From contig AP024674.1 in the NCBI GenBank assembly GCA_025998755.1, positions 186,001-250,000 of the forward strand: 64,000 bases of DNA, given 5' to 3'. The DNA comes from Armatimonadota bacterium (GTDB lineage: Bacteria; Armatimonadota; UBA5829; DSUL01). The notes beneath the pieces were generated by a model. The model searched no databases, was not told the origin of the DNA, and saw only the letters and a list, made by a program, of their open reading frames with translations. Positions 1 through 64,000 of this stretch are shown here, piece after piece. How positions within the stretch are numbered: the stretch's first letter is position 1; every line of letters starts with the position of its first letter. The position numbers and the translations under genes are program-made.

Positions 1-679
1 CAAGGGCCTGGGCCATCTGATCCCAGCTGACCAGGAGGACCAGACTCGCGGAAACCACCACAAACGCGATGGCGCAGAAGATGCCCTGAACGCAGTCGGT
101 CACCATCACTGAGACCTGCCCACCCATCGTCACGAACGACACGGACAGCCCCAGATCGAACACCATCAGTGCGGGGAAAGTCGGAATCTGGAACGGCAGT
201 CCCGGGATGGAGAACGCCTCCGGGAGGCCGCAGAAATACATAATGAAGCGGGCGGAGACCGCCGGAAAGATGCCGAAATTCAGGATCCCAGATATCCAGC
301 ACAGGATGCCCGCGAATACACGGAAGTTGCGGGAATACCGCATCTCGAAGAACTGCGCCATCGTCATGGCGCGCGTCTCGCGGAAGCGATAGTAGACCCA
401 GCCTGTCAGCAGGATGATCACACCGCTCGGGATGCCCATCAGCTCCCACCATTTCGGAGGAAGTCCGGCTGAGTAGGTCATCTCGAACGCGCCGACGAAG
501 GTGACGACTCCCACGCCTCCCATCTGGGTGGCTATGGTCAGTAGGTAGCGCCCTGCCGAGCGGTTGGCTGAAAGGAAATCCGCCACGCCCTGCATGTAGC
601 GCTTCGTGCTCAGGCTGAAGATCCGGAGCGCAATAATCGCCAGGGCGACAATGCCCCAATCGATAAGGCTGAGGTTCAC
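1..679 (-). CDS. Sodium:solute symporter (SSS family), partial
   Basis: Reading the minus strand from a GTG at 679 gives a hydrophobic protein that runs off the left edge, so only about the first 226 residues are present. It has repeated membrane-spanning stretches and SSS-like features near the start (FLSANRSAGRYLL, then TQMGGVGVVTF), as in Na+-coupled sugar or solute carriers. Two AGGAG-like sites lie just upstream; the farther one is at a usable distance from the GTG. It is the last visible gene of the minus-strand glycan locus, 49 nt after the AraC-type regulator, and is probably its uptake step. The substrate cannot be read from the sequence. Confidence 0.85.
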   Translation of the reverse strand, partial: MNLSLIDWGIVALAIIALRIFSLSTKRYMQGVADFLSANRSAGRYLLTIATQMGGVGVVTFVGAFEMTYSAGLPPKWWELMGIPSGVIILLTGWVYYRFRETRAMTMAQFFEMRYSRNFRVFAGILCWISGILNFGIFPAVSARFIMYFCGLPEAFSIPGLPFQIPTFPALMVFDLGLSVSFVTMGGQVSVMVTDCVQGIFCAIAFVVVSASLVLLVSWDQMAQAL

Positions 680-728
680 TCCTGCGAAGCTCCTGCGATA
701 ACCCTACAGGATGCCTTAGTGGTCCGTC

Positions 729-1601
729 TCACGGGGTCGAAATCCTCGTGTTACGGTATTGACCCGGCCGCATCCCTGTCACTTCCAGGAAGACCTGGCT
801 GAAGTAGTTCTCGTCCTCGAAGCCCACGCGCTGTGCTATCTCCGAAAGGTTCAGGGAGGGATCGCGCATCAACTCCTTGGCCTTGGCCACGCGGACCATC
901 CGCAGGTAGGTCCGGAACGAAACCCCACAAACCGCCTTGAAGAGCGGGCCCAGGTAGCTTGCGCTGAGTCGGACGTGGTCTGCCGCCGTCTGCAGGGAGA
1001 TATCTTCGTGGTAATGGGCGTCAACGTAGCGCCGCACCGCCTGCGCGATCTGAAAACTGCGGGTCCGCGCCCGGTGAGCAGCCGCCGGCGAGGTCTGGAA
1101 GGGCGGCTGCCCTATGAGCCTCTCCAACACTTGCCGCTCACGCTCATGAACGCGGATACACCGCAGGGTGGACACAGCCTTGTGCAGGGCCTGGTCCAGT
1201 TCCTGTTCGGCGAGGGGCTTCGCAAGGAGATCCACGGCCCCAAGCTGAACGGCCAGGCGCGCGAGCTCGAAACAGGGGTTGGTGGCAACACAGATAAAAA
1301 GAGGGTTCCTGTCCAGCAGACCCTGCAGTTGGCGACCCAGCGGGGCGTCGCTCAGTGAAGACATTCCAAGGTTCAGGACCACAATCTCGGGCTGGAGGCG
1401 TAAAGAGAGGTCGATCGCGTCCGTTGCTGCCCTTGCCTCCCCCGCCAGGTGCAGGGGCAGCCGTGTCCGACTTATCGCCTGCTGCAAAGCCGCGCGTGTG
1501 TCTTCGTCAGAGTCCACACACAGGATTGTGATTTCTCGATTGATGGTGTTGGAATCTGCCGAGGTCATCTTGACCCCTTCTGCATCGCGTGTCGGGATCA
1601 T
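729..1601 (-). CDS. AraC-family regulator with N-terminal pseudo-receiver domain
   Basis: 290 residues. Residues about 15-130 look like a response-regulator receiver (ILCVDSDED at the start, LLAKPL with the conserved Lys near its end), but the expected phospho-acceptor Asp is Asn (IVVLNLGM). Phosphorylation is therefore doubtful. The C-terminal 100 residues are an AraC-type double helix-turn-helix (SLQTAADHVRLSASYLGPLFK and IAQRVGFEDENYFSQVF). The ATG at 1601 has AAGGAG six bases upstream and forms an ATGA overlap with the stop of the upstream GntR/LacI-type gene, so the two are co-translated. It probably controls the surrounding glycan locus. A longer upstream reading of this frame has no support. 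Confidence 0.85.
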   Translation of the reverse strand: MIPTRDAEGVKMTSADSNTINREITILCVDSDEDTRAALQQAISRTRLPLHLAGEARAATDAIDLSLRLQPEIVVLNLGMSSLSDAPLGRQLQGLLDRNPLFICVATNPCFELARLAVQLGAVDLLAKPLAEQELDQALHKAVSTLRCIRVHERERQVLERLIGQPPFQTSPAAAHRARTRSFQIAQAVRRYVDAHYHEDISLQTAADHVRLSASYLGPLFKAVCGVSFRTYLRMVRVAKAKELMRDPSLNLSEIAQRVGFEDENYFSQVFLEVTGMRPGQYRNTRISTP

Positions 1602-2647
1602 CGGATGCTCCTTGTTGATGCCCTCACGACAAGCTGCGGCGGTACAAAGGCCCGCAGCGTGCCGTTCAGCCCGGTCCCGGAGATGAGGGACTGACAGCCG
1701 ATCCTCCCCACTTCGAAGAGGTTTTGTCTGATGACGGTCAGCGGCGCGAGCATGTGCTCTGCCAGCTCGATATCGTCGAACGCCACGATCGAGATGTCCC
1801 GGGGCCACTCGATGGCCATCTCCCTGAGCTGGTTCAGGGTGTGCCGCGTGGAGCTGTAGCCGTCGGTCAGTATCGCGGAGAACTCCGGGCCTCCTCGGCG
1901 GGCCTTCAGCTCTTCTGCTGGAACGGCATACCCTTCGGTGGGGAGTCGCAGCGTACTGGCGTGGTCCAGAAACGCCCGGTAGCGCTCTCGGCCCGAATGG
2001 TTGATGGGAGTCGTCAGGTCGGAGTGCGCGTAGAGGATTCTGCGGTGCCCCAGCGATACCAGATGCTCCAGCCCCTGGCGAATGCCATCCGCGTTGTCCG
2101 TCTGCACAAAGGAGAGCCCCGAGCGGGGGTGTTGGACGTCCAAGAGGATGGTGGGGATCCCCTGCTTTTTAATTTGTAGGGCTGTCTCCCGCGACGGGCG
2201 AAGGAGCAGGCAGCCATCGAACGGTCCCTCGTCGGTGGCGGGACGGAAGTTGCTGTAGACACTGGTGTCCAGGGACCACCCCGCATCTTCAACGGCACTT
2301 CTGACCCCTTCGACCAGTTCGCGCACGAACGGCCCGGACAGGAAGCCGTCGTCCAGATAATCCACCACCAGCACCAGTCGCCCGGTCTTCCGCTTCTGAA
2401 GGAGGTGTCCGGGGAGATCTGCCACCACCGTTCCATAACGGGGCCTTCGGACCAGAAAGCCCTCCTTCGTCAGCGCCTGCATGGCCAGCTGGACGGTTTT
2501 GTGACACACCCGGTAGTCCCGGGCCATCTCCAGGGTGGAAGGCAACCTGGTTCCGGGCTGGAGGCGTCCGCTGAAGATGTCCTCTTTCACCAACTCCTTC
2601 AGCTGAGCGTAGAGCGGGTTGCGGCTGTTGAGTTTCAAAGCGCCCAA
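1598..2647 (-). CDS. GntR-type DNA-binding / LacI-type sugar-sensing transcriptional regulator
   Basis: 349 residues. The N-terminus (about 10-75) is a GntR winged helix (PLYAQLKELVKEDIFSGRL, then GTRLPSTLEMARDYRV). The rest is a LacI/periplasmic-binding-protein fold with the typical late segment ISIVAFDDIELAEHMLAPLT. This chimera matches the AraR-like class of sugar repressors, in which a sugar bound to the C-terminal domain releases DNA. It lies between the GH130 genes and the AraC-type gene in one minus-strand run and overlaps the latter by 4 nt. The paired palindromes at 12127 and 16115 are candidate operators for it; that link is inference. Confidence 0.88.
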   Translation of the reverse strand: MGALKLNSRNPLYAQLKELVKEDIFSGRLQPGTRLPSTLEMARDYRVCHKTVQLAMQALTKEGFLVRRPRYGTVVADLPGHLLQKRKTGRLVLVVDYLDDGFLSGPFVRELVEGVRSAVEDAGWSLDTSVYSNFRPATDEGPFDGCLLLRPSRETALQIKKQGIPTILLDVQHPRSGLSFVQTDNADGIRQGLEHLVSLGHRRILYAHSDLTTPINHSGRERYRAFLDHASTLRLPTEGYAVPAEELKARRGGPEFSAILTDGYSSTRHTLNQLREMAIEWPRDISIVAFDDIELAEHMLAPLTVIRQNLFEVGRIGCQSLISGTGLNGTLRAFVPPQLVVRASTRSIR

Positions 2648-2669
2648 AGTAGGTCCTCCTGCCTCCCGA

Positions 2670-3569
2670 TCACAATCTGAAGTCTCTCAATGGAGCGGTG
2701 GCCACAGCCAGGCACTGGTCGCCGCAGCCGTAGTACACAAAGACCTCGTCACCGAGGGTCACCGCTCCGCACGTGTAGACCACGTTGTCCACGAATCCTT
2801 TGCGTTCGTATTCCTCTTCCGGCTCGAGGATCGGCTCATCCTGAACCCTGAGGATGCGGCCGGGGTCTTCCGGGTCCAGCCACATCACCCCCAATCTGTA
2901 GATCCTGTTGCGGTCTTTTCCGTGGAAGATGACCACCCACGCCTGATCAGTCCGGAACGGAGTGGCCCCGATGCCCAATCTGCCTTCCGTCCAGTGTCCC
3001 CATTGAGCACGGAGAAGAATCTTCGAAGAGTGCCAGCTCTTCAGATCCGGGCTGCGGGATATCCACATGTGCGGAAGCATGCGGTGGAACAACACAAACT
3101 CGCCGCCCACCTTTTCCGGTAGCAGACCGCCTGTTCTCTGGGAGAAGTCCGGCATCAGCACTCCGCGCTTTTCCCAGTTGCGAAGGTCTTTGCTGACCGA
3201 CCAGGAGAGGACTTCGTGAAGGTTGGACGTCGTGCAGTAGACCGCGTAGAACGTGCCTTCGATGCAACACACGCGAGCATCTTCTGCGCCGTCCGCGAGA
3301 GGGTGGGGCTCTCCGGCAACGTCGATCACCGGTTCTGGCAGCCTCTCTTCAATGGTCACTCCATCCGGGGATATGGCCAGACCTATACGGCTGACAGGCC
3401 AGATGTGGTCGGTGGAAGGTTTCGTGTCCTCTCCTCCGGCCCGGTACAGCAGGTGGACTTTGCCATCGTGGAGGATTGCCCCCGCGTTCGAGACGTGCCT
3501 GCTTTCCCAGGGATGCTTCGGGTCCGGTAGCAGGATCGGGTTTTTCGGGTGCCGTCTGAGTTTCACCAT
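2670..3569 (-). CDS. GH130-family beta-mannoside phosphorylase/mannosidase-like protein
   Basis: 299 residues, a usual GH130 length. The five-bladed propeller pattern is visible: NPILLPDPKHPWES and NAGAIL near the start, GLAISPDGV, then EDARVCCIEGTFYAVY around residue 95, LLPEKVGGEFVLFHR, and a late DEVFVYYGCGDQC. GH130 enzymes phosphorolyse or hydrolyse beta-1,2- or beta-1,4-mannosides in the cytoplasm; which activity applies cannot be told here. A second, different GH130 gene lies directly upstream (21-nt gap), so the pair may act on two linkages of one glycan. No signal peptide is seen. An ATG start is used. Confidence 0.88.
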   Translation of the reverse strand: MVKLRRHPKNPILLPDPKHPWESRHVSNAGAILHDGKVHLLYRAGGEDTKPSTDHIWPVSRIGLAISPDGVTIEERLPEPVIDVAGEPHPLADGAEDARVCCIEGTFYAVYCTTSNLHEVLSWSVSKDLRNWEKRGVLMPDFSQRTGGLLPEKVGGEFVLFHRMLPHMWISRSPDLKSWHSSKILLRAQWGHWTEGRLGIGATPFRTDQAWVVIFHGKDRNRIYRLGVMWLDPEDPGRILRVQDEPILEPEEEYERKGFVDNVVYTCGAVTLGDEVFVYYGCGDQCLAVATAPLRDFRL

Positions 3570-3590
3570 TCGTCAGCCTGTCTCCTTTGC

Positions 3591-4520
3591 CTAAAGTCCC
3601 TTCAGGCAGGCATCCACCAGCTCCGGGATTCGTCCCGTCGCCAGACAGACACAGGTATCTGCCGCTCCGTAGTACACGAGGATCTCGTCGCTATCGGGCC
3701 GTCGGACGTGCCCCGCCGAGAAGACCGTGTTGGGGACAATGCCCGTGCGCTCATACCCGGCTTCGGGCATCAGGATCGGGCTCATTGTTTTCCCCTTGAC
3801 GCGGTAGGGATCATCGCGATCCAGCAATGCCGCCCCCAGGGAGTACATCGTTCCGGCGGATGTTCCGTAGACTCCGTGGTAGATGACCAGCCAGCCTTCA
3901 TCCGTCAGGGTGGGGGGGCCGCATGGCCCCACCTTCGCCGTGTTCCACCAAAGGTCTCCTTTCAGCAGCGGACGATGACGTCCCCAGTGGATCAAATCCG
4001 GCGAGGACGAAATCCAGATAGTGGCTCCGGCTGCCGCAGATGCAGGACGGTCCAGACGGAAATAGTGTCCGCTGATCTTCTCGGGAAACAGAACCGGGCA
4101 GCGGTTATCCGGCAGGGAGATGACCTCCAGCCGTTCGTAGTTCCTGAAGTCATCCGTCTTCCCCAGCATTCCAATGGTCCCGTGGGTCCATCCGCTGGCG
4201 GGGTACACAATGTAGTAGGTCCCCTCCAGATGGGTAACCCGAGGGTCGATGGTCCACTCATCGAGTCCCGCAAACGGACCGTCTTCGGGCAGGCTGATGA
4301 GCGGGTCCGAGGCAACCTGAAACCTGACGCCGTCATCACTAAAGGCCGGTACGATCCTGGGATTTCCTCGCAATGGCACCACGGACAGCAACAACACGAC
4401 CTGGCCGTTGTACATGGCCGCGCCCGGGTTCATCACCGCGGCGCAACCTGGAATGTCGGACGGCCGGAGTATGGGGTTGGCCGGATGCCGCTGCAGCAGA
4501 GTGCGCACCATTTCGTTCAC
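3591..4520 (-). CDS. Second GH130-family glycoside phosphorylase/mannosidase-like protein
   Basis: 309 residues from a GTG at 4520, with AGGAGG seven bases upstream and a GTGA overlap with the end of the UroD-like gene. GH130 features: HPANPILRPSDIPG at the start, MNPGAAMYNGQVVLL, TIDPRVTHLEGTYYIVYPA (the DPR motif of the family), VLFPEKISGHYFRLDRP, and a terminal DEILVYYGAADTC. It is clearly related to the neighbouring GH130 protein but well diverged, which points to old duplication or separate acquisition rather than recent copying. Probably cytoplasmic, acting on mannose-containing oligosaccharides imported by the locus (inference). Confidence 0.88.
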   Translation of the reverse strand: MNEMVRTLLQRHPANPILRPSDIPGCAAVMNPGAAMYNGQVVLLLSVVPLRGNPRIVPAFSDDGVRFQVASDPLISLPEDGPFAGLDEWTIDPRVTHLEGTYYIVYPASGWTHGTIGMLGKTDDFRNYERLEVISLPDNRCPVLFPEKISGHYFRLDRPASAAAGATIWISSSPDLIHWGRHRPLLKGDLWWNTAKVGPCGPPTLTDEGWLVIYHGVYGTSAGTMYSLGAALLDRDDPYRVKGKTMSPILMPEAGYERTGIVPNTVFSAGHVRRPDSDEILVYYGAADTCVCLATGRIPELVDACLKGL

Positions 4521-5731
4521 GCCCGAACCTCCTGCCGTGACGGGAATGAGGCGTAGCGTCGGACCGCATCGTAGAAGGCGGCGATATGCTCCACAGGGGT
4601 GCAGGGAGCCATGTTGTTCGCCGCGATGAAGTAGAAGCGCCCTCCCTCCAGGGCGCCGCTCTCGCAGATGCGCCGGACCTCCTCTTCGATTGCCTGGACC
4701 GGGCCATCCTTGATCAGCATAACCGTCGGCCCGCCCGCGATCAGAACATCCGGACCAAGCGCCTTCCGCAGAGCTCCGTGATCCACAGGGAAGCCTGTGT
4801 CGAATCCGCACGCCCCGAGCTCACGGACGATCGTGGGAAAATGCCGCGTGGCGTCCCCGCACAGATGCACGAACAGCGTGCCCGGCTCGCAGAACTCCTT
4901 CACGATCCTGAGGTGATACGGCAACACGTGCTCCGTGTAATGCTCCACGGAGAGCATCGCGATCGCGTCATCCGCCAGCCAGAAGTTCTTTCGCCGGTAG
5001 GTGCCCGCGTCCGGAGAATTCGGCAGCTTCTGCCACCGGTGCTCCCGTAGCGCCTTCATTCGCCGGATGATGTTGCTGGTGATGTAGTCCATCAGGGTAT
5101 GGAACCGCTCGGGCTCGGCCAGCATGTCCAGCATCACTTCCGGGCCGCGCAACTTGACCGCGCAATCGAAAGGCCCATCCGTTCCTTCTCCTGTGATCGC
5201 CGCCGGCGGCCTGACGGGCGCCCCTCGGTGCTCCAGAGTGGGACAGATCTCCACCATCGCATCGAAGAACTCCACAGCCCGTCCCACCAGCCCGTCCTTC
5301 AGGGGATCGGGGTCTGGAAGGTCGTAGATCCTGTCCGGGTCGCCGGCCAGCAGCGGAAGGGTGTCAGGGATGAGCCCGGGGTGATACACCACCTCGCAGC
5401 CGAACCAGTTCGCTTCCCAGCTGTTCTGGAAGTCGGTCGCAAGCTGCCACCCTGCGGAGGGCACCCCCATCTCACGGTCGCAGAGCACGTGGAAGCTCAA
5501 CCATTCCTGGAACTCCAGCTGGGCCTGAATCTGGATGCGAACATCCTGGAAGTAGTCGCGGAACTCCCAGCCGCGGGTGTTCAGGTCCGGGTTGAGGAAG
5601 TAGTTGCTGATGCTGCCTCCCACAACGCAAGGGGCCCGGTGCGCTTCGCGCCGATGGAACGCATCCCACAGGGCTCGCACCTCCTCGTTGTGACGGGCGA
5701 AGTCAACCGGCCGAGCGAGAAACGACGACAT
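4517..5731 (-). CDS. Uroporphyrinogen-decarboxylase-like (URO-D superfamily) protein
   Basis: 404 residues. The C-terminal half has the URO-D/methyltransferase barrel pattern: FCEPGTLFVHLCGDATRHFP, GFDTGFPVDHGALRKALGPDV, IAGGPTVMLIKDGP, and a late ENN-like segment FIAANNMAPCTPVEHI. True HemE is about 350 residues and sits with haem genes. This one is longer and lies inside a glycosidase operon, so a different role is likely, for example a corrinoid-linked methyltransferase or an unassigned enzyme of this superfamily. The start is placed at the ATG at 5731, which overlaps the TGA of the upstream glycosidase by one base. Confidence 0.75.
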   Translation of the reverse strand: MSSFLARPVDFARHNEEVRALWDAFHRREAHRAPCVVGGSISNYFLNPDLNTRGWEFRDYFQDVRIQIQAQLEFQEWLSFHVLCDREMGVPSAGWQLATDFQNSWEANWFGCEVVYHPGLIPDTLPLLAGDPDRIYDLPDPDPLKDGLVGRAVEFFDAMVEICPTLEHRGAPVRPPAAITGEGTDGPFDCAVKLRGPEVMLDMLAEPERFHTLMDYITSNIIRRMKALREHRWQKLPNSPDAGTYRRKNFWLADDAIAMLSVEHYTEHVLPYHLRIVKEFCEPGTLFVHLCGDATRHFPTIVRELGACGFDTGFPVDHGALRKALGPDVLIAGGPTVMLIKDGPVQAIEEEVRRICESGALEGGRFYFIAANNMAPCTPVEHIAAFYDAVRRYASFPSRQEVRA

Positions 5732-7731
5732 CACACCCCCTCCTCCAGAGTCAGGCGGTAGAGGATCCCGCGGACCCAGTCGGCTTCCACCTGGCCGTCG
5801 CGAATCATCAGCGCGGAAGGTCGGGGCTCTATGCCTACCAGAGTGCGCCCGTGCAGAGGCAGACGCCGTCTTTTGCTGTCCAGGCTGAAGATCCGGCCCT
5901 CGCCGTCGGCAGGAAACATCACGAGAGCCCGTCCCTCGACACTTTCGGCCACGATCTTGCCTGCGCTCTCCAGTTGCCATCTTCCGTAGCCCAGGAATCG
6001 GGAGCGCCCCCACGGTTTCTCTGCTGCCAGCTGCAGCAGGATGGACAGATTGCTCATCGTCTCATCCGGGATCGGATCGCCGCCGTGGAACGTGTGGCTG
6101 TAATAGAGCGAGGGAATCCCGTAGACCGCGGCGGCCAGATAGGCCTCCTCCGCCCAGGATGCGCGCATCAGGCAGCCGTCCATATGCACCGGCGTGCCGG
6201 GGCAGCCCGCGGCGCAGATGCGAGCCCTCCGCTGGATCTCCAGAGGATCCCGGTGCACATCGTGCGTCCTGTTGCTGCTGAACAGCCCGTCGAAGCGCGG
6301 ATCGGCGGCGCTCCAGTTGATGTGCACATCCGATTTGACCTTCCGAGCCTCTTCGGCGAAGATCTCCAGCCACAGGCGACCTTCCCGCAGACCCATCCCC
6401 TGTTCTGGACGATGGTAGCGGGCATTTGCGGGACTGCGAAGCCGGAACAGGAAATCCAACTTTACTCCGTCCGCGTCCAGGCCGTTGTTTCCGAACATCC
6501 TGCGGCAGATCTCTGCCGCGTAAGCACGGAATCCGGGCGCAGTGGCGTCAATAGCTCCCTCCTCCGCATCGTCCGGCAAGCCCGGCTCCAGTACTTGGAA
6601 CTCCCTGGCCAGACGCCCGCGTCCACCTGTCAGGGCTGTATGGAAGGGGAAGTACCAGAGAAGCACTTTGTGCCCGCGGTCGTGAAGCCACCCTACGAGA
6701 TCAGGAAGATCTTCAAAGCGCGCTGAAGGAATCGGGTCCGCATTCCAGGGATCGGTCCAGAACGCGTCAATGATGACCGAAAAACCATTCCAGCCCAGCC
6801 GCCGTTCCAGCGTAGCAACCGTCTCCCTGACCCACTCCGATGTGTAAGCAGGGTGAGCCCAGTCGAGGTCCGTGCACCAGTGCGGCTGCATCTCGATGAT
6901 CTGGTCCCCATAGGTGCAGTAGAACGGGGCTTTCCACCAGCCGGGCAGGCCGCGATCCTCGATCGGCGTGACGCCGATCTGCCCGAGCTCCGCCAGCGCA
7001 GCCCGGAAGCGTTCAATCAGAGACCAGGGATCCTCGGCGAAGACGCACACAACGGGCGGGGGTGAGTAGTATTCCCCAGTCCCGGTCTGGATGTGCCCGG
7101 ACGGGCGGTCTACAAGGGCCTCCCAGGATGCAGTCAGAAGCATTCCTTCGGCATCCGGCAAGCCGGCCAGCCCTATTCCCGCCCATCCCGCAGGCATGCG
7201 AATGCCTATCAGGGCTGGAGGCGGAGTCAAATAGCTCTGTGTGGTCGTGGAGCACGGAATCATTGAGAACAGCGCCTCTTCCGCGTCTCGACCGTGCAAA
7301 GGGGCCGGCGCGAATCCTTCGAGCATGGAGCCAAGCTCCAGGCCGCGCCCATCGCGGGAAAACAGCCGCGTCTCGCGAACCTGCACAGCCGTGCTGGCCC
7401 TCCCACGGAAGCGCACCAGCAGGAACTCTTCGTGCGCCTCGAAGTCAAGGACGTGCTCCTCCCAGATTGCCCCCTGAGCTGAAAAGCTCAAGCGCCCGTC
7501 CGTCTCGGCGTTCCAGTGGCCCGCGACGGGGGTCTCCTCTTCCCGACCATCCGCAAGGGACGTTTTGACGCCACATGGAAGACGGAAGAGGGGTGTCTGA
7601 TCCGGGAGCCGCAGCCACGCCCAACCCGACTCTGGAGCCACCTCCAGCAGCCAGGTTCGGCCGTGCAGGAAGAGGTGTCCGCCGGTGACCTGGTCTCTTT
7701 CGGCCGTGGCCTGCGTGCCGCGCCCGCGCAT
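5731..7731 (-). CDS. Clan-D-like glycoside hydrolase (GH36/GH31 type), alpha-galactosidase-like
   Basis: 666 residues. An N-terminal beta-sandwich (about 1-270) is followed by a TIM barrel with WKAPFYCTYGD, GWNGFSVIIDAFW, HKVLLWYFPFHT and, around residue 420, DADGVKLDFLF. That KxD motif holds the catalytic nucleophile Asp in GH31/GH36 enzymes. A C-terminal beta domain follows. No signal peptide, so it probably cleaves an imported alpha-glycoside in the cytoplasm. The ATG at 7731 lies 3 nt after the stop of the oxidoreductase gene, with a CAGGAG site inside that gene's end. Exact family (GH31, GH36 or a relative) and sugar are uncertain. Confidence 0.75.
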   Translation of the reverse strand: MRGRGTQATAERDQVTGGHLFLHGRTWLLEVAPESGWAWLRLPDQTPLFRLPCGVKTSLADGREEETPVAGHWNAETDGRLSFSAQGAIWEEHVLDFEAHEEFLLVRFRGRASTAVQVRETRLFSRDGRGLELGSMLEGFAPAPLHGRDAEEALFSMIPCSTTTQSYLTPPPALIGIRMPAGWAGIGLAGLPDAEGMLLTASWEALVDRPSGHIQTGTGEYYSPPPVVCVFAEDPWSLIERFRAALAELGQIGVTPIEDRGLPGWWKAPFYCTYGDQIIEMQPHWCTDLDWAHPAYTSEWVRETVATLERRLGWNGFSVIIDAFWTDPWNADPIPSARFEDLPDLVGWLHDRGHKVLLWYFPFHTALTGGRGRLAREFQVLEPGLPDDAEEGAIDATAPGFRAYAAEICRRMFGNNGLDADGVKLDFLFRLRSPANARYHRPEQGMGLREGRLWLEIFAEEARKVKSDVHINWSAADPRFDGLFSSNRTHDVHRDPLEIQRRARICAAGCPGTPVHMDGCLMRASWAEEAYLAAAVYGIPSLYYSHTFHGGDPIPDETMSNLSILLQLAAEKPWGRSRFLGYGRWQLESAGKIVAESVEGRALVMFPADGEGRIFSLDSKRRRLPLHGRTLVGIEPRPSALMIRDGQVEADWVRGILYRLTLEEGV

Positions 7732-7734
7732 GGC

Positions 7735-8625
7735 TCAGCTCCTGCCCCGTTTCACGGGTATCTGATCTCCGGGTCTGGCCATCGCCTCCCGTCCGGCCTC
7801 GATGAGCGCCATCACCTCGATGGTGTCTTCATAAGGAGCAGGCGAAGGGCCACCTTCGAAGAAAGCGCACATGGCGTCCGCCAGGTCGCGGAACATCTCC
7901 CCCGTCGTGAACCGGTAGGCAACCGTTCCTTCGCCGAAGATGATGCTGGCCTCGAACGGATGGCCATACCACCGATCGCCGATGGAGCAGCCCGGCTCAA
8001 ACAGATTGAGGCCGCCGATGCGTCCGTCCGGATAGCTGACGCCGAACTGCATGAAACTGCCGTCTCCGAAGTAGGTCATGGATGACGCTCCGTGTCCCAG
8101 CAGCATCACCAACGGCTCAATGACGTGCACGGCGTAAACAGCGAAGGAGCTCGGGCCCCGAACGCTCACCGCACGGGCCGGATGCTGCTTGCCGATCCCC
8201 TCTCGGAACTCCCGGATTTCGGGAACGAACCGGAGGGCGGAGGTAGTGAACATGGGAGTTCCCGAGCTCACCGCCAGGTCAATCAGCCTGACCGCAGTCT
8301 CTGTGTCAGGGGCAAATGTCTTGTCAACGTAAACCGGCTTTCCCGATCGCAGCGCATCCTGGCACAGATCCCAGTGACGCTCCGGGTTGTTGGGGGCGAG
8401 CACGACGAGGCAGTCAGATTTCTCGACCACCTGCGCAGGGTTCTCCAACAGCTCGACGCCGTTGTCCTCGCACCATTTTCTGCTATCCACGCCGTCCGCG
8501 GACACTTCGCCATAGGCATAGGCGACGTCGAATCGATCGCGAAATCCGCCTTCGCGGATCAGCTTGAGGTAGATGTCCGCGTGGAAGTTCTTCAGGTAAT
8601 GGTCGATGAATCCGATCTTTTTCAT
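7735..8625 (-). CDS. Gfo/Idh/MocA-family oxidoreductase-like protein
   Basis: 296 residues. Segments SDCLVVLAPNNPERHWDLC and ALRSGKPVYVDKTFAP match the Rossmann half of this family, where the EKP-like motif (here VDKTFAP) binds NAD(P). The usual N-terminal GxGxxG is replaced by KKIGFIDHYLKNFHA, so dinucleotide binding may be altered. It is shorter than the two other family members in this locus (353 and 323 residues). An ATGA overlap joins it to the large exported protein upstream. Likely a sugar or inositol-type dehydrogenase or isomerase of the glycan locus; substrate unknown. Confidence 0.78.
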   Translation of the reverse strand: MKKIGFIDHYLKNFHADIYLKLIREGGFRDRFDVAYAYGEVSADGVDSRKWCEDNGVELLENPAQVVEKSDCLVVLAPNNPERHWDLCQDALRSGKPVYVDKTFAPDTETAVRLIDLAVSSGTPMFTTSALRFVPEIREFREGIGKQHPARAVSVRGPSSFAVYAVHVIEPLVMLLGHGASSMTYFGDGSFMQFGVSYPDGRIGGLNLFEPGCSIGDRWYGHPFEASIIFGEGTVAYRFTTGEMFRDLADAMCAFFEGGPSPAPYEDTIEVMALIEAGREAMARPGDQIPVKRGRS

Positions 8626-11600
8626 CTGCCTTCAGCTCCCCTTTGCGCGACCACCCGGTCCACCTTTTCTGCCGCGATGAGGACAAAAGTTTCGGGCTTC
8701 AGCGTGACTTTCAGCCGTCCCTGTTGCGGCGTCAACTCCTCGCCTGTACGGGCATTCACGAAACGGGCGCCCGAAAAACCCGTCCAGCGCAGAGTGATCT
8801 CCGCGTCCTGTTTCAGCTGCAGGTTGGACACGACGGCCAGCAGCCGGTCCTGTCCCTTCGTCTTCCAGGTGGCGACCATTACTTCGCGGAGCTTGGGACT
8901 CTCGATCGTCCAGAACGGATTGACGCGCCAACCCGGAGTGAACTCCGCGTGCCGGTGGTTGTAACGGTACAGGATGTCCAGGACATCCATCAGAGTCTGG
9001 CGATTCAGATAGCTCGCACCTCCGATGGGGACGCCGTGCGGAAGGAACCAGGCGAGCGCCATGACCGTCTGATGGTCGCGTTTGAGCTCCTCCTCATCCT
9101 CCCACATCAAGGGGAGCCACATGTTGGTCACGCCATAGTTGGTGGAGAGCCCCCGGGTGCGGAAGAAGTCGAGCCCCACGCAGTCCGCGAAGGACCCTGC
9201 CGGATCGAATGTGCTGGTGCCCGTCTGCGGGTAACCTGTGAACTCCCCGGTCAACCACTCGGTCGCATACCCCATCACCGACGGCACAAACTCCCAGGAG
9301 TGGATCCAGTAATGGTATCTGGGGAAGCCCGGGCGTTCCGGCGCTCCTTTCGCCAGAAAATGCGGTGCTTTGACGTGGTCTTCCAGGAAGAGGCACATCC
9401 GCTGGTTGAACTCGCGGCCCTCCAGCACGGGCACGGTCAGGTGCCTGCGGCCTTCTTCATCCACCCATCCGCATCCGTGATGCGGATTCCAGCAGCCCAT
9501 CTGGCCCGACTGCCAGCCGTCGAAGTAGATGCCATCCGTTCCCAGCTTCTGCACGTTCTCCACCGCCCATCCGTAGAACAGCCACTTCCGGAGGGTGTAG
9601 GAGCGTCCGCAGTTCTGATAGGTAGGATTGCCGTTCCAGTTCAGGACGGATTCGGGCAGGTTCTTCCATTCCAGGTCAAAATCCCGCATCCAGCGATCGT
9701 GGTAGGAGATCTTCTGCGGGCAGGATGCCACCGTCACCAGTGAGACGCCACGATCATGGGACTCCTTCAGGTGCTCCAGAAACTGCCTGGCATCCACGTT
9801 GTAGGGGTTGTTGAGCCCGAGCATGATGGTGGTCATCGGCTCCGGCCACACCAGTTCAATGTCCACCCATTCAGGCTTCTGGTTCGAGAACCGCCAGGGT
9901 TGCCAGTGCTTGCTGGTGGCCACCATGCCATACCAATCCGGTGGCAGGGGCTTGATGGGCGTCGCCTGGATACCAAAGACAAATCGCCGCCCGTCAAGAG
10001 TCGCCGGCCGTTCGATCAGGTTGATGGCATAAGTGTGCCTGTCTTTGCCCGGGATGATTGTGGCGAAGTTGTCCTCCGAGCGAGGAACCCAGTGTTGGAG
10101 TGTGGAGAAGGTGAAACCGAGTCCCCGGTCTTCATTGCCCAGCCAGTGGTAGAAGTTCACGATGGACTCGTTGGGCAAGGGCTGCCAGGCAATCCGCACA
10201 GGCTTGTCTGGAATGGCGCCCGCGAGATTCCTCGTAAAGGTCTGGTACAGGTGGGTCTGTGACGAGTCCATTTTGGTGAGGATGCGCATGGAGTCAACCT
10301 TGCGCCCCTTTATCTGGTCCGTGACCGTCAGCTGCACCCAGATGAACCCGTCGAATTCTGCGAACATATCGGCGCGGACGCCGATGCCCCTGGCCTTTCC
10401 TTCCGCAAGGAAAGTCACCCGTTTGCGGTTCTGATCTACGACGCGGAACGAGTCCATCGGAATGGAAAATTCACGACCGCCGATTGAGACGACCAGCTTC
10501 ATGGGTTCGGCCAGGAGGTGAACGCCCAGGCTCTTGATCCTCGAAGGCAGAATGCTGTCGGGCTCCCAGGTGACCGTTCGGCCCCAGACATCCAGCGTCC
10601 GCCCGTTCATTTTCACCGGGCGCCAGGGCAGAGGTACGCGGTCGGTCTTTCCGTAGTCATCGTAAATGGTGCTGGTCAGCCAGACAGGGTCTTCCGGGAT
10701 GTGGAAAGAGGTTTCGGCGGAAGCCAACTCTTCGCCCTCAACCGAAGTTGCGGTAACCCGGCACCGATACTCGCCAGGGCGGAGACGGTTCCAGTCCAGA
10801 CGCACTTCATGTTGCCCGGCGGAACCCGTTGTCTGCCGCGTCAGCGCGGTATTGCCCTCCTGATCCTGCACTGCAACCCGGACGATTACTGCCTTCTCCT
10901 TCAGGCGACTGCTCAGGCCGGTTGTATCTGCCGTCAGGACTGTGTAGCGGCGTGAAGGAACACCGCCGGTTCGCACGACCAGGGGCGGCAAGACTTGCAC
11001 TTTGCCTCGCCGCAGCAAAAGATCCCGTTGGGCTTTGCCGTCTTCGCCCGCCATCGCCATCCGGACTGCCAGCCGGTCAATGCTGGTATCCTTGGCTTCG
11101 TTCGGAAATCTGAAAGGCCGGGAGGATGATGGCGGGACATCCAGAACGGTGCTGAAGGACTTTATCGCGCCGATAATGGTGCGGTAGGCATCCTCCGTGG
11201 TCCTGCTGCCCTCCTTGCGCATATCCAGGTCCAGGTTGACACGGACGGGAGTGCCTCCCGGATTGAACACTCGCCCGGCAGGCGCTGGTTCTCCGAAATG
11301 GAACGCACCCAGTGTGGTCAACTGGACATAGGGATCCGATGGTCCGAGAAAGACCAGAGCGGCATGATCGGGGATGTGGGAGAAGAGCTTGTCCTTGCGC
11401 TCACCGAGCGCCGCCCACGGCCCGGCGCGATTCACGGCAGCGTTGATGCTCCAGCGATCGCCTGCCGACGGCTTTGAGGTTTCCAGGGTCGTATAAGGGA
11501 TGGCAAACTCCGCGAACCAGTATTTCCCAGGCGGAAGTTCCCACTCCGCGGGAAGCGCGGATCCTTCGGCCTCCCCTGCCGCGGCATTGAACTCTCCATT

Positions 11601-12083
11601 CCAGTGCAGAGTGTCATTCTTGAGGTCCGCCGTGACGCCGGCAGGGTTCGTAATGAACTGAAAGACGTTTTTCCGATCCGGGCTGAGGAACAGCTCGATA
11701 CTGTCGTCGCTCACCAGAGCTGCGACGTCGCGCTCCGTGACGCGCGCTGAAAGCGGCCGCGAGGTGTCCTGCGGGGTGACGACCAGCACATACACGGCAC
11801 TCTGGCCATACGCGATGAACATCACCGGGCTTTCCGGCAGCAGCGAGACCTCCGTCGCGCTGTGGAATCCTGCGGTGGCTGCTGCGCAATCCCACTCGCC
11901 GGGGCTGATGACGCCGTCAACCGTTGGAGGCGTCGCGGTCCAGGACGCGGTTACGGTCCGCTCCATGTCGTGGAGTTCCCTCAGAGGGTCGAACTCGGAT
12001 GCGTGACCCATTGTCCCTCCTGTCGCCGTCATCACCAGCACGAGGATCACACTGGTCCAGCAACGGACAATCGCTTTGGCCAT
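8622..12083 (-). CDS. Large exported glycoside-hydrolase-like protein with N-terminal CBM9-like domain
   Basis: 1153 residues from an ATG at 12083. The start MAKAIVRCWTSVILVLVMTA is a clear signal peptide, and an upstream in-frame ATG lacks this layout. Residues about 40-210 resemble CBM9/DOMON-type carbohydrate-binding domains (TPPTVDGVISPGEWDCA, SDDSIELFLSPD). The middle is beta-rich. Residues about 640-950 look like a TIM barrel (RGVSLVTVASCPQ, GTDGIYFDGWQSGQMGCW, GLSTNYGVTNMW), followed by a beta domain typical of the end of glycosidases. The layout resembles DUF6067/DUF4091-type putative glycosidases, but I cannot assign a family. It is probably the outer-surface polysaccharide-degrading enzyme of the locus. 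A palindromic operator-like site lies about 45 nt upstream. Confidence 0.72.
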   Translation of the reverse strand: MAKAIVRCWTSVILVLVMTATGGTMGHASEFDPLRELHDMERTVTASWTATPPTVDGVISPGEWDCAAATAGFHSATEVSLLPESPVMFIAYGQSAVYVLVVTPQDTSRPLSARVTERDVAALVSDDSIELFLSPDRKNVFQFITNPAGVTADLKNDTLHWNGEFNAAAGEAEGSALPAEWELPPGKYWFAEFAIPYTTLETSKPSAGDRWSINAAVNRAGPWAALGERKDKLFSHIPDHAALVFLGPSDPYVQLTTLGAFHFGEPAPAGRVFNPGGTPVRVNLDLDMRKEGSRTTEDAYRTIIGAIKSFSTVLDVPPSSSRPFRFPNEAKDTSIDRLAVRMAMAGEDGKAQRDLLLRRGKVQVLPPLVVRTGGVPSRRYTVLTADTTGLSSRLKEKAVIVRVAVQDQEGNTALTRQTTGSAGQHEVRLDWNRLRPGEYRCRVTATSVEGEELASAETSFHIPEDPVWLTSTIYDDYGKTDRVPLPWRPVKMNGRTLDVWGRTVTWEPDSILPSRIKSLGVHLLAEPMKLVVSIGGREFSIPMDSFRVVDQNRKRVTFLAEGKARGIGVRADMFAEFDGFIWVQLTVTDQIKGRKVDSMRILTKMDSSQTHLYQTFTRNLAGAIPDKPVRIAWQPLPNESIVNFYHWLGNEDRGLGFTFSTLQHWVPRSEDNFATIIPGKDRHTYAINLIERPATLDGRRFVFGIQATPIKPLPPDWYGMVATSKHWQPWRFSNQKPEWVDIELVWPEPMTTIMLGLNNPYNVDARQFLEHLKESHDRGVSLVTVASCPQKISYHDRWMRDFDLEWKNLPESVLNWNGNPTYQNCGRSYTLRKWLFYGWAVENVQKLGTDGIYFDGWQSGQMGCWNPHHGCGWVDEEGRRHLTVPVLEGREFNQRMCLFLEDHVKAPHFLAKGAPERPGFPRYHYWIHSWEFVPSVMGYATEWLTGEFTGYPQTGTSTFDPAGSFADCVGLDFFRTRGLSTNYGVTNMWLPLMWEDEEELKRDHQTVMALAWFLPHGVPIGGASYLNRQTLMDVLDILYRYNHRHAEFTPGWRVNPFWTIESPKLREVMVATWKTKGQDRLLAVVSNLQLKQDAEITLRWTGFSGARFVNARTGEELTPQQGRLKVTLKPETFVLIAAEKVDRVVAQRGAEGR

Positions 12084-12126
12084 CCGGCTGCCTTTCTCTC
12101 CAGATGGAGTCTGTGAAACAAGGTGC

Positions 12127-12140
12127 ATAATGTGCATTAT
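12127..12140. promoter_or_regulatory. Palindromic operator-like site ATAATG-TG-CATTAT
   Basis: A perfect 6+2+6 inverted repeat lies between the large exported gene (starts at 12083) and the zinc dehydrogenase (ends at 12181). The same core with its left flank (AAGGT-CATAATGTGCAT) recurs at 16115 ahead of the pilin-like gene. Both are in front of likely transcription starts of one locus, so a shared regulator, perhaps the GntR/LacI-type protein at 1598, is likely. Confidence 0.6.
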
Positions 12141-12180
12141 TCTGTCGCCATTCAGCCCCGTTAGGACCGTCGGGGATCCT

Positions 12181-13173
12181 TTAGCAGGGATGAATAATCA
12201 CTTTGATGTCGCGCCTCTCCCGCAGAGACTGAAGCGCATCGGGTATGTCTTCGAGTCGGCCGGTCCTGGTGATCAGCTTGAGCACCGGCAGCTTTCCCGT
12301 TCGTACCCACTCCAGTACCTGCGGCGCAGCGCGCCGGGCCTCTTCCAGATGCGCCTTGGCCAGCGTGATACCCCGCTCTTCCAGAAGGGGCAGTTTCGAC
12401 TCCCAGTCCACCCCGACCCCGAACGGGATAATGACGCCTCCGGGCGCGAGGATTTTCAGAATGTCGTCCACCAGATCCCGACCGGTTGTGTCAATTACCA
12501 CATCCACCGTCTGCCTTCGGTCCTGCAAAGCGCGGAAGGGCTCTTGTCCGCCTTCGAAAACCTCGGCCGCGCCCAGCTCGCGCGCAAGATTGCGGCGTGC
12601 CTCATGCCGATCGCTCGCCAGAACCTGCGGGATGCCCAGCAGAAGGCATTCTCGCACGTAAAGCTGACCCGAGGGTCCCAGCCCCAGGACCAGCGCCGAA
12701 CGCGCGCAGCGAATGCGCGCCATCACCGTATCCGGCATGAAGTAGCGGGTGGTGCCGATCGACAGCTCCAGCAGTGCTGCCTCTTCTGCGGGCATCTCCG
12801 CCGGCACCCGGACCGCCGCCATATAGCCGGGGTAGAACTGACACACCTCGGCGAACCCTCCGCAGGGCGGGCACCAGCCGGCGATCCGGTCGCCCGGCTG
12901 CCAGCCCTGCACCTCCGGCCCTACTTCCTCCACCACTCCGCAAACCTCGTGCCCCAGGATCACCGGCCACGGCATATTGGGCCAGACCGCTGTCGGATCG
13001 TTCGCCTCCACCACCCTGAGATCCGTTGCGTTGCAGATGCCCACTGCCTCCACCCTGACAAGCAGACCTTCAGGGTGGATAACCGGCCGGTCCACTTCCT
13101 GCAGCTCCAGCCGGTCCTTACCTGTCAGGACCATTGCCCGCATCCGAGTGCCTGCCGCCGGATCAAAGTTCAT
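12181..13173 (-). CDS. Zinc-dependent alcohol/sorbitol dehydrogenase-like (MDR superfamily)
   Basis: 330 residues. Family marks are VEAVGICNATDLRV (catalytic-zinc Cys region), VILGHEVCGVVEEVG (the GHE motif), GWQPGDRIAG, and a Rossmann stretch ALVLGLGPSGQLYVRE followed by QVLASDRHEARRNLA. The four-Cys structural-zinc lobe of classical alcohol dehydrogenases is not evident (only WCPPCGGFAEVC), which suits the sorbitol/threonine dehydrogenase branch. The ATG at 13173 has GGAG seven bases upstream and overlaps the preceding Gfo/Idh/MocA gene by 11 nt. It probably oxidises a sugar or polyol intermediate of the locus. Confidence 0.87.
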   Translation of the reverse strand: MNFDPAAGTRMRAMVLTGKDRLELQEVDRPVIHPEGLLVRVEAVGICNATDLRVVEANDPTAVWPNMPWPVILGHEVCGVVEEVGPEVQGWQPGDRIAGWCPPCGGFAEVCQFYPGYMAAVRVPAEMPAEEAALLELSIGTTRYFMPDTVMARIRCARSALVLGLGPSGQLYVRECLLLGIPQVLASDRHEARRNLARELGAAEVFEGGQEPFRALQDRRQTVDVVIDTTGRDLVDDILKILAPGGVIIPFGVGVDWESKLPLLEERGITLAKAHLEEARRAAPQVLEWVRTGKLPVLKLITRTGRLEDIPDALQSLRERRDIKVIIHPC

Positions 13174-14224
13174 ACCGCAACTCCAGCGGGCCGCTCTCGT
13201 TCTCCAGGCGCTTCAACTGTTCCAGTATGTAATCCACCCGGTAGCCGTCTGCGGCAGTGCTCCCCAGACACCGACCTTCTGCGATGCCCGCCACAAACGC
13301 TTTGAGCTCCTCCGCCCATTGGGATTCCCAGAAGGTAAACAGTTCTCTAGGCCCTTCGCCGTCTGCGAGATGAACGCTGGCGCGGGGAGGAATCTTCCCC
13401 ATCCAGTCAGCTCCCCGCGCCACCAGGCGTCCGTTCACGCCATTCACCTCCACAATCTCTTCCCACGTGCTGGCGGCATAGCCGAGCCCCCGGGCGCGGG
13501 TCTGAACCATCTGCAGGCTGATGTGCAACCCACCTGGAAAGCGGAACAAAAAGCTGTTGGCATATTCGTTGCCGCTGGCGTCGCGTTTGAGTGCTCCCCA
13601 GACCGCTTCCGGAAGGCCGAAGTAAAACATCATCAGATCCAGCAGATGGCTTCCGGAATGCACCAGAAAACCGCCTCCAGCCCGTTTGATGTCGGCGTGC
13701 CAGCTTGCAGGTTCCCTCCCGGGGCCCTCCAGAACCGGATCTCCCCAGACCGTCAGGCGGAAGGAGGCCGCTGTGACCGGCGCGATCTGGTTCAGCCTCT
13801 GCTTGACCGCGGAAAACGCGGGATTGAAGCGCTTCATGTACCCCATCTGGAACACCAGCCCGCTGGACTCTGCCCGCCGGGCGATCTCCAGCGACTGGGC
13901 GGCGGATGTGGTGAGCGGCTTCTCGCAGAAAACGTGTTTGGCTGCATCCAGCGCCTGGAGCGCGGCAACGTAGTGGGCATCGTTGGGCAAAGCGATGATC
14001 ACCGCCCGAACCTCAGGGTCCGACAGCAGTTCTGAATAGGTTGTGCACACCCGGGCTCCCACGCGCTGGGCGGTACGAGCGGCTTTCTCTTCATCCACAT
14101 CACAAACGGTGTGGATCGGAATGCCGGCGAGTTCGGCGCCCTCCAGCAAGCACTGAGAAATGATGCCGCAGCCCACCAGGGCAATGCCGGAAGCTTCGGT
14201 TTTCTGGTCCGGCGCGCTGCTCAC
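13163..14224 (-). CDS. Gfo/Idh/MocA-family dehydrogenase
   Basis: 353 residues from a GTG at 14224, which overlaps the previous stop (GTGA) and has GGGAGG six bases upstream. It has the full family pattern: an N-terminal ALVGCGIISQ Rossmann motif, AVIIALPNDAHYVAALQAL, KHVFCEKPL (the EKP signature) and a C-terminal alpha/beta domain with FLVHSGSHLLDLMMFYFG. Such enzymes use NAD(P) on sugars, inositols or their derivatives. It is closely coupled to a second family member upstream and a zinc dehydrogenase downstream, so a multi-step oxidation or epimerisation is plausible. Confidence 0.9.
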   Translation of the reverse strand: MSSAPDQKTEASGIALVGCGIISQCLLEGAELAGIPIHTVCDVDEEKAARTAQRVGARVCTTYSELLSDPEVRAVIIALPNDAHYVAALQALDAAKHVFCEKPLTTSAAQSLEIARRAESSGLVFQMGYMKRFNPAFSAVKQRLNQIAPVTAASFRLTVWGDPVLEGPGREPASWHADIKRAGGGFLVHSGSHLLDLMMFYFGLPEAVWGALKRDASGNEYANSFLFRFPGGLHISLQMVQTRARGLGYAASTWEEIVEVNGVNGRLVARGADWMGKIPPRASVHLADGEGPRELFTFWESQWAEELKAFVAGIAEGRCLGSTAADGYRVDYILEQLKRLENESGPLELRYEL

Positions 14225-15192
14225 GCAATGCCTCCCGTGATTCCCGCCTGCCGCTGGCAGCGATCCACGATGCGCGAGACGCTGAGCCCTTCCTCGAACG
14301 TCGCCAGGTCGGTGGGCCGACCCTGCAGGGCTTCTCGGAAGGCACGATACTGCTCGACGAAGCGCACACCACACCCGCCGGGAAGCTCGAGACGCTCGGG
14401 TTCGCCTCCCGGACGATAGGCCGTCACCGTCGCGCCGCTGGTGGCGTAATCATACTCCAGGGACATCTCAGTCCCAATGATTTCGAATCGCGCCTCCCCC
14501 CGTGGACTGACATAGCTGACACTGATCAGCCCTGCGACTCCGTTTTCCCCCACAGCCAGCACATCTGCCGCCACATCCCCGCGTCCTTGCCCGTCAAAGT
14601 GAAGCCGCGCGCTCACATCGACAATCGGTCCGAGAATGAACTGCTGGAGGTCGATGCTGTGGCTGCCGTTATCCATCAGGCATCCACCGCCCGAGATGTC
14701 CGGTTCCGTTCTCCAAGCATACGTCAGGTGGGGAGCATACCCGATGAAAGCGTTCCGGAAAGTGTGCACTCGTCCCGTCCGGCCATCGCGGACATACTCC
14801 CGCATCAGCCTGGCGGCCGGATTGAAACGGTGGCAGTATGCCACGTAGGCCGGCAACCCGGTCTCTCGCGCCAGGTCAGCCAGCGCTTCCGCGTCACGCA
14901 CGATGTGAGCCAGCGGCTTCTCGCACAGCACCGGCACGCCGGCGCTCAGCAACGCGCTGACCACTTCCCGGTGGGTGTTTGGAGGTGTGCAGACGATGGC
15001 CGCATCGGGCAGCGTCTTCGCCAGCAAGTCCTCCACCGTGGGAAAGGGTTGGCCTCCCCACTGGGCTGCGAAACGCTCCGCCGCTTCGCGATCGATGTCC
15101 GCGACCGCCACCAGACGGTCTTCCTCAAACTCTCGCACGCATTCCGCGTGCGCCCTGGCGATCCCCCCGCACCCGATGATAGCAACCTTCAC
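14221..15192 (-). CDS. Gfo/Idh/MocA-family dehydrogenase
   Basis: 323 residues. N-terminal MKVAIIGCGGIARAHAE (NAD-binding GxGxxA/G), DAAIVCTPPNTHREVVSALL, VPVLCEKPLA (EKP motif), then GCLMDNGSHSIDLQQFILG, where an acidic and His residue pair is usual at the active site. Standard family length. It is the first dehydrogenase of the run; its stop overlaps the start of the next family member. A 60-nt gap separates it from the pilin-like gene just downstream in coordinate (upstream in transcription). Confidence 0.9.
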   Translation of the reverse strand: MKVAIIGCGGIARAHAECVREFEEDRLVAVADIDREAAERFAAQWGGQPFPTVEDLLAKTLPDAAIVCTPPNTHREVVSALLSAGVPVLCEKPLAHIVRDAEALADLARETGLPAYVAYCHRFNPAARLMREYVRDGRTGRVHTFRNAFIGYAPHLTYAWRTEPDISGGGCLMDNGSHSIDLQQFILGPIVDVSARLHFDGQGRGDVAADVLAVGENGVAGLISVSYVSPRGEARFEIIGTEMSLEYDYATSGATVTAYRPGGEPERLELPGGCGVRFVEQYRAFREALQGRPTDLATFEEGLSVSRIVDRCQRQAGITGGIA

Positions 15193-15252
15193 TTCAGTCT
15201 CCTTCCCCGGCTCCCATCCGGCGTCCGGCCGGAAATCGGCGCAACTGGGAGC

Positions 15253-16056
15253 TTATTCAAGATCCCACAAAGTGTCGTCCCTGCTCAGATCACCGTATTT
15301 GGGCATCCAGCTGGCATGTCCGTCTGCCCAGGTGACGTTCAGCCCTTTCCTGTGGCGGGAGGCCGTGAAACTGTCGTAGCCTTTCGGTATGCCCCCGTAG
15401 CCTGGGTATTGTCCTCGGGAGATGGACGGCGGATATGCGTGGTCGGTGCGGATCCACTGCCCTTGATACTGCACCGGATGAGGCTGTGTCTCGATGATCA
15501 TTACCGTCTGGGCCGGGTTAGCGATCTGGGCGTCGCGGATCTGTGGCCCGCGCACCTGCCAGTCGGGGGTCATGTTGCCGAGATACCAGGAGTTGTATGC
15601 GTACGAGGCGGACCCCCCGAATCCCGGATTGAAGGTCAACGGGTCGGACGGGCAGATCAGGATCTTCCAGGAGCTGCTGCAGTACTTTTCCAGCCCCCAG
15701 TACACATAACCCCAGGGTGTCCTGCCGGGCACGCTCAGCAGGATAACGGAGCCCGGTCGGGGATCCTGCACGGTGAAGTAGCCACGGGGAAAGAAGCCGC
15801 GGTGGTCGTCCACATACATCATCATGGCCTTTCCCAACTCGTTTTGATGAGCCAGGCAGGCCGACTGCCGTCCCTTCTCTCTTGCGGCTGCAAACACGGG
15901 GAACAGGATGGCCGCCAGGATGGCGATGATGGCGATAACCACGAGAAGCTCAATCAGGGTGAATGCTTCTCGCCGGCCGCCAATCCGGCGGGCGATGACT
16001 GGTCTAACGTCCCCTGCCCGGGTGATGCGGGTCAACATTCCCATTCGTGCTTCCAT
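15253..16056 (-). CDS. Prepilin-like secreted protein with H-x9-DG C-terminal motif
   Basis: 267 residues. After a 31-residue basic leader comes the type IV prepilin/pseudopilin signal [19 protein letters not shown], the cleavage/methylation segment cut by prepilin peptidase, then the helix AAREKGRQSACLAHQNELGK. The C-terminal part has RHRKGLNVTWADG, which fits the H-x9-DG motif of DUF1559-type prepilin-associated proteins. The ATG at 16056 has a GGAG site six bases upstream. It heads the minus-strand glycan locus, with a palindromic site about 60 nt upstream. It is one of four such proteins in the window; the long leader is unusual among them. Confidence 0.88.
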   Translation of the reverse strand: MEARMGMLTRITRAGDVRPVIARRIGGRREAFTLIELLVVIAIIAILAAILFPVFAAAREKGRQSACLAHQNELGKAMMMYVDDHRGFFPRGYFTVQDPRPGSVILLSVPGRTPWGYVYWGLEKYCSSSWKILICPSDPLTFNPGFGGSASYAYNSWYLGNMTPDWQVRGPQIRDAQIANPAQTVMIIETQPHPVQYQGQWIRTDHAYPPSISRGQYPGYGGIPKGYDSFTASRHRKGLNVTWADGHASWMPKYGDLSRDDTLWDLE

Positions 16057-16114
16057 CGGACTCCACCAGCCTTCTCAGCAGATCTCGCTGGTCAGTATGT
16101 CATCACTAAGGTTC

Positions 16115-16128
16115 ATAATGTGCATATT
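16115..16128. promoter_or_regulatory. Operator-like site matching the one at 12127
   Basis: ATAATG-TG-CATATT, a near-palindrome whose left arm and flank match the site at 12127-12140. It lies about 60 nt upstream of the pilin-like gene at 16056, where a promoter for the minus-strand locus is expected. Confidence 0.5.
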
Positions 16129-16355
16129 CCCGGTGCTCGCGCCCCCCATCTGGCTTCGTTTTTGCTTTCAGGAAAACCGGAGGGGCAAAGCACCGGCGCA
16201 GCGTGGACGCTGCTGCTTGTGTGTTTTCAGCATACCGCACCTTCAGGGCGGAGTAAATGGGTTTTGCAACGAAAACTCAAGAAAACTGAGAGGAACGGGG
16301 ACACCGGACCTCTGCTCCGAAGTCGCCTCTAGGGCGATGCCGGGCAAGGTGCCGG
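16129..16355. other. Intergenic stretch between divergent loci
   Basis: No gene is seen here. It separates the minus-strand glycan locus from the plus-strand WD40 cassette, whose shared sequence begins about 16356. No strong terminator or promoter was recognised in it. Confidence 0.5.
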
Positions 16356-16416
16356 TTCTCGCTGCGCCCGCTCCCCGTCGCCGAAAACGGCTGCGAATTC
16401 GTGAGTGCGGAAATGC

Positions 16417-16446
16417 TTGACCGGGTGGCCGGAGGAGTGGTAAGAT
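16417..16446 (+). promoter_or_regulatory. Sigma-70-type promoter of the WD40 cassette, copy A
   Basis: TTGACC, an 18-base spacer, then TAAGAT, about 55 nt before the ATG at 16501. The same arrangement is at 49064-49093 and 58160-58189, inside the shared leader sequence, which supports it being functional. Confidence 0.7.
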
Positions 16447-16500
16447 GGGCCAGCGATTCAATCCGTTCGGAGCCGACGCCCCGTTCTTGAGAGGTGAGAA

Positions 16501-19219
16501 ATGAAGGAGAAGATCGTCAGGGTTGGGCGCGGACGTGTCCACTTCCTGGGCCGCCCGTCTGGCTGTGTTGTTCTGGGCCGGCTGGTTCCTGCTGTCCTGC
16601 TGGTGTTTGCCGCTGTCTGTGTCCTGTCCCCGCGACCTGCCGCCGCAACCCCCCCCCGACATCCTGTGGATGAGAGGAGGGCACGCGATTGATGTTTCCT
16701 CCGTCGCCTTGTCCCCGGACGGTCAGCTCCTTGCGAGCGGAAGTGGTGACAAAACCATCAAGCTCTGGCGCGTGTCGGACGGGACGCTGGTGCGCACTCT
16801 GACCGGGCACACGGGTTATGTTTTGTCCGTAGCCTTTTCCCCGGACGGGCGGGTCCTTGCGAGCGGGAGTTGGGACAACACCATCAAGCTCTGGCGCGCG
16901 TCGGACGGGACACTGGTGCGCACGCTGACCGGGCACACGGATAGTGTTCGGTCCGTCGCCTTTTCCCCGGACGGTCAGCTCCTTGCGAGCGGAAGTCCGG
17001 ACCAAACCGTCAGGCTTTGGCGCGCGTCGGACGGGATGCTGGTGCGCACGCTGACCGGGCACACGGATAGTGTTCGGTCCGTCGCCTTTTCCCCGGACGG
17101 TCAGCTCCTTGCGAGCGGAAGTTGGGACGAAACCATCAGGCTCTGGCGCGTGTCGGACGGGGCGGAGGTGCGCACTCTGACCGGGCACAGGGATTATGTT
17201 AACTCCGTTGCCTTTTCCCCGGACGGGCAGCTCCTTGCGAGCGGAAGTTGGGACGAAACCATCAAGCTCTGGCGCGTGTCGGACGGGACGCTGGTGCGCA
17301 CTCTGGCCGGGCACACGGGTGTTGCTTTCTCCGTTGCCTTTTCCCCGGACGGTCAGTTCCTTGCCGGCGGAGGCGAATATACCTACGGAAACATCAAGCT
17401 CTGGCGCGTGTCGGACGGGTCGCTGGTGCGCACTCTGACCGGGCACACGGGTTATGTTAGGTCCGTCGCCTTTTCTCCGGACGGTCAGCTCCTTGCGAGC
17501 GGAAGTTATGACAAAACCGTCAAGCTCTGGCGCGTGTCGGACGGGGCGGAGGTGCGCACGCTGACCGGGCACACGAGTTCTGTTAACTCCGTTGCCTTTT
17601 CCCCGGACGGTCAGCTCCTTGCCAGCGGAAGTTCGGTCGAAACCATCAGGCTCTGGCGCGTGTCGGACGGGACGCTGGTGCGCACGCTGACCGGGCACAC
17701 GTATGGTGTTGAGTCCGTTGCCTTTTCCCCGGACGGGCGGGTCCTTGCGAGCGGGAGTTGGGACAACACCATCAAGCTCTGGCGCGCGTCGGACGGGACA
17801 CTGGTGCGCACGCTGACCGCGCACACGGATACTGTTCGGTCCGTTGCCTTTTCCCCGGACGGTCAGCTCCTTGCGAGCGGAAGTTGGGACGAAACCATCA
17901 AGCTCTGGCGCGTGTCGGACGGGACGCTGGTGCGCACTCTGACCAGGCACACGGGTGATGTTAACTCCGTCGCCTTTTCCCCGGACGGTCAGTTCCTTGC
18001 CAGCGGAAGTAATGACGCAACCATCAAGCTCTGGCGCGTGTCGGACGGGTCGCTGGTGCGCACTCTGACCAGGCACACGAGTGAAGTTACGTCCGTTGCC
18101 TTTTCCCCGGACGGTCAGCTCCTTGCGAGCGGAAGTGATGACAGAACCATCAGGCTCTGGCGCGTGTCGGACGGGGCGGAGGTGCGCACTCTGACCGGGC
18201 ACAGGGGTTATGTTAACTCCGTTGCCTTTTCCCCGGACGGTCAGGTCCTTGCCAGCGGAAGTTATGACGCAACCATCAAGCTCTGGCGCGTGTCGGACGG
18301 GTCGCTGTTGCGCACTCTGACAGGGCACACAAACTTTGTTTTGTCCGTCGCCTTTTCCTGGGCCGAAAGGGCCGGGTTGCAGTGTATCGGGCAGAGAAGC
18401 CTTGATTTGTCCGTCCAGTCCGTCGCCTTTTCCCCGGACGGTCAGCTCCTCGCCAGTGCAGGTGAGGAAAGTGAGGGCAATAGTACCCTCAGGCTCTGGA
18501 GGATCTCAGACGGCAGGCTTATCAAAACCTACAGCCGGGAGGAAATGGGGTTCGAGCCTTTTGCCTTCTCTCCGGATGGAAGACTGCTGGCATGGGGCGA
18601 AGGCAGCTCGGTTGTCGCGGCCTTTGGCCCCGACTTATCGCCTCCGCTGACTCCTGCAGTAACAGACAGGGGCCGGTTCACCCGAATCAGCTCCGAACTG
18701 GCGGCCAGTTGGACGTCATCGGATCCCGAGACCGGCATTGCGGAGTATCAGTATGCCATCGGCACGTCTCCCACGGATCCCGGCAGCGGCTACGTTGTGG
18801 ACTGGCAGTCCACCGAGGCAACCACGAAGCGAACGGCAGCATGGCTGAGCCTGCAGGATGGCGTCACCTATTACTGGTATGTGAAGGCGCGAAACAGATA
18901 CGGTCTGTGGAGCGGGGTGGGGGTGAGCGACGGGATCACTGTGGACGGCAGTCCACCTGAGACTACCATCACTGGTGGGCTGGGAGGCTCGAGTAGGGAG
19001 CCTGCTTTTACGTTCACAGGAGTGGACAACCTTACAGCATCCTCTGCAATACAGTTTCAGTGGAGGCTTGATGCAGGTAGCTGGAAGTCTGCCGGTCGCG
19101 AGACGATCGTTCGCCTGAAAAACGTAGGGAAAGGCATGCATACGTTTCAGGTTCGGGCAGTTGACCTTGCGGGCAACGTTGATCCCACGCCGGCAAGTGT
19201 TACTTGGTCGGTTCCCTGA
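16501..19219 (+). CDS. Exported WD40 beta-propeller protein with fibronectin-like tail; signal peptide out of frame at a C9 tract
   Basis: The continuous WD40 frame runs from a TTG at 16523 (898 residues). The better start is the ATG at 16501: it has a GAGGTG site, and the same MKEKIVRV start opens the gene at 58244. That frame encodes a classical signal peptide (basic n-region, LVPAVLLVFAAVCVL, PRPAAA cleavage-like site) but leaves the WD40 frame at nine Cs (16649-16657). With eight Cs it would read straight into PPDILWMRGGHA. About 13 clean 42-residue blades (SVAFSPDGQLLASGSWDETI and variants) and two or three worn ones follow, suggesting two seven-bladed propellers. Then come a fibronectin-III-like domain (about residues 720-820) and an Ig-like end. 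Probably secreted or surface-bound; binding partner unknown. Confidence 0.85.
16649..16657 (+). repeat. C9 homopolymer tract at the signal peptide/WD40 junction
   Basis: Nine consecutive Cs. Eight would fuse the signal-peptide frame to the propeller frame; nine put the signal peptide into a short frame ending at 16692. The identical tract is in copy B at 49296-49304. Confidence 0.85.
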
Positions 19220-19269
19220 GAGCGAGCGCGAAAGAGGTTTTGTGCCGAAATGACAGGTGGTGGGCCGTG

Positions 19270-19339
19270 CAGTTGGTGATCCGTCCGCGTTCGTCTTCGG
19301 ACTTCCAGGTGGTCACGAGTGCCGAGGGGCCATAAGGCG
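19270..19339 (+). other. Remnant of the 3' end of a 58244-type gene
   Basis: Seventy bases after the WD40 stop match the last codons, stop and next bases of the large gene ending at 63388 (63323-63392) with one visible mismatch. In frame it still reads as the same C-terminus. The copy at 51931-52000 matches as well. It is a leftover of a deletion or fusion between gene ends, no longer translated with the WD40 frame. Confidence 0.8.
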
Positions 19340-19368
19340 CCCGGCGATATCTCCTTCATCTCACCTCT

Positions 19369-19396
19369 GCCCGCCCCTGCCGGGGCGGGCTTTTTT
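19369..19396 (+). terminator. Rho-independent terminator after the WD40 cassette
   Basis: Nine-base-pair GC stem (GCCCGCCCC / GGGGCGGGC) with a 4-base loop, followed by six Ts. Confidence 0.92.
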
Positions 19397-19768
19397 CTTG
19401 GTGTTCCGGACGGATCTTGCCGTGGCATGCGGCATTGAACCGGACGGAGTGCATAAGTCGTGGCCGTCCATCCCGCAGACCTCGATCAATGCCTGCAACC
19501 TTGCAGTGTTCAGCTCTCTCCCGCAAGCGTGGGACGCGCCGGGCTGCGTGCCGGTGGAGGGCGGGCAGGCCGGCTGATGAAGTGCAAGGCAGGTTGTATG
19601 CGCGCGAAGACCTGCCGGCTGGAGTTCCATACCTCCGACCGCTGCAGCCCTGGGGAACAGGGTTCTCTGCCTCCGCCAACGTGGAAATGGCGGTGTGGGT
19701 GTCGTTCTCCGATTGTGCAGCGAAGCTGCAACCGACCCCTGCGGGTGAGAAAGCAAAAAGAAAACCCC
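19397..19768. other. Intergenic stretch with a 24-nt fragment of the DUF1537 kinase gene
   Basis: No intact gene. Bases 19428-19451 are identical to 21963-21986 inside the DUF1537 kinase gene and in the same frame read ACGIEPDGV. This looks like the scar of an older copy. The rest shows nothing I recognise. Confidence 0.55.
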
Positions 19769-19808
19769 TTGACTTCCGAGTAGGATGCTGGTAGATTATC
19801 AGCTGATA
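19769..19808 (+). promoter_or_regulatory. Promoter of the sugar-acid operon with overlapping palindromic operator
   Basis: TTGACT, 17-base spacer, TAGATT (19792-19797), directly overlapped by the perfect 12-base palindrome TATCAGCTGATA (19797-19808). GATTATCAG here matches, on the reverse strand, CTGATAATC at the downstream site 27580. The placement fits a repressor. Confidence 0.65.
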
Positions 19809-19924
19809 GATATGTTCGGCCACGGGATGATGTCCTGGCCGAAAGCCGTCGGCGTATCGCTTTCAGTGAGGTTGTGTCGCCGTGAGGCGACCATGTCCGC
19901 GAGCCGAAGGGGAAGACTGTTGTG

Positions 19925-21547
19925 ATGAAACACAGCGGTATCGATCGGAGGAGATTCTTGCAGGCGTCAGCTGCTTCGTTCGCTGCACTGCCCTTCGCCG
20001 GCGCAGCGAGGGCTGAGCGGGTGAATACACAAACGGAGGTCGGTGCGGTGCCGGAGAGGGTTTTTCAGAAGCCGAGCGGGGAGCCATACAGCCTGTTGGG
20101 GAGCAGGATGGTGTTCACGAACTGGCTTTTCATCAGGCCGGGCAGTTTTGCTTGGGTGGATGAGCAGGGCAATCACGTCAGTGTGGGCGGCTCGGCGGGA
20201 ATGTGGGGGCCGCGCCTTACCAAGGCCGAGTTCCCCTATGGCATCAGGCTGGTGGCTCGGCCGGCAAGGCGAATGGGGCCTGTGATGACCCTCCCTGAAG
20301 GTCAGCCATTCTCATATCTGGTTTTGGGCTCCGTCATTCAGGATGGTGGGGTCTACCGCGCGTGGACCGGCCCCCACTACAGAGAGTCCACGGACGGTGT
20401 GAACTGGGGCTCCCCCGTCCCATGTCAGGCTGACGGAGGAGGTCCGATGAGCCTAGCCGGGGGCACGGTCTTCGTGGACCCGTCCGCCCCCCGGCACGAG
20501 CGCTACAAGTATGTGGGTGGCGGCCAAATCTCGCGTGAGGATTACGAGCGTTTCAAATCCCGGTATCCGGACCGATGGGAGCCCCGATCCGACCGGGAGA
20601 ACCACATCTTGGCGGTGGTCGGCGCGGTATCTGGGGATGGAGTGCACTGGAAAATTCTTCCCGAGCCGCTGGTTGTGGAACACAGCGACACGCACATTAC
20701 GGCCTACTATGACCAACGCCTGCGGAAGTATGTTATCTACACCCGCAACTATATGATCTGGCCCAGTGCCGATCCGAAGGCTGCGGGCACGGTGCCCTGG
20801 TATGAGATCGGTCGACGCTCCATAGGCCGGACGGAGAGTGATCGGTTCGAGGCGTTTCCGGTTTCGGAGGTGGTTCTGGTCCCGGATCCTTCGCTCCAGG
20901 CCTCAGAACTCCTTTACACCAACTGCCGCACGTGCATACCCGGCGCGCCGGACCTCCATCTGATGTTCCCAGCCATTTGGCATCTGATCGACGATACCAC
21001 CTCCACGGTTGTAGCTTCCAGCCACGATGGGAAGGTGTGGACGTATCTTCCCGGTGGTCCTGTTCTTGAAACACCGGAGTATGGCGAGTGGGACGGAGGA
21101 TGCCATTTTGCGGGGCCGAATCTGATCGAGCTTCCAAACGGAGACTTTGCTCTGCCTTACTGCGGCTACAACTTTCCGCACAAATATCCCAGGGGGCAGT
21201 TGAAGAACGGAGTCGGTTATGCCATTTGGCCGAAAGGGCGGATTATAGCCCTGGAGGCGGCCGAGCGCGGCGAGTTCACTACCGGGGCTTTCATGCCTCC
21301 TGGTCGGAAAATGAGGATCAATGCGGTTACAGCGCGGGCGGGTCATATCCGCATTGAGGTGTTGGACCTTGCGAAGGGTGTGGCGGCCGGCCGCAGCTTC
21401 GCAGACTGCGACCCGATAGTCGGGGATCGGTTCCGGCATCCGGTGACGTGGAAGGGCCAGGAGGATCTGGGCCACAGCCAGGGTGCTCCGGTGCGGCTTC
21501 GGTTCCAGATGGAAAAGGCGGCGATCTATGCCCTGGACTTCGAATAG
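19925..21547 (+). CDS. Tat-exported beta-propeller protein, putative glycosidase (GH43/GH32-like fold)
   Basis: 540 residues. The N-terminus has a twin-arginine signal (DRRRFLQASAAS) and an AGAARA cleavage-like site, so it is exported folded. The body shows repeated propeller-type segments with WxxxP and DGVNW/DGVHWK/DGKVWTYLPGGP motifs, like five-bladed glycosidases of the GH43/32/117/130 type. HFAGPNLIELPNGDFALPYCG resembles a blade bearing active-site acids. No family can be assigned with confidence. It is the first gene of the operon and would supply substrate for the sugar-acid pathway that follows. A GTG codon precedes the chosen ATG. Confidence 0.72.
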   Translation: MKHSGIDRRRFLQASAASFAALPFAGAARAERVNTQTEVGAVPERVFQKPSGEPYSLLGSRMVFTNWLFIRPGSFAWVDEQGNHVSVGGSAGMWGPRLTKAEFPYGIRLVARPARRMGPVMTLPEGQPFSYLVLGSVIQDGGVYRAWTGPHYRESTDGVNWGSPVPCQADGGGPMSLAGGTVFVDPSAPRHERYKYVGGGQISREDYERFKSRYPDRWEPRSDRENHILAVVGAVSGDGVHWKILPEPLVVEHSDTHITAYYDQRLRKYVIYTRNYMIWPSADPKAAGTVPWYEIGRRSIGRTESDRFEAFPVSEVVLVPDPSLQASELLYTNCRTCIPGAPDLHLMFPAIWHLIDDTTSTVVASSHDGKVWTYLPGGPVLETPEYGEWDGGCHFAGPNLIELPNGDFALPYCGYNFPHKYPRGQLKNGVGYAIWPKGRIIALEAAERGEFTTGAFMPPGRKMRINAVTARAGHIRIEVLDLAKGVAAGRSFADCDPIVGDRFRHPVTWKGQEDLGHSQGAPVRLRFQMEKAAIYALDFE

Positions 21548-21572
21548 CGGATCCGGGACCGCCGGCAGGTGG

Positions 21573-22973
21573 ATGGAAGAGATCGAGGCTCTGCAGGAAT
21601 GGCATAGCCCATTCCCGCACGCACGCCGCGAGGTCCGGACCGCACTGGTAGCATCCGGACAGAAACTGGTCGTGGTGGATGATGACCCCACCGGCACTCA
21701 GACGGTCCGCGATGTCGCTGTCTATCTGGACTGGTCCCCCCGCGCAATGCGGGAGGCCATCACTGCTGAGTACCCAGTGTTCTACGTGTCCACCAACTCG
21801 CGGAGCCTGTCATCAGAAGAGACGGCGGCCTTGGGTCGGGAACTGGGACGCATTCTTGCCGCCCAGGCGCGCGCGTCCGGCGTGCGCCTGCTGATCGCAT
21901 CGCGCAGTGACAGTACGTTGCGAGGTCACTTTCCTGTCGAGACTGACGCCCTGGCCGAAGGCTGCGGCATTGAACCGGACGGAGTGATTATCGCGCCGGC
22001 TTTTTTCGAGGGCGGAAGATATACGCTGGATGATGTCCATTTTGTGGCGCGCGAAGGGGAGGCTCTGCCCGTGGAGCAGACCGAGTTCGCGCGCGACCCA
22101 GTATTCGGATACCGCAGCAGCAACCTAAGGGACTGGGTGGAGGAGAAGACCCGAGGCCGATGGAGTAGGGATCGGGTGGTGTCGGTGTCGCTCGGGACCC
22201 TGCGTCACGAGGGGCCAGATGGTGTGGCCAATATCCTGTCCTCCTGCAAGGATGGGCAGCCGGTGATTGTAAACGCCGTCTGCTATGCGGACTTTGACAC
22301 CTTCGTCCTTGGGCTGCTCAAGGCGGAGGAGTTGGGGAAAACCTTCATCTATCGGTGCTCGGCATCGTTCGTGAAGTCGCGAGGAGGATTTCCGGAGGCA
22401 TCTCTCCTGAGGCACGATGAGATCTCGGCGCCAGGGGACGCAGCGCTTGTATTGGCAGGATCGTACGTCGAGCGGACAGGCTGGCAACTGCGCACGCTCC
22501 TAGACTCGGGAGCGGCCGAGGGACGCGAGCTTCGGGTGGAAGCTCTGGTGGACCAATCGATTCGGGAGCGGGAGATCCGCGACTGTGCGGAGTGGATTGA
22601 CAGGTGTCTGAACAGCAAGCGCTCGGCGGTCGTCTACACTTCGCGCGCGCGGCTTCCGCTGGAGGGACAGGCCTTTCTGGAGGCCGGACAACTCATCATG
22701 GCTGGCCTGTGCGAAGTGGTCGAGTTGGTCACTGTCCGTCCGGCGTCCGTCGTTACCAAAGGCGGAATCACCAGCATCGAAATCGCAAGATCGGCATTGG
22801 GGGCAAAACGCGCGTGGGTGCTCGGTCAGATCCTGCCGGGGGTGCCTGTCTGGCGTCTGGATGATGGCAGCCGTTGGCCTGGCGTTCCGCTGGTGGTTTT
22901 TCCGGGCAACGTGGGCGACGACCGGGCTCTTCTGCAGGTGCTCCATACGACCGCGGGAGGCTCGGGGCAGTGA
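21573..22973 (+). CDS. Four-carbon acid sugar kinase family protein (DUF1537; OtnK/DtnK-like)
   Basis: 466 residues. The N-terminal domain has LVVVDDDPTGTQTV, the hallmark of DUF1537 kinases, plus YVSTNSRSLSSEE and ASRSDSTLRGHFPVE. The C-terminal domain has TKGGITSIEIARSALG and a late WRLDDGSRWPGVPLVVFPGN, the nucleotide-binding half. Family members phosphorylate D-erythronate, D- or L-threonate or related acids with ATP. The next genes (oxidoreductase, NAD dehydrogenase, aldolase) suit such a pathway. The start is uncertain: the ATG at 21573 has a poorly spaced AGG, and one at 21528 would overlap the previous gene by 20 nt. It overlaps the next gene by 4 nt. Confidence 0.87.
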   Translation: MEEIEALQEWHSPFPHARREVRTALVASGQKLVVVDDDPTGTQTVRDVAVYLDWSPRAMREAITAEYPVFYVSTNSRSLSSEETAALGRELGRILAAQARASGVRLLIASRSDSTLRGHFPVETDALAEGCGIEPDGVIIAPAFFEGGRYTLDDVHFVAREGEALPVEQTEFARDPVFGYRSSNLRDWVEEKTRGRWSRDRVVSVSLGTLRHEGPDGVANILSSCKDGQPVIVNAVCYADFDTFVLGLLKAEELGKTFIYRCSASFVKSRGGFPEASLLRHDEISAPGDAALVLAGSYVERTGWQLRTLLDSGAAEGRELRVEALVDQSIREREIRDCAEWIDRCLNSKRSAVVYTSRARLPLEGQAFLEAGQLIMAGLCEVVELVTVRPASVVTKGGITSIEIARSALGAKRAWVLGQILPGVPVWRLDDGSRWPGVPLVVFPGNVGDDRALLQVLHTTAGGSGQ

Positions 22974-23950
22974 AATACGCAAACCTCGGTCGGTCTCCTT
23001 TGAAGGTCTCCAGGTTCTGCTTCGGGACTATGTCTTTCGGAGCAGTGAACGACGCTGCGGAGTCGGAGCGTTTGGTACGTCGGGCGCTGGATCTCGGTGT
23101 TAACTTTTTCGATACTGCCGTCGCCTACACAGACGGGCAGTCAGAGGAGTTCCTGGGGCAGGCCGTCAAGGGCGTGCGGGATCAGGTGGTGCTATGCACG
23201 AAATTCGGCTCCCGGCAGGAGATCGGCACGGGCATCAATGACCGGCAAAGCTCTCGCTATCATCTGGTGCGCGCGCTGGAGACCAGCCTGCGCCGTCTGC
23301 AGACCGATTACGTGGATCTGTATCTCCTCCACATGCCGCACCCGGGGATGAATCTGGAGGAGACCCTGTCGGCTCTCGACGACGTTGTGCGCCAGGGCAA
23401 GGCGCTTTACGTGGGTTGCTCTAATTTCCCGGCGTGGTTGCTCTGCAAGTCGCTATGGCTCAGTGACGTGCGGGGGTGGTGCTCTTTCCGGACGCTGCAG
23501 TCGGCCTACAACCTAATTGAACGGGGTGTCGAACTGGAGATCCTTCCGCTCTGCCACGCGGAGGGGATCGCCTTCATGGCGTACCGTGGACTATGCCGGG
23601 GGATACTTGCCGGCCAGTATTTGGAGTCCGGCGGAGATGCAGACGAAAGAGCCTCACTCCTCCAGCAGAAGCACGCGGCGGGCGTCCAGAGACTTCAGGA
23701 TTTTGCTGCTTCGACGGGTAGGACGCCGGCGCAGGCGGCTCTCGCGTGGTTGCTGGCCCATCCTGCAGTCACGTGCGCTGTCGTAGGTCCGACGCGCAAG
23801 GAGGAACTGGAAGAACTGGCCGCCGGCGTGGACCACGAGCTCACGGCCGATCAGCGGGAAGAGCTAACCGCGGCTTTTCCGGTGAAGATCGAGGACGACC
23901 AGATCGGCGTTCACGCTACCTGGCGCACCAGGCTGGATCTTTTGCTATGA
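22970..23950 (+). CDS. Aldo/keto reductase
   Basis: 326 residues from a GTG at 22970 that overlaps the kinase stop (GTGA), with GGGAGG upstream. Typical features are NLGRSPLKVSRFCFGTMSFG at the start, DLGVNFFDTAVAY (the Asp and Tyr of the catalytic set), VVLCTKFG (Lys), DYVDLYLLHMPHPG (His) and a C-terminal ALAWLLAHPAVTCAVVG NADPH-binding segment. A TIM-barrel NAD(P)H-dependent reductase of a sugar or keto intermediate is expected. Part of a tight five-gene run. Confidence 0.92.
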   Translation: MKYANLGRSPLKVSRFCFGTMSFGAVNDAAESERLVRRALDLGVNFFDTAVAYTDGQSEEFLGQAVKGVRDQVVLCTKFGSRQEIGTGINDRQSSRYHLVRALETSLRRLQTDYVDLYLLHMPHPGMNLEETLSALDDVVRQGKALYVGCSNFPAWLLCKSLWLSDVRGWCSFRTLQSAYNLIERGVELEILPLCHAEGIAFMAYRGLCRGILAGQYLESGGDADERASLLQQKHAAGVQRLQDFAASTGRTPAQAALAWLLAHPAVTCAVVGPTRKEELEELAAGVDHELTADQREELTAAFPVKIEDDQIGVHATWRTRLDLLL

Positions 23951-23964
23951 CGGGGAGATCGCAG

Positions 23965-24925
23965 ATGGAGGACAGGGTCGGTTTCATAGGACTGGGAGTG
24001 ATGGGGGCTCCCATGGCCCGCAACGTCCGGAAAACCTTCCAGCAGGTTTGTGTCTACGACTGCGACAAGATCCGTCTCTCCGAGTTCTCCTCCGGTTTGT
24101 GTCTACGACTGCGACAAGATCCGTCTCTCCGAGTTCTCCTCCGGAGAGTATCGGATAGCGGATAGCGCAATGGAAACTGCCGCCGAGTCGGATGTGGTGG
24201 TCCTCTCGCTGCCCGGATCGGCTGCCGTGCTGGATGTGGTTCTCGGCAGCAAGGGCATCGCAGAAAGCCTGCCCGCCGGATCTGTGGTTGTGGACACTGG
24301 CACCACTGAGCCATCTGCCAGCCGCCGTATCGCGGCCGCGCTCGCCGAGAAATCCATCGGTTTTCTGGATGCTCCTGTCAGCGGCGGACAGAAGGCCGCC
24401 ATCGAAGGGACGCTCTCATTTATGGTCGGCGGCGATGAGGCGGTCTTCCAAAGGTGCCTGCCGGTGTTGCGGACGATGGGGTCCAGCGTGGTCAGGATGG
24501 GCGAGAGCGGCTCCGGATCGGTTGCCAAACTGGTCAACAACCTGATCGTCGGCGCACAGTTTGCGGCAATAGCGGAGGGCTTTACTCTGGCCGTAAAGAG
24601 CGGACTGGACACGGCTGTCCTGTACCAGGCCATTCGTGCAGGCTGGGCTCAGTCCAAGGTGCTGGATGTCAGTGCTGACGCATTTCTCCGGCGAGACTTC
24701 CGTCCGGGAGGTTCCGTCGACATTCACTGGAAGGATCTCGGTTATGCACTTTCGCTTGCCAAAGATGTGGATGTGCCGACTCCCGTGACGGCCATTGTCC
24801 ACGAGATCTTCAAGGCGGCCCGGGCGGGCGGGAAGGGTAGGATGGCCCAGCCCGCCATCGTAATGCTCTGGGAAGAGCTGCTGAACATTCAGGTAGGAAA
24901 ACAGGAAGATGAACAGACTTCGTAG
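23965..24925 (+). pseudogene. 3-hydroxyisobutyrate-dehydrogenase-family gene, frameshifted by a 49-bp tandem duplication
   Basis: The ATG at 23965 has GGGGAG upstream and opens with VGFIGLGVMGAPMARNV, the NAD-binding motif of beta-hydroxyacid dehydrogenases. A perfect 49-bp tandem duplication at 24047-24144 then shifts the frame. Past it the family pattern resumes: VVVLSLPGSAAVLDVV, VVDTGTTEPSASRRIA, FLDAPVSGGQKAAIEGTLSF, and KLVNNLI with the catalytic Lys. Removing one repeat unit gives a normal protein of about 300 residues. It would oxidise a hydroxyacid such as erythronate or threonate phosphate, or tartronate-like acids. The break may be real, reversible or an assembly fault. Confidence 0.85.
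24047..24144 (+). repeat. Perfect 2 x 49-bp tandem duplication
   Basis: The unit at 24047-24095 is repeated exactly at 24096-24144. Because 49 is not a multiple of three it breaks the dehydrogenase frame. Both the base before the unit and its end are GG, giving 2-bp microhomology. Confidence 0.95.
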
Positions 24926-25727
24926 CCGTATCGACACGGTTCGCCGGCCGCTACTGGGACTGGCGTGCCACAACTACAACCCGGCATTTCTGGATATGCT
25001 GGGCCACCTGGCAGTGGACGTTGTCTGGATCGAAATGGAGCACTCGCATATCTCCTTCGCGCAGGCAGCGGACCTTTGCCGCATCGCCGCCGGATTGGGC
25101 CTATTGACGATGATCCGCATACCAGACTCCAGGCGTGAGAGCGTCCTGAAGGCAGCCGAATGCGGGCCGGACATTTTGGATCTGCCGATGGCCAACTCCG
25201 TGGATGTCGTGACCAGCTTCATCAGTCACGCGCGATTCGCTCCAGAGGGGACACGGGGCTTTTTTGCAGCCTCGCGCGCGGTCAACTATGGCTTCGGCCC
25301 GGGAATAGCAGATATCCAGCAAGCCATCAACGAAGAGCTGTGCCTGATGGCTCAGATCGAAACGAAGGAAGCGGTCGTGCGAGCCGCAGAGATAAGTTCC
25401 GTGCCTGGCTTGGACGCTATATTCCTGGGACCTGGCGACCTTTCGGCCAGCTTTGGCGTCTCAGGGCAGACCTCGCACCCTCTGGTGCTGCAGGCTCTGG
25501 AGCAAGCTATTTGTGCGGCTCGTAAGGCCGGCAGGGTGGTGGCTCTGGCATCCGGGCCTGCCGACGTTGAGGAGTGGGCGGCCAAGGGGGTAGATCTTCT
25601 TTTCGTGGGAAGCGACATCAGTTGCTTGAAGCAAGGGCTGCTCGAGACACTCATCAGCGCGCGCGGGCTGTCTCGACCTAGCGTCGCTCCGCCACAGACA
25701 CCGCCACTGGCCGCGAAGCCGCTCTGA
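24909..25727 (+). CDS. HpcH/HpaI-family aldolase (2-keto-3-deoxy sugar acid aldolase type)
   Basis: 272 residues. Family features are GLACHNYNPAFLDMLG, DVVWIEMEHSHISF (a metal-ligand Glu), GPDILDLPMANSVDVV, LMAQIETKEAVVRA and GLDAIFLGPGDLSASFGV, the last matching the conserved LGPxDLS motif. Such class II, metal-dependent aldolases cleave 2-keto-3-deoxy acids to pyruvate and an aldehyde, or do related reactions on tartronate-type compounds. The ATG has GGAAG upstream and overlaps the end of the dehydrogenase gene by 17 nt, showing tight coupling in the sugar-acid operon. Confidence 0.9.
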   Translation: MNRLRSRIDTVRRPLLGLACHNYNPAFLDMLGHLAVDVVWIEMEHSHISFAQAADLCRIAAGLGLLTMIRIPDSRRESVLKAAECGPDILDLPMANSVDVVTSFISHARFAPEGTRGFFAASRAVNYGFGPGIADIQQAINEELCLMAQIETKEAVVRAAEISSVPGLDAIFLGPGDLSASFGVSGQTSHPLVLQALEQAICAARKAGRVVALASGPADVEEWAAKGVDLLFVGSDISCLKQGLLETLISARGLSRPSVAPPQTPPLAAKPL

Positions 25728-25781
25728 TGCAACTCCGTTTTGCCGCCGCAGTGATCCCGCCTGGTCTCTGGGGGACATAGA

Positions 25782-27461
25782 ATGGAGCCTGGCGTGTTCG
25801 GGTCTATTCACGCGCTCGACCTTGTCATCCTGGTCGCATACCTGGTCGTTCTCTCTTTGGTGGGCATTCTTTTCTCTCGCCGCCAGACCAGCCTGGAGCA
25901 GTTTTTCTTCGCGGGTAGAGGGATGAGCTGGGTGCCAGTGGGCATGTCGCTGATGGCCTGCCTGAACAGCGGCATAGACTATCTAATGCAGCCCTCTGCA
26001 GTGATGAAATACGGTCTGGTTCTCGTGCTCGGATCGCTGTCCTGGGTTCTACTGTGGCACTGGGTGTCGAGAGTGACCTTGCCGTTCTATCGCAGGCTCA
26101 ACCTTGTCACTGCCTATGAGTACCTGGAGCGTCGCTTCTCTCTGTCCGTGCGATGGATGGCTTCAATCATCTTCATCTTGTGGCGGGTTGGATGGATCGC
26201 CACGGCGATGTATGTTCCCTGTCTTGCCATCAGTGGGGCGACGCACGGGGCCCTGCCGCTTGTGTCCACAATCATCGTGCTGGGCAGCGTGGTCATCCTT
26301 TATACCGCACTGGGCGGGATGAGGGCGGTCATATGGACCGACATGATTCAGTTCTGCATTATGTTCGGCGGCCTTGCCGCAACGGTGGTCGTGGTGCTCG
26401 GCCACGTTCCTGGCGGTTTGAGCGAGGTCTGGCAGACCGCTGCTGAGGCAGGCAAGACCAGTCTGCTGACTGGCACCGAAGCGCCGCAAGCGGCTCGGCT
26501 AATGGAGCGGATTAAGCTGTTCTTCACCACCGAGATGACTCCCGTGGGGTTCTTCGCTGCTGTAGTGCTGGGCAGGATGGCGGTTTACACTGCTGATCAG
26601 GTAATGGTGCAGCGCTTTCAAACAGCCCGCTCCCTGAAGGATTCCCGCCAGGCTTTCATCATCAATGCCGTGGGAGATGCTTTGTGGACGGTGGGCCTGT
26701 CCTGCGTAGGGCTGACACTATTCGCTTATGTCGCAAGGGATGCGGACTTCGCAGATCTGCCGTCGGACCGTGTATTTCCCGCCTTCCTCGCAAGCAAAAT
26801 CCCTGTGGGGGTTGTGGGGCTTGTGATCGCTGCTATCTTTGCCGCCTCCCTCAGCTCCATCGCTTCGGCTGTGAACTCCTGTTCGTCGGTTGTTATCATG
26901 GACTTCTACCGTCGCATTCGCCGGCCCGCTGGGCCGGCAATTGTGCCGGATTCCTCTGAGGAGCAGCGCCGTCAGGTGCGCATTTCGCGATGGACTACTC
27001 TTGTGGTGGGTATCTGTGCCATCGCCCTGTCAGCGAATGTGGGGAGGCTGGGTGACCTGATTGTCATCGCGAACAAAGTCATCCAGCTGTTCACCGGTCC
27101 ACTCTTTGCAGTCTACGTACTGGGACTGTTTGTGCCTTTCGCAGGTACTCCAGGAGCCCTTGTTGGTGGTGCGGTTGGCGCTGCGGTCAGCCTTTACATA
27201 GCTTTTTGGAGTGGATTGGCCTTCGTGTGGCCTGCGACGCTCGGGTTTGTTGCGGCGCTGGCAGCGGGAATAAGTGTCAGTCTGTTTGGGGGACGTCCCT
27301 CGAAGGAGCAGGCTCGCTTCACGTTCCGGGGGGTGATGAACGGTCACGGCGCCGGCCGGGACGGAGTGATTGGTGCGGCTGGCTCTCTGATCGATAACGG
27401 GTTGGACTCAGCAACCCTGAAGTCGGTTGGCAGGAGTCTGCCGCATCAGGATAAACAATAA
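25782..27461 (+). CDS. Sodium:solute symporter (SSS family)
   Basis: 559 residues with about 13 membrane segments. Family marks are FFFAGRGMSWVPVGMSLMACLNSG in pieces, LVTAYEYLERRFS, ILYTALGGMRAVIWTDMIQF (the GGxxAVxxTDxxQ motif of the SSS family) and AAIFAASLSSIASAVNS. It is an inner-membrane Na+-coupled carrier, probably for the sugar acid used by the upstream enzymes. The 54-nt gap to the aldolase has no terminator. The C-terminal 60 residues are soluble and not conserved in character. Confidence 0.92.
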   Translation: MEPGVFGSIHALDLVILVAYLVVLSLVGILFSRRQTSLEQFFFAGRGMSWVPVGMSLMACLNSGIDYLMQPSAVMKYGLVLVLGSLSWVLLWHWVSRVTLPFYRRLNLVTAYEYLERRFSLSVRWMASIIFILWRVGWIATAMYVPCLAISGATHGALPLVSTIIVLGSVVILYTALGGMRAVIWTDMIQFCIMFGGLAATVVVVLGHVPGGLSEVWQTAAEAGKTSLLTGTEAPQAARLMERIKLFFTTEMTPVGFFAAVVLGRMAVYTADQVMVQRFQTARSLKDSRQAFIINAVGDALWTVGLSCVGLTLFAYVARDADFADLPSDRVFPAFLASKIPVGVVGLVIAAIFAASLSSIASAVNSCSSVVIMDFYRRIRRPAGPAIVPDSSEEQRRQVRISRWTTLVVGICAIALSANVGRLGDLIVIANKVIQLFTGPLFAVYVLGLFVPFAGTPGALVGGAVGAAVSLYIAFWSGLAFVWPATLGFVAALAAGISVSLFGGRPSKEQARFTFRGVMNGHGAGRDGVIGAAGSLIDNGLDSATLKSVGRSLPHQDKQ

Positions 27462-27485
27462 TGGAAAATGTGCCGAAAAAAAGTC

Positions 27486-27590
27486 TTGACCGATTGATAA
27501 TCAAGTGTTATTCTGGGGTTAGAGGGGAATCCTCTCCCGGAGGAGGGGTGACCATCCCCAAGGCTTTTTATTCCGGAATCTGATAATCAG
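27486..27590 (+). promoter_or_regulatory. Promoter with two related palindromic operators ahead of the pilin-like gene
   Basis: TTGACC (27486-27491), 17-base spacer, TATTCT (27509-27514). The spacer itself contains TTGATAATCAA (27494-27504). A second site CTGATAATCAG lies at 27580-27590, 86 bp further on, about eight helical turns. Both resemble the site at 19797, suggesting one regulator and possibly a DNA loop. Confidence 0.65.
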
Positions 27591-27690
27591 CTTACAATCT
27601 ACCCGCTCCTTCGTGGCCAAGGTCGGCGGGACAGCCGCAAGTCAGAGAGGGAGTCTTTAGCGGGGATGACCCGAAGGAGGGCTGCTGACA

Positions 27691-28362
27691 ATGTCGAAGC
27701 GTCGCGAATACCAGTACGGAGGCGGTGCACGCGGGTTCACCCTCATTGAACTGCTGGTAGTCATCGCCATCATCGCCATCCTTGCGGCGATCCTGTTTCC
27801 GGTCTTCTCGGCCGCTCGCGAGAGGGCCAGACAGTCAAAGTGCACCGCCCACATGCGGCAGATGGGCACCGGCATGCTCATGTACGCCGACGATAACAAC
27901 GGGCGTTTCCCCCCCAACCTTCCGCCGGTGTTTGAGAACGGCGAATATGTATACCGCAACTGGGATTATCATCTGCTCGGTTACGTGCGCAGTCGCGAGA
28001 TGTTCCGTTGTCCAAGCTACCACCGGGACACCCGTGAAAAACGGACTCGCCGCAATCTGAGCACCTACGGGGCAAACTCCAATCTGCTGACCCAAAAGGT
28101 TTCCGTCATCGAGCAGCCGAGCAGGACAGTGCTCCTGTTTGAGGCAGACGACGATGGATATTCCCGCCAGATCGGGCAGGCCCAGCACATTGGCTACTTC
28201 CATTGGGGGATATTTGATTACCGTCACCGCGACGGCGACAACTTCTGCCTGTCGGACGGCCACGTTCAGTGGTTCCCCACCATCGAGCTTTACGAGAGCC
28301 GGGCAACAGGCATCTACGAGTGGAAGGGGATCACTTACGATCCCTCGGCCACGCGCAGATGA
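27691..28362 (+). CDS. Prepilin-like secreted protein with H-x9-DG motif
   Basis: 223 residues. A 14-residue basic leader precedes [16 protein letters not shown] and AARERARQSKCTAHMRQMG. The middle has MYADDNNGRFPP and a Cys-containing MFRCPSYH segment; the end has HRDGDNFCLSDGHVQW, an H-x9-DG motif. It is the smallest of four such proteins here. It has its own promoter 200 nt upstream with operator-like palindromes, directly after the sugar-acid operon, and is followed by a secreted propeller gene. Probably processed by prepilin peptidase and displayed or secreted; function unknown. Confidence 0.88.
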   Translation: MSKRREYQYGGGARGFTLIELLVVIAIIAILAAILFPVFSAARERARQSKCTAHMRQMGTGMLMYADDNNGRFPPNLPPVFENGEYVYRNWDYHLLGYVRSREMFRCPSYHRDTREKRTRRNLSTYGANSNLLTQKVSVIEQPSRTVLLFEADDDGYSRQIGQAQHIGYFHWGIFDYRHRDGDNFCLSDGHVQWFPTIELYESRATGIYEWKGITYDPSATRR

Positions 28363-28387
28363 CTCCGCTTGCCTCTCATCAGAATCC

Positions 28388-28403
28388 CCACGCCTGTGCG
28401 TGG
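28388..28403 (+). other. Small hairpin between the pilin-like and propeller genes
   Basis: CCACGC-ctgt-GCGTGG, a 6-bp perfect stem followed by ACTTTAGG. It lacks a T-run, so it may be a weak attenuator or an mRNA stability element. Confidence 0.35.
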
Positions 28404-28471
28404 ACTTTAGGTAGGACCGGAATCTGTGCCACAGACTCCGTCTTGAGAGAAAGGACAAAAGGAGAAGACAG

Positions 28472-31315
28472 ATGAGAAAGCTCATTCTGGCCCTGCTGTG
28501 CATCGGCGCGGCAGTTACGATGGTGGCATCGCCTACGAGAGGTGAGTTCGCAATAACCAGCCCCGCGGGAAACCACCTCCTGGTCTACAGCAACCTCGGC
28601 CCGACGGTGGATGCTCACTTTTCGCTGGACGGCCCCCTGGGTGTGGCATTCAGCACCGCCAAGGACATCTGGTTCGCAGAATACTCCGGCAACCGTGTGG
28701 TCAGGATGTCTTACAATCCTGCCACCAACAAATGGACGCAGGCGGAGACGGTTTCGGTGCCTTACCCAAGGGCCGTTATTACGGACGAGGCAGGAATCCT
28801 GTATATCGTCTGTGCGGATCAGAAGATCTGGAAATACCAGGGCGGTGTTCTAACCCATTGGGCCACGACCTCCCGCATCGACCCCGTATGCATGGCCTGG
28901 GGACCCTACGGCCGCCTGTGGGTGACGTGCAACGATGCGTCGGCCATTAATGTCTTCGATCCTTCGGGAGGCTCTCCTGTGCTGGATCTGTCGCTCTGGA
29001 ACGCTGCCGGCATCACGAGCGGACCGGATTACAACCTGGACGGCGTCCCGGACATGTATGTCAACGATCGCCGGAATTATGTGCATGTTCTGAGCGGCCA
29101 CGATGGTACCTTTCTGGGCCATACAGTCTACAATGCGCCCGAGCTGGGACAGGCTTTCGGGATGGTGTTCGGTGCGGACGCCAACGCGGACGGAACGAGA
29201 GACCTGTATATCTGCGACTGGAGCAATGGCGTCACACGCATCTATTCCGGCAAGCCCCCCTACAACCATATTCGTCTGTTGAATAACGACAGCGCACTCC
29301 ACATTGCCGCCTACCCGCCCCTGCCATCGAAGCCGGTGAGCGACGGCTACGTGGTGGCAGCCAGCACGTTCAACGACCTGTGGATTGCCTACAATACCGG
29401 CGTTAACACCCTTAGCTTGGGCGCTATAACGCTTCCCTATGGAACTGCCATGCAGCAGGACGGCAGCTTCTGGGTGACCAGCCCCAGTGGCGGATTCGTC
29501 CGGAAGTATATTCGCACGAATGTCAACCAGTGGTCTGAATCGGCGTCCTTCAATGTCCCAAGTCCGACCGGCGTGGCCATAGGCCCGGACGGGGCCGTCT
29601 ATGTGGCATCGGATTCTGACCGGATGATCTATCGCTGGGACGGCTCCAACTTGACGACCTGGGCGGGACCTACAGCGGAGGCACCGCGGGGGATCAGCTT
29701 TGGGCCGGGCGGCCGCCTCTGGGTGTGCTGCATTGACGCGTCTCTGATCCAGGTTTGGGATGCTAACGGATTGGTTGCCTCTACCGGATTCGGGACACCG
29801 ATCGGTATCGCTCCTGGGCCAGATCAGACCGGTGATGGAGTTCCGGATATGTACGTAGTGAACGCTGCTCAGCAGGTTCACGTGGTGGACTCCGCTCTGA
29901 TGCAGCACTGGGACCGGTGGGTCTTTGACCCGGAACGCCTTGCCAATCCGTGGGGTGTCACTACTGGCCTGGACCAGGACTTCGACGGTGTCCCGGATAT
30001 CTATGTGGGGCAGTTCGGTGGGCAACAAGTGGGAATCCATGTCTACAGCGGCCGTACAGGTGCTTACATCCGCTACCTCAACAACGACCCGGTGGGCCAT
30101 ATCGCTGCTTACCCGGTCGTCTACAGCGGCCTGATCCCGTTGCAAGGTCCAGGGACGGTCATCTACAAAAGCAACTTCGAGGGCGTCACGTACGTCGCCC
30201 CGGGTGTGTCCTTCAACCCGGAATGGCCAACAGGTTGGGCCTTGTTCGACACAGACCCCAAGACGCTGACCGAAGGCAGGATGCTTGGAAGCTTCAACCA
30301 GACCAATGCCCTCGGAGTTCGTAACCTGCCCCCGCATTCCAGTGTGACAGTCACCTTCGATCTGATTCTGGCGGGACTGGAGGGGACGCTCTGGCACGGA
30401 AATGGGACGCCGGAAAACCCGCAGCCGGACCGGTTTGGACTGTCGATCGACGACGGGGATCCGCTGATGTTGGAGTCATTCTCGCAAGATCCGAACCTCC
30501 GCCAGTCCTACCCCGGCGCGGGTGTAGATTATCCTGGCCATACGGGCATGTCGCGGACCATTGAGGCAAACGGGATGCGCTATTCTGAGTGGCGCAACTT
30601 GAGCTTCACGGTTCCACACAACTCTCCGGACCTGACCGTCTTGTTCCAGTATCAGGCCAGCTCGCCGGCAAAGCGCTACTGGCTGGATAACGTGCGGGTC
30701 TCTGTCAAAGCCGAGCAGGCGCTGCCGCCGTTCGAGGGCAGCATTGGGGCGGCCAAACAGAAGGAACAGGGACGGACCATTGTTCTAAATGGGAAAGCGG
30801 TGACCGCCTTTTTCTTCGAGCAGGATATGTCGCAGTCGCTGTATGTTGAGGAGGAGGATCGCAGCTCCGGCATCAAGGTTTACCCCTCGGAGTTCACCTT
30901 CGTAACGATCGGGGACCGGGTTAAGGTGACGGGCAAGCTGCAGACCGACTCCAACGGCGAGCTCAGCATCGGTGACGCAGTGGTGGAGGTGATCGCCAGC
31001 GGCCAGCCGCCTTTGGTCCCGCTGGGCGTGAACAACCAGGCTCTGACCTCAGCACAGGGAATAGAGACCACCGGACTGCTGGTGCGCACCTGGGGACGGG
31101 TGACGGCCATTGACGGAGACTACTTCTTCGTGAACGACGGCTCCGGCTACAGCGAAGTCGGCGGGCCGGTAGGTCTGCGGGTGCGCGGGACTTCCCCGGT
31201 GCCCGTTGGCGGCTACGTCCACGTGACAGGTATCCGAGCGAAGCAGATTGTGGGAGGTAACTCTGTTCCGGTCATCCGCATGAGAGACAACTCCGACGCG
31301 GTGAGCGTGGAGTAG
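28472..31315 (+). CDS. Secreted NHL/SMP-30-like beta-propeller protein with jelly-roll and OB-fold-like C-terminal domains
   Basis: 947 residues with a signal peptide (MRKLILALLCIGAAVTMVA). Residues about 40-550 hold repeated propeller motifs such as PLGVAFSTAKDIWFAEYSGN, GVAIGPDGAVYVASDSD and DQDFDGVPDIYVGQFGG (calcium-loop-like DxDxDG). Residues about 560-740 form a jelly-roll-like domain (YLNNDPVGHIA, then WYLDNVRVS-type end). Residues about 745-947 repeat an OB-fold-like pattern (RSSGIKVYPSEF, GDRVKVTGKLQTDSNGEL, TTGLLVRTWGRVTAIDGDYF) that is also at the end of the 58244 protein. Extracellular; perhaps a carbohydrate- or matrix-binding partner of the sugar-acid operon upstream (inference). 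A strong terminator follows. Confidence 0.75.
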   Translation: MRKLILALLCIGAAVTMVASPTRGEFAITSPAGNHLLVYSNLGPTVDAHFSLDGPLGVAFSTAKDIWFAEYSGNRVVRMSYNPATNKWTQAETVSVPYPRAVITDEAGILYIVCADQKIWKYQGGVLTHWATTSRIDPVCMAWGPYGRLWVTCNDASAINVFDPSGGSPVLDLSLWNAAGITSGPDYNLDGVPDMYVNDRRNYVHVLSGHDGTFLGHTVYNAPELGQAFGMVFGADANADGTRDLYICDWSNGVTRIYSGKPPYNHIRLLNNDSALHIAAYPPLPSKPVSDGYVVAASTFNDLWIAYNTGVNTLSLGAITLPYGTAMQQDGSFWVTSPSGGFVRKYIRTNVNQWSESASFNVPSPTGVAIGPDGAVYVASDSDRMIYRWDGSNLTTWAGPTAEAPRGISFGPGGRLWVCCIDASLIQVWDANGLVASTGFGTPIGIAPGPDQTGDGVPDMYVVNAAQQVHVVDSALMQHWDRWVFDPERLANPWGVTTGLDQDFDGVPDIYVGQFGGQQVGIHVYSGRTGAYIRYLNNDPVGHIAAYPVVYSGLIPLQGPGTVIYKSNFEGVTYVAPGVSFNPEWPTGWALFDTDPKTLTEGRMLGSFNQTNALGVRNLPPHSSVTVTFDLILAGLEGTLWHGNGTPENPQPDRFGLSIDDGDPLMLESFSQDPNLRQSYPGAGVDYPGHTGMSRTIEANGMRYSEWRNLSFTVPHNSPDLTVLFQYQASSPAKRYWLDNVRVSVKAEQALPPFEGSIGAAKQKEQGRTIVLNGKAVTAFFFEQDMSQSLYVEEEDRSSGIKVYPSEFTFVTIGDRVKVTGKLQTDSNGELSIGDAVVEVIASGQPPLVPLGVNNQALTSAQGIETTGLLVRTWGRVTAIDGDYFFVNDGSGYSEVGGPVGLRVRGTSPVPVGGYVHVTGIRAKQIVGGNSVPVIRMRDNSDAVSVE

Positions 31316-31346
31316 GGCTCTAGCCGCGCCCCTCAGCGGCAAAGCC

Positions 31347-31383
31347 AAGGGTCGGTCCTGCCGCCGGGGACCGACCCTTTCTC
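31347..31383 (+). terminator. Rho-independent terminator after the propeller gene
   Basis: Perfect stem AAGGGTCGGTCC / GGACCGACCCTT (31347-31358 and 31368-31379) followed by TCTC; strong stem, short T-run. Confidence 0.85.
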
Positions 31384-31449
31384 ACATTCCGCTGCCGCGC
31401 CGGGGATTTGATTGAGCGATTATGCACGTCTCATTACCTGTGTCTCATC

Positions 31450-31565
31450 CTGCATCGGAAGAGATCGGTAGCATTGCCGGGAAGGTTTGCCTGGAGTATA
31501 GCCGGGCAAGGCAGGCCATTTTTCTGCTGGCCGATCGTCCCTTTGCGCGCTCCTGCTTCCTTTCA
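31450..31565 (+). promoter_or_regulatory. Conserved leader element, copy 1 (PEP-CTERM-like gene family)
   Basis: About 115 bases closely match 57146-57240, including tCGGAAGAG, GGTAGC, TTGCCGGGAAGGTTTGC, CGGGCA-GGCAGGC and TTGCGCGC. Both copies lie in front of a PEP-CTERM-like gene (intact at 57318, decayed here). Conservation outside coding sequence suggests a structured 5' leader or regulator-binding region. Its class is not recognised. Confidence 0.6.
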
Positions 31566-31627
31566 AGAAACTCCCAGGCACGCCTGCGCCGTGGTGGCGG
31601 GCGTTGAGGCGAAAGGAGGGAGGACAA

Positions 31628-31968
31628 GTGATATCTGTTCATTCCGTCATGCCTGCGTTTCTTGTCGCCTTGTCTGTCGCCGGGTCGCTGAGGGTGGTTC
31701 CCGGTGGCGACCCATGGAGGGTATTTCATAAATTCACCCCTCCCAAGGTTGGATGGGCTACCGGTGGAACTGTGACATTTGAATGATGGAAGAGGCGAAT
31801 GTCGAGTATGCCCACATCATCTGCCTGGTGAACACCCCTATCGCCCGGGTGGTCGCTCCGCCCGGGCCTAAGCCGCCGGTGGTATACAGGGCCGCCTTCA
31901 CGGGATTCGGCGCGTTGCGACTGCTGCGCGTGCGCCGGCGGGAGCAGGTCAGGCTACTCCCGGTGTAA
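31628..31968 (+). pseudogene. Decayed paralogue of the PEP-CTERM-like gene at 57318
   Basis: A GTG at 31628 after GGAGGGAGGAC opens a signal-peptide-like stretch (MISVHSVMPAFLVALSVAG) and ends at 31786 after PKVGWATGG, which recalls PSVGWEVFGG in the intact gene. A second frame from about 31783 reads LVNTPIARVVAPPGPKPPVV, matching FLNTPIARAVAPVVPEPPLV near the C-terminus at 57318, with the terminal Arg-rich tail LLRVRRR. About 100 middle residues are missing. With the matching leader upstream this is a deleted, out-of-frame copy. Confidence 0.7.
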
Positions 31969-31985
31969 CCAACCCCCGCAAAAAC

Positions 31986-32024
31986 AGCGGGCCCCCGGGC
32001 CGACCTTCCGGGGGCTCGCTGTCT
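31986..32024. terminator. Bidirectional terminator between convergent genes
   Basis: Long stem AGCGGGCCCCCGG / CCGGGGGCTCGCT with one internal mismatch and a 9-base loop. It lies between the decayed PEP-CTERM-like gene (plus) and the GH172 gene (minus). Confidence 0.8.
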
Positions 32025-32041
32025 TCAGCTCTCGCGGCAGT

Positions 32042-33118
32042 CTAGATGACTTCCAGATAGTCCTTTTCCGGCAGGGGAGGGAAAGGAGCGGTAGGCAGAG
32101 TCTGATACCAGAACGCCACCGACGCGATGTCGTCCTGAAGCGGGAGATAACGCCCTCCGCTGCGCCACCCCAGCGCCTGGATGGTGACCCGCAGATCCTG
32201 CTCGAAACGCACCGGATCCATAATGTGCCAGCGATACATCCCGAAGCGCTGCTGGCTCTGATAAGTCCCGTCCGGACGGATGACCTGGCAAAGTCCGGAA
32301 TACGGTGTGGTGAACTCGCGATACTGACCGCCTACGTCGAAGTTGTAGCTTCCGCAGAAGTAGTCCTCCGTGCCCGTGCCGCAGATGGTCGGGAACTCGC
32401 CGTCACCGTCCAGGTAGAACTTGATCTCACCCTCGCCCCACCATCCGGTGTTGTTGACCTGCCAGGCCATATATGTCCCCACGTAATGCCCCTGACCGCG
32501 GACACCGTCCAGGATGGTGTACACCTGGCCGTAGGGTAGGGGATTGGTGCGCCGGAATTGAGCGTGGAAGTAGGCGCAGTCGTCCGGAACGTCCGTCAGG
32601 GTGTAATTGATCTGGTAGTACAGGACCATCGCGTCTGATGCGATATTGGTCATCGTGATGCGGCAACGCCGACGGAACGGCATTTCCCAGTAGCAATTGA
32701 ACGCGCTTCCGGGATTCACGCAGACCGCAAGCGATGAGACCTGGGCATATTTCTGCCATCCGCACGCGAAGAAGTCCCCCACCGGGCACTCCACCGACGG
32801 CTGCTCCTGGTCGTCCCAGTAGATGCGCAGGATGGAGAAGCGCCAGTGTCCGGTGGGCGTCATCCAGATCTGCTGTATGGCCCCCGGCCCCTCGATGTCC
32901 GCAAGGACGCGCGTCTCTCCAGGCTCGATGCGGATGCTGGGAGAGATCTTCCAGCCCTGTCCCAGCTCGCGGGCGCAGGAGGCGCCGGTCCCCTCGGTGG
33001 CCATTCCTCCCCTGCCCTTCTCACCCGTGAAGTTCTCTGGGCTAATGGAGCGCGTCTTTGCGTGCGATAGCCTGGGCAGGTTGCCCAGGTTCATTCCCAG
33101 TCCGTTGAAAGCCGTCAT
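32042..33118 (-). CDS. GH172-family (DUF2961) glycoside hydrolase
   Basis: 358 residues. The ATG at 33118 has GGAGGA seven bases upstream; a longer upstream frame is not supported. DUF2961/GH172 features are clear: DIEGPGAIQQIWMT, RFSILRIYWDDQEQPSVECP, GDFFACGWQ, CYWEMPFRRRCRITMTN, GEGEIKFYLDGDGEFPTICG and TGTEDYFCGSYNF. Characterised relatives include alpha-D-fructofuranosyl- and arabinofuranosyl-acting enzymes that form multimers. No signal peptide is seen in this start. It is divergent from the two pilin-like genes and shares their 450-nt upstream region, including a LacI-type palindrome. Confidence 0.88.
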   Translation of the reverse strand: MTAFNGLGMNLGNLPRLSHAKTRSISPENFTGEKGRGGMATEGTGASCARELGQGWKISPSIRIEPGETRVLADIEGPGAIQQIWMTPTGHWRFSILRIYWDDQEQPSVECPVGDFFACGWQKYAQVSSLAVCVNPGSAFNCYWEMPFRRRCRITMTNIASDAMVLYYQINYTLTDVPDDCAYFHAQFRRTNPLPYGQVYTILDGVRGQGHYVGTYMAWQVNNTGWWGEGEIKFYLDGDGEFPTICGTGTEDYFCGSYNFDVGGQYREFTTPYSGLCQVIRPDGTYQSQQRFGMYRWHIMDPVRFEQDLRVTIQALGWRSGGRYLPLQDDIASVAFWYQTLPTAPFPPLPEKDYLEVI

Positions 33119-33300
33119 TGTACTATCCTCCAAAGATGGCCGATGCGGGCGGTCCCCGCGCCTGCCGCCTGTCGCGCGGCATTGTGCAACAGAGCCGGCC
33201 GCCTGGCAAGCTGTCACCCCGTCCAGCAGCAGGAAAGAAAGCCAGATTTCACCTGCGCGCAAGAAGGAGGAAACGGTTATTCGGCTAACATACGATTTGA

Positions 33301-33351
33301 GAAACCGGTTTCGCAAAATCCGTTGACAGGAGGGGGGCGGAAGCCTATAAT
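33301..33351 (+). promoter_or_regulatory. Consensus promoter with LacI-type palindrome
   Basis: GAAACCGGTTTC (33301-33312) is a perfect 12-bp palindrome with a central CG, as in LacI-family operators. Eleven bases later comes TTGACA, a 17-base spacer and TATAAT (33346-33351), an exact sigma-70 consensus. It serves the pilin-like pair at 33569 and 34454 and could also control the divergent GH172 gene. No LacI-type gene lies next to it. Confidence 0.85.
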
Positions 33352-33568
33352 GACCATGGGAGTCTTCAGGAGGCTTCGTGCGGGTGCTCCTGAAGAGGGT
33401 GTGCCGGGCAGATCCCGGACATCTTGCTTACCGTAGTGATCTCTTTATCGCCTGGGGACGGGTCTGCGCAGAGCCCTGGGGCCGCAGGCTCCGGGTGCGC
33501 GGCCCGGGGAGGCGCCGAAAGGGTCGCCCTTCTCGCACCCGTCGAGCGTCCCCGTTGACAGGGGAAGG
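33352..33568 (+). promoter_or_regulatory. Long structured 5' leader of the pilin-like pair
   Basis: About 210 nt between the -10 box and the start codon, without a convincing gene. It has a perfect 9-bp hairpin CTTCAGGAG / CTCCTGAAG (33364-33395) and further GC-rich inverted repeats. It may be a regulatory or mRNA-stabilising leader; no known riboswitch class was recognised. Confidence 0.5.
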
Positions 33569-34351
33569 TTGTTTCAAATGAAGAAAGTTCAGAGTCTGCG
33601 TGGCTTCACCCTGATCGAGCTTCTGGTCGTTATCGCCATCATCGCGATCCTTGCGGCGATCCTCTTCCCGGTGTTCGCCGCCGCGCGCGAGAATGCCCGG
33701 AAAGCCTCGTGCATCAGCAATATGAAGCAGCTGGCCACGGCAATGCGCATGTACAGCGATGATAACGGAGACCGATTCGCTCCGGGAACCACGGGAGCCT
33801 GGGACGACAAGCACCTGTGGTGGTTCAAGGTGGACCCCTACATCAAGCAGATGCAGGGGACATCGCTGACAGGCGTGTATGTCTGTCCCTCCAGTCCGAA
33901 GCTGCGGGGAGGCAATGAGAACGTGCGCCGCTGCTACGGCTACAACGCGTATTACCTGGGCTCCGCGCCTGGCCAGCCCCAGGTTACGGCCAAGACGGCG
34001 GAGGCCCAGTCGCCCTCCACAACCATCCTGTTCCTGGAGTCGTGGCGGTTTGACGATGCTGCCTTCACCGCCAACACGCCCCGTGGAATCGGGTCGGCGT
34101 TCTGCTATCCGCCGGTGAAGGCGCCAAGCATCTGCCGGCCGGACTACGTGTGGCCGCCGGGCTGGCACCGAGGACTTACGAATGTGGCCATGGTGGACGG
34201 CCATGTCAGGTCGGTGAAGGTCTCACCGCCGCGCGAGACGCCCACCTCTCCCACTCCGGTGGCTGAGTTCACAGGCATTATGGAGAAGGGCGGGGCCGGC
34301 ACTCCGTATGACCCGGATCCGTGGTTCCGCCTGGACGGCCGCAAGCCTTAG
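33569..34351 (+). CDS. Prepilin-like secreted protein with H-x9-DG motif
   Basis: 260 residues. A short leader (MKKVQSLRG) precedes [15 protein letters not shown], then [19 protein letters not shown] and [13 protein letters not shown]. The C-terminal part has [15 protein letters not shown], a clear H-x9-DG motif, and a PYDPDPWFR end. It is paralogous along its whole length to the next gene (34454), including GTPYDxDPWFR. Its promoter is the strongest in the window, so the protein may be abundant. Likely cleaved by prepilin peptidase and assembled or secreted outside the membrane. Confidence 0.9.
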
Positions 34352-34394
34352 TTCCCGGGGAGGTGAGCTCTCGCCTCAGAGAAAGAGATGCTTT

Positions 34395-34425
34395 GACAGG
34401 GCTCCGCAGGACGCGGCGCCCTGTC
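34395..34425 (+). other. Hairpin between the two pilin-like genes
   Basis: Perfect 8-bp stem GACAGGGC / GCCCTGTC with a 15-base loop, followed by TTCGCTTG. It could trim expression of the second gene or protect the mRNA; it is not a convincing terminator. Confidence 0.4.
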
Positions 34426-34453
34426 TTCGCTTGAGGAAGGGGAGTCTGGAAAA

Positions 34454-35248
34454 ATGTGCTGTGTGCGGAATCGGCGCGGATTTACGCTGATCGAGCTGCT
34501 GGTGGTGATCGCCATCATCGCCATCCTGGCGGCCATTCTGTTCCCGGTGTTCTCTGCGGCGCGCGAGAACGCCCGGAAGGCGGGCTGCATCAGCAACCTC
34601 AAGCAGCTAGCAATGGCCACCGGGATGTATGTTCATGACAACGGCAACAAGATGATGCCGGGCACAACCAGCGGCTGGGACAACAATCACCTGTGGTGGC
34701 TCAAGGTGGACCCCTATATCAAGACGCTTATCAAGAGTCCCAATGATGACAAGCTTCAAGGGGTCTATGTGTGTCCGTCAGCGCCCAAGCTGCCCGTTAC
34801 TCTGCAGAACTTGGCGCGTTGCTACGGATACAATGCCTATTACCTGGGCGGGCCGCCGTCATCCAACACCGTTCTGGACCCTCCCGGGAACCAGCCAACG
34901 TTCGTGGTGGCGGAGGGGCAGATTGAAAGTCCGGCCACCACGATCCTCTATATGGAAGTCTGGCGATATGACGCTCAGGCCAAGCAGGCATGGAAGAACG
35001 GGCACGGGACGGCGTTCGCGGTGCCGCCTTCGCAGAGCACGGTGTGCAAGCCGGACTATGTGTGGCCTCCCGGCCGGCATCGGGGGCTAACAAACGTGGC
35101 TTTTGTGGACGGCCACGTGCAGTCATTCAAATGTGCGGAGCCGGAGACGTCTGCTGCAGGGGCCTACTACGGGCTGATGGAGCGTGGCGGTACGGGCACT
35201 CCTTACGATCGTGACCCGTGGTTCCGCACCTGGGGCAGGAAGCCGTAA
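34454..35248 (+). CDS. Prepilin-like secreted protein with H-x9-DG motif (paralogue of 33569)
   Basis: 264 residues. A very short leader (MCCVRNRRG) precedes [15 protein letters not shown] and [19 protein letters not shown]. It shares HLWWxKVDPYIK, GVYVCPSxPKL, [11 protein letters not shown] and [15 protein letters not shown] with the previous gene, so the two are a tandem duplication that has since diverged. The H-x9-DG motif is intact. A strong terminator follows directly, so the pair is one transcription unit. Confidence 0.9.
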
Positions 35249-35280
35249 AAGACAGGGATTTCCTCCTTCTGACCTCAGAA

Positions 35281-35311
35281 GCCGCTGGACCGGCTGGTCC
35301 GGCGGCTTTTT
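35281..35311 (+). terminator. Rho-independent terminator after the pilin-like pair
   Basis: Eleven-base arms GCCGCTGGACC / GGTCCGGCGGC with a 4-base loop, followed by TTTTT; one G-T pair. Confidence 0.92.
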
Positions 35312-35632
35312 CGCGATCTTGGGCTTTGCAAGGGTAGTGACGGTCCATCTTGGGGGGTGGTCCATCGTTCGCGCCTCCGGCTTCCGGTATTGCGGGAACT
35401 TGTTTCCGGAACCTCCTCCAAGACGGTTGGGCTGTGCGCCGGAGGCGGAAAAGTCGCAACCACATCTGGCGTCCGCTGCGGTCTCGATAAGTGCGTCCTT
35501 CTCGGCGCGCTGTTCCACCATTGTGAGGGATGTGACAGCAGCTTATTGGTGGATTGGCGCACAGGGCGTCGCGGGAAAAGTGACGACCTGCTTCTGCCCC
35601 CCTTGACGCGCAGCTGCTTCGGCCTGTATCCT
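35312..35632 (+). promoter_or_regulatory. Upstream region and promoter of the DUF6785-type gene
   Basis: No gene is seen between the terminator and 35602. At 35603-35632 lies TTGACG, an 18-base spacer and TATCCT. Transcription would start near 35639, just ahead of the AGGAGG at about 35649. Confidence 0.55.
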
Positions 35633-35667
35633 TTCTGAAGCACTTGCAGGAGGTCTGGTCCCCGCCT

Positions 35668-37611
35668 GTGACCGATTCTGGCTCCCGACCCCCGTTCAGG
35701 GGCATCACGTGGAGGGCCGTCATTCTCGGAGTCGTGCTTCTCTGGCCCAACGCGTGGTGGATCTACATGATGGAGATCGTCCGCTACGCCGGGCATCCAA
35801 CTACCATCTCCCTGTTCTTCAACTCCGTGCTGGCCCTGCTGGGGCTCATCGTGCTGAACGGTCTGCTGAAGCGCTTCCGTCCTCAGTGGGTGTTCTCCCA
35901 GGTGGAGCTGCTGACCGTCTACATCATGCTCAATATCGGCAGCGCCCTGGTCAGCCACGATTTCATTCAAGTGCTCATCCCGGTGATGACGCACGTCTTC
36001 TGGTTCGCCAACGCCACCAACCGCTGGGAGGAGTTGATCTGGCCGAACGTTCCCGAATGGCTGTCGGTGCGAGACAGGGACACTCTGGAAGGTTTTTACA
36101 GCGGCAATGACCGTTTTCTGGCCTGGGACAATCTGCAACACTGGGTGGTCCCGCTGGCATGGTGGGGCTCGTTCATCATCGCGATGGTGCTCTCCATGCT
36201 CTGTCTGGTCGTGCTGCTGCGCAAGCAGTGGACGGAGCGCGAGCGTCTGGCCTACCCGCTGGTGCAGCTACCGCTGGATATGACTGCCGAGGGCGCTCCC
36301 CTCTTCCGCAACCGCCTGATGTGGCTGGGGTTTGGTCTGGCAGCGGCCATAGACATCTGGAACGGCTTCGCCTTTCTTTACCCCCAGATTCCCGGGATAC
36401 CCATCAAGACGCTGGACATCACGTCCAACTTCGCTGTGCGGCCGTGGAACGCCATCGGATGGATGCCGCTGTGCTTCTACCCCTTCGCCGTGGGGCTGGG
36501 CATCCTGCTGCCGCTGGACCTTTCCTTCTCCTGCTGGTTCTTCTTCATCGTCTGGAAAGCGGAGCGCGTACTCTCCGCGGTGTGGGGATGGGACAGCGTC
36601 CCAGGTTTCCCGTATGTCAACGAGCAGTCTTTCGGAGCCTACATCGGCATCGCGGTGTTCGCTTTCTGGGCCAGCAGACGCCATCTCTGGATGCTTGCGC
36701 GCGGGCTGTTCAACTGGAAGCTGGATCTGGAAGACCGTGGTGAGCCCGTGCCTTACCGGGTGGCGATGCTGGCGTTTCTGGGCGGCACGCTGTATATGCT
36801 CTTCTTCGCGATGCGCGCGGGGATGAGTTGGTATATCGCCGTGCCGTTTCTGCTGATATACTGGTTGCTTGCGCTTGCCATCACCCGGATGCGAGCGGAG
36901 CTGGGTCCTCCGGCTCACGACCTGCACGACGCCGGGCCAGACCGCATCATCACCACGATCGTCAACCCCCAGAACCTGGATGCGAAAAACCTGACCGCTC
37001 TCAGCCAGTTCTTCTGGTTCAACCGGGCCTACCGGGCTCACCCCATGCCGTTCCAGCTGGAGTCGTTCAAGATCGGTGAGCGCGTCAGGATGGACTACGG
37101 CAGGCTGGGCATGGCGATGGTGCTGGCCACGCTGGTCGGTACTCTTGCAGCCTTCTATGCAGTGCTTTCTCTTACATATAAGTATGGTGCTGCGACCAAC
37201 ATGGCCTGGCCCGACGTCCCTTTGATCTTCGGAGGCGAGCCATACGGCCGGCTGGACAACTGGCTGAAGATCCCTCCGGATCCGCGCCTGTCTCTGAACA
37301 CGGGGTTGGCCATCGGGACCGGTTTTTCTTTGACCATCGTCCTGAACTCTCTCAGGATGGCCATTCCCTGGTTTCCCTTCCATCCAGTGGGTTACGCCGT
37401 CTCCAGCTCGTGGAGCATGCATCGGCTCTGGATCTGCCTGTTCATCGCCTGGCTCATCAAGGCTGTGTTGCTCCGCTACGGCGGGCTTCAGACCTACAAA
37501 AAGGCTCTGCCGTTCTTTATGGGGCTTATTCTGGGAGAGTGCGTTGTGGGCGGCGCCTGGACGCTGATCGGGCTCGCGCTGGATATTCCCACCTACGCTT
37601 TCTGGCCGTAA
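35668..37611 (+). CDS. Large polytopic membrane protein (DUF6785/DUF6784-like)
   Basis: 647 residues from a GTG at 35668; a TTG at 35644 would start almost at the mRNA end, and AGGAGG sits 14 bases before the GTG. About 14 membrane segments begin with TWRAVILGVVLLWPNAWWIY. Conserved-looking parts include VELLTVYIMLNIGSAL, RKQWTERERLAYPLVQLPL, MTRMRAELGPP-type and a late MAIPWFPFHPVGYAVS. These match the pattern of DUF6785-type proteins, related to oligopeptide-transporter-like carriers and common in Planctomycetota and Armatimonadota. Substrate unknown. It stands alone between a terminator and the nitrogen island. Confidence 0.7.
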   Translation: MTDSGSRPPFRGITWRAVILGVVLLWPNAWWIYMMEIVRYAGHPTTISLFFNSVLALLGLIVLNGLLKRFRPQWVFSQVELLTVYIMLNIGSALVSHDFIQVLIPVMTHVFWFANATNRWEELIWPNVPEWLSVRDRDTLEGFYSGNDRFLAWDNLQHWVVPLAWWGSFIIAMVLSMLCLVVLLRKQWTERERLAYPLVQLPLDMTAEGAPLFRNRLMWLGFGLAAAIDIWNGFAFLYPQIPGIPIKTLDITSNFAVRPWNAIGWMPLCFYPFAVGLGILLPLDLSFSCWFFFIVWKAERVLSAVWGWDSVPGFPYVNEQSFGAYIGIAVFAFWASRRHLWMLARGLFNWKLDLEDRGEPVPYRVAMLAFLGGTLYMLFFAMRAGMSWYIAVPFLLIYWLLALAITRMRAELGPPAHDLHDAGPDRIITTIVNPQNLDAKNLTALSQFFWFNRAYRAHPMPFQLESFKIGERVRMDYGRLGMAMVLATLVGTLAAFYAVLSLTYKYGAATNMAWPDVPLIFGGEPYGRLDNWLKIPPDPRLSLNTGLAIGTGFSLTIVLNSLRMAIPWFPFHPVGYAVSSSWSMHRLWICLFIAWLIKAVLLRYGGLQTYKKALPFFMGLILGECVVGGAWTLIGLALDIPTYAFWP

Positions 37612-37639
37612 AGGATTGCTCCCGGCCTGCTGAAGTGCG

Positions 37640-37668
37640 TAATACTCCCGAAACAAAAGGGGAGTACA
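37640..37668 (+). other. Hairpin after the DUF6785-type gene
   Basis: TACTCCC / GGGAGTA with an A-rich 10-base loop, then CAATCGG. It has no T-run; it may be a weak terminator or lie in the promoter region of the GlnR-like gene. Confidence 0.35.
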
Positions 37669-37713
37669 ATCGGATAGGGGTGGATGTGCTGCCTAGAGAG
37701 GCGGTGTTGGCTG

Positions 37714-38403
37714 ATGCGTGTACTGCTGGTCTCGGATGACGAACGTTCCATTGCGGGGGTGCGCCGGGAGCTTGCGTTGGCGAACCATCAAGTGTACTGG
37801 TGCGCAAGCGACAGCGAGTCCCTGGCGAAGGCTCTTACGAAGATCACCCCCGAGGTGCTGGTGGTGGACTTCCCCGGTTCGGGCCCGGGGGCTCGCACCG
37901 TTCGGCAGCGCCTGGAGATGGAGTTCGGCATCCCTCCGATGCCCACGTTCCTACTGATCCACCGGGAGGCGCTTGCGGAGTTCGACCTCACCTGGGGTGC
38001 GGATGATTTTGTGGTGGTGCCCGGCGCGGAGGGCGAGCTGGCGGTTCGCATCCGTCTGCTGCTGTGGACCCAGAGCCGGCTTCGGGAAGAGGGGATCACT
38101 GCGTTCGGCGGGCTGGAGCTGGACTTCGGCAACTATGAAGTCCGCGCAGACGGGCGGTTGCTGGACCTCACCTTCAAGGAGTTCGAGCTTTTCAAGTATC
38201 TGGTGACCCATCGCAACCGCGTGCACACCCGTGAGTCGCTGTTGGCCCGGGTGTGGGGCTACGACTACTTTGGAGGCACGCGCACCGTGGATGTCCACAT
38301 CCGCCGCATCCGCGCCAAGTTGGGGCCCAAATACGAGAACTGCATATACACCGTGCGCGGTGTGGGCTACCGTTTTACGCCTCCGCCTGACCACCAAGAT
38401 TAA
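37714..38403 (+). CDS. glnR: GlnR-like orphan OmpR-family regulator
   Basis: 229 residues from an ATG at 37714; an in-frame ATG at 37684 is an alternative. The receiver domain keeps DDE and Asp52 (VLVVDFPG), but the conserved Lys that should follow GADD is gone (GADDFVVVPGAEGEL). No sensor kinase gene is near. The winged-helix domain (LDLTFKEFELFKYLVTHRNR, WGYDYFGGTRTVDVHIRR, RAKLGPKYENCIYTVRGVGY) is very like actinobacterial GlnR, the phosphorylation-independent nitrogen regulator. Directly downstream are two PII genes, glnD and glnA, just what GlnR controls. It probably activates or represses nitrogen assimilation. Orthology is inferred from motif and context. Confidence 0.8.
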   Translation: MRVLLVSDDERSIAGVRRELALANHQVYWCASDSESLAKALTKITPEVLVVDFPGSGPGARTVRQRLEMEFGIPPMPTFLLIHREALAEFDLTWGADDFVVVPGAEGELAVRIRLLLWTQSRLREEGITAFGGLELDFGNYEVRADGRLLDLTFKEFELFKYLVTHRNRVHTRESLLARVWGYDYFGGTRTVDVHIRRIRAKLGPKYENCIYTVRGVGYRFTPPPDHQD

Positions 38404-38516
38404 CACCCGCGAAATCAGATGGAAACACGCTTTGCCCAAAATTGAGGTGACGATTCGGCGGGCAGAAAGCCGTGGGGCCGCAGTAGGCGCAGGCGGGCGC
38501 AGTATCGGCCCGGTGA

Positions 38517-38756
38517 TGCCGCAAGCACGGGCTCGGGCGCGGTGCGGAACTCCCCTTCTTCAGGCGAGGGCTGGCGCTGCTCGGCGAGAAGTTTTGGGGG
38601 GCGGCGGCATCGGCGGCCTTCTCTCCGATAGCAAGTTTGATCATCTTGCTTCTGGTGCGTGTGTTCACTCCGCTGCGCGTGTCGGACGAGGCCGAGCACA
38701 AGGAACTCGATCTGTCGCAGCACGGGGAAATGGGCTACAATCTGGAAGCTGTCTGA
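38517..38756 (+). pseudogene. C-terminal remnant of an ammonium transporter gene (amt)
   Basis: An 80-codon stretch, bounded upstream by an in-frame TGA at 38514, ends in LIILLLVRVFTPLRVSDEAE then HKELDLSQHGEMGYN. The tail LRVS-E-E-LD-S-HGE-GYN is the well-known cytoplasmic end of Amt/AmtB proteins. The remaining 350 or so residues are absent, and no start codon or ribosome site is present. It sits immediately before a PII gene, the classic amtB-glnK neighbour, so the transporter was probably lost by deletion between the regulator and this point. Confidence 0.7.
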
Positions 38757-38800
38757 ACGTCCTGCCGCGGCGAAGTGGCGGGCACTGGAGGAGACCTCTG

Positions 38801-39142
38801 ATGATAAAGATCGAAGCTATCATCCGGCCCAACAAGCTGGACGACGTTAAGGCAGCGCTGGACGCTCTCGGCGTCCAGGGAATGACTGTGTCCCACGTGA
38901 TGGGTTCTGGCAAGCAGAGGGGGAGGACCCAGCACTACAGGGGACAGGAGTACGTGGTCAACCTTCTGGACAAGATCAAGCTGGAGACCGTGGTCTCCGA
39001 CGCTGAAGCCGACAGCGTAGTGAAGGCGATTACAAAGGCCGCGGCCACAGGAGAGATCGGCGATGGGAAGGTCTTCCTGTCGCGCATCGAAAACGCGGTG
39101 CGCATCCGCACCGGAGAGGAGGGAGATGGGGCGATCCGGTAA
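38801..39142 (+). CDS. glnK: Nitrogen regulatory protein PII (GlnK/GlnB type)
   Basis: 113 residues, the usual PII length. The start MIKIEAIIRPNKLDDVKAAL and the T-loop YRGQEYVVNLLDK are typical; the loop Tyr that GlnD uridylylates is present. TGEIGDGKVFL is the PII C-terminal signature. GGAGGAG lies eight bases before the ATG. It signals nitrogen and energy state by binding ATP/ADP and 2-oxoglutarate. It follows an ammonium-transporter remnant and precedes glnD by 3 nt. The glnK name rests on this position. Confidence 0.93.
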   Translation: MIKIEAIIRPNKLDDVKAALDALGVQGMTVSHVMGSGKQRGRTQHYRGQEYVVNLLDKIKLETVVSDAEADSVVKAITKAAATGEIGDGKVFLSRIENAVRIRTGEEGDGAIR

Positions 39143-39145
39143 GCG

Positions 39146-41857
39146 GTGGAGCCCCTCTCCACAGTCCGGGCGACGGAAGCCGCCTTGCCAGGGAAGGATA
39201 CGGATCTGAAGCAGCTGAGCGATCTGGACACAGCCCCTGCGGGGCAGGACTGGTGGCCCGATCTGAAAGGGCGCCTGGACGCGGTGAGCGATGTCCGGGG
39301 CATCGCGGGCATCCTGCTGGAAGGACGGGAAAGGATCTTCCGCGAGGCGGCGGAGCTTCCGGGCCGGGAGCGGTGCCGCCGGCTGAGCGCACTGATAGAC
39401 CTGGTGGTGCGCCGGATGCTGGTGGTGGCGTGCGAAGACCCGGAAAACCCCGGCTTGGCCGGCAGAGCCTACCGGCACCTGTCCGTGGTGGCCACCGGGG
39501 GTTACGGGCGCAGGGAGCTGGCTCCCTACAGCGATATCGACATCAACTTCATCGCCTCATCCGAGGAGGATCCGGACGTGGATCTGGTCACCCGGCGGAT
39601 GTTCCGCCTGATCATGGACGTGTTCCTGGCCGAGGCGAAGATGAAGGTGGGATACGCCTATCGCCTGTTGAGTGAGGCGGCAGCCCTGCAGCATCAGAAT
39701 CAGACAGCTCTTCTGGACGCCCGGTTCGTAGCTGGCAGCCGTGAACTGTTCCAGTCGTTCCAGGATGAGCTGAGGCGCCACCTGCATCCGGTGGCCTTTA
39801 TGCACGACAAGGTGCGGGAGCGCGACCTCTCCATCCGCCGCAAGGGATTGTCCGTGTATCGGGTGGAGCCGGACATCAAAGAGGGGGAAGGCGGCCTGCG
39901 CGACATACACCTGGCCGGATGGCTGGCCCAGGCGGCGTTCGGGTTCGGCAACGAAACGGTCTGGGAGGACATTCGGGCGCACGGCCTGTTGACTTCCGCC
40001 GAGGTGGACAGGGTGGGGGAGGTGCTGGACTTCTATTCCCGCCTTCGCTGGGAGATGCACCTGGGAGCGGGCCGCCAGGCGGATGTCCTGACGGCTCCCA
40101 AGCAGGAGGCGGCTGCAGCGTCGCTGGGCTATCGGGATTCGCCGGAGGAGAGCGCGGCGGAGCGTCTGATGCGCGAGTACTATGCCGCCGCATCGTTCAT
40201 CCGGAGCATGGCGAAGAAGATGATGGCCCGCGCTCGGGATCAGCAGCTGAAGCTGGAGCCGGGCCTTGCCGCCCGTGATGGAAGGGTGGTTTTGCAGAAT
40301 CCGGAGGCGTTCCTGAACGATCCGGTGGCGGCGCTCCGGGCGTTCGCGTACTGTCAGCGCTATGGGCTGAGGCTATCGCTTGAGGCGGAAGACGCTCTGC
40401 GCCAGTGTGTGGCGCTGCGAGCCGCTCCGGTGGATAATCCGGAGGCCGCGCGGGTAATGATGATGATCCTGCGCGGGCAAAGCGGGGTAGCGGATGCGCT
40501 CATTGCGATGGCGCGCACGGGAGTGCTGCAGTGGTACATCCCGGAGTTCGGTCGTGTGATGGGACTGGTACCGGGGGATGCCGCGCACGAATTCACCGTC
40601 GGCTGGCACTCGCTCATGGTGGTACGCCACTGCGAACATCTGGGCGAGGCTGGAGACGAAGAGATCAGGCAGATATTCGCCTCTATCCGGCATCCGGAGC
40701 TGTTGTTCCTGTTCGCCCTGACGCACGATATCGGGAAGGGCGGACCGGGCGACCACTCGGAGAAGGGGGCTGTCATCGCACGGGGTATCGCCTCTCGGCT
40801 GGGGATGGACGCGGAGAGCGCGGACCGGCTGGAGTTCCTGGTGCGGCACCATCTGCTGATGTCTAATACGGCCCGTCTGCGGGACCTGAACCTGCGGCGC
40901 ACCGTGGAAGACTTCGTCAACGTGGTGGGCGACCGGGATACGCTGAGCATGCTCTACATCTTTACGATGTCGGACGTGGTCTCGGTTGGCTCCGCCGCCT
41001 GGAGCGAGATACAGGGGCGCTTCCTGCGGGAGTTGTACTACCGGGCCGAGCGCGCGCTTGTGAGCCGCGCTCCGCTGATCGATTCCGAAGAGGATCTGGA
41101 CCTCTACCGCAGCCGGGTGCGGCGGGAGCTTTCCATTACCAACCTGCCTCCTGAGGCGGTGGAGCGGCATGTGGCGGCCATGCCGGCCATCTACCTGCTG
41201 AACACCAGCCCGGAGGAGATGGCCTCGCATATTGAGTTCATCAGCAAGGCCGAGCAGGGAGAGATCTGCACGGATTTCCGCTCCGAGCAGGGATCAGATT
41301 TTACGGAGTTGACCATCTGTGTGCGGGATGACCCGCAGCCGGGTCTGCTGTCGAAGATCGCGGGGGTGTTGTGGGCGCTGGACATCAATGTCCACGCCGC
41401 GCAGGTATTTACGCGAGAGCAGGATCAGAAGATCGCTCTCGATACCCTGTATGTGGATTTCGAAGGCCAGCAACTGCCGGAGTTCAAGAAGCACGAGCTG
41501 CACCGTGAGCTTCGCCGGGTGCTGCTGGGAGAGCAGACGCTGCAGGAGTTGCTGGAGCGCAAGCGCAAGAGCCTGCCGGAGGAGTATCAGTCGCGCAGGG
41601 TCTCCATCCTGAACGACCTGTCGGAAAGCCATTCGGTTTTGGACATCCGCGCGGTGGATCAGCCGGGGTTGCTTTACCGAATGACATCGGCTTTTGCGCG
41701 CCTGGGGTGGGATATCCACTCCGCAAGGGTCAGCACGTGGGGCAATGAGGCTCGAGACTCCTTCTACGTGACGGAAGGAGGGCGGAAGGTGGGAACGGAT
41801 GCGGACGGCGTGGAAGGCGCTGTCCGGCGCCTGGAGGAGGCGCTGAGGCAGGTTTGA
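39146..41857 (+). CDS. glnD: [Protein-PII] uridylyltransferase / uridylyl-removing enzyme
   Basis: 903 residues, a normal GlnD size. Domain order: nucleotidyltransferase (about 110-250) with GGYGRRELAPYSDIDINF (the GG-DxD motif); GlnD linker; HD hydrolase (about 490-620) with THDIGKGGPGDHSEKG; then two ACT domains (about 718-800 and 830-903) that sense glutamine. It adds UMP to PII when nitrogen is scarce and removes it when glutamine is high. The GTG start, 3 nt after the PII stop, has only a weak ribosome site, suggesting translational coupling. It lies between two PII genes. Confidence 0.95.
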   Translation: MEPLSTVRATEAALPGKDTDLKQLSDLDTAPAGQDWWPDLKGRLDAVSDVRGIAGILLEGRERIFREAAELPGRERCRRLSALIDLVVRRMLVVACEDPENPGLAGRAYRHLSVVATGGYGRRELAPYSDIDINFIASSEEDPDVDLVTRRMFRLIMDVFLAEAKMKVGYAYRLLSEAAALQHQNQTALLDARFVAGSRELFQSFQDELRRHLHPVAFMHDKVRERDLSIRRKGLSVYRVEPDIKEGEGGLRDIHLAGWLAQAAFGFGNETVWEDIRAHGLLTSAEVDRVGEVLDFYSRLRWEMHLGAGRQADVLTAPKQEAAAASLGYRDSPEESAAERLMREYYAAASFIRSMAKKMMARARDQQLKLEPGLAARDGRVVLQNPEAFLNDPVAALRAFAYCQRYGLRLSLEAEDALRQCVALRAAPVDNPEAARVMMMILRGQSGVADALIAMARTGVLQWYIPEFGRVMGLVPGDAAHEFTVGWHSLMVVRHCEHLGEAGDEEIRQIFASIRHPELLFLFALTHDIGKGGPGDHSEKGAVIARGIASRLGMDAESADRLEFLVRHHLLMSNTARLRDLNLRRTVEDFVNVVGDRDTLSMLYIFTMSDVVSVGSAAWSEIQGRFLRELYYRAERALVSRAPLIDSEEDLDLYRSRVRRELSITNLPPEAVERHVAAMPAIYLLNTSPEEMASHIEFISKAEQGEICTDFRSEQGSDFTELTICVRDDPQPGLLSKIAGVLWALDINVHAAQVFTREQDQKIALDTLYVDFEGQQLPEFKKHELHRELRRVLLGEQTLQELLERKRKSLPEEYQSRRVSILNDLSESHSVLDIRAVDQPGLLYRMTSAFARLGWDIHSARVSTWGNEARDSFYVTEGGRKVGTDADGVEGAVRRLEEALRQV

Positions 41858-41910
41858 GGTTTTCAGGCGCGTCTTCCTGACGCGGCGACGCTGCCGGAGG
41901 AGCAGGAGCT

Positions 41911-42249
41911 ATGAAACTGGTTGTGGCCATTATTCGGCCGCACAAACTGCAGGAAGTCAAAGACGCCCTGGCAGAGTTGGGCCTGACAGGCCTGACCATC
42001 ACTGAGGTGAGAGGGCACGGAAGGCAACGGGGCCAAGTCGAGAAATACCGTGGTCTGGAGTATACCATCGATCTGCTGCCCAAAGTGAAAATCGAAGTCG
42101 TCTGCGGGGATCACCGCAAGGACGAGGTCATCGAGACCATCATGCGCGCGGCGCGTACCGGGGAGATCGGCGACGGGAAGATCTTTGTGCTTCCCATTGA
42201 AGAGTCCATCCGCGTGCGTACGGGCGACAGGGACGAAGACTCGCTCTAG
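41911..42249 (+). CDS. glnB: Nitrogen regulatory protein PII (GlnB type)
   Basis: 112 residues: MKLVVAIIRPHKLQEVKDAL, T-loop YRGLEYTIDLLPK with the uridylylation Tyr, and RTGEIGDGKIFVLPIE. It differs clearly from the PII at 38801, so the two probably have separate targets. A GGAGGAGCAGGAGCT region precedes the ATG. It lies 53 nt after glnD and 84 nt before glnA, the usual glnB-glnA pairing. Confidence 0.94.
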   Translation: MKLVVAIIRPHKLQEVKDALAELGLTGLTITEVRGHGRQRGQVEKYRGLEYTIDLLPKVKIEVVCGDHRKDEVIETIMRAARTGEIGDGKIFVLPIEESIRVRTGDRDEDSL

Positions 42250-42333
42250 CGGGGTCCAAGGCGCAGGCGCAGCCGTCCCGGCGCGGGCGGCCAGCGACCA
42301 AAACGTAGATCGAAAGGAACACGGGTTCAGGAA

Positions 42334-43755
42334 ATGGCAAAGACACCGCAGGACGTCATCAAGCTGGTGCAGGAAACGGGCGCGAAGATCGTGGACTTCC
42401 GCTTTACCGATCTTCCGGGCGTGTGGCAGCACTTCTCCATTCCGGCGGAGGATCTGGACGAGAGCGTCTTCGAGGACGGGCTGGGGTTCGATGGCTCCAG
42501 CATCCGGGGGTTCCAGGACATTCAGGAGTCCGATATGAACCTCTTCCCCGATCCTGATACGGCGTTCGTGGACGAGATGGTGGAGGAGCCCACCATCGCC
42601 ATCATCTGCAACGTCCACGAGCCGGGCACCAACATCGAATACACACGCGATCCGCGCTTCATCGCCCGCAAGGCCGAGAACTACCTGAAGTCCACCGGCA
42701 TCGCGGACACCAGCTTCTGGGGGCCGGAAGCGGAGTTCTTCATCTTCGACGAAGTACGCTTCGAGCAGAAGGCCAATACCGGCTTCTACTATGTGGATTC
42801 CTCGGAGGGGATCTGGAACTCGGCGCGCTCCGAAGAGCCCAATCTGGGCTACAAGATCCGGCACAAGGAGGGTTACTTCCCATGCCCGCCGATGGACTCC
42901 ACGCACGATCTCCGCACCGCCATGTTGCTGGCTTTGAACAGCGCAGGCGTTAAGTGCGAGGTGCATCATCACGAGGTGGGCACGGCTGGCCAGGCAGAGA
43001 TCGACCTGCGCTACGACACGCTCGTCAGCATGGCCGACAAGTTGATGAAGTACAAGTACATCGTCAAGAACGTCGCCAATCAGTGGGGGAAGACGGTAAC
43101 CTTCATGCCCAAGCCGCTGTTCGAGGACAACGGCTCCGGGATGCACGTGCACTGCAGTCTGTGGAAGGGCGGCCGCAACCTGTTCTTCGATCCGTCGGGG
43201 TATGCCGGTCTGTCTGAGACTGCGCGCTACTTCATCGGCGGGCTGCTGAAGCACGCTCCGGCGGTGCTGGCGTTCGCCGCTCCCACCACCAACTCTTACC
43301 GGCGGCTGGTGCCAGGGTACGAGGCGCCCATCAACCTGGTGTACTCCCAGCGGAACCGCAGCGCCGCGGTGCGCATTCCGGCCTACCTGCAGAGCGAGAA
43401 GGCAAAGCGCATCGAATTCCGCTGCCCGGATCCAAGCTGCAACGGCTATCTGGCCCTGCCCGCTATCCTGATGGCCGGGTTGGACGGCATCCAGAACAAG
43501 ATCGATCCGGGCGAACCCATAGACAAGAACATCTACGATCTCCCGGCCGAGGAGGCGAAGGCCATACGTGGCACGCCTGCCGATCTGGCCGAGGCGCTGG
43601 CGGCTCTGGAGGCGGACCACGAGTTCCTACTGAAGGGAGACGTGTTTACGCCTGACGTCATCGAGACGTGGATCGCCTACAAGCGCAAGAAGGAAGTGGA
43701 CGCCATCCGGCTGCGCCCGCATCCGTGGGAGTTCCATCTCTACTTCGACATCTGA
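42334..43755 (+). CDS. glnA: Glutamine synthetase type I
   Basis: 473 residues, the usual GSI length. Markers are [28 protein letters not shown], the metal and ATP motif [44 protein letters not shown], and [31 protein letters not shown] contains the Tyr adenylylated in GSI-beta enzymes, but no glnE gene is visible in this window. It makes glutamine from glutamate, ammonia and ATP. It ends the nitrogen island and is followed by a strong bidirectional hairpin. Confidence 0.97.
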
Positions 43756-43786
43756 CCCCCGCCTCGAGAGTCAAGAGTCCGGCAAG

Positions 43787-43816
43787 AAGGCCCGGGGCCA
43801 GACGGCCCCGGGCCTT
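43787..43816. terminator. Bidirectional terminator between glnA and cheW
   Basis: Perfect 13-bp stem AAGGCCCGGGGCC / GGCCCCGGGCCTT with a 4-base loop. The A-start and T-end serve both strands for the convergent genes. Confidence 0.9.
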
Positions 43817-43844
43817 GTGCGTGTCTCCAGGGTTGTGAGTTCTT

Positions 43845-44324
43845 TCAGGCTGCCAGCTGCCCGCTGGTTAGCTCCTCCACAGTCAGCAGCCTGTCCAGAT
43901 CCACGATCAGCAACAGTCTGTCTCCGGACTTGCCGACTCCCCGGAGATACGCCGTCCCGCATCCCTGGATGGTGGACGGGGGTGGCTCGATGTCTGTAAG
44001 CGGCAGACGCACCGTCTCGATCACCGCGTCTACAATCAGGCCAGCGGTGTGTCCGCCAGCTTCCACCACCACGATACGGGTGTCCTTGTCCGCTGGACGG
44101 ACCTCCACTCCGAACTTCATCCGCAGGTCGATAACCGGCAAGATGCTGCCTCGGAGATTGATTACCCCCACTACGTCCCCGGGGGCTCCCGGCACTGCGG
44201 TGATCTCCGGCACCGGAACGATGGTGTTCACCTGCTGGATGGCGATGGCAAAGGACTCGCCCGCCACATCACAGACCACCACCTGTTCCTCTTCACCGTA
44301 GAGGGAACGATCTCTGTCCAACAT
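43845..44324 (-). CDS. cheW: CheW-like chemotaxis coupling protein
   Basis: 159 residues. CheW features are VVVCDVAGESFAIAIQQV, VPEITAVPGAPGDVVGVINL and RGSILPVIDLRMKFG, with a late DRLLLIVDLDRLL. It links receptor arrays to CheA. It starts one base after the end of the methyl-accepting protein gene on the same strand, so the two are one unit. No cheA, cheY or flagellar genes are in the window; the pair may feed a signalling system encoded elsewhere. Confidence 0.93.
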   Translation of the reverse strand: MLDRDRSLYGEEEQVVVCDVAGESFAIAIQQVNTIVPVPEITAVPGAPGDVVGVINLRGSILPVIDLRMKFGVEVRPADKDTRIVVVEAGGHTAGLIVDAVIETVRLPLTDIEPPPSTIQGCGTAYLRGVGKSGDRLLLIVDLDRLLTVEELTSGQLAA

Positions 44325-44325
44325 C

Positions 44326-46290
44326 TCAGGCCGCCTTTCGCTTCGCGCTTTGAGGCGTGCGCGACAGTTCGATCACATCGCCGCCGCTCTGGCGGTCTAT
44401 CTTGAACTGGCTGACAAGCTGCTGCACCTCTTGCGCCACGCGGGCGAGCTGCTCCGTCGCGGCCGTCAGCTCCTCGATGGATGCGCTCTGCTCCTGCGCC
44501 GCGGCGGAGACCTCCTGAGCCGCAGCTGCATTCTCCTGGCTGACGGCGACCACCTGCTGGGCATTTTCGGCAGTGCGCCGGTTCATGTCCGTCACGGTTT
44601 CGATGGATGCCACCGTCTCCTCGGTGATGCTGGAGACCGACTCCACCGCCTTCAGCACCTCGGCGCTGGAGGCGTTCATCCTCTCCGCGGCGACGGAGAC
44701 CGCCTCGGCCTGCCGCACCACGCCGTCCGCCGCGTCCAGAATCTCGGCGAGCGCGCCTGCCGCCTCTTGAGACAGAGCGGAGCCTTCCTCGACTCCCCGG
44801 GACGCTGCCTCCACGGCCACCACGGCTTCCCGGGTCAGATCCTGAATCTGCGAGATGAGACCCGCGATCTCCTTCGTCTCCTTGCTGGAGCGCTCCGCCA
44901 GCTTGCGCACCTCGTCGGCCACCACGGCAAAGCCCTTGCCGTGTTCCCCGGCTCTGGCCGCCTCGATGGCCGCGTTCAGAGCAAGCAGGTTGGTCTGTTC
45001 GGCGATGTCGTCGATGGCCTCCACAATGGCTCCGATCTGCTCCGACGACTGCCCGAGCTGGTTGATGGCCTGCGCCACGGCTGTGGCCTGATCGCGGATG
45101 GTCATCATGCTGGCGGAGGACTTCTCCACGCTCTGGCGTCCGCTTTCGGCGACCTCGCGGGCCTTCTGGGCACTGTCGGTGGCCTCCTCAATGCCTTTGG
45201 CCACCTGCGCGATGTTGGAGGAGATGTCCCGCACCGCGTCCGTGGTGGATTCCACCAGCGACGCCTGCTGCCGGGCACCCTTGCTCAGCTCCTGCATCTG
45301 CCGCTCGATTTCAGCAACGCCCTGGGAGGCCTGTTCGGCCTGTGCGCTCTGCTGGGTGGATCCCTGGGCCACGCGGTCCGCGTTCTGCGCGATCTGCTCC
45401 GTGGCCCGGCTGGTCTCCGTGGCCGTGCTGGCAAGCTCCTCGGAAGAGGCTGCCACTGTCTCGGCCGCTCCTGCCAGCTGCACCACAATGTCGTGGATCT
45501 TCTGGACGAACGTATTGAACCACGTCGCCAGCTCCGCCACCTCGTCCCTGCCGGATGCCTCCAGGCGCCGGGTCAGGTCTCCCTCACCCTGCGCGATATC
45601 ACGAAGCATCTCGGTGGTCGCGCCGATGGGCTTCGCCACGCTGTTCGCAATGACCACGCCAAAGGCCATGGCCGCGAGCACGGCGACGATGATGGCGCCG
45701 GTGATTCCCCTTTTGGCCGCTGCGGCCGCCTGGGCTGCTACGTCGACATTCAGAGCCACGAGCTTTTCGAGCGCTTCCTGCGTACGATCCAGCTCCTTCA
45801 TCGCAGACTGATAGGCATCGATCGCCCGTGCGTCCACCGCCGCCATCTGCTTCGAGTCTCTGTCCACCCCGGCCTGCAGAAGGGAGTCCTTCTCCTGCTG
45901 GACGGCGGCCAGAGCCTCATCCTGTTTCAGCCATTGCTCCCAGACCGGCACGAACTCCTTCCACAGCACGGCCTCCTCCGGAGTCTGCGGAAGCGGCTCG
46001 TAGATCTCGCGGCCCTTTTTAGCGTGCTCCAGCCAGAACTCTCGCTTGTTCCAGAGGCGCTCTCGCGTTGCCGCGTCTACCAGCCTGCGGTTGATGAGGC
46101 CGCGCTGGATCGCAAGCAGCGCCTGCTGGGACGCCTGCATCTGCTGAAGCCCCTGCACACTGGGGAGTCGGACCTCGGCCACCTCTTTCAGCTGGTTCAG
46201 GCCGATGATCCCAACAATGGCGGCGATCGCCGCCACCACCAGAAATGCCCCGATGAGTCGGGGTTTGATGCGAAAGTTGTTCAGTCTCAC
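44326..46290 (-). CDS. Methyl-accepting chemotaxis protein
   Basis: 654 residues from a GTG at 46290, with AGGAGG ten bases upstream; it starts with [15 protein letters not shown] and a membrane helix ([15 protein letters not shown]). A roughly 170-residue four-helix-type ligand domain, a second membrane helix ([16 protein letters not shown]), HAMP and a long coiled coil follow. The signalling tip is [20 protein letters not shown] then [19 protein letters not shown], the CheA/CheW contact region. Methylation-type Glu/Gln pairs flank it. An inner-membrane sensor working with the following CheW. A sigma-28-like promoter lies upstream. Confidence 0.94.
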
Positions 46291-46382
46291 CGTTTTCTGA
46301 CCTCCTGAGCCGCCCGCAGTCGCTCTCTTCTCTCGGCAGGACGCCATGTTGTTTCCCACAAACAGTGAGCGGCCCGTCAGTA

Positions 46383-46410
46383 AAATCGGCAGCAGATTTG
46401 TTGCTCTTTA
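46383..46410 (-). promoter_or_regulatory. Possible sigma-28 (FliA) promoter of the MCP-cheW unit
   Basis: On the minus strand TAAA, 16 bases, then GCCGATTT. The sigma-28 consensus is TAAA-N15-GCCGATAA, so it matches well except for one extra spacer base. It lies 93 nt before the MCP start. Confidence 0.45.
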
Positions 46411-46491
46411 GGGAGTAGACGGGCAAAAAAATGGCTAGAAATTGACGGGATTCTGTCTTTTCCCGCTCTGCGCGTTTCCTGATCGTTTGAG

Positions 46492-46514
46492 CCGCCCGCC
46501 CGCGGCGGGCGAAG
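46492..46514 (-). terminator. Possible terminator after the GDYxxLxY gene
   Basis: GC-rich inverted repeat GCCCGCC / GGCGGGC just past the stop on the minus strand. The following sequence has few Ts, so it is weak. Confidence 0.4.
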
Positions 46515-46527
46515 GGACACCACGGGG

Positions 46528-47070
46528 TCAGAAGCCGAGCGGTTTACCGTCCACCAGCACCCGGCGGATCATCCCCTGGCCCGAGCGGGAGATGGCCACC
46601 TCCACCGTTAGCCGGGGAGGATTCTCCTCCCTTGCCAGTGCCATCTGCAGTTTGCTGACGGCGTCAGAGCGGGCTTCCGGGATGTAATAGCGCTCCAGCC
46701 CGTAGATGATCCTGTCGAAGTCCTTCCTGCCGCGCAGGTATACCCGACCTTCGGCGGGTCGGTTTGGCCGGCGGGCATACAGTCCACTCAGCACCGCCCC
46801 GCCCTTTCGGGGCTCCAGCTCCACAAAGATGGTCGCCCCGTCCGCAAGCCGGTCGAAGCTTACGGACCCAGCGGACAGCGCCTGCTGGCGAGGTCTGGAG
46901 ATGTCATACTCCAGAGACAGGTAGTTCCCCAGGAACAGGCTACGGGGATCTACGGGCGTGACCCGGATCTCCACGACCTCTCCGGTGGCTTTCCAGAGTT
47001 CGTAGTAGGCTGCCTGCGCGCCCAGGAAGAGAATCTGCGCGGCCGCGATGATAGCAAACCACCTCTTCAT
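46528..47070 (-). CDS. GDYxxLxY-motif membrane-anchored protein
   Basis: 180 residues from an ATG at 47070. One N-terminal membrane segment or signal anchor (FAIIAAAQILFLGAQAAY) is followed by DPRSLFLGNYLSLEYDI, the GDYxxLxY motif with Asn for Asp. The rest is a beta-rich extracytoplasmic domain (RVYLRGRKDF, YYIPEARSDAV). Such proteins are found paired with DUF2157 membrane proteins; the partner gene is directly upstream with an ATGA overlap. Function unknown. Confidence 0.85.
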   Translation of the reverse strand: MKRWFAIIAAAQILFLGAQAAYYELWKATGEVVEIRVTPVDPRSLFLGNYLSLEYDISRPRQQALSAGSVSFDRLADGATIFVELEPRKGGAVLSGLYARRPNRPAEGRVYLRGRKDFDRIIYGLERYYIPEARSDAVSKLQMALAREENPPRLTVEVAISRSGQGMIRRVLVDGKPLGF

Positions 47071-48335
47071 TCTGCCGCCCTGCCTGCCATCGTTTCCAGC
47101 AGCCGCCTCCGCTGGCGCTCCAGCAGAGCACCGGCTCCCAGGAGAACAAGCCCAGCCGTGATGAACGCGAACCCACCACTCAGCATCGTCCCGATCAGGT
47201 CGAAATAGCGCGTCATCAGGTGAATGAAGAAAGCCGCCAACCCCACGTTCACCAGGACGGGTTGCATCCTGTGCCAGCCAAGCGCCACCAGACCGCACTC
47301 GAGCGCAAGAAGGACGACATTCGCGATGACAATGGCAGGAATCCTCACAGCCTCCGCCGACATTCCTCCGGCGGCCGCAATGAAGCAAACCGTCCCTGCG
47401 AGGGCCACCCCCAGGACGACCGCGCCTTCCCAACGGTCGGCTCCGCCGCGCCGCCATGGCACCGTCAACACAGCCGCAGACAGCGCAAGTCCTGCTCCCA
47501 AAGTGGTAACAGCGAGTCCCCAGAGGAACGCATCCGGTCCAGCCGTCGACGGGTATGCATTGGAGCTGTAAATGTCGAAAGACAATCCGTAGATGCCTAA
47601 CAGGGTGGCCAGTAGTCCGGCGTAAAGGAACCACCCTCCCACGGGGGCCAGCTTATTGTTGATCCTGTGCAGCCATCCGGTGGAGTAAAGGGCCGTGCCA
47701 GCGACAGTGACCAGAAACAGGTATGGCAAAGGGGTGCCGAATCGTGCGGGATGATTTCCCAGCGTCCACCCGTACCAGGACCACAGCAGGATCACTGCGA
47801 GCCCGGCATGCTCCGGCGAGCCCAGAACGTAGGCCAGGGGCAGTATCCCCAGCAGCCACATGAGGACGGCGCTCCTCTCTCCACCCTCCGCTCCTACGTG
47901 GTAAGACTGTCCCACCAGAAAGATGCTGGCGCCCCAGATCAGGGACCCCAGAAAAATGAGCGCTCGGCCGATGGCCGGGTGGCTGCGTCGGGAGTGGGCG
48001 AGAATGAAGCCGCTGCCGTAAAGGAACGCGATGAGGCCCATCAGCAACAAAAGGCGGAGAAGGCGCGGGATGGACTCCCAGTTAGCGCCGACCACCAGGA
48101 TCACCCCGGCTCCCACCAGAATGGCGCCCAGTATAGCAAGGGCCTGAGCGATGCGCCGGTGCCCCAGCGCGGTCGCCGTGTCGTCTCCGGCGAGTCCGTA
48201 TCGGGCAAGGATGAGCCGGGCCTGATCGTCGCGGATCAGACCCTCCCTATGCCACTGCGCCACCTCACCTGCGATCCAGGTCTTCAGCTCATCGTCGTCC
48301 GGCGCGGGTGGCCTGTTGCCTTCCCTGACTTCCAT
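47067..48335 (-). CDS. DUF2157 multi-pass membrane protein
   Basis: 422 residues from an ATG at 48335 preceded by GAGAGAG; an in-frame upstream extension contains the promoter region and is rejected. The N-terminal soluble part (AEWHREGLI-type, here VAQWHREGLIRDDQARLILA) is the DUF2157 hallmark. About ten membrane helices follow, including AILGAILVGAGVILVVGANW and IFLGSLIWGASIFLVGQSYH. It is co-translated with the GDYxxLxY gene. Role unknown; perhaps a membrane complex of two parts. Confidence 0.88.
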   Translation of the reverse strand: MEVREGNRPPAPDDDELKTWIAGEVAQWHREGLIRDDQARLILARYGLAGDDTATALGHRRIAQALAILGAILVGAGVILVVGANWESIPRLLRLLLLMGLIAFLYGSGFILAHSRRSHPAIGRALIFLGSLIWGASIFLVGQSYHVGAEGGERSAVLMWLLGILPLAYVLGSPEHAGLAVILLWSWYGWTLGNHPARFGTPLPYLFLVTVAGTALYSTGWLHRINNKLAPVGGWFLYAGLLATLLGIYGLSFDIYSSNAYPSTAGPDAFLWGLAVTTLGAGLALSAAVLTVPWRRGGADRWEGAVVLGVALAGTVCFIAAAGGMSAEAVRIPAIVIANVVLLALECGLVALGWHRMQPVLVNVGLAAFFIHLMTRYFDLIGTMLSGGFAFITAGLVLLGAGALLERQRRRLLETMAGRAAE

Positions 48336-48519
48336 TTCGACTCTCTCTCGGTCCGGCGGATGAAAATAACTTCGGAGTGGTTTGCGGGGGAACGTCCCCA
48401 GACGGTCAGGTTCCAGACGGCCGGCGGGACCTGGCGTGTGCCCTCCGGTGCATTGTGGCATACGGTAGGCGGAGATGCCAGCCGCCTTGTGTGTTTCGGT
48501 CAAACGATCGAGCGCGATG

Positions 48520-48548
48520 TTGCAGCCTGGTGGGAGACATGTTATATA
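48520..48548 (+). promoter_or_regulatory. Promoter of tRNA-fMet
   Basis: TTGCAG, a 17-base spacer and TATATA (48543-48548). Transcription would begin a few bases before the tRNA at 48561. Confidence 0.7.
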
Positions 48549-48560
48549 AAGTTTGCGCGC

Positions 48561-48637
<77 letters not shown>

Positions 48638-48649
48638 ATCCAGATACAG

Positions 48650-48710
48650 CCGGCCCCGGAACCTGATGGCAGTTTCCGCCTACAGGATTCCCGGGGCCGG
48701 TATCATTTTC
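48650..48710 (+). terminator. Terminator after tRNA-fMet
   Basis: CCGGCCCCGGAA (48650-48661) pairs with TTCCCGGGGCCGG (48688-48700), with one bulged base, followed by TATCATTTTC. Confidence 0.65.
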
Positions 48711-48894
48711 TCCCTCAAAAGCGCCGTCGCTTCCTCCTTCTCCGAGGTGCGAGGGTGCAAGAGTCCATCGGAAGGGCTCAGCCAACCTGCCGGCGCATCC
48801 GGGAGTGCCGCGACATCTCAGCCGGGTACGCCGGCGGATCCTTTCCGCAGAGGGTTCCGGGTCAGCGTCCCTGGTAACAGCACCCACTCCTTTG
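48711..48894. other. Intergenic stretch after the tRNA terminator
   Basis: No gene or motif recognised. Homology with the region before 58100 starts at about 48890. Confidence 0.4.
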
Positions 48895-48921
48895 GGACCC
48901 GGTCTGATGTGGGCCGGGTCC
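48895..48921 (+). terminator. Hairpin at the left border of the second WD40 cassette
   Basis: GGACCCGG / CCGGGTCC, an 8-bp perfect stem, then TGTTGCTTTG. An almost identical hairpin is at 57991-58017, in the same place relative to the shared leader. Confidence 0.6.
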
Positions 48922-49063
48922 TGTTGCTTTGCCCCGGCGATGGGCTGGAAGATTCCCGGACAGCCTCACCTGGCGACTACTCTCGGACGTGCGGCTGCCT
49001 CTCCAGCGCTGCGCCCGTTCCCCGTCGCCGAAAACGGCTGCGAATTCGTGCGTGCGGAAATGC

Positions 49064-49093
49064 TTGACCGTGTGGGCGGAGGAGTGGTAAGAT
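49064..49093 (+). promoter_or_regulatory. Promoter of WD40 copy B
   Basis: TTGACC, 18-base spacer, TAAGAT, as in copy A; two or three base differences lie in the spacer. Confidence 0.7.
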
Positions 49094-49147
49094 GGGCCAG
49101 CGATTCAATCCGTTCGGAGCCGTCGCCCCGTTCTTGAGAGGTGAAAA

Positions 49148-51880
49148 ATGAAGGAGAAGATCGTCAGGGTTGGGCGCGGACGTGTCCACTTCCTGGGCCG
49201 CCCGTCTGGCTGTGTTGTTCTGGGCCGGCTGGTTCCTGCTGTCCTGCTGGTGTTTGCCGCTGTCTGTGTCCTGTCCCCGCGACCTGCCGCCGCAACCCCC
49301 CCCCGACATCCTGTGGATGAGAGGAGGGCACGCGATTGATGTTTCCTCCGTCGCCTTGTCCCCGGACGGTCAGCTCCTTGCGAGCGGAAGTGGTGACAAA
49401 ACCATCAAGCTCTGGCGCGTGTCGGACGGGACGCTGGTGCGCACTCTGACCGGGCACACGGGTTATGTTTTGTCCGTAGCCTTTTCCCCGGACGGGCGGG
49501 TCCTTGCGAGCGGGAGTTGGGACAACACCATCAAGCTCTGGCGCGCGTCGGACGGGACACTGGTGCGCACGCTGACCGGGCACACGGATAGTGTTCGGTC
49601 CGTCGCCTTTTCCCCGGACGGTCAGCTCCTTGCGAGCGGAAGTCCGGACCAAACCGTCAGGCTTTGGCGCGCGTCGGACGGGATGCTGGTGCGCACGCTG
49701 ACCGGGCACACGGATAGTGTTCGGTCCGTCGCCTTTTCCCCGGACGGTCAGCTCCTTGCGAGCGGAAGTTGGGACGAAACCATCAGGCTCTGGCGCGTGT
49801 CGGACGGGGCGGAGGTGCGCACTCTGACCGGGCACAGGGATTATGTTAACTCCGTTGCCTTTTCCCCGGACGGGCAGCTCCTTGCGAGCGGAAGTTGGGA
49901 CGAAACCATCAAGCTCTGGCGCGTGTCGGACGGGACGCTGGTGCGCACTCTGGCCGGGCACACGGGTGTTGCTTTCTCCGTTGCCTTTTCCCCGGACGGT
50001 CAGTTCCTTGCCGGCGGAGGCGAATATACCTACGGAAACATCAAGCTCTGGCGCGTGTCGGACGGGTCGCTGGTGCGCACTCTGACCGGGCACACGGGTT
50101 ATGTTAGGTCCGTCGCCTTTTCTCCGGACGGTCAGCTCCTTGCGAGCGGAAGTTATGACAAAACCGTCAAGCTCTGGCGCGTGTCGGACGGGGCGGAGGT
50201 GCGCACGCTGACCGGGCACACGAGTTCTGTTAACTCCGTTGCCTTTTCCCCGGACGGTCAGCTCCTTGCCAGCGGAAGTTCGGTCGAAACCATCAGGCTC
50301 TGGCGCGTGTCGGACGGGACGCTGGTGCGCACGCTGACCGGGCACACGTATGGTGTTGAGTCCGTTGCCTTTTCCCCGGACGGGCGGGTCCTTGCGAGCG
50401 GGAGTTGGGACAACACCATCAAGCTCTGGCGCGCGTCGGACGGGACACTGGTGCGCACGCTGACCGCGCACACGGATACTGTTCGGTCCGTTGCCTTTTC
50501 CCCGGACGGTCAGCTCCTTGCGAGCGGAAGTTGGGACGAAACCATCAAGCTCTGGCGCGTGTCGGACGGGACGCTGGTGCGCACTCTGACCAGGCACACG
50601 GGTGATGTTAACTCCGTCGCCTTTTCCCCGGACGGTCAGTTCCTTGCCAGCGGAAGTAATGACGCAACCATCAAGCTCTGGCGCGTGTCGGACGGGTCGC
50701 TGGTGCGCACTCTGACCAGGCACACGAGTGAAGTTACGTCCGTTGCCTTTTCCCCGGACGGTCAGCTCCTTGCGAGCGGAAGTGATGACAGAACCATCAG
50801 GCTCTGGCGCGTGTCGGACGGGGCGGAGGTGCGCACTCTGACCGGGCACAGGGGTTATGTTAACTCCGTTGCCTTTTCCCCGGACGGTCAGGTCCTTGCC
50901 AGCGGAAGTTATGACGCAACCATCAAGCTCTGGCGCGTGTCGGACGGGTCGCTGTTGCGCACTCTGACAGGGCACACAAACTTTGTTTTGTCCGTCGCCT
51001 TTTCCTGGGCCGAAAGGGCCGGGTTGCAGTGTATCGGGCAGAGAAGCCTTGATTTGTCCGTCCAGTCCGTCGCCTTTTCCCCGGACGGTCAGCTCCTCGC
51101 CAGTGCAGGTGAGGAAAGTGAGGGCAATAGTACCCTCAGGCTCTGGAGGATCTCAGACGGCAGGCTTATCAAAACCTACAGCCGGGAGGAAATGGGGTTC
51201 GAGCCTTTTGCCTTCTCTCCGGATGGAAGACTGCTGGCATGGGGCGAAGGCAGCTCGGTTGTCGCGGCCTTTGGCCCCGACTTATCGCCTCCGCTGACTC
51301 CTGCAGTAACAGACAGGGGCCGGTTCACCCGAATCAGCTCCGAACTGGCGGCCAGTTGGACGTCATCGGATCCCGAGACCGGCATTGCGGAGTATCAGTA
51401 TGCCATCGGCACGTCTCCCACGGATCCCGGCAGCGGCTACGTTGTGGACTGGCAGTCCACCGAGGCAACCACGAAGCGAACGGCAGCATGGCTGACGCCT
51501 GCAGGATGGCGTCACCTATTACTGGTATGTGAAGGCGCGAAACAGATACGGTCCTGTGGAGCGGGGTGGGGGTGAGCGACGGGATCACTGTGGACGGCAG
51601 TCCACCTGAGACTACCATCACTGGTGCCCCGGCTCCGGCCGAGGCTCGCAGTAGCGGAGCCTGCTTTTACGTTCACAGGAGTGGACAACCTTACAGCATC
51701 CTCTGCAATACAGTCTTCCAGTGGAGGCTGGATGCAGGTAGCTGGGGGTCTGCCGGTCGCGAGACGATCGTTCGCCTGAAAAACGTAGGGAAAGGCATGC
51801 ATACGTTTCAGGTTCGGGCAGTTGACCTTGCGGGCAACGTTGATCCCACGCCGGCAAGTGTTACTTGGTCGGTTCCCTGA
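49148..51880 (+). pseudogene. Second exported WD40 gene, frameshifted near the C-terminus
   Basis: Same ATG, signal peptide, C9 tract (49296-49304) and propeller as copy A, with the propeller protein identical as far as I can read it (about 780 residues). After residue AAWL, single-base insertions near 51496 and 51553 break the fibronectin-like domain: the main frame stops at 51575. The original frame resumes around 51566 and runs to 51880 with the same ending, VRAVDLAGNVDPTPASVTWS. Because the indels cluster within about 250 bp beside perfect identity, they could be local decay or poor assembly of a repeat. Confidence 0.85.
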
Positions 51881-52029
51881 GAGCGAGCGCGAAAGAGGTT
51901 TTGTGCCGAAATGACAGGTGGTGGGCCGTGCAGTGGGTGATCCGTCCGCGTTCGTCTTCGGACTTCCAGGTGGTCACGAGTGCCGCGGGGCCATAAGGCG
52001 CCCGGCGATATCTCCTTCATCTCACCTCT

Positions 52030-52058
52030 GCCCGCCCCCGCCGGGGCGGGCTTTTTTT
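52030..52058 (+). terminator. Rho-independent terminator after WD40 copy B
   Basis: GCCCGCCCC / GGGGCGGGC stem with a CGCC-like loop, then seven Ts; the same element as at 19369. Confidence 0.92.
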
Positions 52059-52080
52059 CTGAGGTCTACGATTGGAATGT

Positions 52081-52136
52081 TGACAGTGGGGGCGGAGGGG
52101 AATATACTGAGCGTGTGTAAGCGAACAGATGTTCGT
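52081..52136 (+). promoter_or_regulatory. SOS-type promoter with LexA box
   Basis: TTGACA, a 17-base spacer, TATACT (52104-52109). Fourteen bases later is CGAACAGATGTTCG (52123-52136), an exact match to the Gram-positive-type LexA (DinR) box CGAAC-N4-GTTCG. It lies at the start of transcription, where LexA would block it, ahead of the imuB-dnaE2 genes. Confidence 0.85.
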
Positions 52137-52178
52137 ATATCACCCGGACCCCGGAGGGGTCCCCGGAAGGCTCAAGCG

Positions 52179-53343
52179 ATGCAAACCGTCGGCTATTTCT
52201 ATATCCGCAACCTGTTCTTCGTGCAGGCTCTCAGGCTCCACCCGGAGTTGGCCGGATGCCCGTTCTGGATAGAGCGCAGCGGCAAAGTGCTGGCGCACTC
52301 CCCCTGCCTGGAGCGGGATGGCCTGCATCCGGGGCTGTCCGCGCGCCGGGCCCGGCGCATCGCCCCGCAGGCCCATCGGCTGGAATACCACCCGGAGGAC
52401 TACCGGGCAACCCACGATCTGTTCTGCCACATCGCCCATCGGCTCACCCCTCTGGTGGAGCCCCTGAACCCGGGGGAGATCTTCCTGGGACTGCAGGGAC
52501 TGGACACGGGGACAGCACAGACGCTTGTGGCGGAGGCGCGCGACATGGGCTTCGAGGCGACGGTGGCGATCGCAGGGTCTCGCCTCGTGGCGCGACTGGC
52601 GGGACGCATCCACGGTCCCGGATGCACGGTTCTTGAGCCGAGTGGGCAGGCGGCGTTCCTGGCCAACCGATCCATCGAGTGCCTCTGGAGTGTCCCCCGG
52701 AAGATGCGGGAGCAATTGGGCAGGATGGGCATCCACAGGGTGGCGGATCTTCAGCGCATCTCCCCGCCAGACGCTCATCGCCCGCTTCGGTCCGCGGGAG
52801 GGACTTCTGCTCTTTGAAGCGGCCCAGGGGCGCGACCTTTACCCTCTGCGGGCAGCATGGCCACCGGAGACGCTGGATGTGGAGGTTAGGTTCGACGGTC
52901 TGGAGGACCGGCTTGCGCTGGAACACTACCTGCGGGACTTGGCCGGGCGATTGTCGGACCGGCTGGGTAAGTCGGGGAAGCGGTGTGGACGGCTGCGGCT
53001 TGAGCTTCGAGAGGAGGGTTCGTATCTGCCCCTTACGGAGGCGATGGTGCTCGGGCCGCCCGCATCGGGAGAGAACCGCCTGGCCATGGCGGCCCTGCGC
53101 CTGGCGGGACGGATGAGCGTGCGCCGTCCGCTGGAGGGTGCGCGGCTGGTGGCGGAGGATCTGAGCACGGCTCCCGTGCGGCAGCTGGACCTGTTTGCTC
53201 CGATTAGGGCGATGGAGCACGGAAAGGAGGAGTTCCAGGCTTACCTGACCCTGCGGTTCGGGAGCGGGACGCTGCGGTTCTGCTCCGAGCTGGCGGGCAG
53301 CTGGCGCGAGCGCATGCTCGGATTTCTGGCGGTGGAGGGGTGA
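52179..53343 (+). pseudogene. ImuB-like Y-family polymerase homologue, frameshifted
   Basis: The ATG at 52179 has GGAAGG nine bases upstream. The Y-family layout is clear (ALRLHPELAGCPFWIE, GLSARRARRIAPQAHRLEY, PLVEPLNPGEIFLGLQGL), but the catalytic acidic residues are missing: the SLDE-type motif is LNPGE and the first metal Asp is absent. This fits ImuB, the non-catalytic helper of DnaE2. The first frame ends at 52817. A 1-nt shift in a CCCC run near 52765 restores SRQTLIARFGPREG and the C-terminal part to 53343. With the shift repaired it is about 388 residues. Possibly an assembly error. Confidence 0.8.
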
Positions 53344-53352
53344 GAGTCGAGA

Positions 53353-53450
53353 GTTGAAGGTTGAGGGTTGAGGGTTGAAGGTTGAAGGTTGAGGGTTGAA
53401 GGTTGAAGGTTGAAGGTTGAAGGTTGAAGGTTGAAGGTTGAAGGTTGAAG
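53353..53450 (+). repeat. Heptamer tandem repeat (GTTGAAG/GTTGAGG) x14
   Basis: Fourteen consecutive 7-base units, eleven GTTGAAG and three GTTGAGG, immediately after the imuB-like gene. It resembles the short tandemly repeated heptamers known in cyanobacteria and planctomycetes. A further degenerate ACTTTAGACTTTGGACTTTAG tract lies at about 53517-53538. Confidence 0.92.
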
Positions 53451-53564
53451 GTCTGTAGGGGAGGGATGGCCGATGTCCCGGACTTTCTCCCTGTCCCCAA
53501 CCTTTCCTTGAACCTTAAACTTTAGACTTTGGACTTTAGTCACTCGACTGATGAGCCTGTTGCC

Positions 53565-53846
53565 ATGGGTCGCCGGGTGCTGTTGGAAGTGGAAGTGGAA
53601 TGCGGCGCCGACGGGACGCCTGCCCGGTTCTCTCGGGCGGGCAGGGTCTGCAGCGGGCTGAAGACGGTGGAAAGCTGGCGGGAGTCCGGTTGCTGGTGGG
53701 ATGGAGAGCCGGTCCGGACGGTGTTCCGCGTGCGGGATCGCGAGGGCCGGGTGTTCGAACTGCACCGTCTCGGGGCATCGCTGTTTCCACTGGAAGGTAC
53801 CACTGAACGGGCAAGCAGGTGGCTGCTCTACCGGATAGAGGACTAG
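53565..53846 (+). CDS. Small protein of the imuB-dnaE2 cassette (DUF6504-like)
   Basis: 93 residues from an ATG at 53565; the frame is open further upstream, but only a TTG is available there. It is rich in Trp, Arg and Glu (VESWRESGCWWDGEPVRTVF, RVRDREGRVFELHRL, WLLYRIED). Small proteins of this kind (DUF6504) are often encoded between imuB and dnaE2; I make that link by position and pattern. It ends 10 nt before dnaE2. Its role in the mutasome is unknown. Confidence 0.7.
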   Translation: MGRRVLLEVEVECGADGTPARFSRAGRVCSGLKTVESWRESGCWWDGEPVRTVFRVRDREGRVFELHRLGASLFPLEGTTERASRWLLYRIED

Positions 53847-53856
53847 CGAGGGAGGC

Positions 53857-56800
53857 ATGCTTGTTCATCTCCATGTCCACAGCGCGTTCTCGTTCCTGGA
53901 CGGATGCAGCTATCCGGAGGAGCTGGTGGAGCGCGCGGCGGAGCTGGGATACCGCGCCTTGGCTCTGACCGACCACGACAACCTGAGCGGCGTTATCCGG
54001 TTTGTGCGCGCCTGCCAGCAGACCGGCATCACGCCCGTGGTGGGCGTGGAGCTGACGGTCATGGATGACACTGGCGGAGCGGAGCGGTTTCACCTGACGC
54101 TGCTTGCGGCCACACGGAAGGGCTATGGCAACATCTGCCGCTTGGTGACCCTGGGCTACGAACACGGCGGTCGACGTACGCCGGCCGTCCCTAGGCGCCT
54201 GCTGAAGGAGCACAGCGCCGGCATCATCGCCCTGTCCGGCTGCCGCAAGGGAGAGGTGCCGCGGCGTCTGGCGCAGGGACGCAGGGAAGATGCGCGGCGG
54301 GCAGCCATCTGGCACCGGGAGGTGTTCGCGGACGGCTACTTCCTGGAGATGCAAAGGCTGCTCCTGCCGGGTGAGATGCGCCTGCTGCGCGCGCTGGAGG
54401 ATCTGGGCAGGGAACTGGACATCCCTCTGGCCGCGACGGGCGATGTCCACCATCTGCGCCGCGGTGACCTTCCCGCGCACGATATTCTGACCTGCGTGCG
54501 CACCCTCACCAGGGTGGACGAGCCCCACCCGGAGCGTCCTTTCAACGCCGAGAGGTATCTGGCGGAGCCCGGCGAAATGCGCCGCCGCTTCGCGCAGTGG
54601 CCTCAGGCGCTGGAGAACACGGGGCGCATTGCGGAGCGCTGCTGCGGCGGCGTTCCGGACCTCTCGCGTCCCCGTCTGCCCCGCCCGGCCATGGTGGAAG
54701 GGGAGGCACGGGAGTTCCTGCGCACCCTGGTGTTTCATGGGGCAAGGGAGCGCTACGGGACGATCACGGAGAAGGTCCGCCGGCGTCTGGAGCATGAGCT
54801 CTCCATCATCGCCAGACTGGGCTGCGAACCGTATTTCCTGACGGTGTGGGACATCGTGCGGGAGGCGCGCTCTCGCGGCATCCGGACATCCGGGCGAGGA
54901 TCGGTGGTGGACTCCGCGGTGGGACACTGTCTGTGGATCTCGGATATTGACCCGATCGCGGCGGATCTGCCGTTCGAGCGTTTTATGTCCGTGGAGCGCT
55001 CTCAGATGCCGGACATAGACGTGGACTTCCCCAGGGAGCGGCGGGACGAGCTGGTGCGATGGGTGCAGGAGCGATACGGACGCGAACACGTGGCCGGTGT
55101 CTGCACGTTCCAGACGTTCCGGGCGCGCTCCGCCCTGCGGGAGATCGGCAAGGCGATGGGCCTGCCGGAGGAGGAGATCGGGCTGCTTGCGAAGCGGGTG
55201 CGGGGCGCCGATGCGGATGAAATCGCCGATGCGATGGAGCGCCAGCCACAGGTCATCCATCAGGCGACTCACGCGAAGCGCTACACGCGCCTGTTCGAGA
55301 TGTGCGCGCGTGTGGCCGGGCTGCCGCGGATGATCTCCACGCACCTGGCCGGTATAGTGATTACGGATGTACCTATACTGGACTATACACCCCTGCAGCC
55401 CACGGCCAAAGGCGTGGTGCAGATCGCCCACTTCGACAAGGACGACATCGAGGCCATTGCCCTGAAGACGGACCTGCTGTCGCTGCCCATCCTGGGAGCC
55501 GTGGATCAGGCCCGCGAGGTCTGCCCGTACGAATCCATCCCGGACGGCGACGAGCAGACCTTCCGCACGATCCGCTGCGGGGAAGCCGTCGGGGCGTTCG
55601 AACTGCAGAGCCCGGCCCAGCGCGCACTTCACACCCGTGTGCGCACTCGCAGCAAGAAGGACATCATCGACAGCATCGCCCTCATCCGTCCCGGGCCGGG
55701 GATGGGAGGGATGACGGAAAACTACATCCGCCGCCGGCTGGGTCTGGAGCCGGTCACGTATATTCATCCCTCCCTGGAGGAGCCGCTCCGGCACACCTAC
55801 GGGATCATCATCTTCCAGGAGCAGGTCATCGAAGTGGCATGCGCGGCGGCGAAGTTCACGCCCGGGGAGGCAGATATCCTTCGGAAGATGATCACGCACG
55901 CCCGCTCGCGGCAGGCGATGGAGAGGCTCAGGGCGGGATTCATGGAGAAGGCGCGGGCAAACGGCCTGTCGGAGGAGCAGGCGGAGCAGGTGTTCCGCTG
56001 CATCGCCGGCTTTGCGGGCTACGGGTTCGCGGAGGGGCATGCGCGGGCGTTCGGGGAGATCGCCTACCGCAGCTCGTATCTTCTGACCCACCATCCGGCG
56101 CACTATTTCGCCGGCCTTCTGAACAACCAGCCGATGGGGTTTTATCCGCCGAACACGCTGGCGGCTCAGGCGCGCATCCGGGGGGTGCGCATCCTGCCCG
56201 TGGACATCAACCGCAGCCAGACCTGGACCACGTCCACGGACGATTCCATACGCCTGGGGTTTCATCTGGTGAAAGGGTTGTCCAGACACCTGATGCAGGC
56301 GATACCGCTGCAGGCGCCCTTCACGGACGTCCGCGATTTCTGCCGCCGCTGCCGCCCCTCCGTAAGAGAGCTGGAATCCCTGATCATGGCCGGGGCGTTC
56401 GATTTGCTGCACCCGAACCGGCGCGCGCTTCTGTGGCAGGCTGAGATGGCCGCGCGGGCGGGGCGCAGAAGCGAGAGCGCGATCCAGGGCGTGCTTCTGG
56501 ATGTCTGGCCGGAGGCGCCCGAGGTGCCGGACTTCACAGAGACCCAGCTGCTCAGCCTGGAATACGGCGCGACGGGCATCACGGCGAACTGTCACCTGGT
56601 CTCGCTGCTGCGCCCGAAGTTTGACGCACTTCGCCTGCTGACGACCAACGATATGCTCTGGATCCCTCCGGGCCAGAAGGTGCGTGTGGGAGGGCTGACC
56701 CTCTGCCCCCACACGCCTCCCACGCGCAGCGGCAGACGGGTGCTGTTCTTCTGTCTGGAGGACGAGTTCGGGCTGGTGGACGTCACCTGCTTCGAGGACG

Positions 56801-56994
56801 CCTTCCACGCAAGCGGCTATCTGGCGTTCTCCGAGCCGCTGCTCATTGTGGAGGGGACGCTTCAGAAGCGGGGGCTCGGGCACTCCATCCTGGCGGAGCG
56901 CGTGAGGCCGGTGCCGAAGACGCTGTCCGCGGAGCGCGCGGCCACCGAAGCGCTCCAGCTACCGGAGCCGCGTATCAACGCCTCCGCACGGTAA
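53857..56994 (+). CDS. dnaE2: Error-prone DNA polymerase DnaE2
   Basis: 1045 residues, the DnaE2 length (shorter than replicative DnaE1). The N-terminal PHP domain begins HLHVHSAFSFLDG and contains ALALTDHDNLSGV. The palm has SGRGSVVDSAVGHCLWISDI and the catalytic PDIDVDFPRERRDE. IIFQEQVIEVACAAAKFTPG and GYGFAEGHARAFGEIAYRSS are typical fingers and thumb segments. A C-terminal OB-fold follows (VLFFCLEDEFGLVDVTCFED). DnaE2 works with ImuB and ImuA in SOS mutagenesis. The start ATG has GAGGGAGG upstream. The LexA box at 52123 and the imuB-like gene support the assignment; no imuA is visible. Confidence 0.95.
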   Translation: MLVHLHVHSAFSFLDGCSYPEELVERAAELGYRALALTDHDNLSGVIRFVRACQQTGITPVVGVELTVMDDTGGAERFHLTLLAATRKGYGNICRLVTLGYEHGGRRTPAVPRRLLKEHSAGIIALSGCRKGEVPRRLAQGRREDARRAAIWHREVFADGYFLEMQRLLLPGEMRLLRALEDLGRELDIPLAATGDVHHLRRGDLPAHDILTCVRTLTRVDEPHPERPFNAERYLAEPGEMRRRFAQWPQALENTGRIAERCCGGVPDLSRPRLPRPAMVEGEAREFLRTLVFHGARERYGTITEKVRRRLEHELSIIARLGCEPYFLTVWDIVREARSRGIRTSGRGSVVDSAVGHCLWISDIDPIAADLPFERFMSVERSQMPDIDVDFPRERRDELVRWVQERYGREHVAGVCTFQTFRARSALREIGKAMGLPEEEIGLLAKRVRGADADEIADAMERQPQVIHQATHAKRYTRLFEMCARVAGLPRMISTHLAGIVITDVPILDYTPLQPTAKGVVQIAHFDKDDIEAIALKTDLLSLPILGAVDQAREVCPYESIPDGDEQTFRTIRCGEAVGAFELQSPAQRALHTRVRTRSKKDIIDSIALIRPGPGMGGMTENYIRRRLGLEPVTYIHPSLEEPLRHTYGIIIFQEQVIEVACAAAKFTPGEADILRKMITHARSRQAMERLRAGFMEKARANGLSEEQAEQVFRCIAGFAGYGFAEGHARAFGEIAYRSSYLLTHHPAHYFAGLLNNQPMGFYPPNTLAAQARIRGVRILPVDINRSQTWTTSTDDSIRLGFHLVKGLSRHLMQAIPLQAPFTDVRDFCRRCRPSVRELESLIMAGAFDLLHPNRRALLWQAEMAARAGRRSESAIQGVLLDVWPEAPEVPDFTETQLLSLEYGATGITANCHLVSLLRPKFDALRLLTTNDMLWIPPGQKVRVGGLTLCPHTPPTRSGRRVLFFCLEDEFGLVDVTCFEDAFHASGYLAFSEPLLIVEGTLQKRGLGHSILAERVRPVPKTLSAERAATEALQLPEPRINASAR

Positions 56995-57145
56995 CTCACG
57001 CATTCCCGCCGAGCCCTCTCACTGCGCGAGATGCAAGCGGCGGTACATTTCCGGAACGTCAGTTCAGATCTGCGGACCCACGTCGCAAAGATTTCATGGA
57101 AAGACATCCTATTTTCATCGGGTAGACCTTGTCTAATGTCGGAAG

Positions 57146-57240
57146 AGTATGGTAGCCTTGCCGGGAAGGTTTGCTTGGTAAGGAGTCGGGCAGGGCAGGC
57201 AATCCTTTTGACCGGTCGTCTCTTGCGCGCCCCGCTTCCC
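57146..57240 (+). promoter_or_regulatory. Conserved leader element, copy 2
   Basis: Counterpart of 31450-31565, upstream of the intact PEP-CTERM-like gene. GCCTTGCC can pair with GGCAGGGC (8 bp, one G-U), and GCCGGGAAG can instead pair with CTTCCCGGGC further on, giving two mutually exclusive folds. In copy 1 both pairings are weaker. Confidence 0.55.
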
Positions 57241-57317
57241 GGGCATTCCTTTTGAAGAACTCATCACCGTCTCCGCGCGCGTGCCGTGCGCTGCTCGTGG
57301 GGGCGAAAGGAGCAAAC

Positions 57318-57953
57318 ATGAAAACTCTTTTTCTCACCGTTGTCCTGGTAGCGATGCTGGCTACCGTGGTGGAGGCTCAGTATCCCGGAGTCCTGGTGCT
57401 GCGGGATGAGGACCGCCCAAGCGCAGTCGATTACGTGCAGGTGACCTACTATGCTCCCAACTCCCTGACCCTGACCGAAATCCCCGCTCCTCCTCTTTCC
57501 GTCTCCCTCAATCCTTCTCCCTCCGTTGGGTGGGAGGTGTTCGGAGGGTGGGACGTGGCGGGCCGTCTGCTGGGATGGGCCTCTGGTCCCGCCTCCAGGG
57601 TGCAGAGTGTGACGTTCTGTCCCAACAGGGTGCAGTCGCCTCTTCTCGCCAGAGTGCAGGGGTACCTGGGTCCCACCAAGCAGTGGGACTACTACATAAC
57701 GCGCAGCAGTGCGTACGAATATTTTGTCGATGTCATGTTCTGGTGGGATGCCCGCTATGGCTGGATGGAATACCGGGTGATCGACGATCAGCCGCAGGAA
57801 GTGCCGGTTGAGGATCCTGGTAATCTGCGGTTCCTGAACACGCCGATTGCGCGTGCGGTGGCTCCGGTGGTGCCGGAGCCACCACTGGTGCAGATGGGCA
57901 TTATGGTGGGGTTTGGCATGCTGGGGTTATTGCGGGCACGGTGTAGGGCGTAG
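57318..57953 (+). CDS. Exported PEP-CTERM-like protein of unknown function
   Basis: 211 residues. The ATG at 57318 has AAAGGAG upstream; the start MKTLFLTVVLVAMLATVVEA is a signal peptide. The body is beta-rich, with Trp and Tyr (VGWEVFGGWDV, QWDYYITRSSAYEYFVDVMF). The C-terminus VPEPPLVQMGIMVGFGMLGL then LRARCRA has the PEP motif, a hydrophobic helix and Arg tail of PEP-CTERM proteins, which are sorted by exosortase. No exosortase gene is in the window. A decayed paralogue with the same leader is at 31628. Confidence 0.78.
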   Translation: MKTLFLTVVLVAMLATVVEAQYPGVLVLRDEDRPSAVDYVQVTYYAPNSLTLTEIPAPPLSVSLNPSPSVGWEVFGGWDVAGRLLGWASGPASRVQSVTFCPNRVQSPLLARVQGYLGPTKQWDYYITRSSAYEYFVDVMFWWDARYGWMEYRVIDDQPQEVPVEDPGNLRFLNTPIARAVAPVVPEPPLVQMGIMVGFGMLGLLRARCRA

Positions 57954-57990
57954 CCGTTTGGCTTTCGCTGAACATGCACTCACCTTTTCG

Positions 57991-58017
57991 GGACCCGGTC
58001 TGATGTGGGCCGGGTCC
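57991..58017 (+). terminator. Hairpin after the PEP-CTERM-like gene
   Basis: GGACCCGG / CCGGGTCC with an 11-base loop, then TGTTGTTTTG. Near-identical to the hairpin at 48895. Confidence 0.7.
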
Positions 58018-58099
58018 TGTTGTTTTGCCCAGGCGACGGGCCGGGAGATTTCCGGACAGCCGCACCTGGCGACTACTCTCGGACGTGCGGCTGCCTCTC

Positions 58100-58266
58100 C
58101 AGCGCTGCGCCCGCTCCCCGTCGCCGAAAACGGCTGCGAATTCGTGAGTGCGGAAATGCTTGACCGGGTGGCCGGAGGAGTGGTAAGATGGGCCAGCGAT
58201 TCAATCCGTTCGGAGCCGTCGCCCCGTTCTTGAGAGGTGAAAAATGAAGGAGAAGATCGTCAGGGT
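58100..58266 (+). repeat. Third copy of the WD40-cassette leader
   Basis: About 165 bases from the promoter region to the first eight codons (MKEKIVRV) match the leader at 16356 and 49004, then diverge abruptly into a different gene. Confidence 0.9.
58160..58189 (+). promoter_or_regulatory. Promoter of the mosaic protein gene
   Basis: TTGACC, 18-base spacer, TAAGAT, within the shared leader. Confidence 0.7.
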
Positions 58267-61200
58267 GGGGACTCTGATTAGTCGAGTTGTAACGATATGC
58301 TCGGTCGGAAGAAAGAGCACTTGGGGCGTCAGGACAGTCTCCCTGAAGCGCCTCTTCCCTCCTGTAGTTGCTTCTGGCAATGCCTTTTGTCCTTTAGCTT
58401 CTGACTCCCTCTCGGGAGACTATCACTGCTGCAGACCTCGTCAGCACAGCGCATGGTTCACCGGTTGGTGTGACACTATCTGTTTCCTATTGTGTTTATG
58501 GGCAGGCTCTTTTGGCTGTGTTTACCCGTTGCCCAACGGCAACTTCGAAACCGGTCAACTTGCTCCTTGGACCAGCGCGGGCTTGAATAGCGGTATCACT
58601 AGAGTTGTTCCCGTCTCCTCGGTCATATCGCCTGGCGAGCATAATGGCCTGTACGTGGCGCAACTCGAATCGTACAACGGATGGACCAACTCTGTAGCAG
58701 TGCTGCGCTCCCCTGTCTTTCGACCTACCCTCCCTTACCTTCAATGGATACAGCGGTCGCAGAACATAAATGTCACTCTGGAAGCCAGATTGCTCTCATC
58801 GGATGGTCAGGTTCTCAAGTCCCTGCCCCTCGCGCCTGCGGACAGCGAATGGGACATTCAGGGTATGAGTGTGGCCGAGTACCTCGGTGAGGACATCATT
58901 CTCGAGTTCAGGCAGCACACGAATCGCGCACTATACGGATATGCAACCTGGATTGACAACATCGCACTTGTAGCAACGGACGTTACCCCTCCCTCAAAGC
59001 CGGTTGTCACCGATGACGGACCTGCTACCGGGAGCACCACAATCCTTCATGCATCTTGGACGTCGACAGATCCCGAGACAGGGATAGCGGAATATCAGTA
59101 CGCCATTGGCACATCTCCTGCGGATCCAGGAAGTGGGTATGTGGTCCCGTGGAAATCTGCAGGAACCGCGACGGAAGCTTTTGAGCAAGGCCTATCGCTG
59201 GTGCACGGCCAGCGTTATTACTGGTATGTACGCGCACGCAACGGAGAGGGAGTGTGGAGTGCGGTCGGAGTCAGTGACGGAATCATCGTGGACACGACTC
59301 CGCCCGTCGTTAGAGTGGTTCTTGACGATGGAGACCTCCAGGCTGCTACGGATAGGCTGAGAGCTTCCTGGCAAGCCGAGGACCCGGAATCTGGCATTGC
59401 CGAGTACGAGTATGCCATCGGCACGACCCCGACGGATCCAGGCTCCGGTTATGTGGTTCCGTGGACGTCTGCGCTGCAGCGCGAAGAAGCCGCTGAGCTT
59501 CCGCTTTCCTTGCAGCCAGGTCAGACATACTACTGGTACGTGCGGGCTAAAAACGGGGTTTGGCAATGGAGCGGCCCGGCCTCAAGCGATGGTATTCTAG
59601 TGGCTCCGCAACGCTTTACGACCTTCTACTCGGAGGATTTTAGTGCGGGATTCGGCCCTGAGTGGTACGTTACCCCATTTGGCGATCCGGATCGACCCCC
59701 TCTCCGGATTTCGGCAACGCCGTTGGGCAACCGAAGATATCTCGGTGCTTTCGGCGACCAGACTCTCCGCCTCAATCTTGGGAGTTTGCCCGATCATACT
59801 CATCTCTCGGTGAAATTGGATCTCTTTGTCATTGGTGAGTGGGAGGGCATAGCCTATCCTTATAATTCTCAGGACCTCTGGAGTATGCGATTATTGAACG
59901 GGCCAGAATTCATTTATACTTCCTTCGGCACATTGTGGGAGTATGGTTGGCATAGCCAGGCATACCCGAATCGGTATCCGATCACTATTCATCGGCCGGG
60001 CTATGGATCGGTCGCAAAAAACATACTCGGCTATTCCAGGGATTCAGTCTATCGCCTTGACTACACGGTTGAACACCAAGGCGCAGACGTTACTATTGTG
60101 ATGCAAGGGTTAATAATCGATCCTATCTCAAATGTCAGCTGGGGGATTGATAGCATCACGGTGTCACTAGCCCTGGTCGACTCGACGCCTCCGATGGTCC
60201 CAACCGTTGTGGATGCTGGAGGCTTCACCTCCACCTCAGGTGAGTTGACGGCCATTTGGACGTCGTCGGATCCTGAGTCCGTCATTGCGGAGTATCAGTA
60301 TGCCATTGGCACGTCTCCCACGGACCCCGGCAGCGGCTACGTGGTGGGCTGGAAGTCCGCAGGTCTGGCCACGGAGGTTACCGAGACGGGTCTGACGTTG
60401 CAGAACGGCGTGACGTATTACTGGTATGTGAAGGCCCGGAACGGCGCGGGCCTGTGGAGCCTGGTGGGTGTCAGCGACGGGATCACGGTGGACCTGGGTG
60501 GGCCGGATACAGAGATCACCTCCGGCCCCGCCGAAGGTGGCTTCACACCGGACACGGTGGCGAGGTTTGAGTTCGCGGGCTCGGACGATCTCACGCCGCC
60601 AGACGATCTCCAGTTCCAGTGGAGTGTGGACGGGGGAAGCTGGTCTGATTGGCAAGGCGCCACCTCTGCGCTTGTTTCCGGCCTGGGTGACGGGCAGCAC
60701 ACGTTCAGCGTGCGCAGCCGTGACCTGGCGGGCAACGAGGATCCCACCCCTGCAACCGTGACCTGGACGGTGGACACCACACCTCCCGGGGCGCCGATGG
60801 TCACAGACGAGGGCAGCCATCTTCCAGCGGGATCCAGCGTCCTGTCGGCCTCCTGGTCCGCACTTGATCCTGAGTCCGGGATTGTGGAGTATGAGTATGC
60901 TATTGGGACGTCTCGTGCCGATCCGGGAGCAGGTTACGTTGTTGGGTGGAAGTCGGCAGGAGCGGCGACGGCGGCGACGGAGCTTGAGCTTCCGCTGCAG
61001 ACGGGCCAGGTGTATTACTGGTATGTCAGGGCGCGCAACGGTGCGGGTGTCTGGAGCCTGGTGGGGGTGAGCGACGGAATCAAGGTTGGGCTGCCGGTTC
61101 TGAACCCTTCGAACGGGCACTATTACGAGATCATCCCGTTCCAGGGCGGCTGGCAGGAGGCCAACTTGCTGGCGCAGAGGCACATATACCGGAACTGTGC

Positions 61201-63388
61201 AGGTTATCTGGGAAGCCTGACGTCGTACGGGGAGATGCAGTGGTTGATGACGCATCTTCCTTCGGTGAATCCACTGGATCTGGACGAGATCTGGATTGGA
61301 GGATACCAGGACCGTGGCGCTCCGGACTTCCGGGAACCGGATCGGGGTTGGCGCTGGACGTCCGGCGAGCCGTGGGTGTTCGCGTGGTGGCATCCGGCGG
61401 GTGAGCCGAACGAGTTTCTGAGCGCGTTTGAAGACTTCGTGATGATGCACACGAAGCGGAATGGCTACTGGTATGATCTGCCGGAGAGCGGTGCGGGATA
61501 CATCGATGGCTACCTTGTGGAGTATGACGTGGTGGATACGACGGCGCCATCGGTGCCTGTGGTGTGGGACGGAGGCGATCTGACCTCCAGAGCTTCTGAG
61601 CTTTCTGCCACGTGGTCGTCTCAGGACGAGGAGACGGGCATTGCGGAGTATTGGTATGCTATCGGGACATCTCCCACGGATCCTGGGAGCGGCTACGAGG
61701 TGGTGTGGAAGTCTGCAGGGACGGCGACGGAGGCTGTGGAGAGGGGCCTGAACCTCCAGGATGGCGTGACGTATTACTGGTATGTGAAGGCGCGGAACGG
61801 CTACGGTCTGTGGAGCGCGGTGGGTGTGAGCGATGGCATGACGGTCGACAGTATTCCTCCTCACACGGTGGTCACCAGTGGGCCGGCGAACGGATCTTTC
61901 ACCGCCAGCAGTACAGCAGCATTCGCATTCAGTGCCACAGACAATGTTTCGAGCGCTGCCGAGCTGGTTTTCCAGTGGCGGCTTGATGGAGGCGACTGGA
62001 TCGACTGGAGCACGGAAGGAGTTGCTGTTTTCCACGGGCTGGCTGATGGACCCCATACCTTTGAAGTGCGTGCGCGGGACGAGGCCGGAAACGTGGAGGT
62101 GGCGACTGCAACGGTCTCCTGGACAGTAGACACGAGTGGGCCCGGGGTGCCTGTTGTCACGGACGATGGCGCCTTCACAGCGAGTGTGTTGACGCTATCG
62201 GCTTCCTGGGAATCGACCGACACGGAGTCCGGCATTGCGGAGTATCAGTATGCCATTGGCACGTCTCCCACGGACCCCGGCAGCGGCTACGTGGTGGGCT
62301 GGAAGTCCGCGGGTCCAGCCGAGCAGGTAACCGAGACAGGTCTGAGCCTGCAGAACGGCGTGACGTATTACTGGTACGTGAAGGCCCGGAACGGCGCGGG
62401 CCTGTGGAGCCTGGTGGGTGTCAGCGACGGGATAACGGTGGACCTGACCCCGCCGGATACTCTCATAACAGGCGGCCCGACGAACTCCGGCCTGAGCCGA
62501 ATCGCCGATGCCACGTTCACGTTCTCGGGAACGGACAATCTGGCCACATCCTCCGAGCTGCTGTTCCAGTGGAGGCTGGACAACGGCGAGTGGAGCGAGG
62601 CTTCCGCGGACACCTCAGCGCACGTAACGAACATTCCAGACGGGGTGCACACCTTCCAGGTCCGTGCTGTGGATGGTGCTGGGAATGCGGACCCGACGCC
62701 CGCATCGGTGACCTGGCGGGTGCTGGCGGGCCCCATGCCGCCGGAGGCGACTGGAGCGGGGCGCGCCAAGCTGCGGGCGGACGGTGTGGAGGTCCTCCTG
62801 ACGGGGTGCGTTGTGACAGCGTCTCCGGGCCAGGCGGCTGTGGGCCGGGCGTATGTGGAGAGCCTGGATCGCTCGTCGGGTCTTGCGTTGGTGACGGATG
62901 TGCCTGTGTTGGAGGGCCAGTTGATTGAGGCTGTGGGCCGGATGGGGACGAACGTGGACGGGGAGCGTGTGCTGACGGAGCCGTTCGTTCGTGTCATTGG
63001 CCAGGTGGAACCTTTGGATCCTGTGTTTGTGACGCTTGCGGGCGCGGCGGGAGGTCCGTTTGCCTACAACGGGGTGACCGGATCGGGTCAGCGTGGGGTG
63101 ACGGATCCTGCGGGGCGCGGTCTGAACATGACGGGCCTTCTGGTGCGAGTGAGCGGCTGGGTATCGGAGATAGACTCGAGCTTCATCCACATCAACGAGG
63201 GATCGCTGCCGGTGGTGGGAGGAGTGCGAGTGTCGAGTCTGAACGCGCCTTCGGGCATCCGCGTGAACGACTTCGTGACGGTGACGGGGATCTGCTCGAT
63301 GCGCCGTGTGGGTCTGTCGTATCAGTTGGTGATCCGTCCGCGTTCGTCTTCGGACTTCCAGGTGGTCACGAGTGCCGCGGGGCCATAA
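58244..63388 (+). CDS. Large secreted mosaic protein: fibronectin-like repeats, C-type-lectin domain, OB-fold end
   Basis: 1714 residues. The first codons match the WD40 cassette leader, and the signal-like hydrophobic segment (TICFLLCLWAGSFG) comes only at about residue 80, as if the leader had been joined to an older gene. Then: a jelly-roll domain (95-245); fibronectin-III-like repeats (from 249, 354, 649, 844, 1099, 1299) with the signature GIAEYQYAIGTSPTDPGSGY; a second jelly roll (455-640); three Ig-like modules (750, 1204, 1402); a C-type-lectin-like domain (about 957-1090, WQEANLLAQRH, WIGGYQDRGAPDF); and an OB-fold-like end (1500-1714) shared with the 28472 protein. Likely a surface adhesin or glycan-binding protein. 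Confidence 0.85.
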   Translation: MKEKIVRVGTLISRVVTICSVGRKSTWGVRTVSLKRLFPPVVASGNAFCPLASDSLSGDYHCCRPRQHSAWFTGWCDTICFLLCLWAGSFGCVYPLPNGNFETGQLAPWTSAGLNSGITRVVPVSSVISPGEHNGLYVAQLESYNGWTNSVAVLRSPVFRPTLPYLQWIQRSQNINVTLEARLLSSDGQVLKSLPLAPADSEWDIQGMSVAEYLGEDIILEFRQHTNRALYGYATWIDNIALVATDVTPPSKPVVTDDGPATGSTTILHASWTSTDPETGIAEYQYAIGTSPADPGSGYVVPWKSAGTATEAFEQGLSLVHGQRYYWYVRARNGEGVWSAVGVSDGIIVDTTPPVVRVVLDDGDLQAATDRLRASWQAEDPESGIAEYEYAIGTTPTDPGSGYVVPWTSALQREEAAELPLSLQPGQTYYWYVRAKNGVWQWSGPASSDGILVAPQRFTTFYSEDFSAGFGPEWYVTPFGDPDRPPLRISATPLGNRRYLGAFGDQTLRLNLGSLPDHTHLSVKLDLFVIGEWEGIAYPYNSQDLWSMRLLNGPEFIYTSFGTLWEYGWHSQAYPNRYPITIHRPGYGSVAKNILGYSRDSVYRLDYTVEHQGADVTIVMQGLIIDPISNVSWGIDSITVSLALVDSTPPMVPTVVDAGGFTSTSGELTAIWTSSDPESVIAEYQYAIGTSPTDPGSGYVVGWKSAGLATEVTETGLTLQNGVTYYWYVKARNGAGLWSLVGVSDGITVDLGGPDTEITSGPAEGGFTPDTVARFEFAGSDDLTPPDDLQFQWSVDGGSWSDWQGATSALVSGLGDGQHTFSVRSRDLAGNEDPTPATVTWTVDTTPPGAPMVTDEGSHLPAGSSVLSASWSALDPESGIVEYEYAIGTSRADPGAGYVVGWKSAGAATAATELELPLQTGQVYYWYVRARNGAGVWSLVGVSDGIKVGLPVLNPSNGHYYEIIPFQGGWQEANLLAQRHIYRNCAGYLGSLTSYGEMQWLMTHLPSVNPLDLDEIWIGGYQDRGAPDFREPDRGWRWTSGEPWVFAWWHPAGEPNEFLSAFEDFVMMHTKRNGYWYDLPESGAGYIDGYLVEYDVVDTTAPSVPVVWDGGDLTSRASELSATWSSQDEETGIAEYWYAIGTSPTDPGSGYEVVWKSAGTATEAVERGLNLQDGVTYYWYVKARNGYGLWSAVGVSDGMTVDSIPPHTVVTSGPANGSFTASSTAAFAFSATDNVSSAAELVFQWRLDGGDWIDWSTEGVAVFHGLADGPHTFEVRARDEAGNVEVATATVSWTVDTSGPGVPVVTDDGAFTASVLTLSASWESTDTESGIAEYQYAIGTSPTDPGSGYVVGWKSAGPAEQVTETGLSLQNGVTYYWYVKARNGAGLWSLVGVSDGITVDLTPPDTLITGGPTNSGLSRIADATFTFSGTDNLATSSELLFQWRLDNGEWSEASADTSAHVTNIPDGVHTFQVRAVDGAGNADPTPASVTWRVLAGPMPPEATGAGRAKLRADGVEVLLTGCVVTASPGQAAVGRAYVESLDRSSGLALVTDVPVLEGQLIEAVGRMGTNVDGERVLTEPFVRVIGQVEPLDPVFVTLAGAAGGPFAYNGVTGSGQRGVTDPAGRGLNMTGLLVRVSGWVSEIDSSFIHINEGSLPVVGGVRVSSLNAPSGIRVNDFVTVTGICSMRRVGLSYQLVIRPRSSSDFQVVTSAAGP

Positions 63389-63445
63389 GGCGATCGGTTT
63401 CTCGGCAAAGCGTTTCGCGTGTTGGCAGGCTTCGCGCCAAAAAGC

Positions 63446-63475
63446 TTGACCTGGCAGGTGTCTGAGGAGTATTAT
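63446..63475 (+). promoter_or_regulatory. Promoter of the third WD40 gene
   Basis: TTGACC, an 18-base spacer and TATTAT, 53 nt before the ATG at 63528. The -35 and spacing match the shared leader promoter, but the rest is different. Confidence 0.7.
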
Positions 63476-63527
63476 GGAGGCACATTGGGCAAACTAGAGC
63501 CCATTTGGGACCCGAGGGAGAGTGGAA

Positions 63528-64000
63528 ATGAGCTCACGCTTCTTGTTGACGCAGCAATGCTCCTGGTTGTCGCTGTGTTGCTGTCAGTTATCCCGTAATC
63601 TGAAGTCTATCCCTTACGGCGTGGCGGCTTGGGCTGCTCTTGCCGCGTCGGTGTTCACCGCGTCGCTCCAGCCGGCTCACGCGGTCGGTCCGGAGCGCAT
63701 CCTTTGGATGGCTGGGGGGCACACAGGGAGTGTGTCCTCCGTTGCCTTTTCCCCGGACGGGCAAACCCTCGCCAGCGGAAGTAGTGACTCCACCATCAAG
63801 CTGTGGCGCGTCTCAGACGGCAAGCTCCTGCAGACGCTGACAGGTCACGCAAACGGTGTATGGTCCGTTGCCTTTTCCCCCGATGGACAGACCCTTGCCA
63901 GCGGAGGTTTTGACAACACCATCAGGCTCTGGCGCGTGTCGGACGGGGTGCTCCGTAAGACCCTGAGCGACCATACTGCCACTGTCAGGTCTGTGGCGTT
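63528..64000 (+). CDS. Third exported WD40 propeller protein, partial
   Basis: 157 residues before the right edge. It has a GGGAG site upstream of the ATG and a signal peptide of about 55 residues (YGVAAWAALAASVFTASLQP, then AHA). Next comes ERILWMAGGHTG, matching DILWMRGGHA in the other WD40 genes, then blades SVAFSPDGQTLASGSSDSTI and a variant. The signal peptide is continuous with the propeller here, with no C tract. This supports the view that the signal peptide frame in copies A and B is the original one. Confidence 0.9.
   Translation, partial: MSSRFLLTQQCSWLSLCCCQLSRNLKSIPYGVAAWAALAASVFTASLQPAHAVGPERILWMAGGHTGSVSSVAFSPDGQTLASGSSDSTIKLWRVSDGKLLQTLTGHANGVWSVAFSPDGQTLASGGFDNTIRLWRVSDGVLRKTLSDHTATVRSVA

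Follow-up and report, generated by a model that had tools for sequence, protein, structure and literature searches.

The closest described systems are tandem duplications within genes or in promoters, and short tandem duplications are an established type of loss-of-function mutation. In the lrp gene of Xenorhabdus, tandem duplications of 26–116 bp are reported as 3 of 25 mutations, and the study concluded against phase variation; phenotypic reversions appeared among the eight isolates tested, and none of these is described as a genetic reversion (PMC6786866). Those duplications resemble the one considered here in size class, intragenic place, and loss of function, but they come from selected mutants and from several isolates, whereas here there is one genome and no phenotype (PMC6786866). 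In Mycobacterium tuberculosis, a report on phase-variable tandem repeats describes promoter switching of metabolic genes, including glpD2, for glycerol utilization, and lpdA, and lists a 57-bp duplication in the dop promoter of strain Erdman (PMC12817950). The repeats of that species are similar to ours in unit size, in the change of copy number, and in having metabolic targets, and the idea of a switch acting on a metabolic gene is therefore not absurd; they lie in promoters, however, and are reported to vary across strains and within isogenic populations, whereas the present repeat is intragenic and the relatives hold one unit (PMC12817950). A 16-bp tandem duplication in SOG2 of Cryptococcus neoformans, whose reversion is shown in Figure 5 of the report concerned, is likewise a tandem duplication in a gene, but it concerns a fungus under drug selection and illustrates reversibility in principle only (PMC3464208). 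For Pseudomonas, the loss of duplications is described as falling with length and as reaching about 1e-4 per generation for one of 2.6 kb, which is the shortest tabulated (PMC12607827). Among the literature matches listed, no bacterial report describes an intragenic two-copy unit of such size as a switch. A 64-bp duplication has reportedly been found in phcA of Ralstonia.

The window, by which we mean the whole stretch of 64,000 nucleotides analysed, belongs to a one-contig genome of 3,289,812 bases and carries, at 24045–24144, two perfect 49-bp copies followed by two further matching bases. Unit 1 (24045–24093) and unit 2 (24094–24142), both on the + strand, were found with 100% identity by TRF and by exact repeat searches, and the GG at 24143–24144 prolongs the match. 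TRF gave a period of 49, 2.0 copies, and 100% matches, which bears out the exactness that an earlier note on this DNA had claimed for a repeat at 24047–24144, the same array in a different register. That note had also described the unit length as not a multiple of three, correctly (49 mod 3 = 1), and because 49 = 3 × 16 + 1, the reading frame shifts at the duplication. The new copy is one or the other unit, and the two are indistinguishable. A short palindrome, CTCCGGAG, was seen by eye at the junction.

Exact tandems with units of 10–500 bp were sought in the window and in 40 sampled 20-kb stretches of the same genome, together 860 kb without overlap, or 26% of the 3.29-Mb genome, and the 49-bp array is the sole one there with a unit of 22–500 bp. 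Apart from it, the scan turned up two arrays of heptamers and five tandems whose units are 10–21 bp long. In 80 loci from other genomes (913,649 bases), a search for units of 20–500 bp found no exact tandem at all. The array is thus not a matter of chance, because no other tandem unit longer than 21 bp occurs in the 860 kb and none occurs in the loci of the other genomes. The locus itself matches one place in its own genome. In the cases for which ORFs were listed, the 17-bp and 13-bp tandems are sited at ORF starts; at L141:6937–6974, an exact 17-bp tandem lies across the start codon of an ORF on the reverse strand (6001–6942) that is rich in CxxCH motifs, and doubles its ATG region. Repeats of other kinds were also observed. 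A segment of about 3 kb occurs as two direct copies with 99.1% identity (16360–19396 and 49007–52057), and each copy holds an array of 13 units of 126 bp, which, judged from its residues, reads like WD40 repeats. Stretches at about 15800–15970, 33600–33770, and 34470–34650 have numerous matches, of 68–95% identity, in the same-genus genome, such multiply matching stretches amounting to 26 rows in each of two comparisons, and the segment 34490–34550 appears by eye to encode a prepilin-type signal.

The array lies within a dehydrogenase gene, which it divides into two remnants on the + strand. The ORF of the N-terminal remnant (23965–24165) has 66 codons and ends at the TAG of 24163–24165; an alternative start, the ATG at 23947, overlaps the stop of the preceding reductase gene and gives 72 codons. 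From the ATG at 23965, 44 residues in the gene's frame, including a glycine-rich stretch, are followed by 22 out of frame, and the translation contains the residues VGFIGLGVMGAP, which we take to be the glycine-rich motif known by name from such enzymes. The gene's own frame is open past the duplication up to the stop at 24923–24925, and the ATG at 24170, which sits 4 bases past the TAG in that frame, is a possible restart for a C-terminal remnant of 251 aa (24170–24925). The nucleotide-binding loop and the C-terminal domain are not joined by a continuous frame, since the frame changes at the duplication and meets the stop at 24163. When the intact protein of a same-genus relative (L022:5905–6819) is aligned with the window, its residues 3–48 fall in frame 1 and its residues 23–305 in frame 2, and removal of one unit would, to judge from this alignment, give a normal protein. 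The duplication most likely shifts the frame and switches the enzyme off. The earlier note had proposed that an exact duplication disrupts the frame of a dehydrogenase in the middle of an operon; this is supported, and an intact relative with one unit exists.

Both domains of the beta-hydroxyacid dehydrogenase family were found in the gene: for 24098–24922, Pfam gave NAD_binding_2 with 120.5 bits, starting from profile position 27, and NAD_binding_11 with 110.5 bits. The intact protein of the relative scores highest in NCBIfam with 2-hydroxy-3-oxopropionate (tartronate semialdehyde) reductase (NF008592; 296.2 bits against a cut-off of 397), reaches 265.4 bits with TIGR01505 (cut-off 340.75), and passes the cut-off of none of the 16 NCBIfam families listed. 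By sequence, the nearest protein of solved structure is a tartronate semialdehyde reductase, PDB 1vpd (E 2.4e-65), with which the two Pfam domains and the glycine-rich loop are shared; unlike that enzyme, the window copy is split, and the score of the relative is below the equivalog cut-off. The dehydrogenase gene forms an operon-like run with four others, all on the + strand. These are a DUF1537-type kinase with SBD_N and NBD_C domains (21483–22973, listed from the first GTG, the real start being probably later), an aldo/keto reductase (22979–23950), an HpcH/HpaI-family aldolase (24909–25727), whose ATG overlaps the 3' end of the dehydrogenase gene, and a sodium/solute symporter (25782–27461), which is over the cut-off of TIGR00813. 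The kinase scores below the NCBIfam equivalog cut-offs, and the SBD_N/NBD_C pair is presumably what the name DUF1537 denotes. From this gene content, the operon may fairly be taken to serve a sugar-acid route. Another enzyme might substitute for the broken dehydrogenase, because the genome contains three further, weaker matches to it, with 34%, 28%, and 27% identity.

Among the 40 other genomes searched, one (G001) is a same-genus relative. Its locus L022, on CALCJH010000230.1, keeps the operon order with 75.6% DNA identity over 7.3 kb, and the dehydrogenase gene there is intact, with a single unit. The relative loci number 99, namely 19 from one search and the best 80 of 133 found in another, with L022 and the locus L003 that lies within it being one sequence and both counted. 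Three of the 99 do not cover the spot; the duplication occurs in none of the 96 that do, and all 96 are in one continuous frame. Two of the 96 have an in-frame loop of 10 residues whose sequence is unrelated, and a stop falls within the alignment in three relatives of low identity (L028, L059, and L049). Because the relatives hold one unit, the second unit, if real, was gained in the lineage leading to this genome. As for the age of the event, comparison of the downstream frame with L022 gave a dN of 0.124 and a dS of 1.001, hence a dN/dS of 0.124, to be read as a blunt clock because dS is near 1; the five neighboring genes gave 0.118, 0.172, 0.075, 0.092, and 0.125 in the same comparison. Had constraint been relaxed for much of the period since the two lineages parted, this ratio would be higher. 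No internal stop is present in the 275 codons of 24098–24922. The event is very young or is not real, because the downstream frame is without decay and the copies are identical.

We consider that a single, very recent, and spontaneous 49-bp tandem duplication, an ordinary loss of function with nothing to mark it as an evolved switch, is the best explanation of the locus, with a probability of roughly 0.64. One ancestral unit has been copied exactly and head to tail (100% identity), and the junction has a short shared sequence, a 2-bp overlap formed by the GG that the unit's ends have in common; the recent origin of the duplication is indicated by the identity of the copies, the low dN/dS, and the lack of stops, with the bluntness at a dS of about 1 noted above. 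Replication slippage or template switching at this 2-bp microhomology, present at both unit ends, probably made the second unit. Translation would then begin normally, be out of frame from the second unit on, and end at 24163, and ribosomes may restart at the ATG of 24170, which would keep the downstream aldolase translated. A protein started there would lack the beginning of the nucleotide-binding domain, with its glycine-rich loop, and is expected to have no activity. As with any short tandem duplication, slippage could remove one unit again and so reverse the change. Of the options that the earlier note had offered, a fresh mutation fits best, given the one unit in the same-genus genome, the intact downstream frame, and the 2-bp overlap at the junction. 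Two other origins were considered and rejected. Ku-type end joining is unlikely because a search of the genome gave no match to a Ku gene, the same search being positive in 1 of 14 control genomes (Bacillus subtilis), and a structured hot spot is not indicated, as strand folding across the repeat is no better than in shuffled sequences (z -0.30, with 81 of 200 shuffles as good).

A doubtful explanation, but one that has to be weighed seriously, is that the duplication is an artefact of assembly or consensus, in which overlapping ends were joined unmerged or the consensus slipped, and the gene in the cell, with a single unit, is unbroken. The downstream frame, which appears fully constrained, and the identity of the copies to the base would be expected from such an error. 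Against it stand the one-contig assembly of 3.29 Mb, of which the 800 kb sampled contain no N, and the absence of a second exact tandem with a unit of 22–500 bp in the 860 kb; the latter disfavors a systematic joining error, which we reject as a general cause, although a single slip is still compatible with it. What keeps the artefact in consideration is a second frameshifted gene in the window, which fits either decay or consensus error. This is the gene of a Y-family polymerase (impB/mucB/samB family; 52008–53340), which has one extra base at 52761 compared with the same-genus genome, and the break might be real decay just as it might be an error of the consensus. The frames were checked with 239 same-genus ORFs against the window and with 175 ORFs in the opposite direction of comparison, the comparison with G001 covering 42,748 window bases, and among the places inspected, 52761 is the one further case in which a gene clearly changes frame. 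A flagged row at 37618 falls between two ORFs, one at 41860 seems by eye to fall after a gene's stop, and gaps near 34351 and 34450 and before 53857 lie, also by eye, ahead of start codons; the rows at 43560–44372, 35130–35762, and 15851–16417 were counted as neither broken nor intact. Two further 20-kb pieces with long matches in the same-genus genome gave 15 rows of possible frame change, of which three places were aligned and each showed one-base gaps, by eye outside clear genes, and a third extra piece of 20 kb had short matches only in that genome. Around the polymerase gene, a heptamer array (14 copies of GTTGAAG, 53353–53452) lies between it and the next gene, and the same heptamer was also seen at L108:8580–8627, in 1 of the 40 sampled genome stretches. 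The next gene (53857–56994) reads, from its residues, like a DNA polymerase III alpha chain, and the two genes look like a broken mutagenic-repair cassette or the result of a consensus error.

It is very improbable that the locus is an evolved, reversible off-switch, that is, a contingency locus at which one or two units toggle the dehydrogenase and hence the sugar-acid pathway. The perfection of the copies, their being out of frame, and the intact coding capacity past the repeat would suit such a device, a possible restart codon would spare the downstream gene, and switching of metabolic genes through repeat copy number is reported at M. tuberculosis promoters (PMC12817950). The relatives that cover the spot, however, hold one unit, in L022 as in all 96 loci, and so have no repeat tract that varies or on which slippage could occur, and the 860 kb of the 3.29-Mb genome contains no other tandem of such size. 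Several loci of the same design per genome are usual for contingency loci, although not obligatory. The secondary structure across the repeat is ordinary, and the Pseudomonas duplications of 2.6 and 3.3 kb, those tabulated, are lost slowly, shorter ones being absent from the table (PMC12607827). The reversible off-switch that the earlier note had put forward as an option is therefore disfavored by the 0 of 96 covering relatives with the repeat and by the lack of a second locus in 26% of the genome, and there is no positive support for the locus having evolved to switch. A more specific proposal is a shade less probable still: natural populations would hedge their bets on sugar-acid catabolism by switching between one and two copies of the 49-bp unit, and a restart at the ATG of 24170 would protect the downstream aldolase from polar effects. 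Least credible of all is an old pseudogene fixed in this lineage, which would explain why the gene is out of frame but is rejected because the dN/dS of 0.124 past the duplication resembles that of the neighbors, no further stop occurs in 24098–24922, and the copies are identical.

With a recent spontaneous duplication as the preferred reading, the sugar-acid pathway of this organism should be called neither broken nor switchable ahead of a check of the reads. The locus, which carries little weight alone, shows how a young intragenic tandem duplication appears in a single-contig genome.
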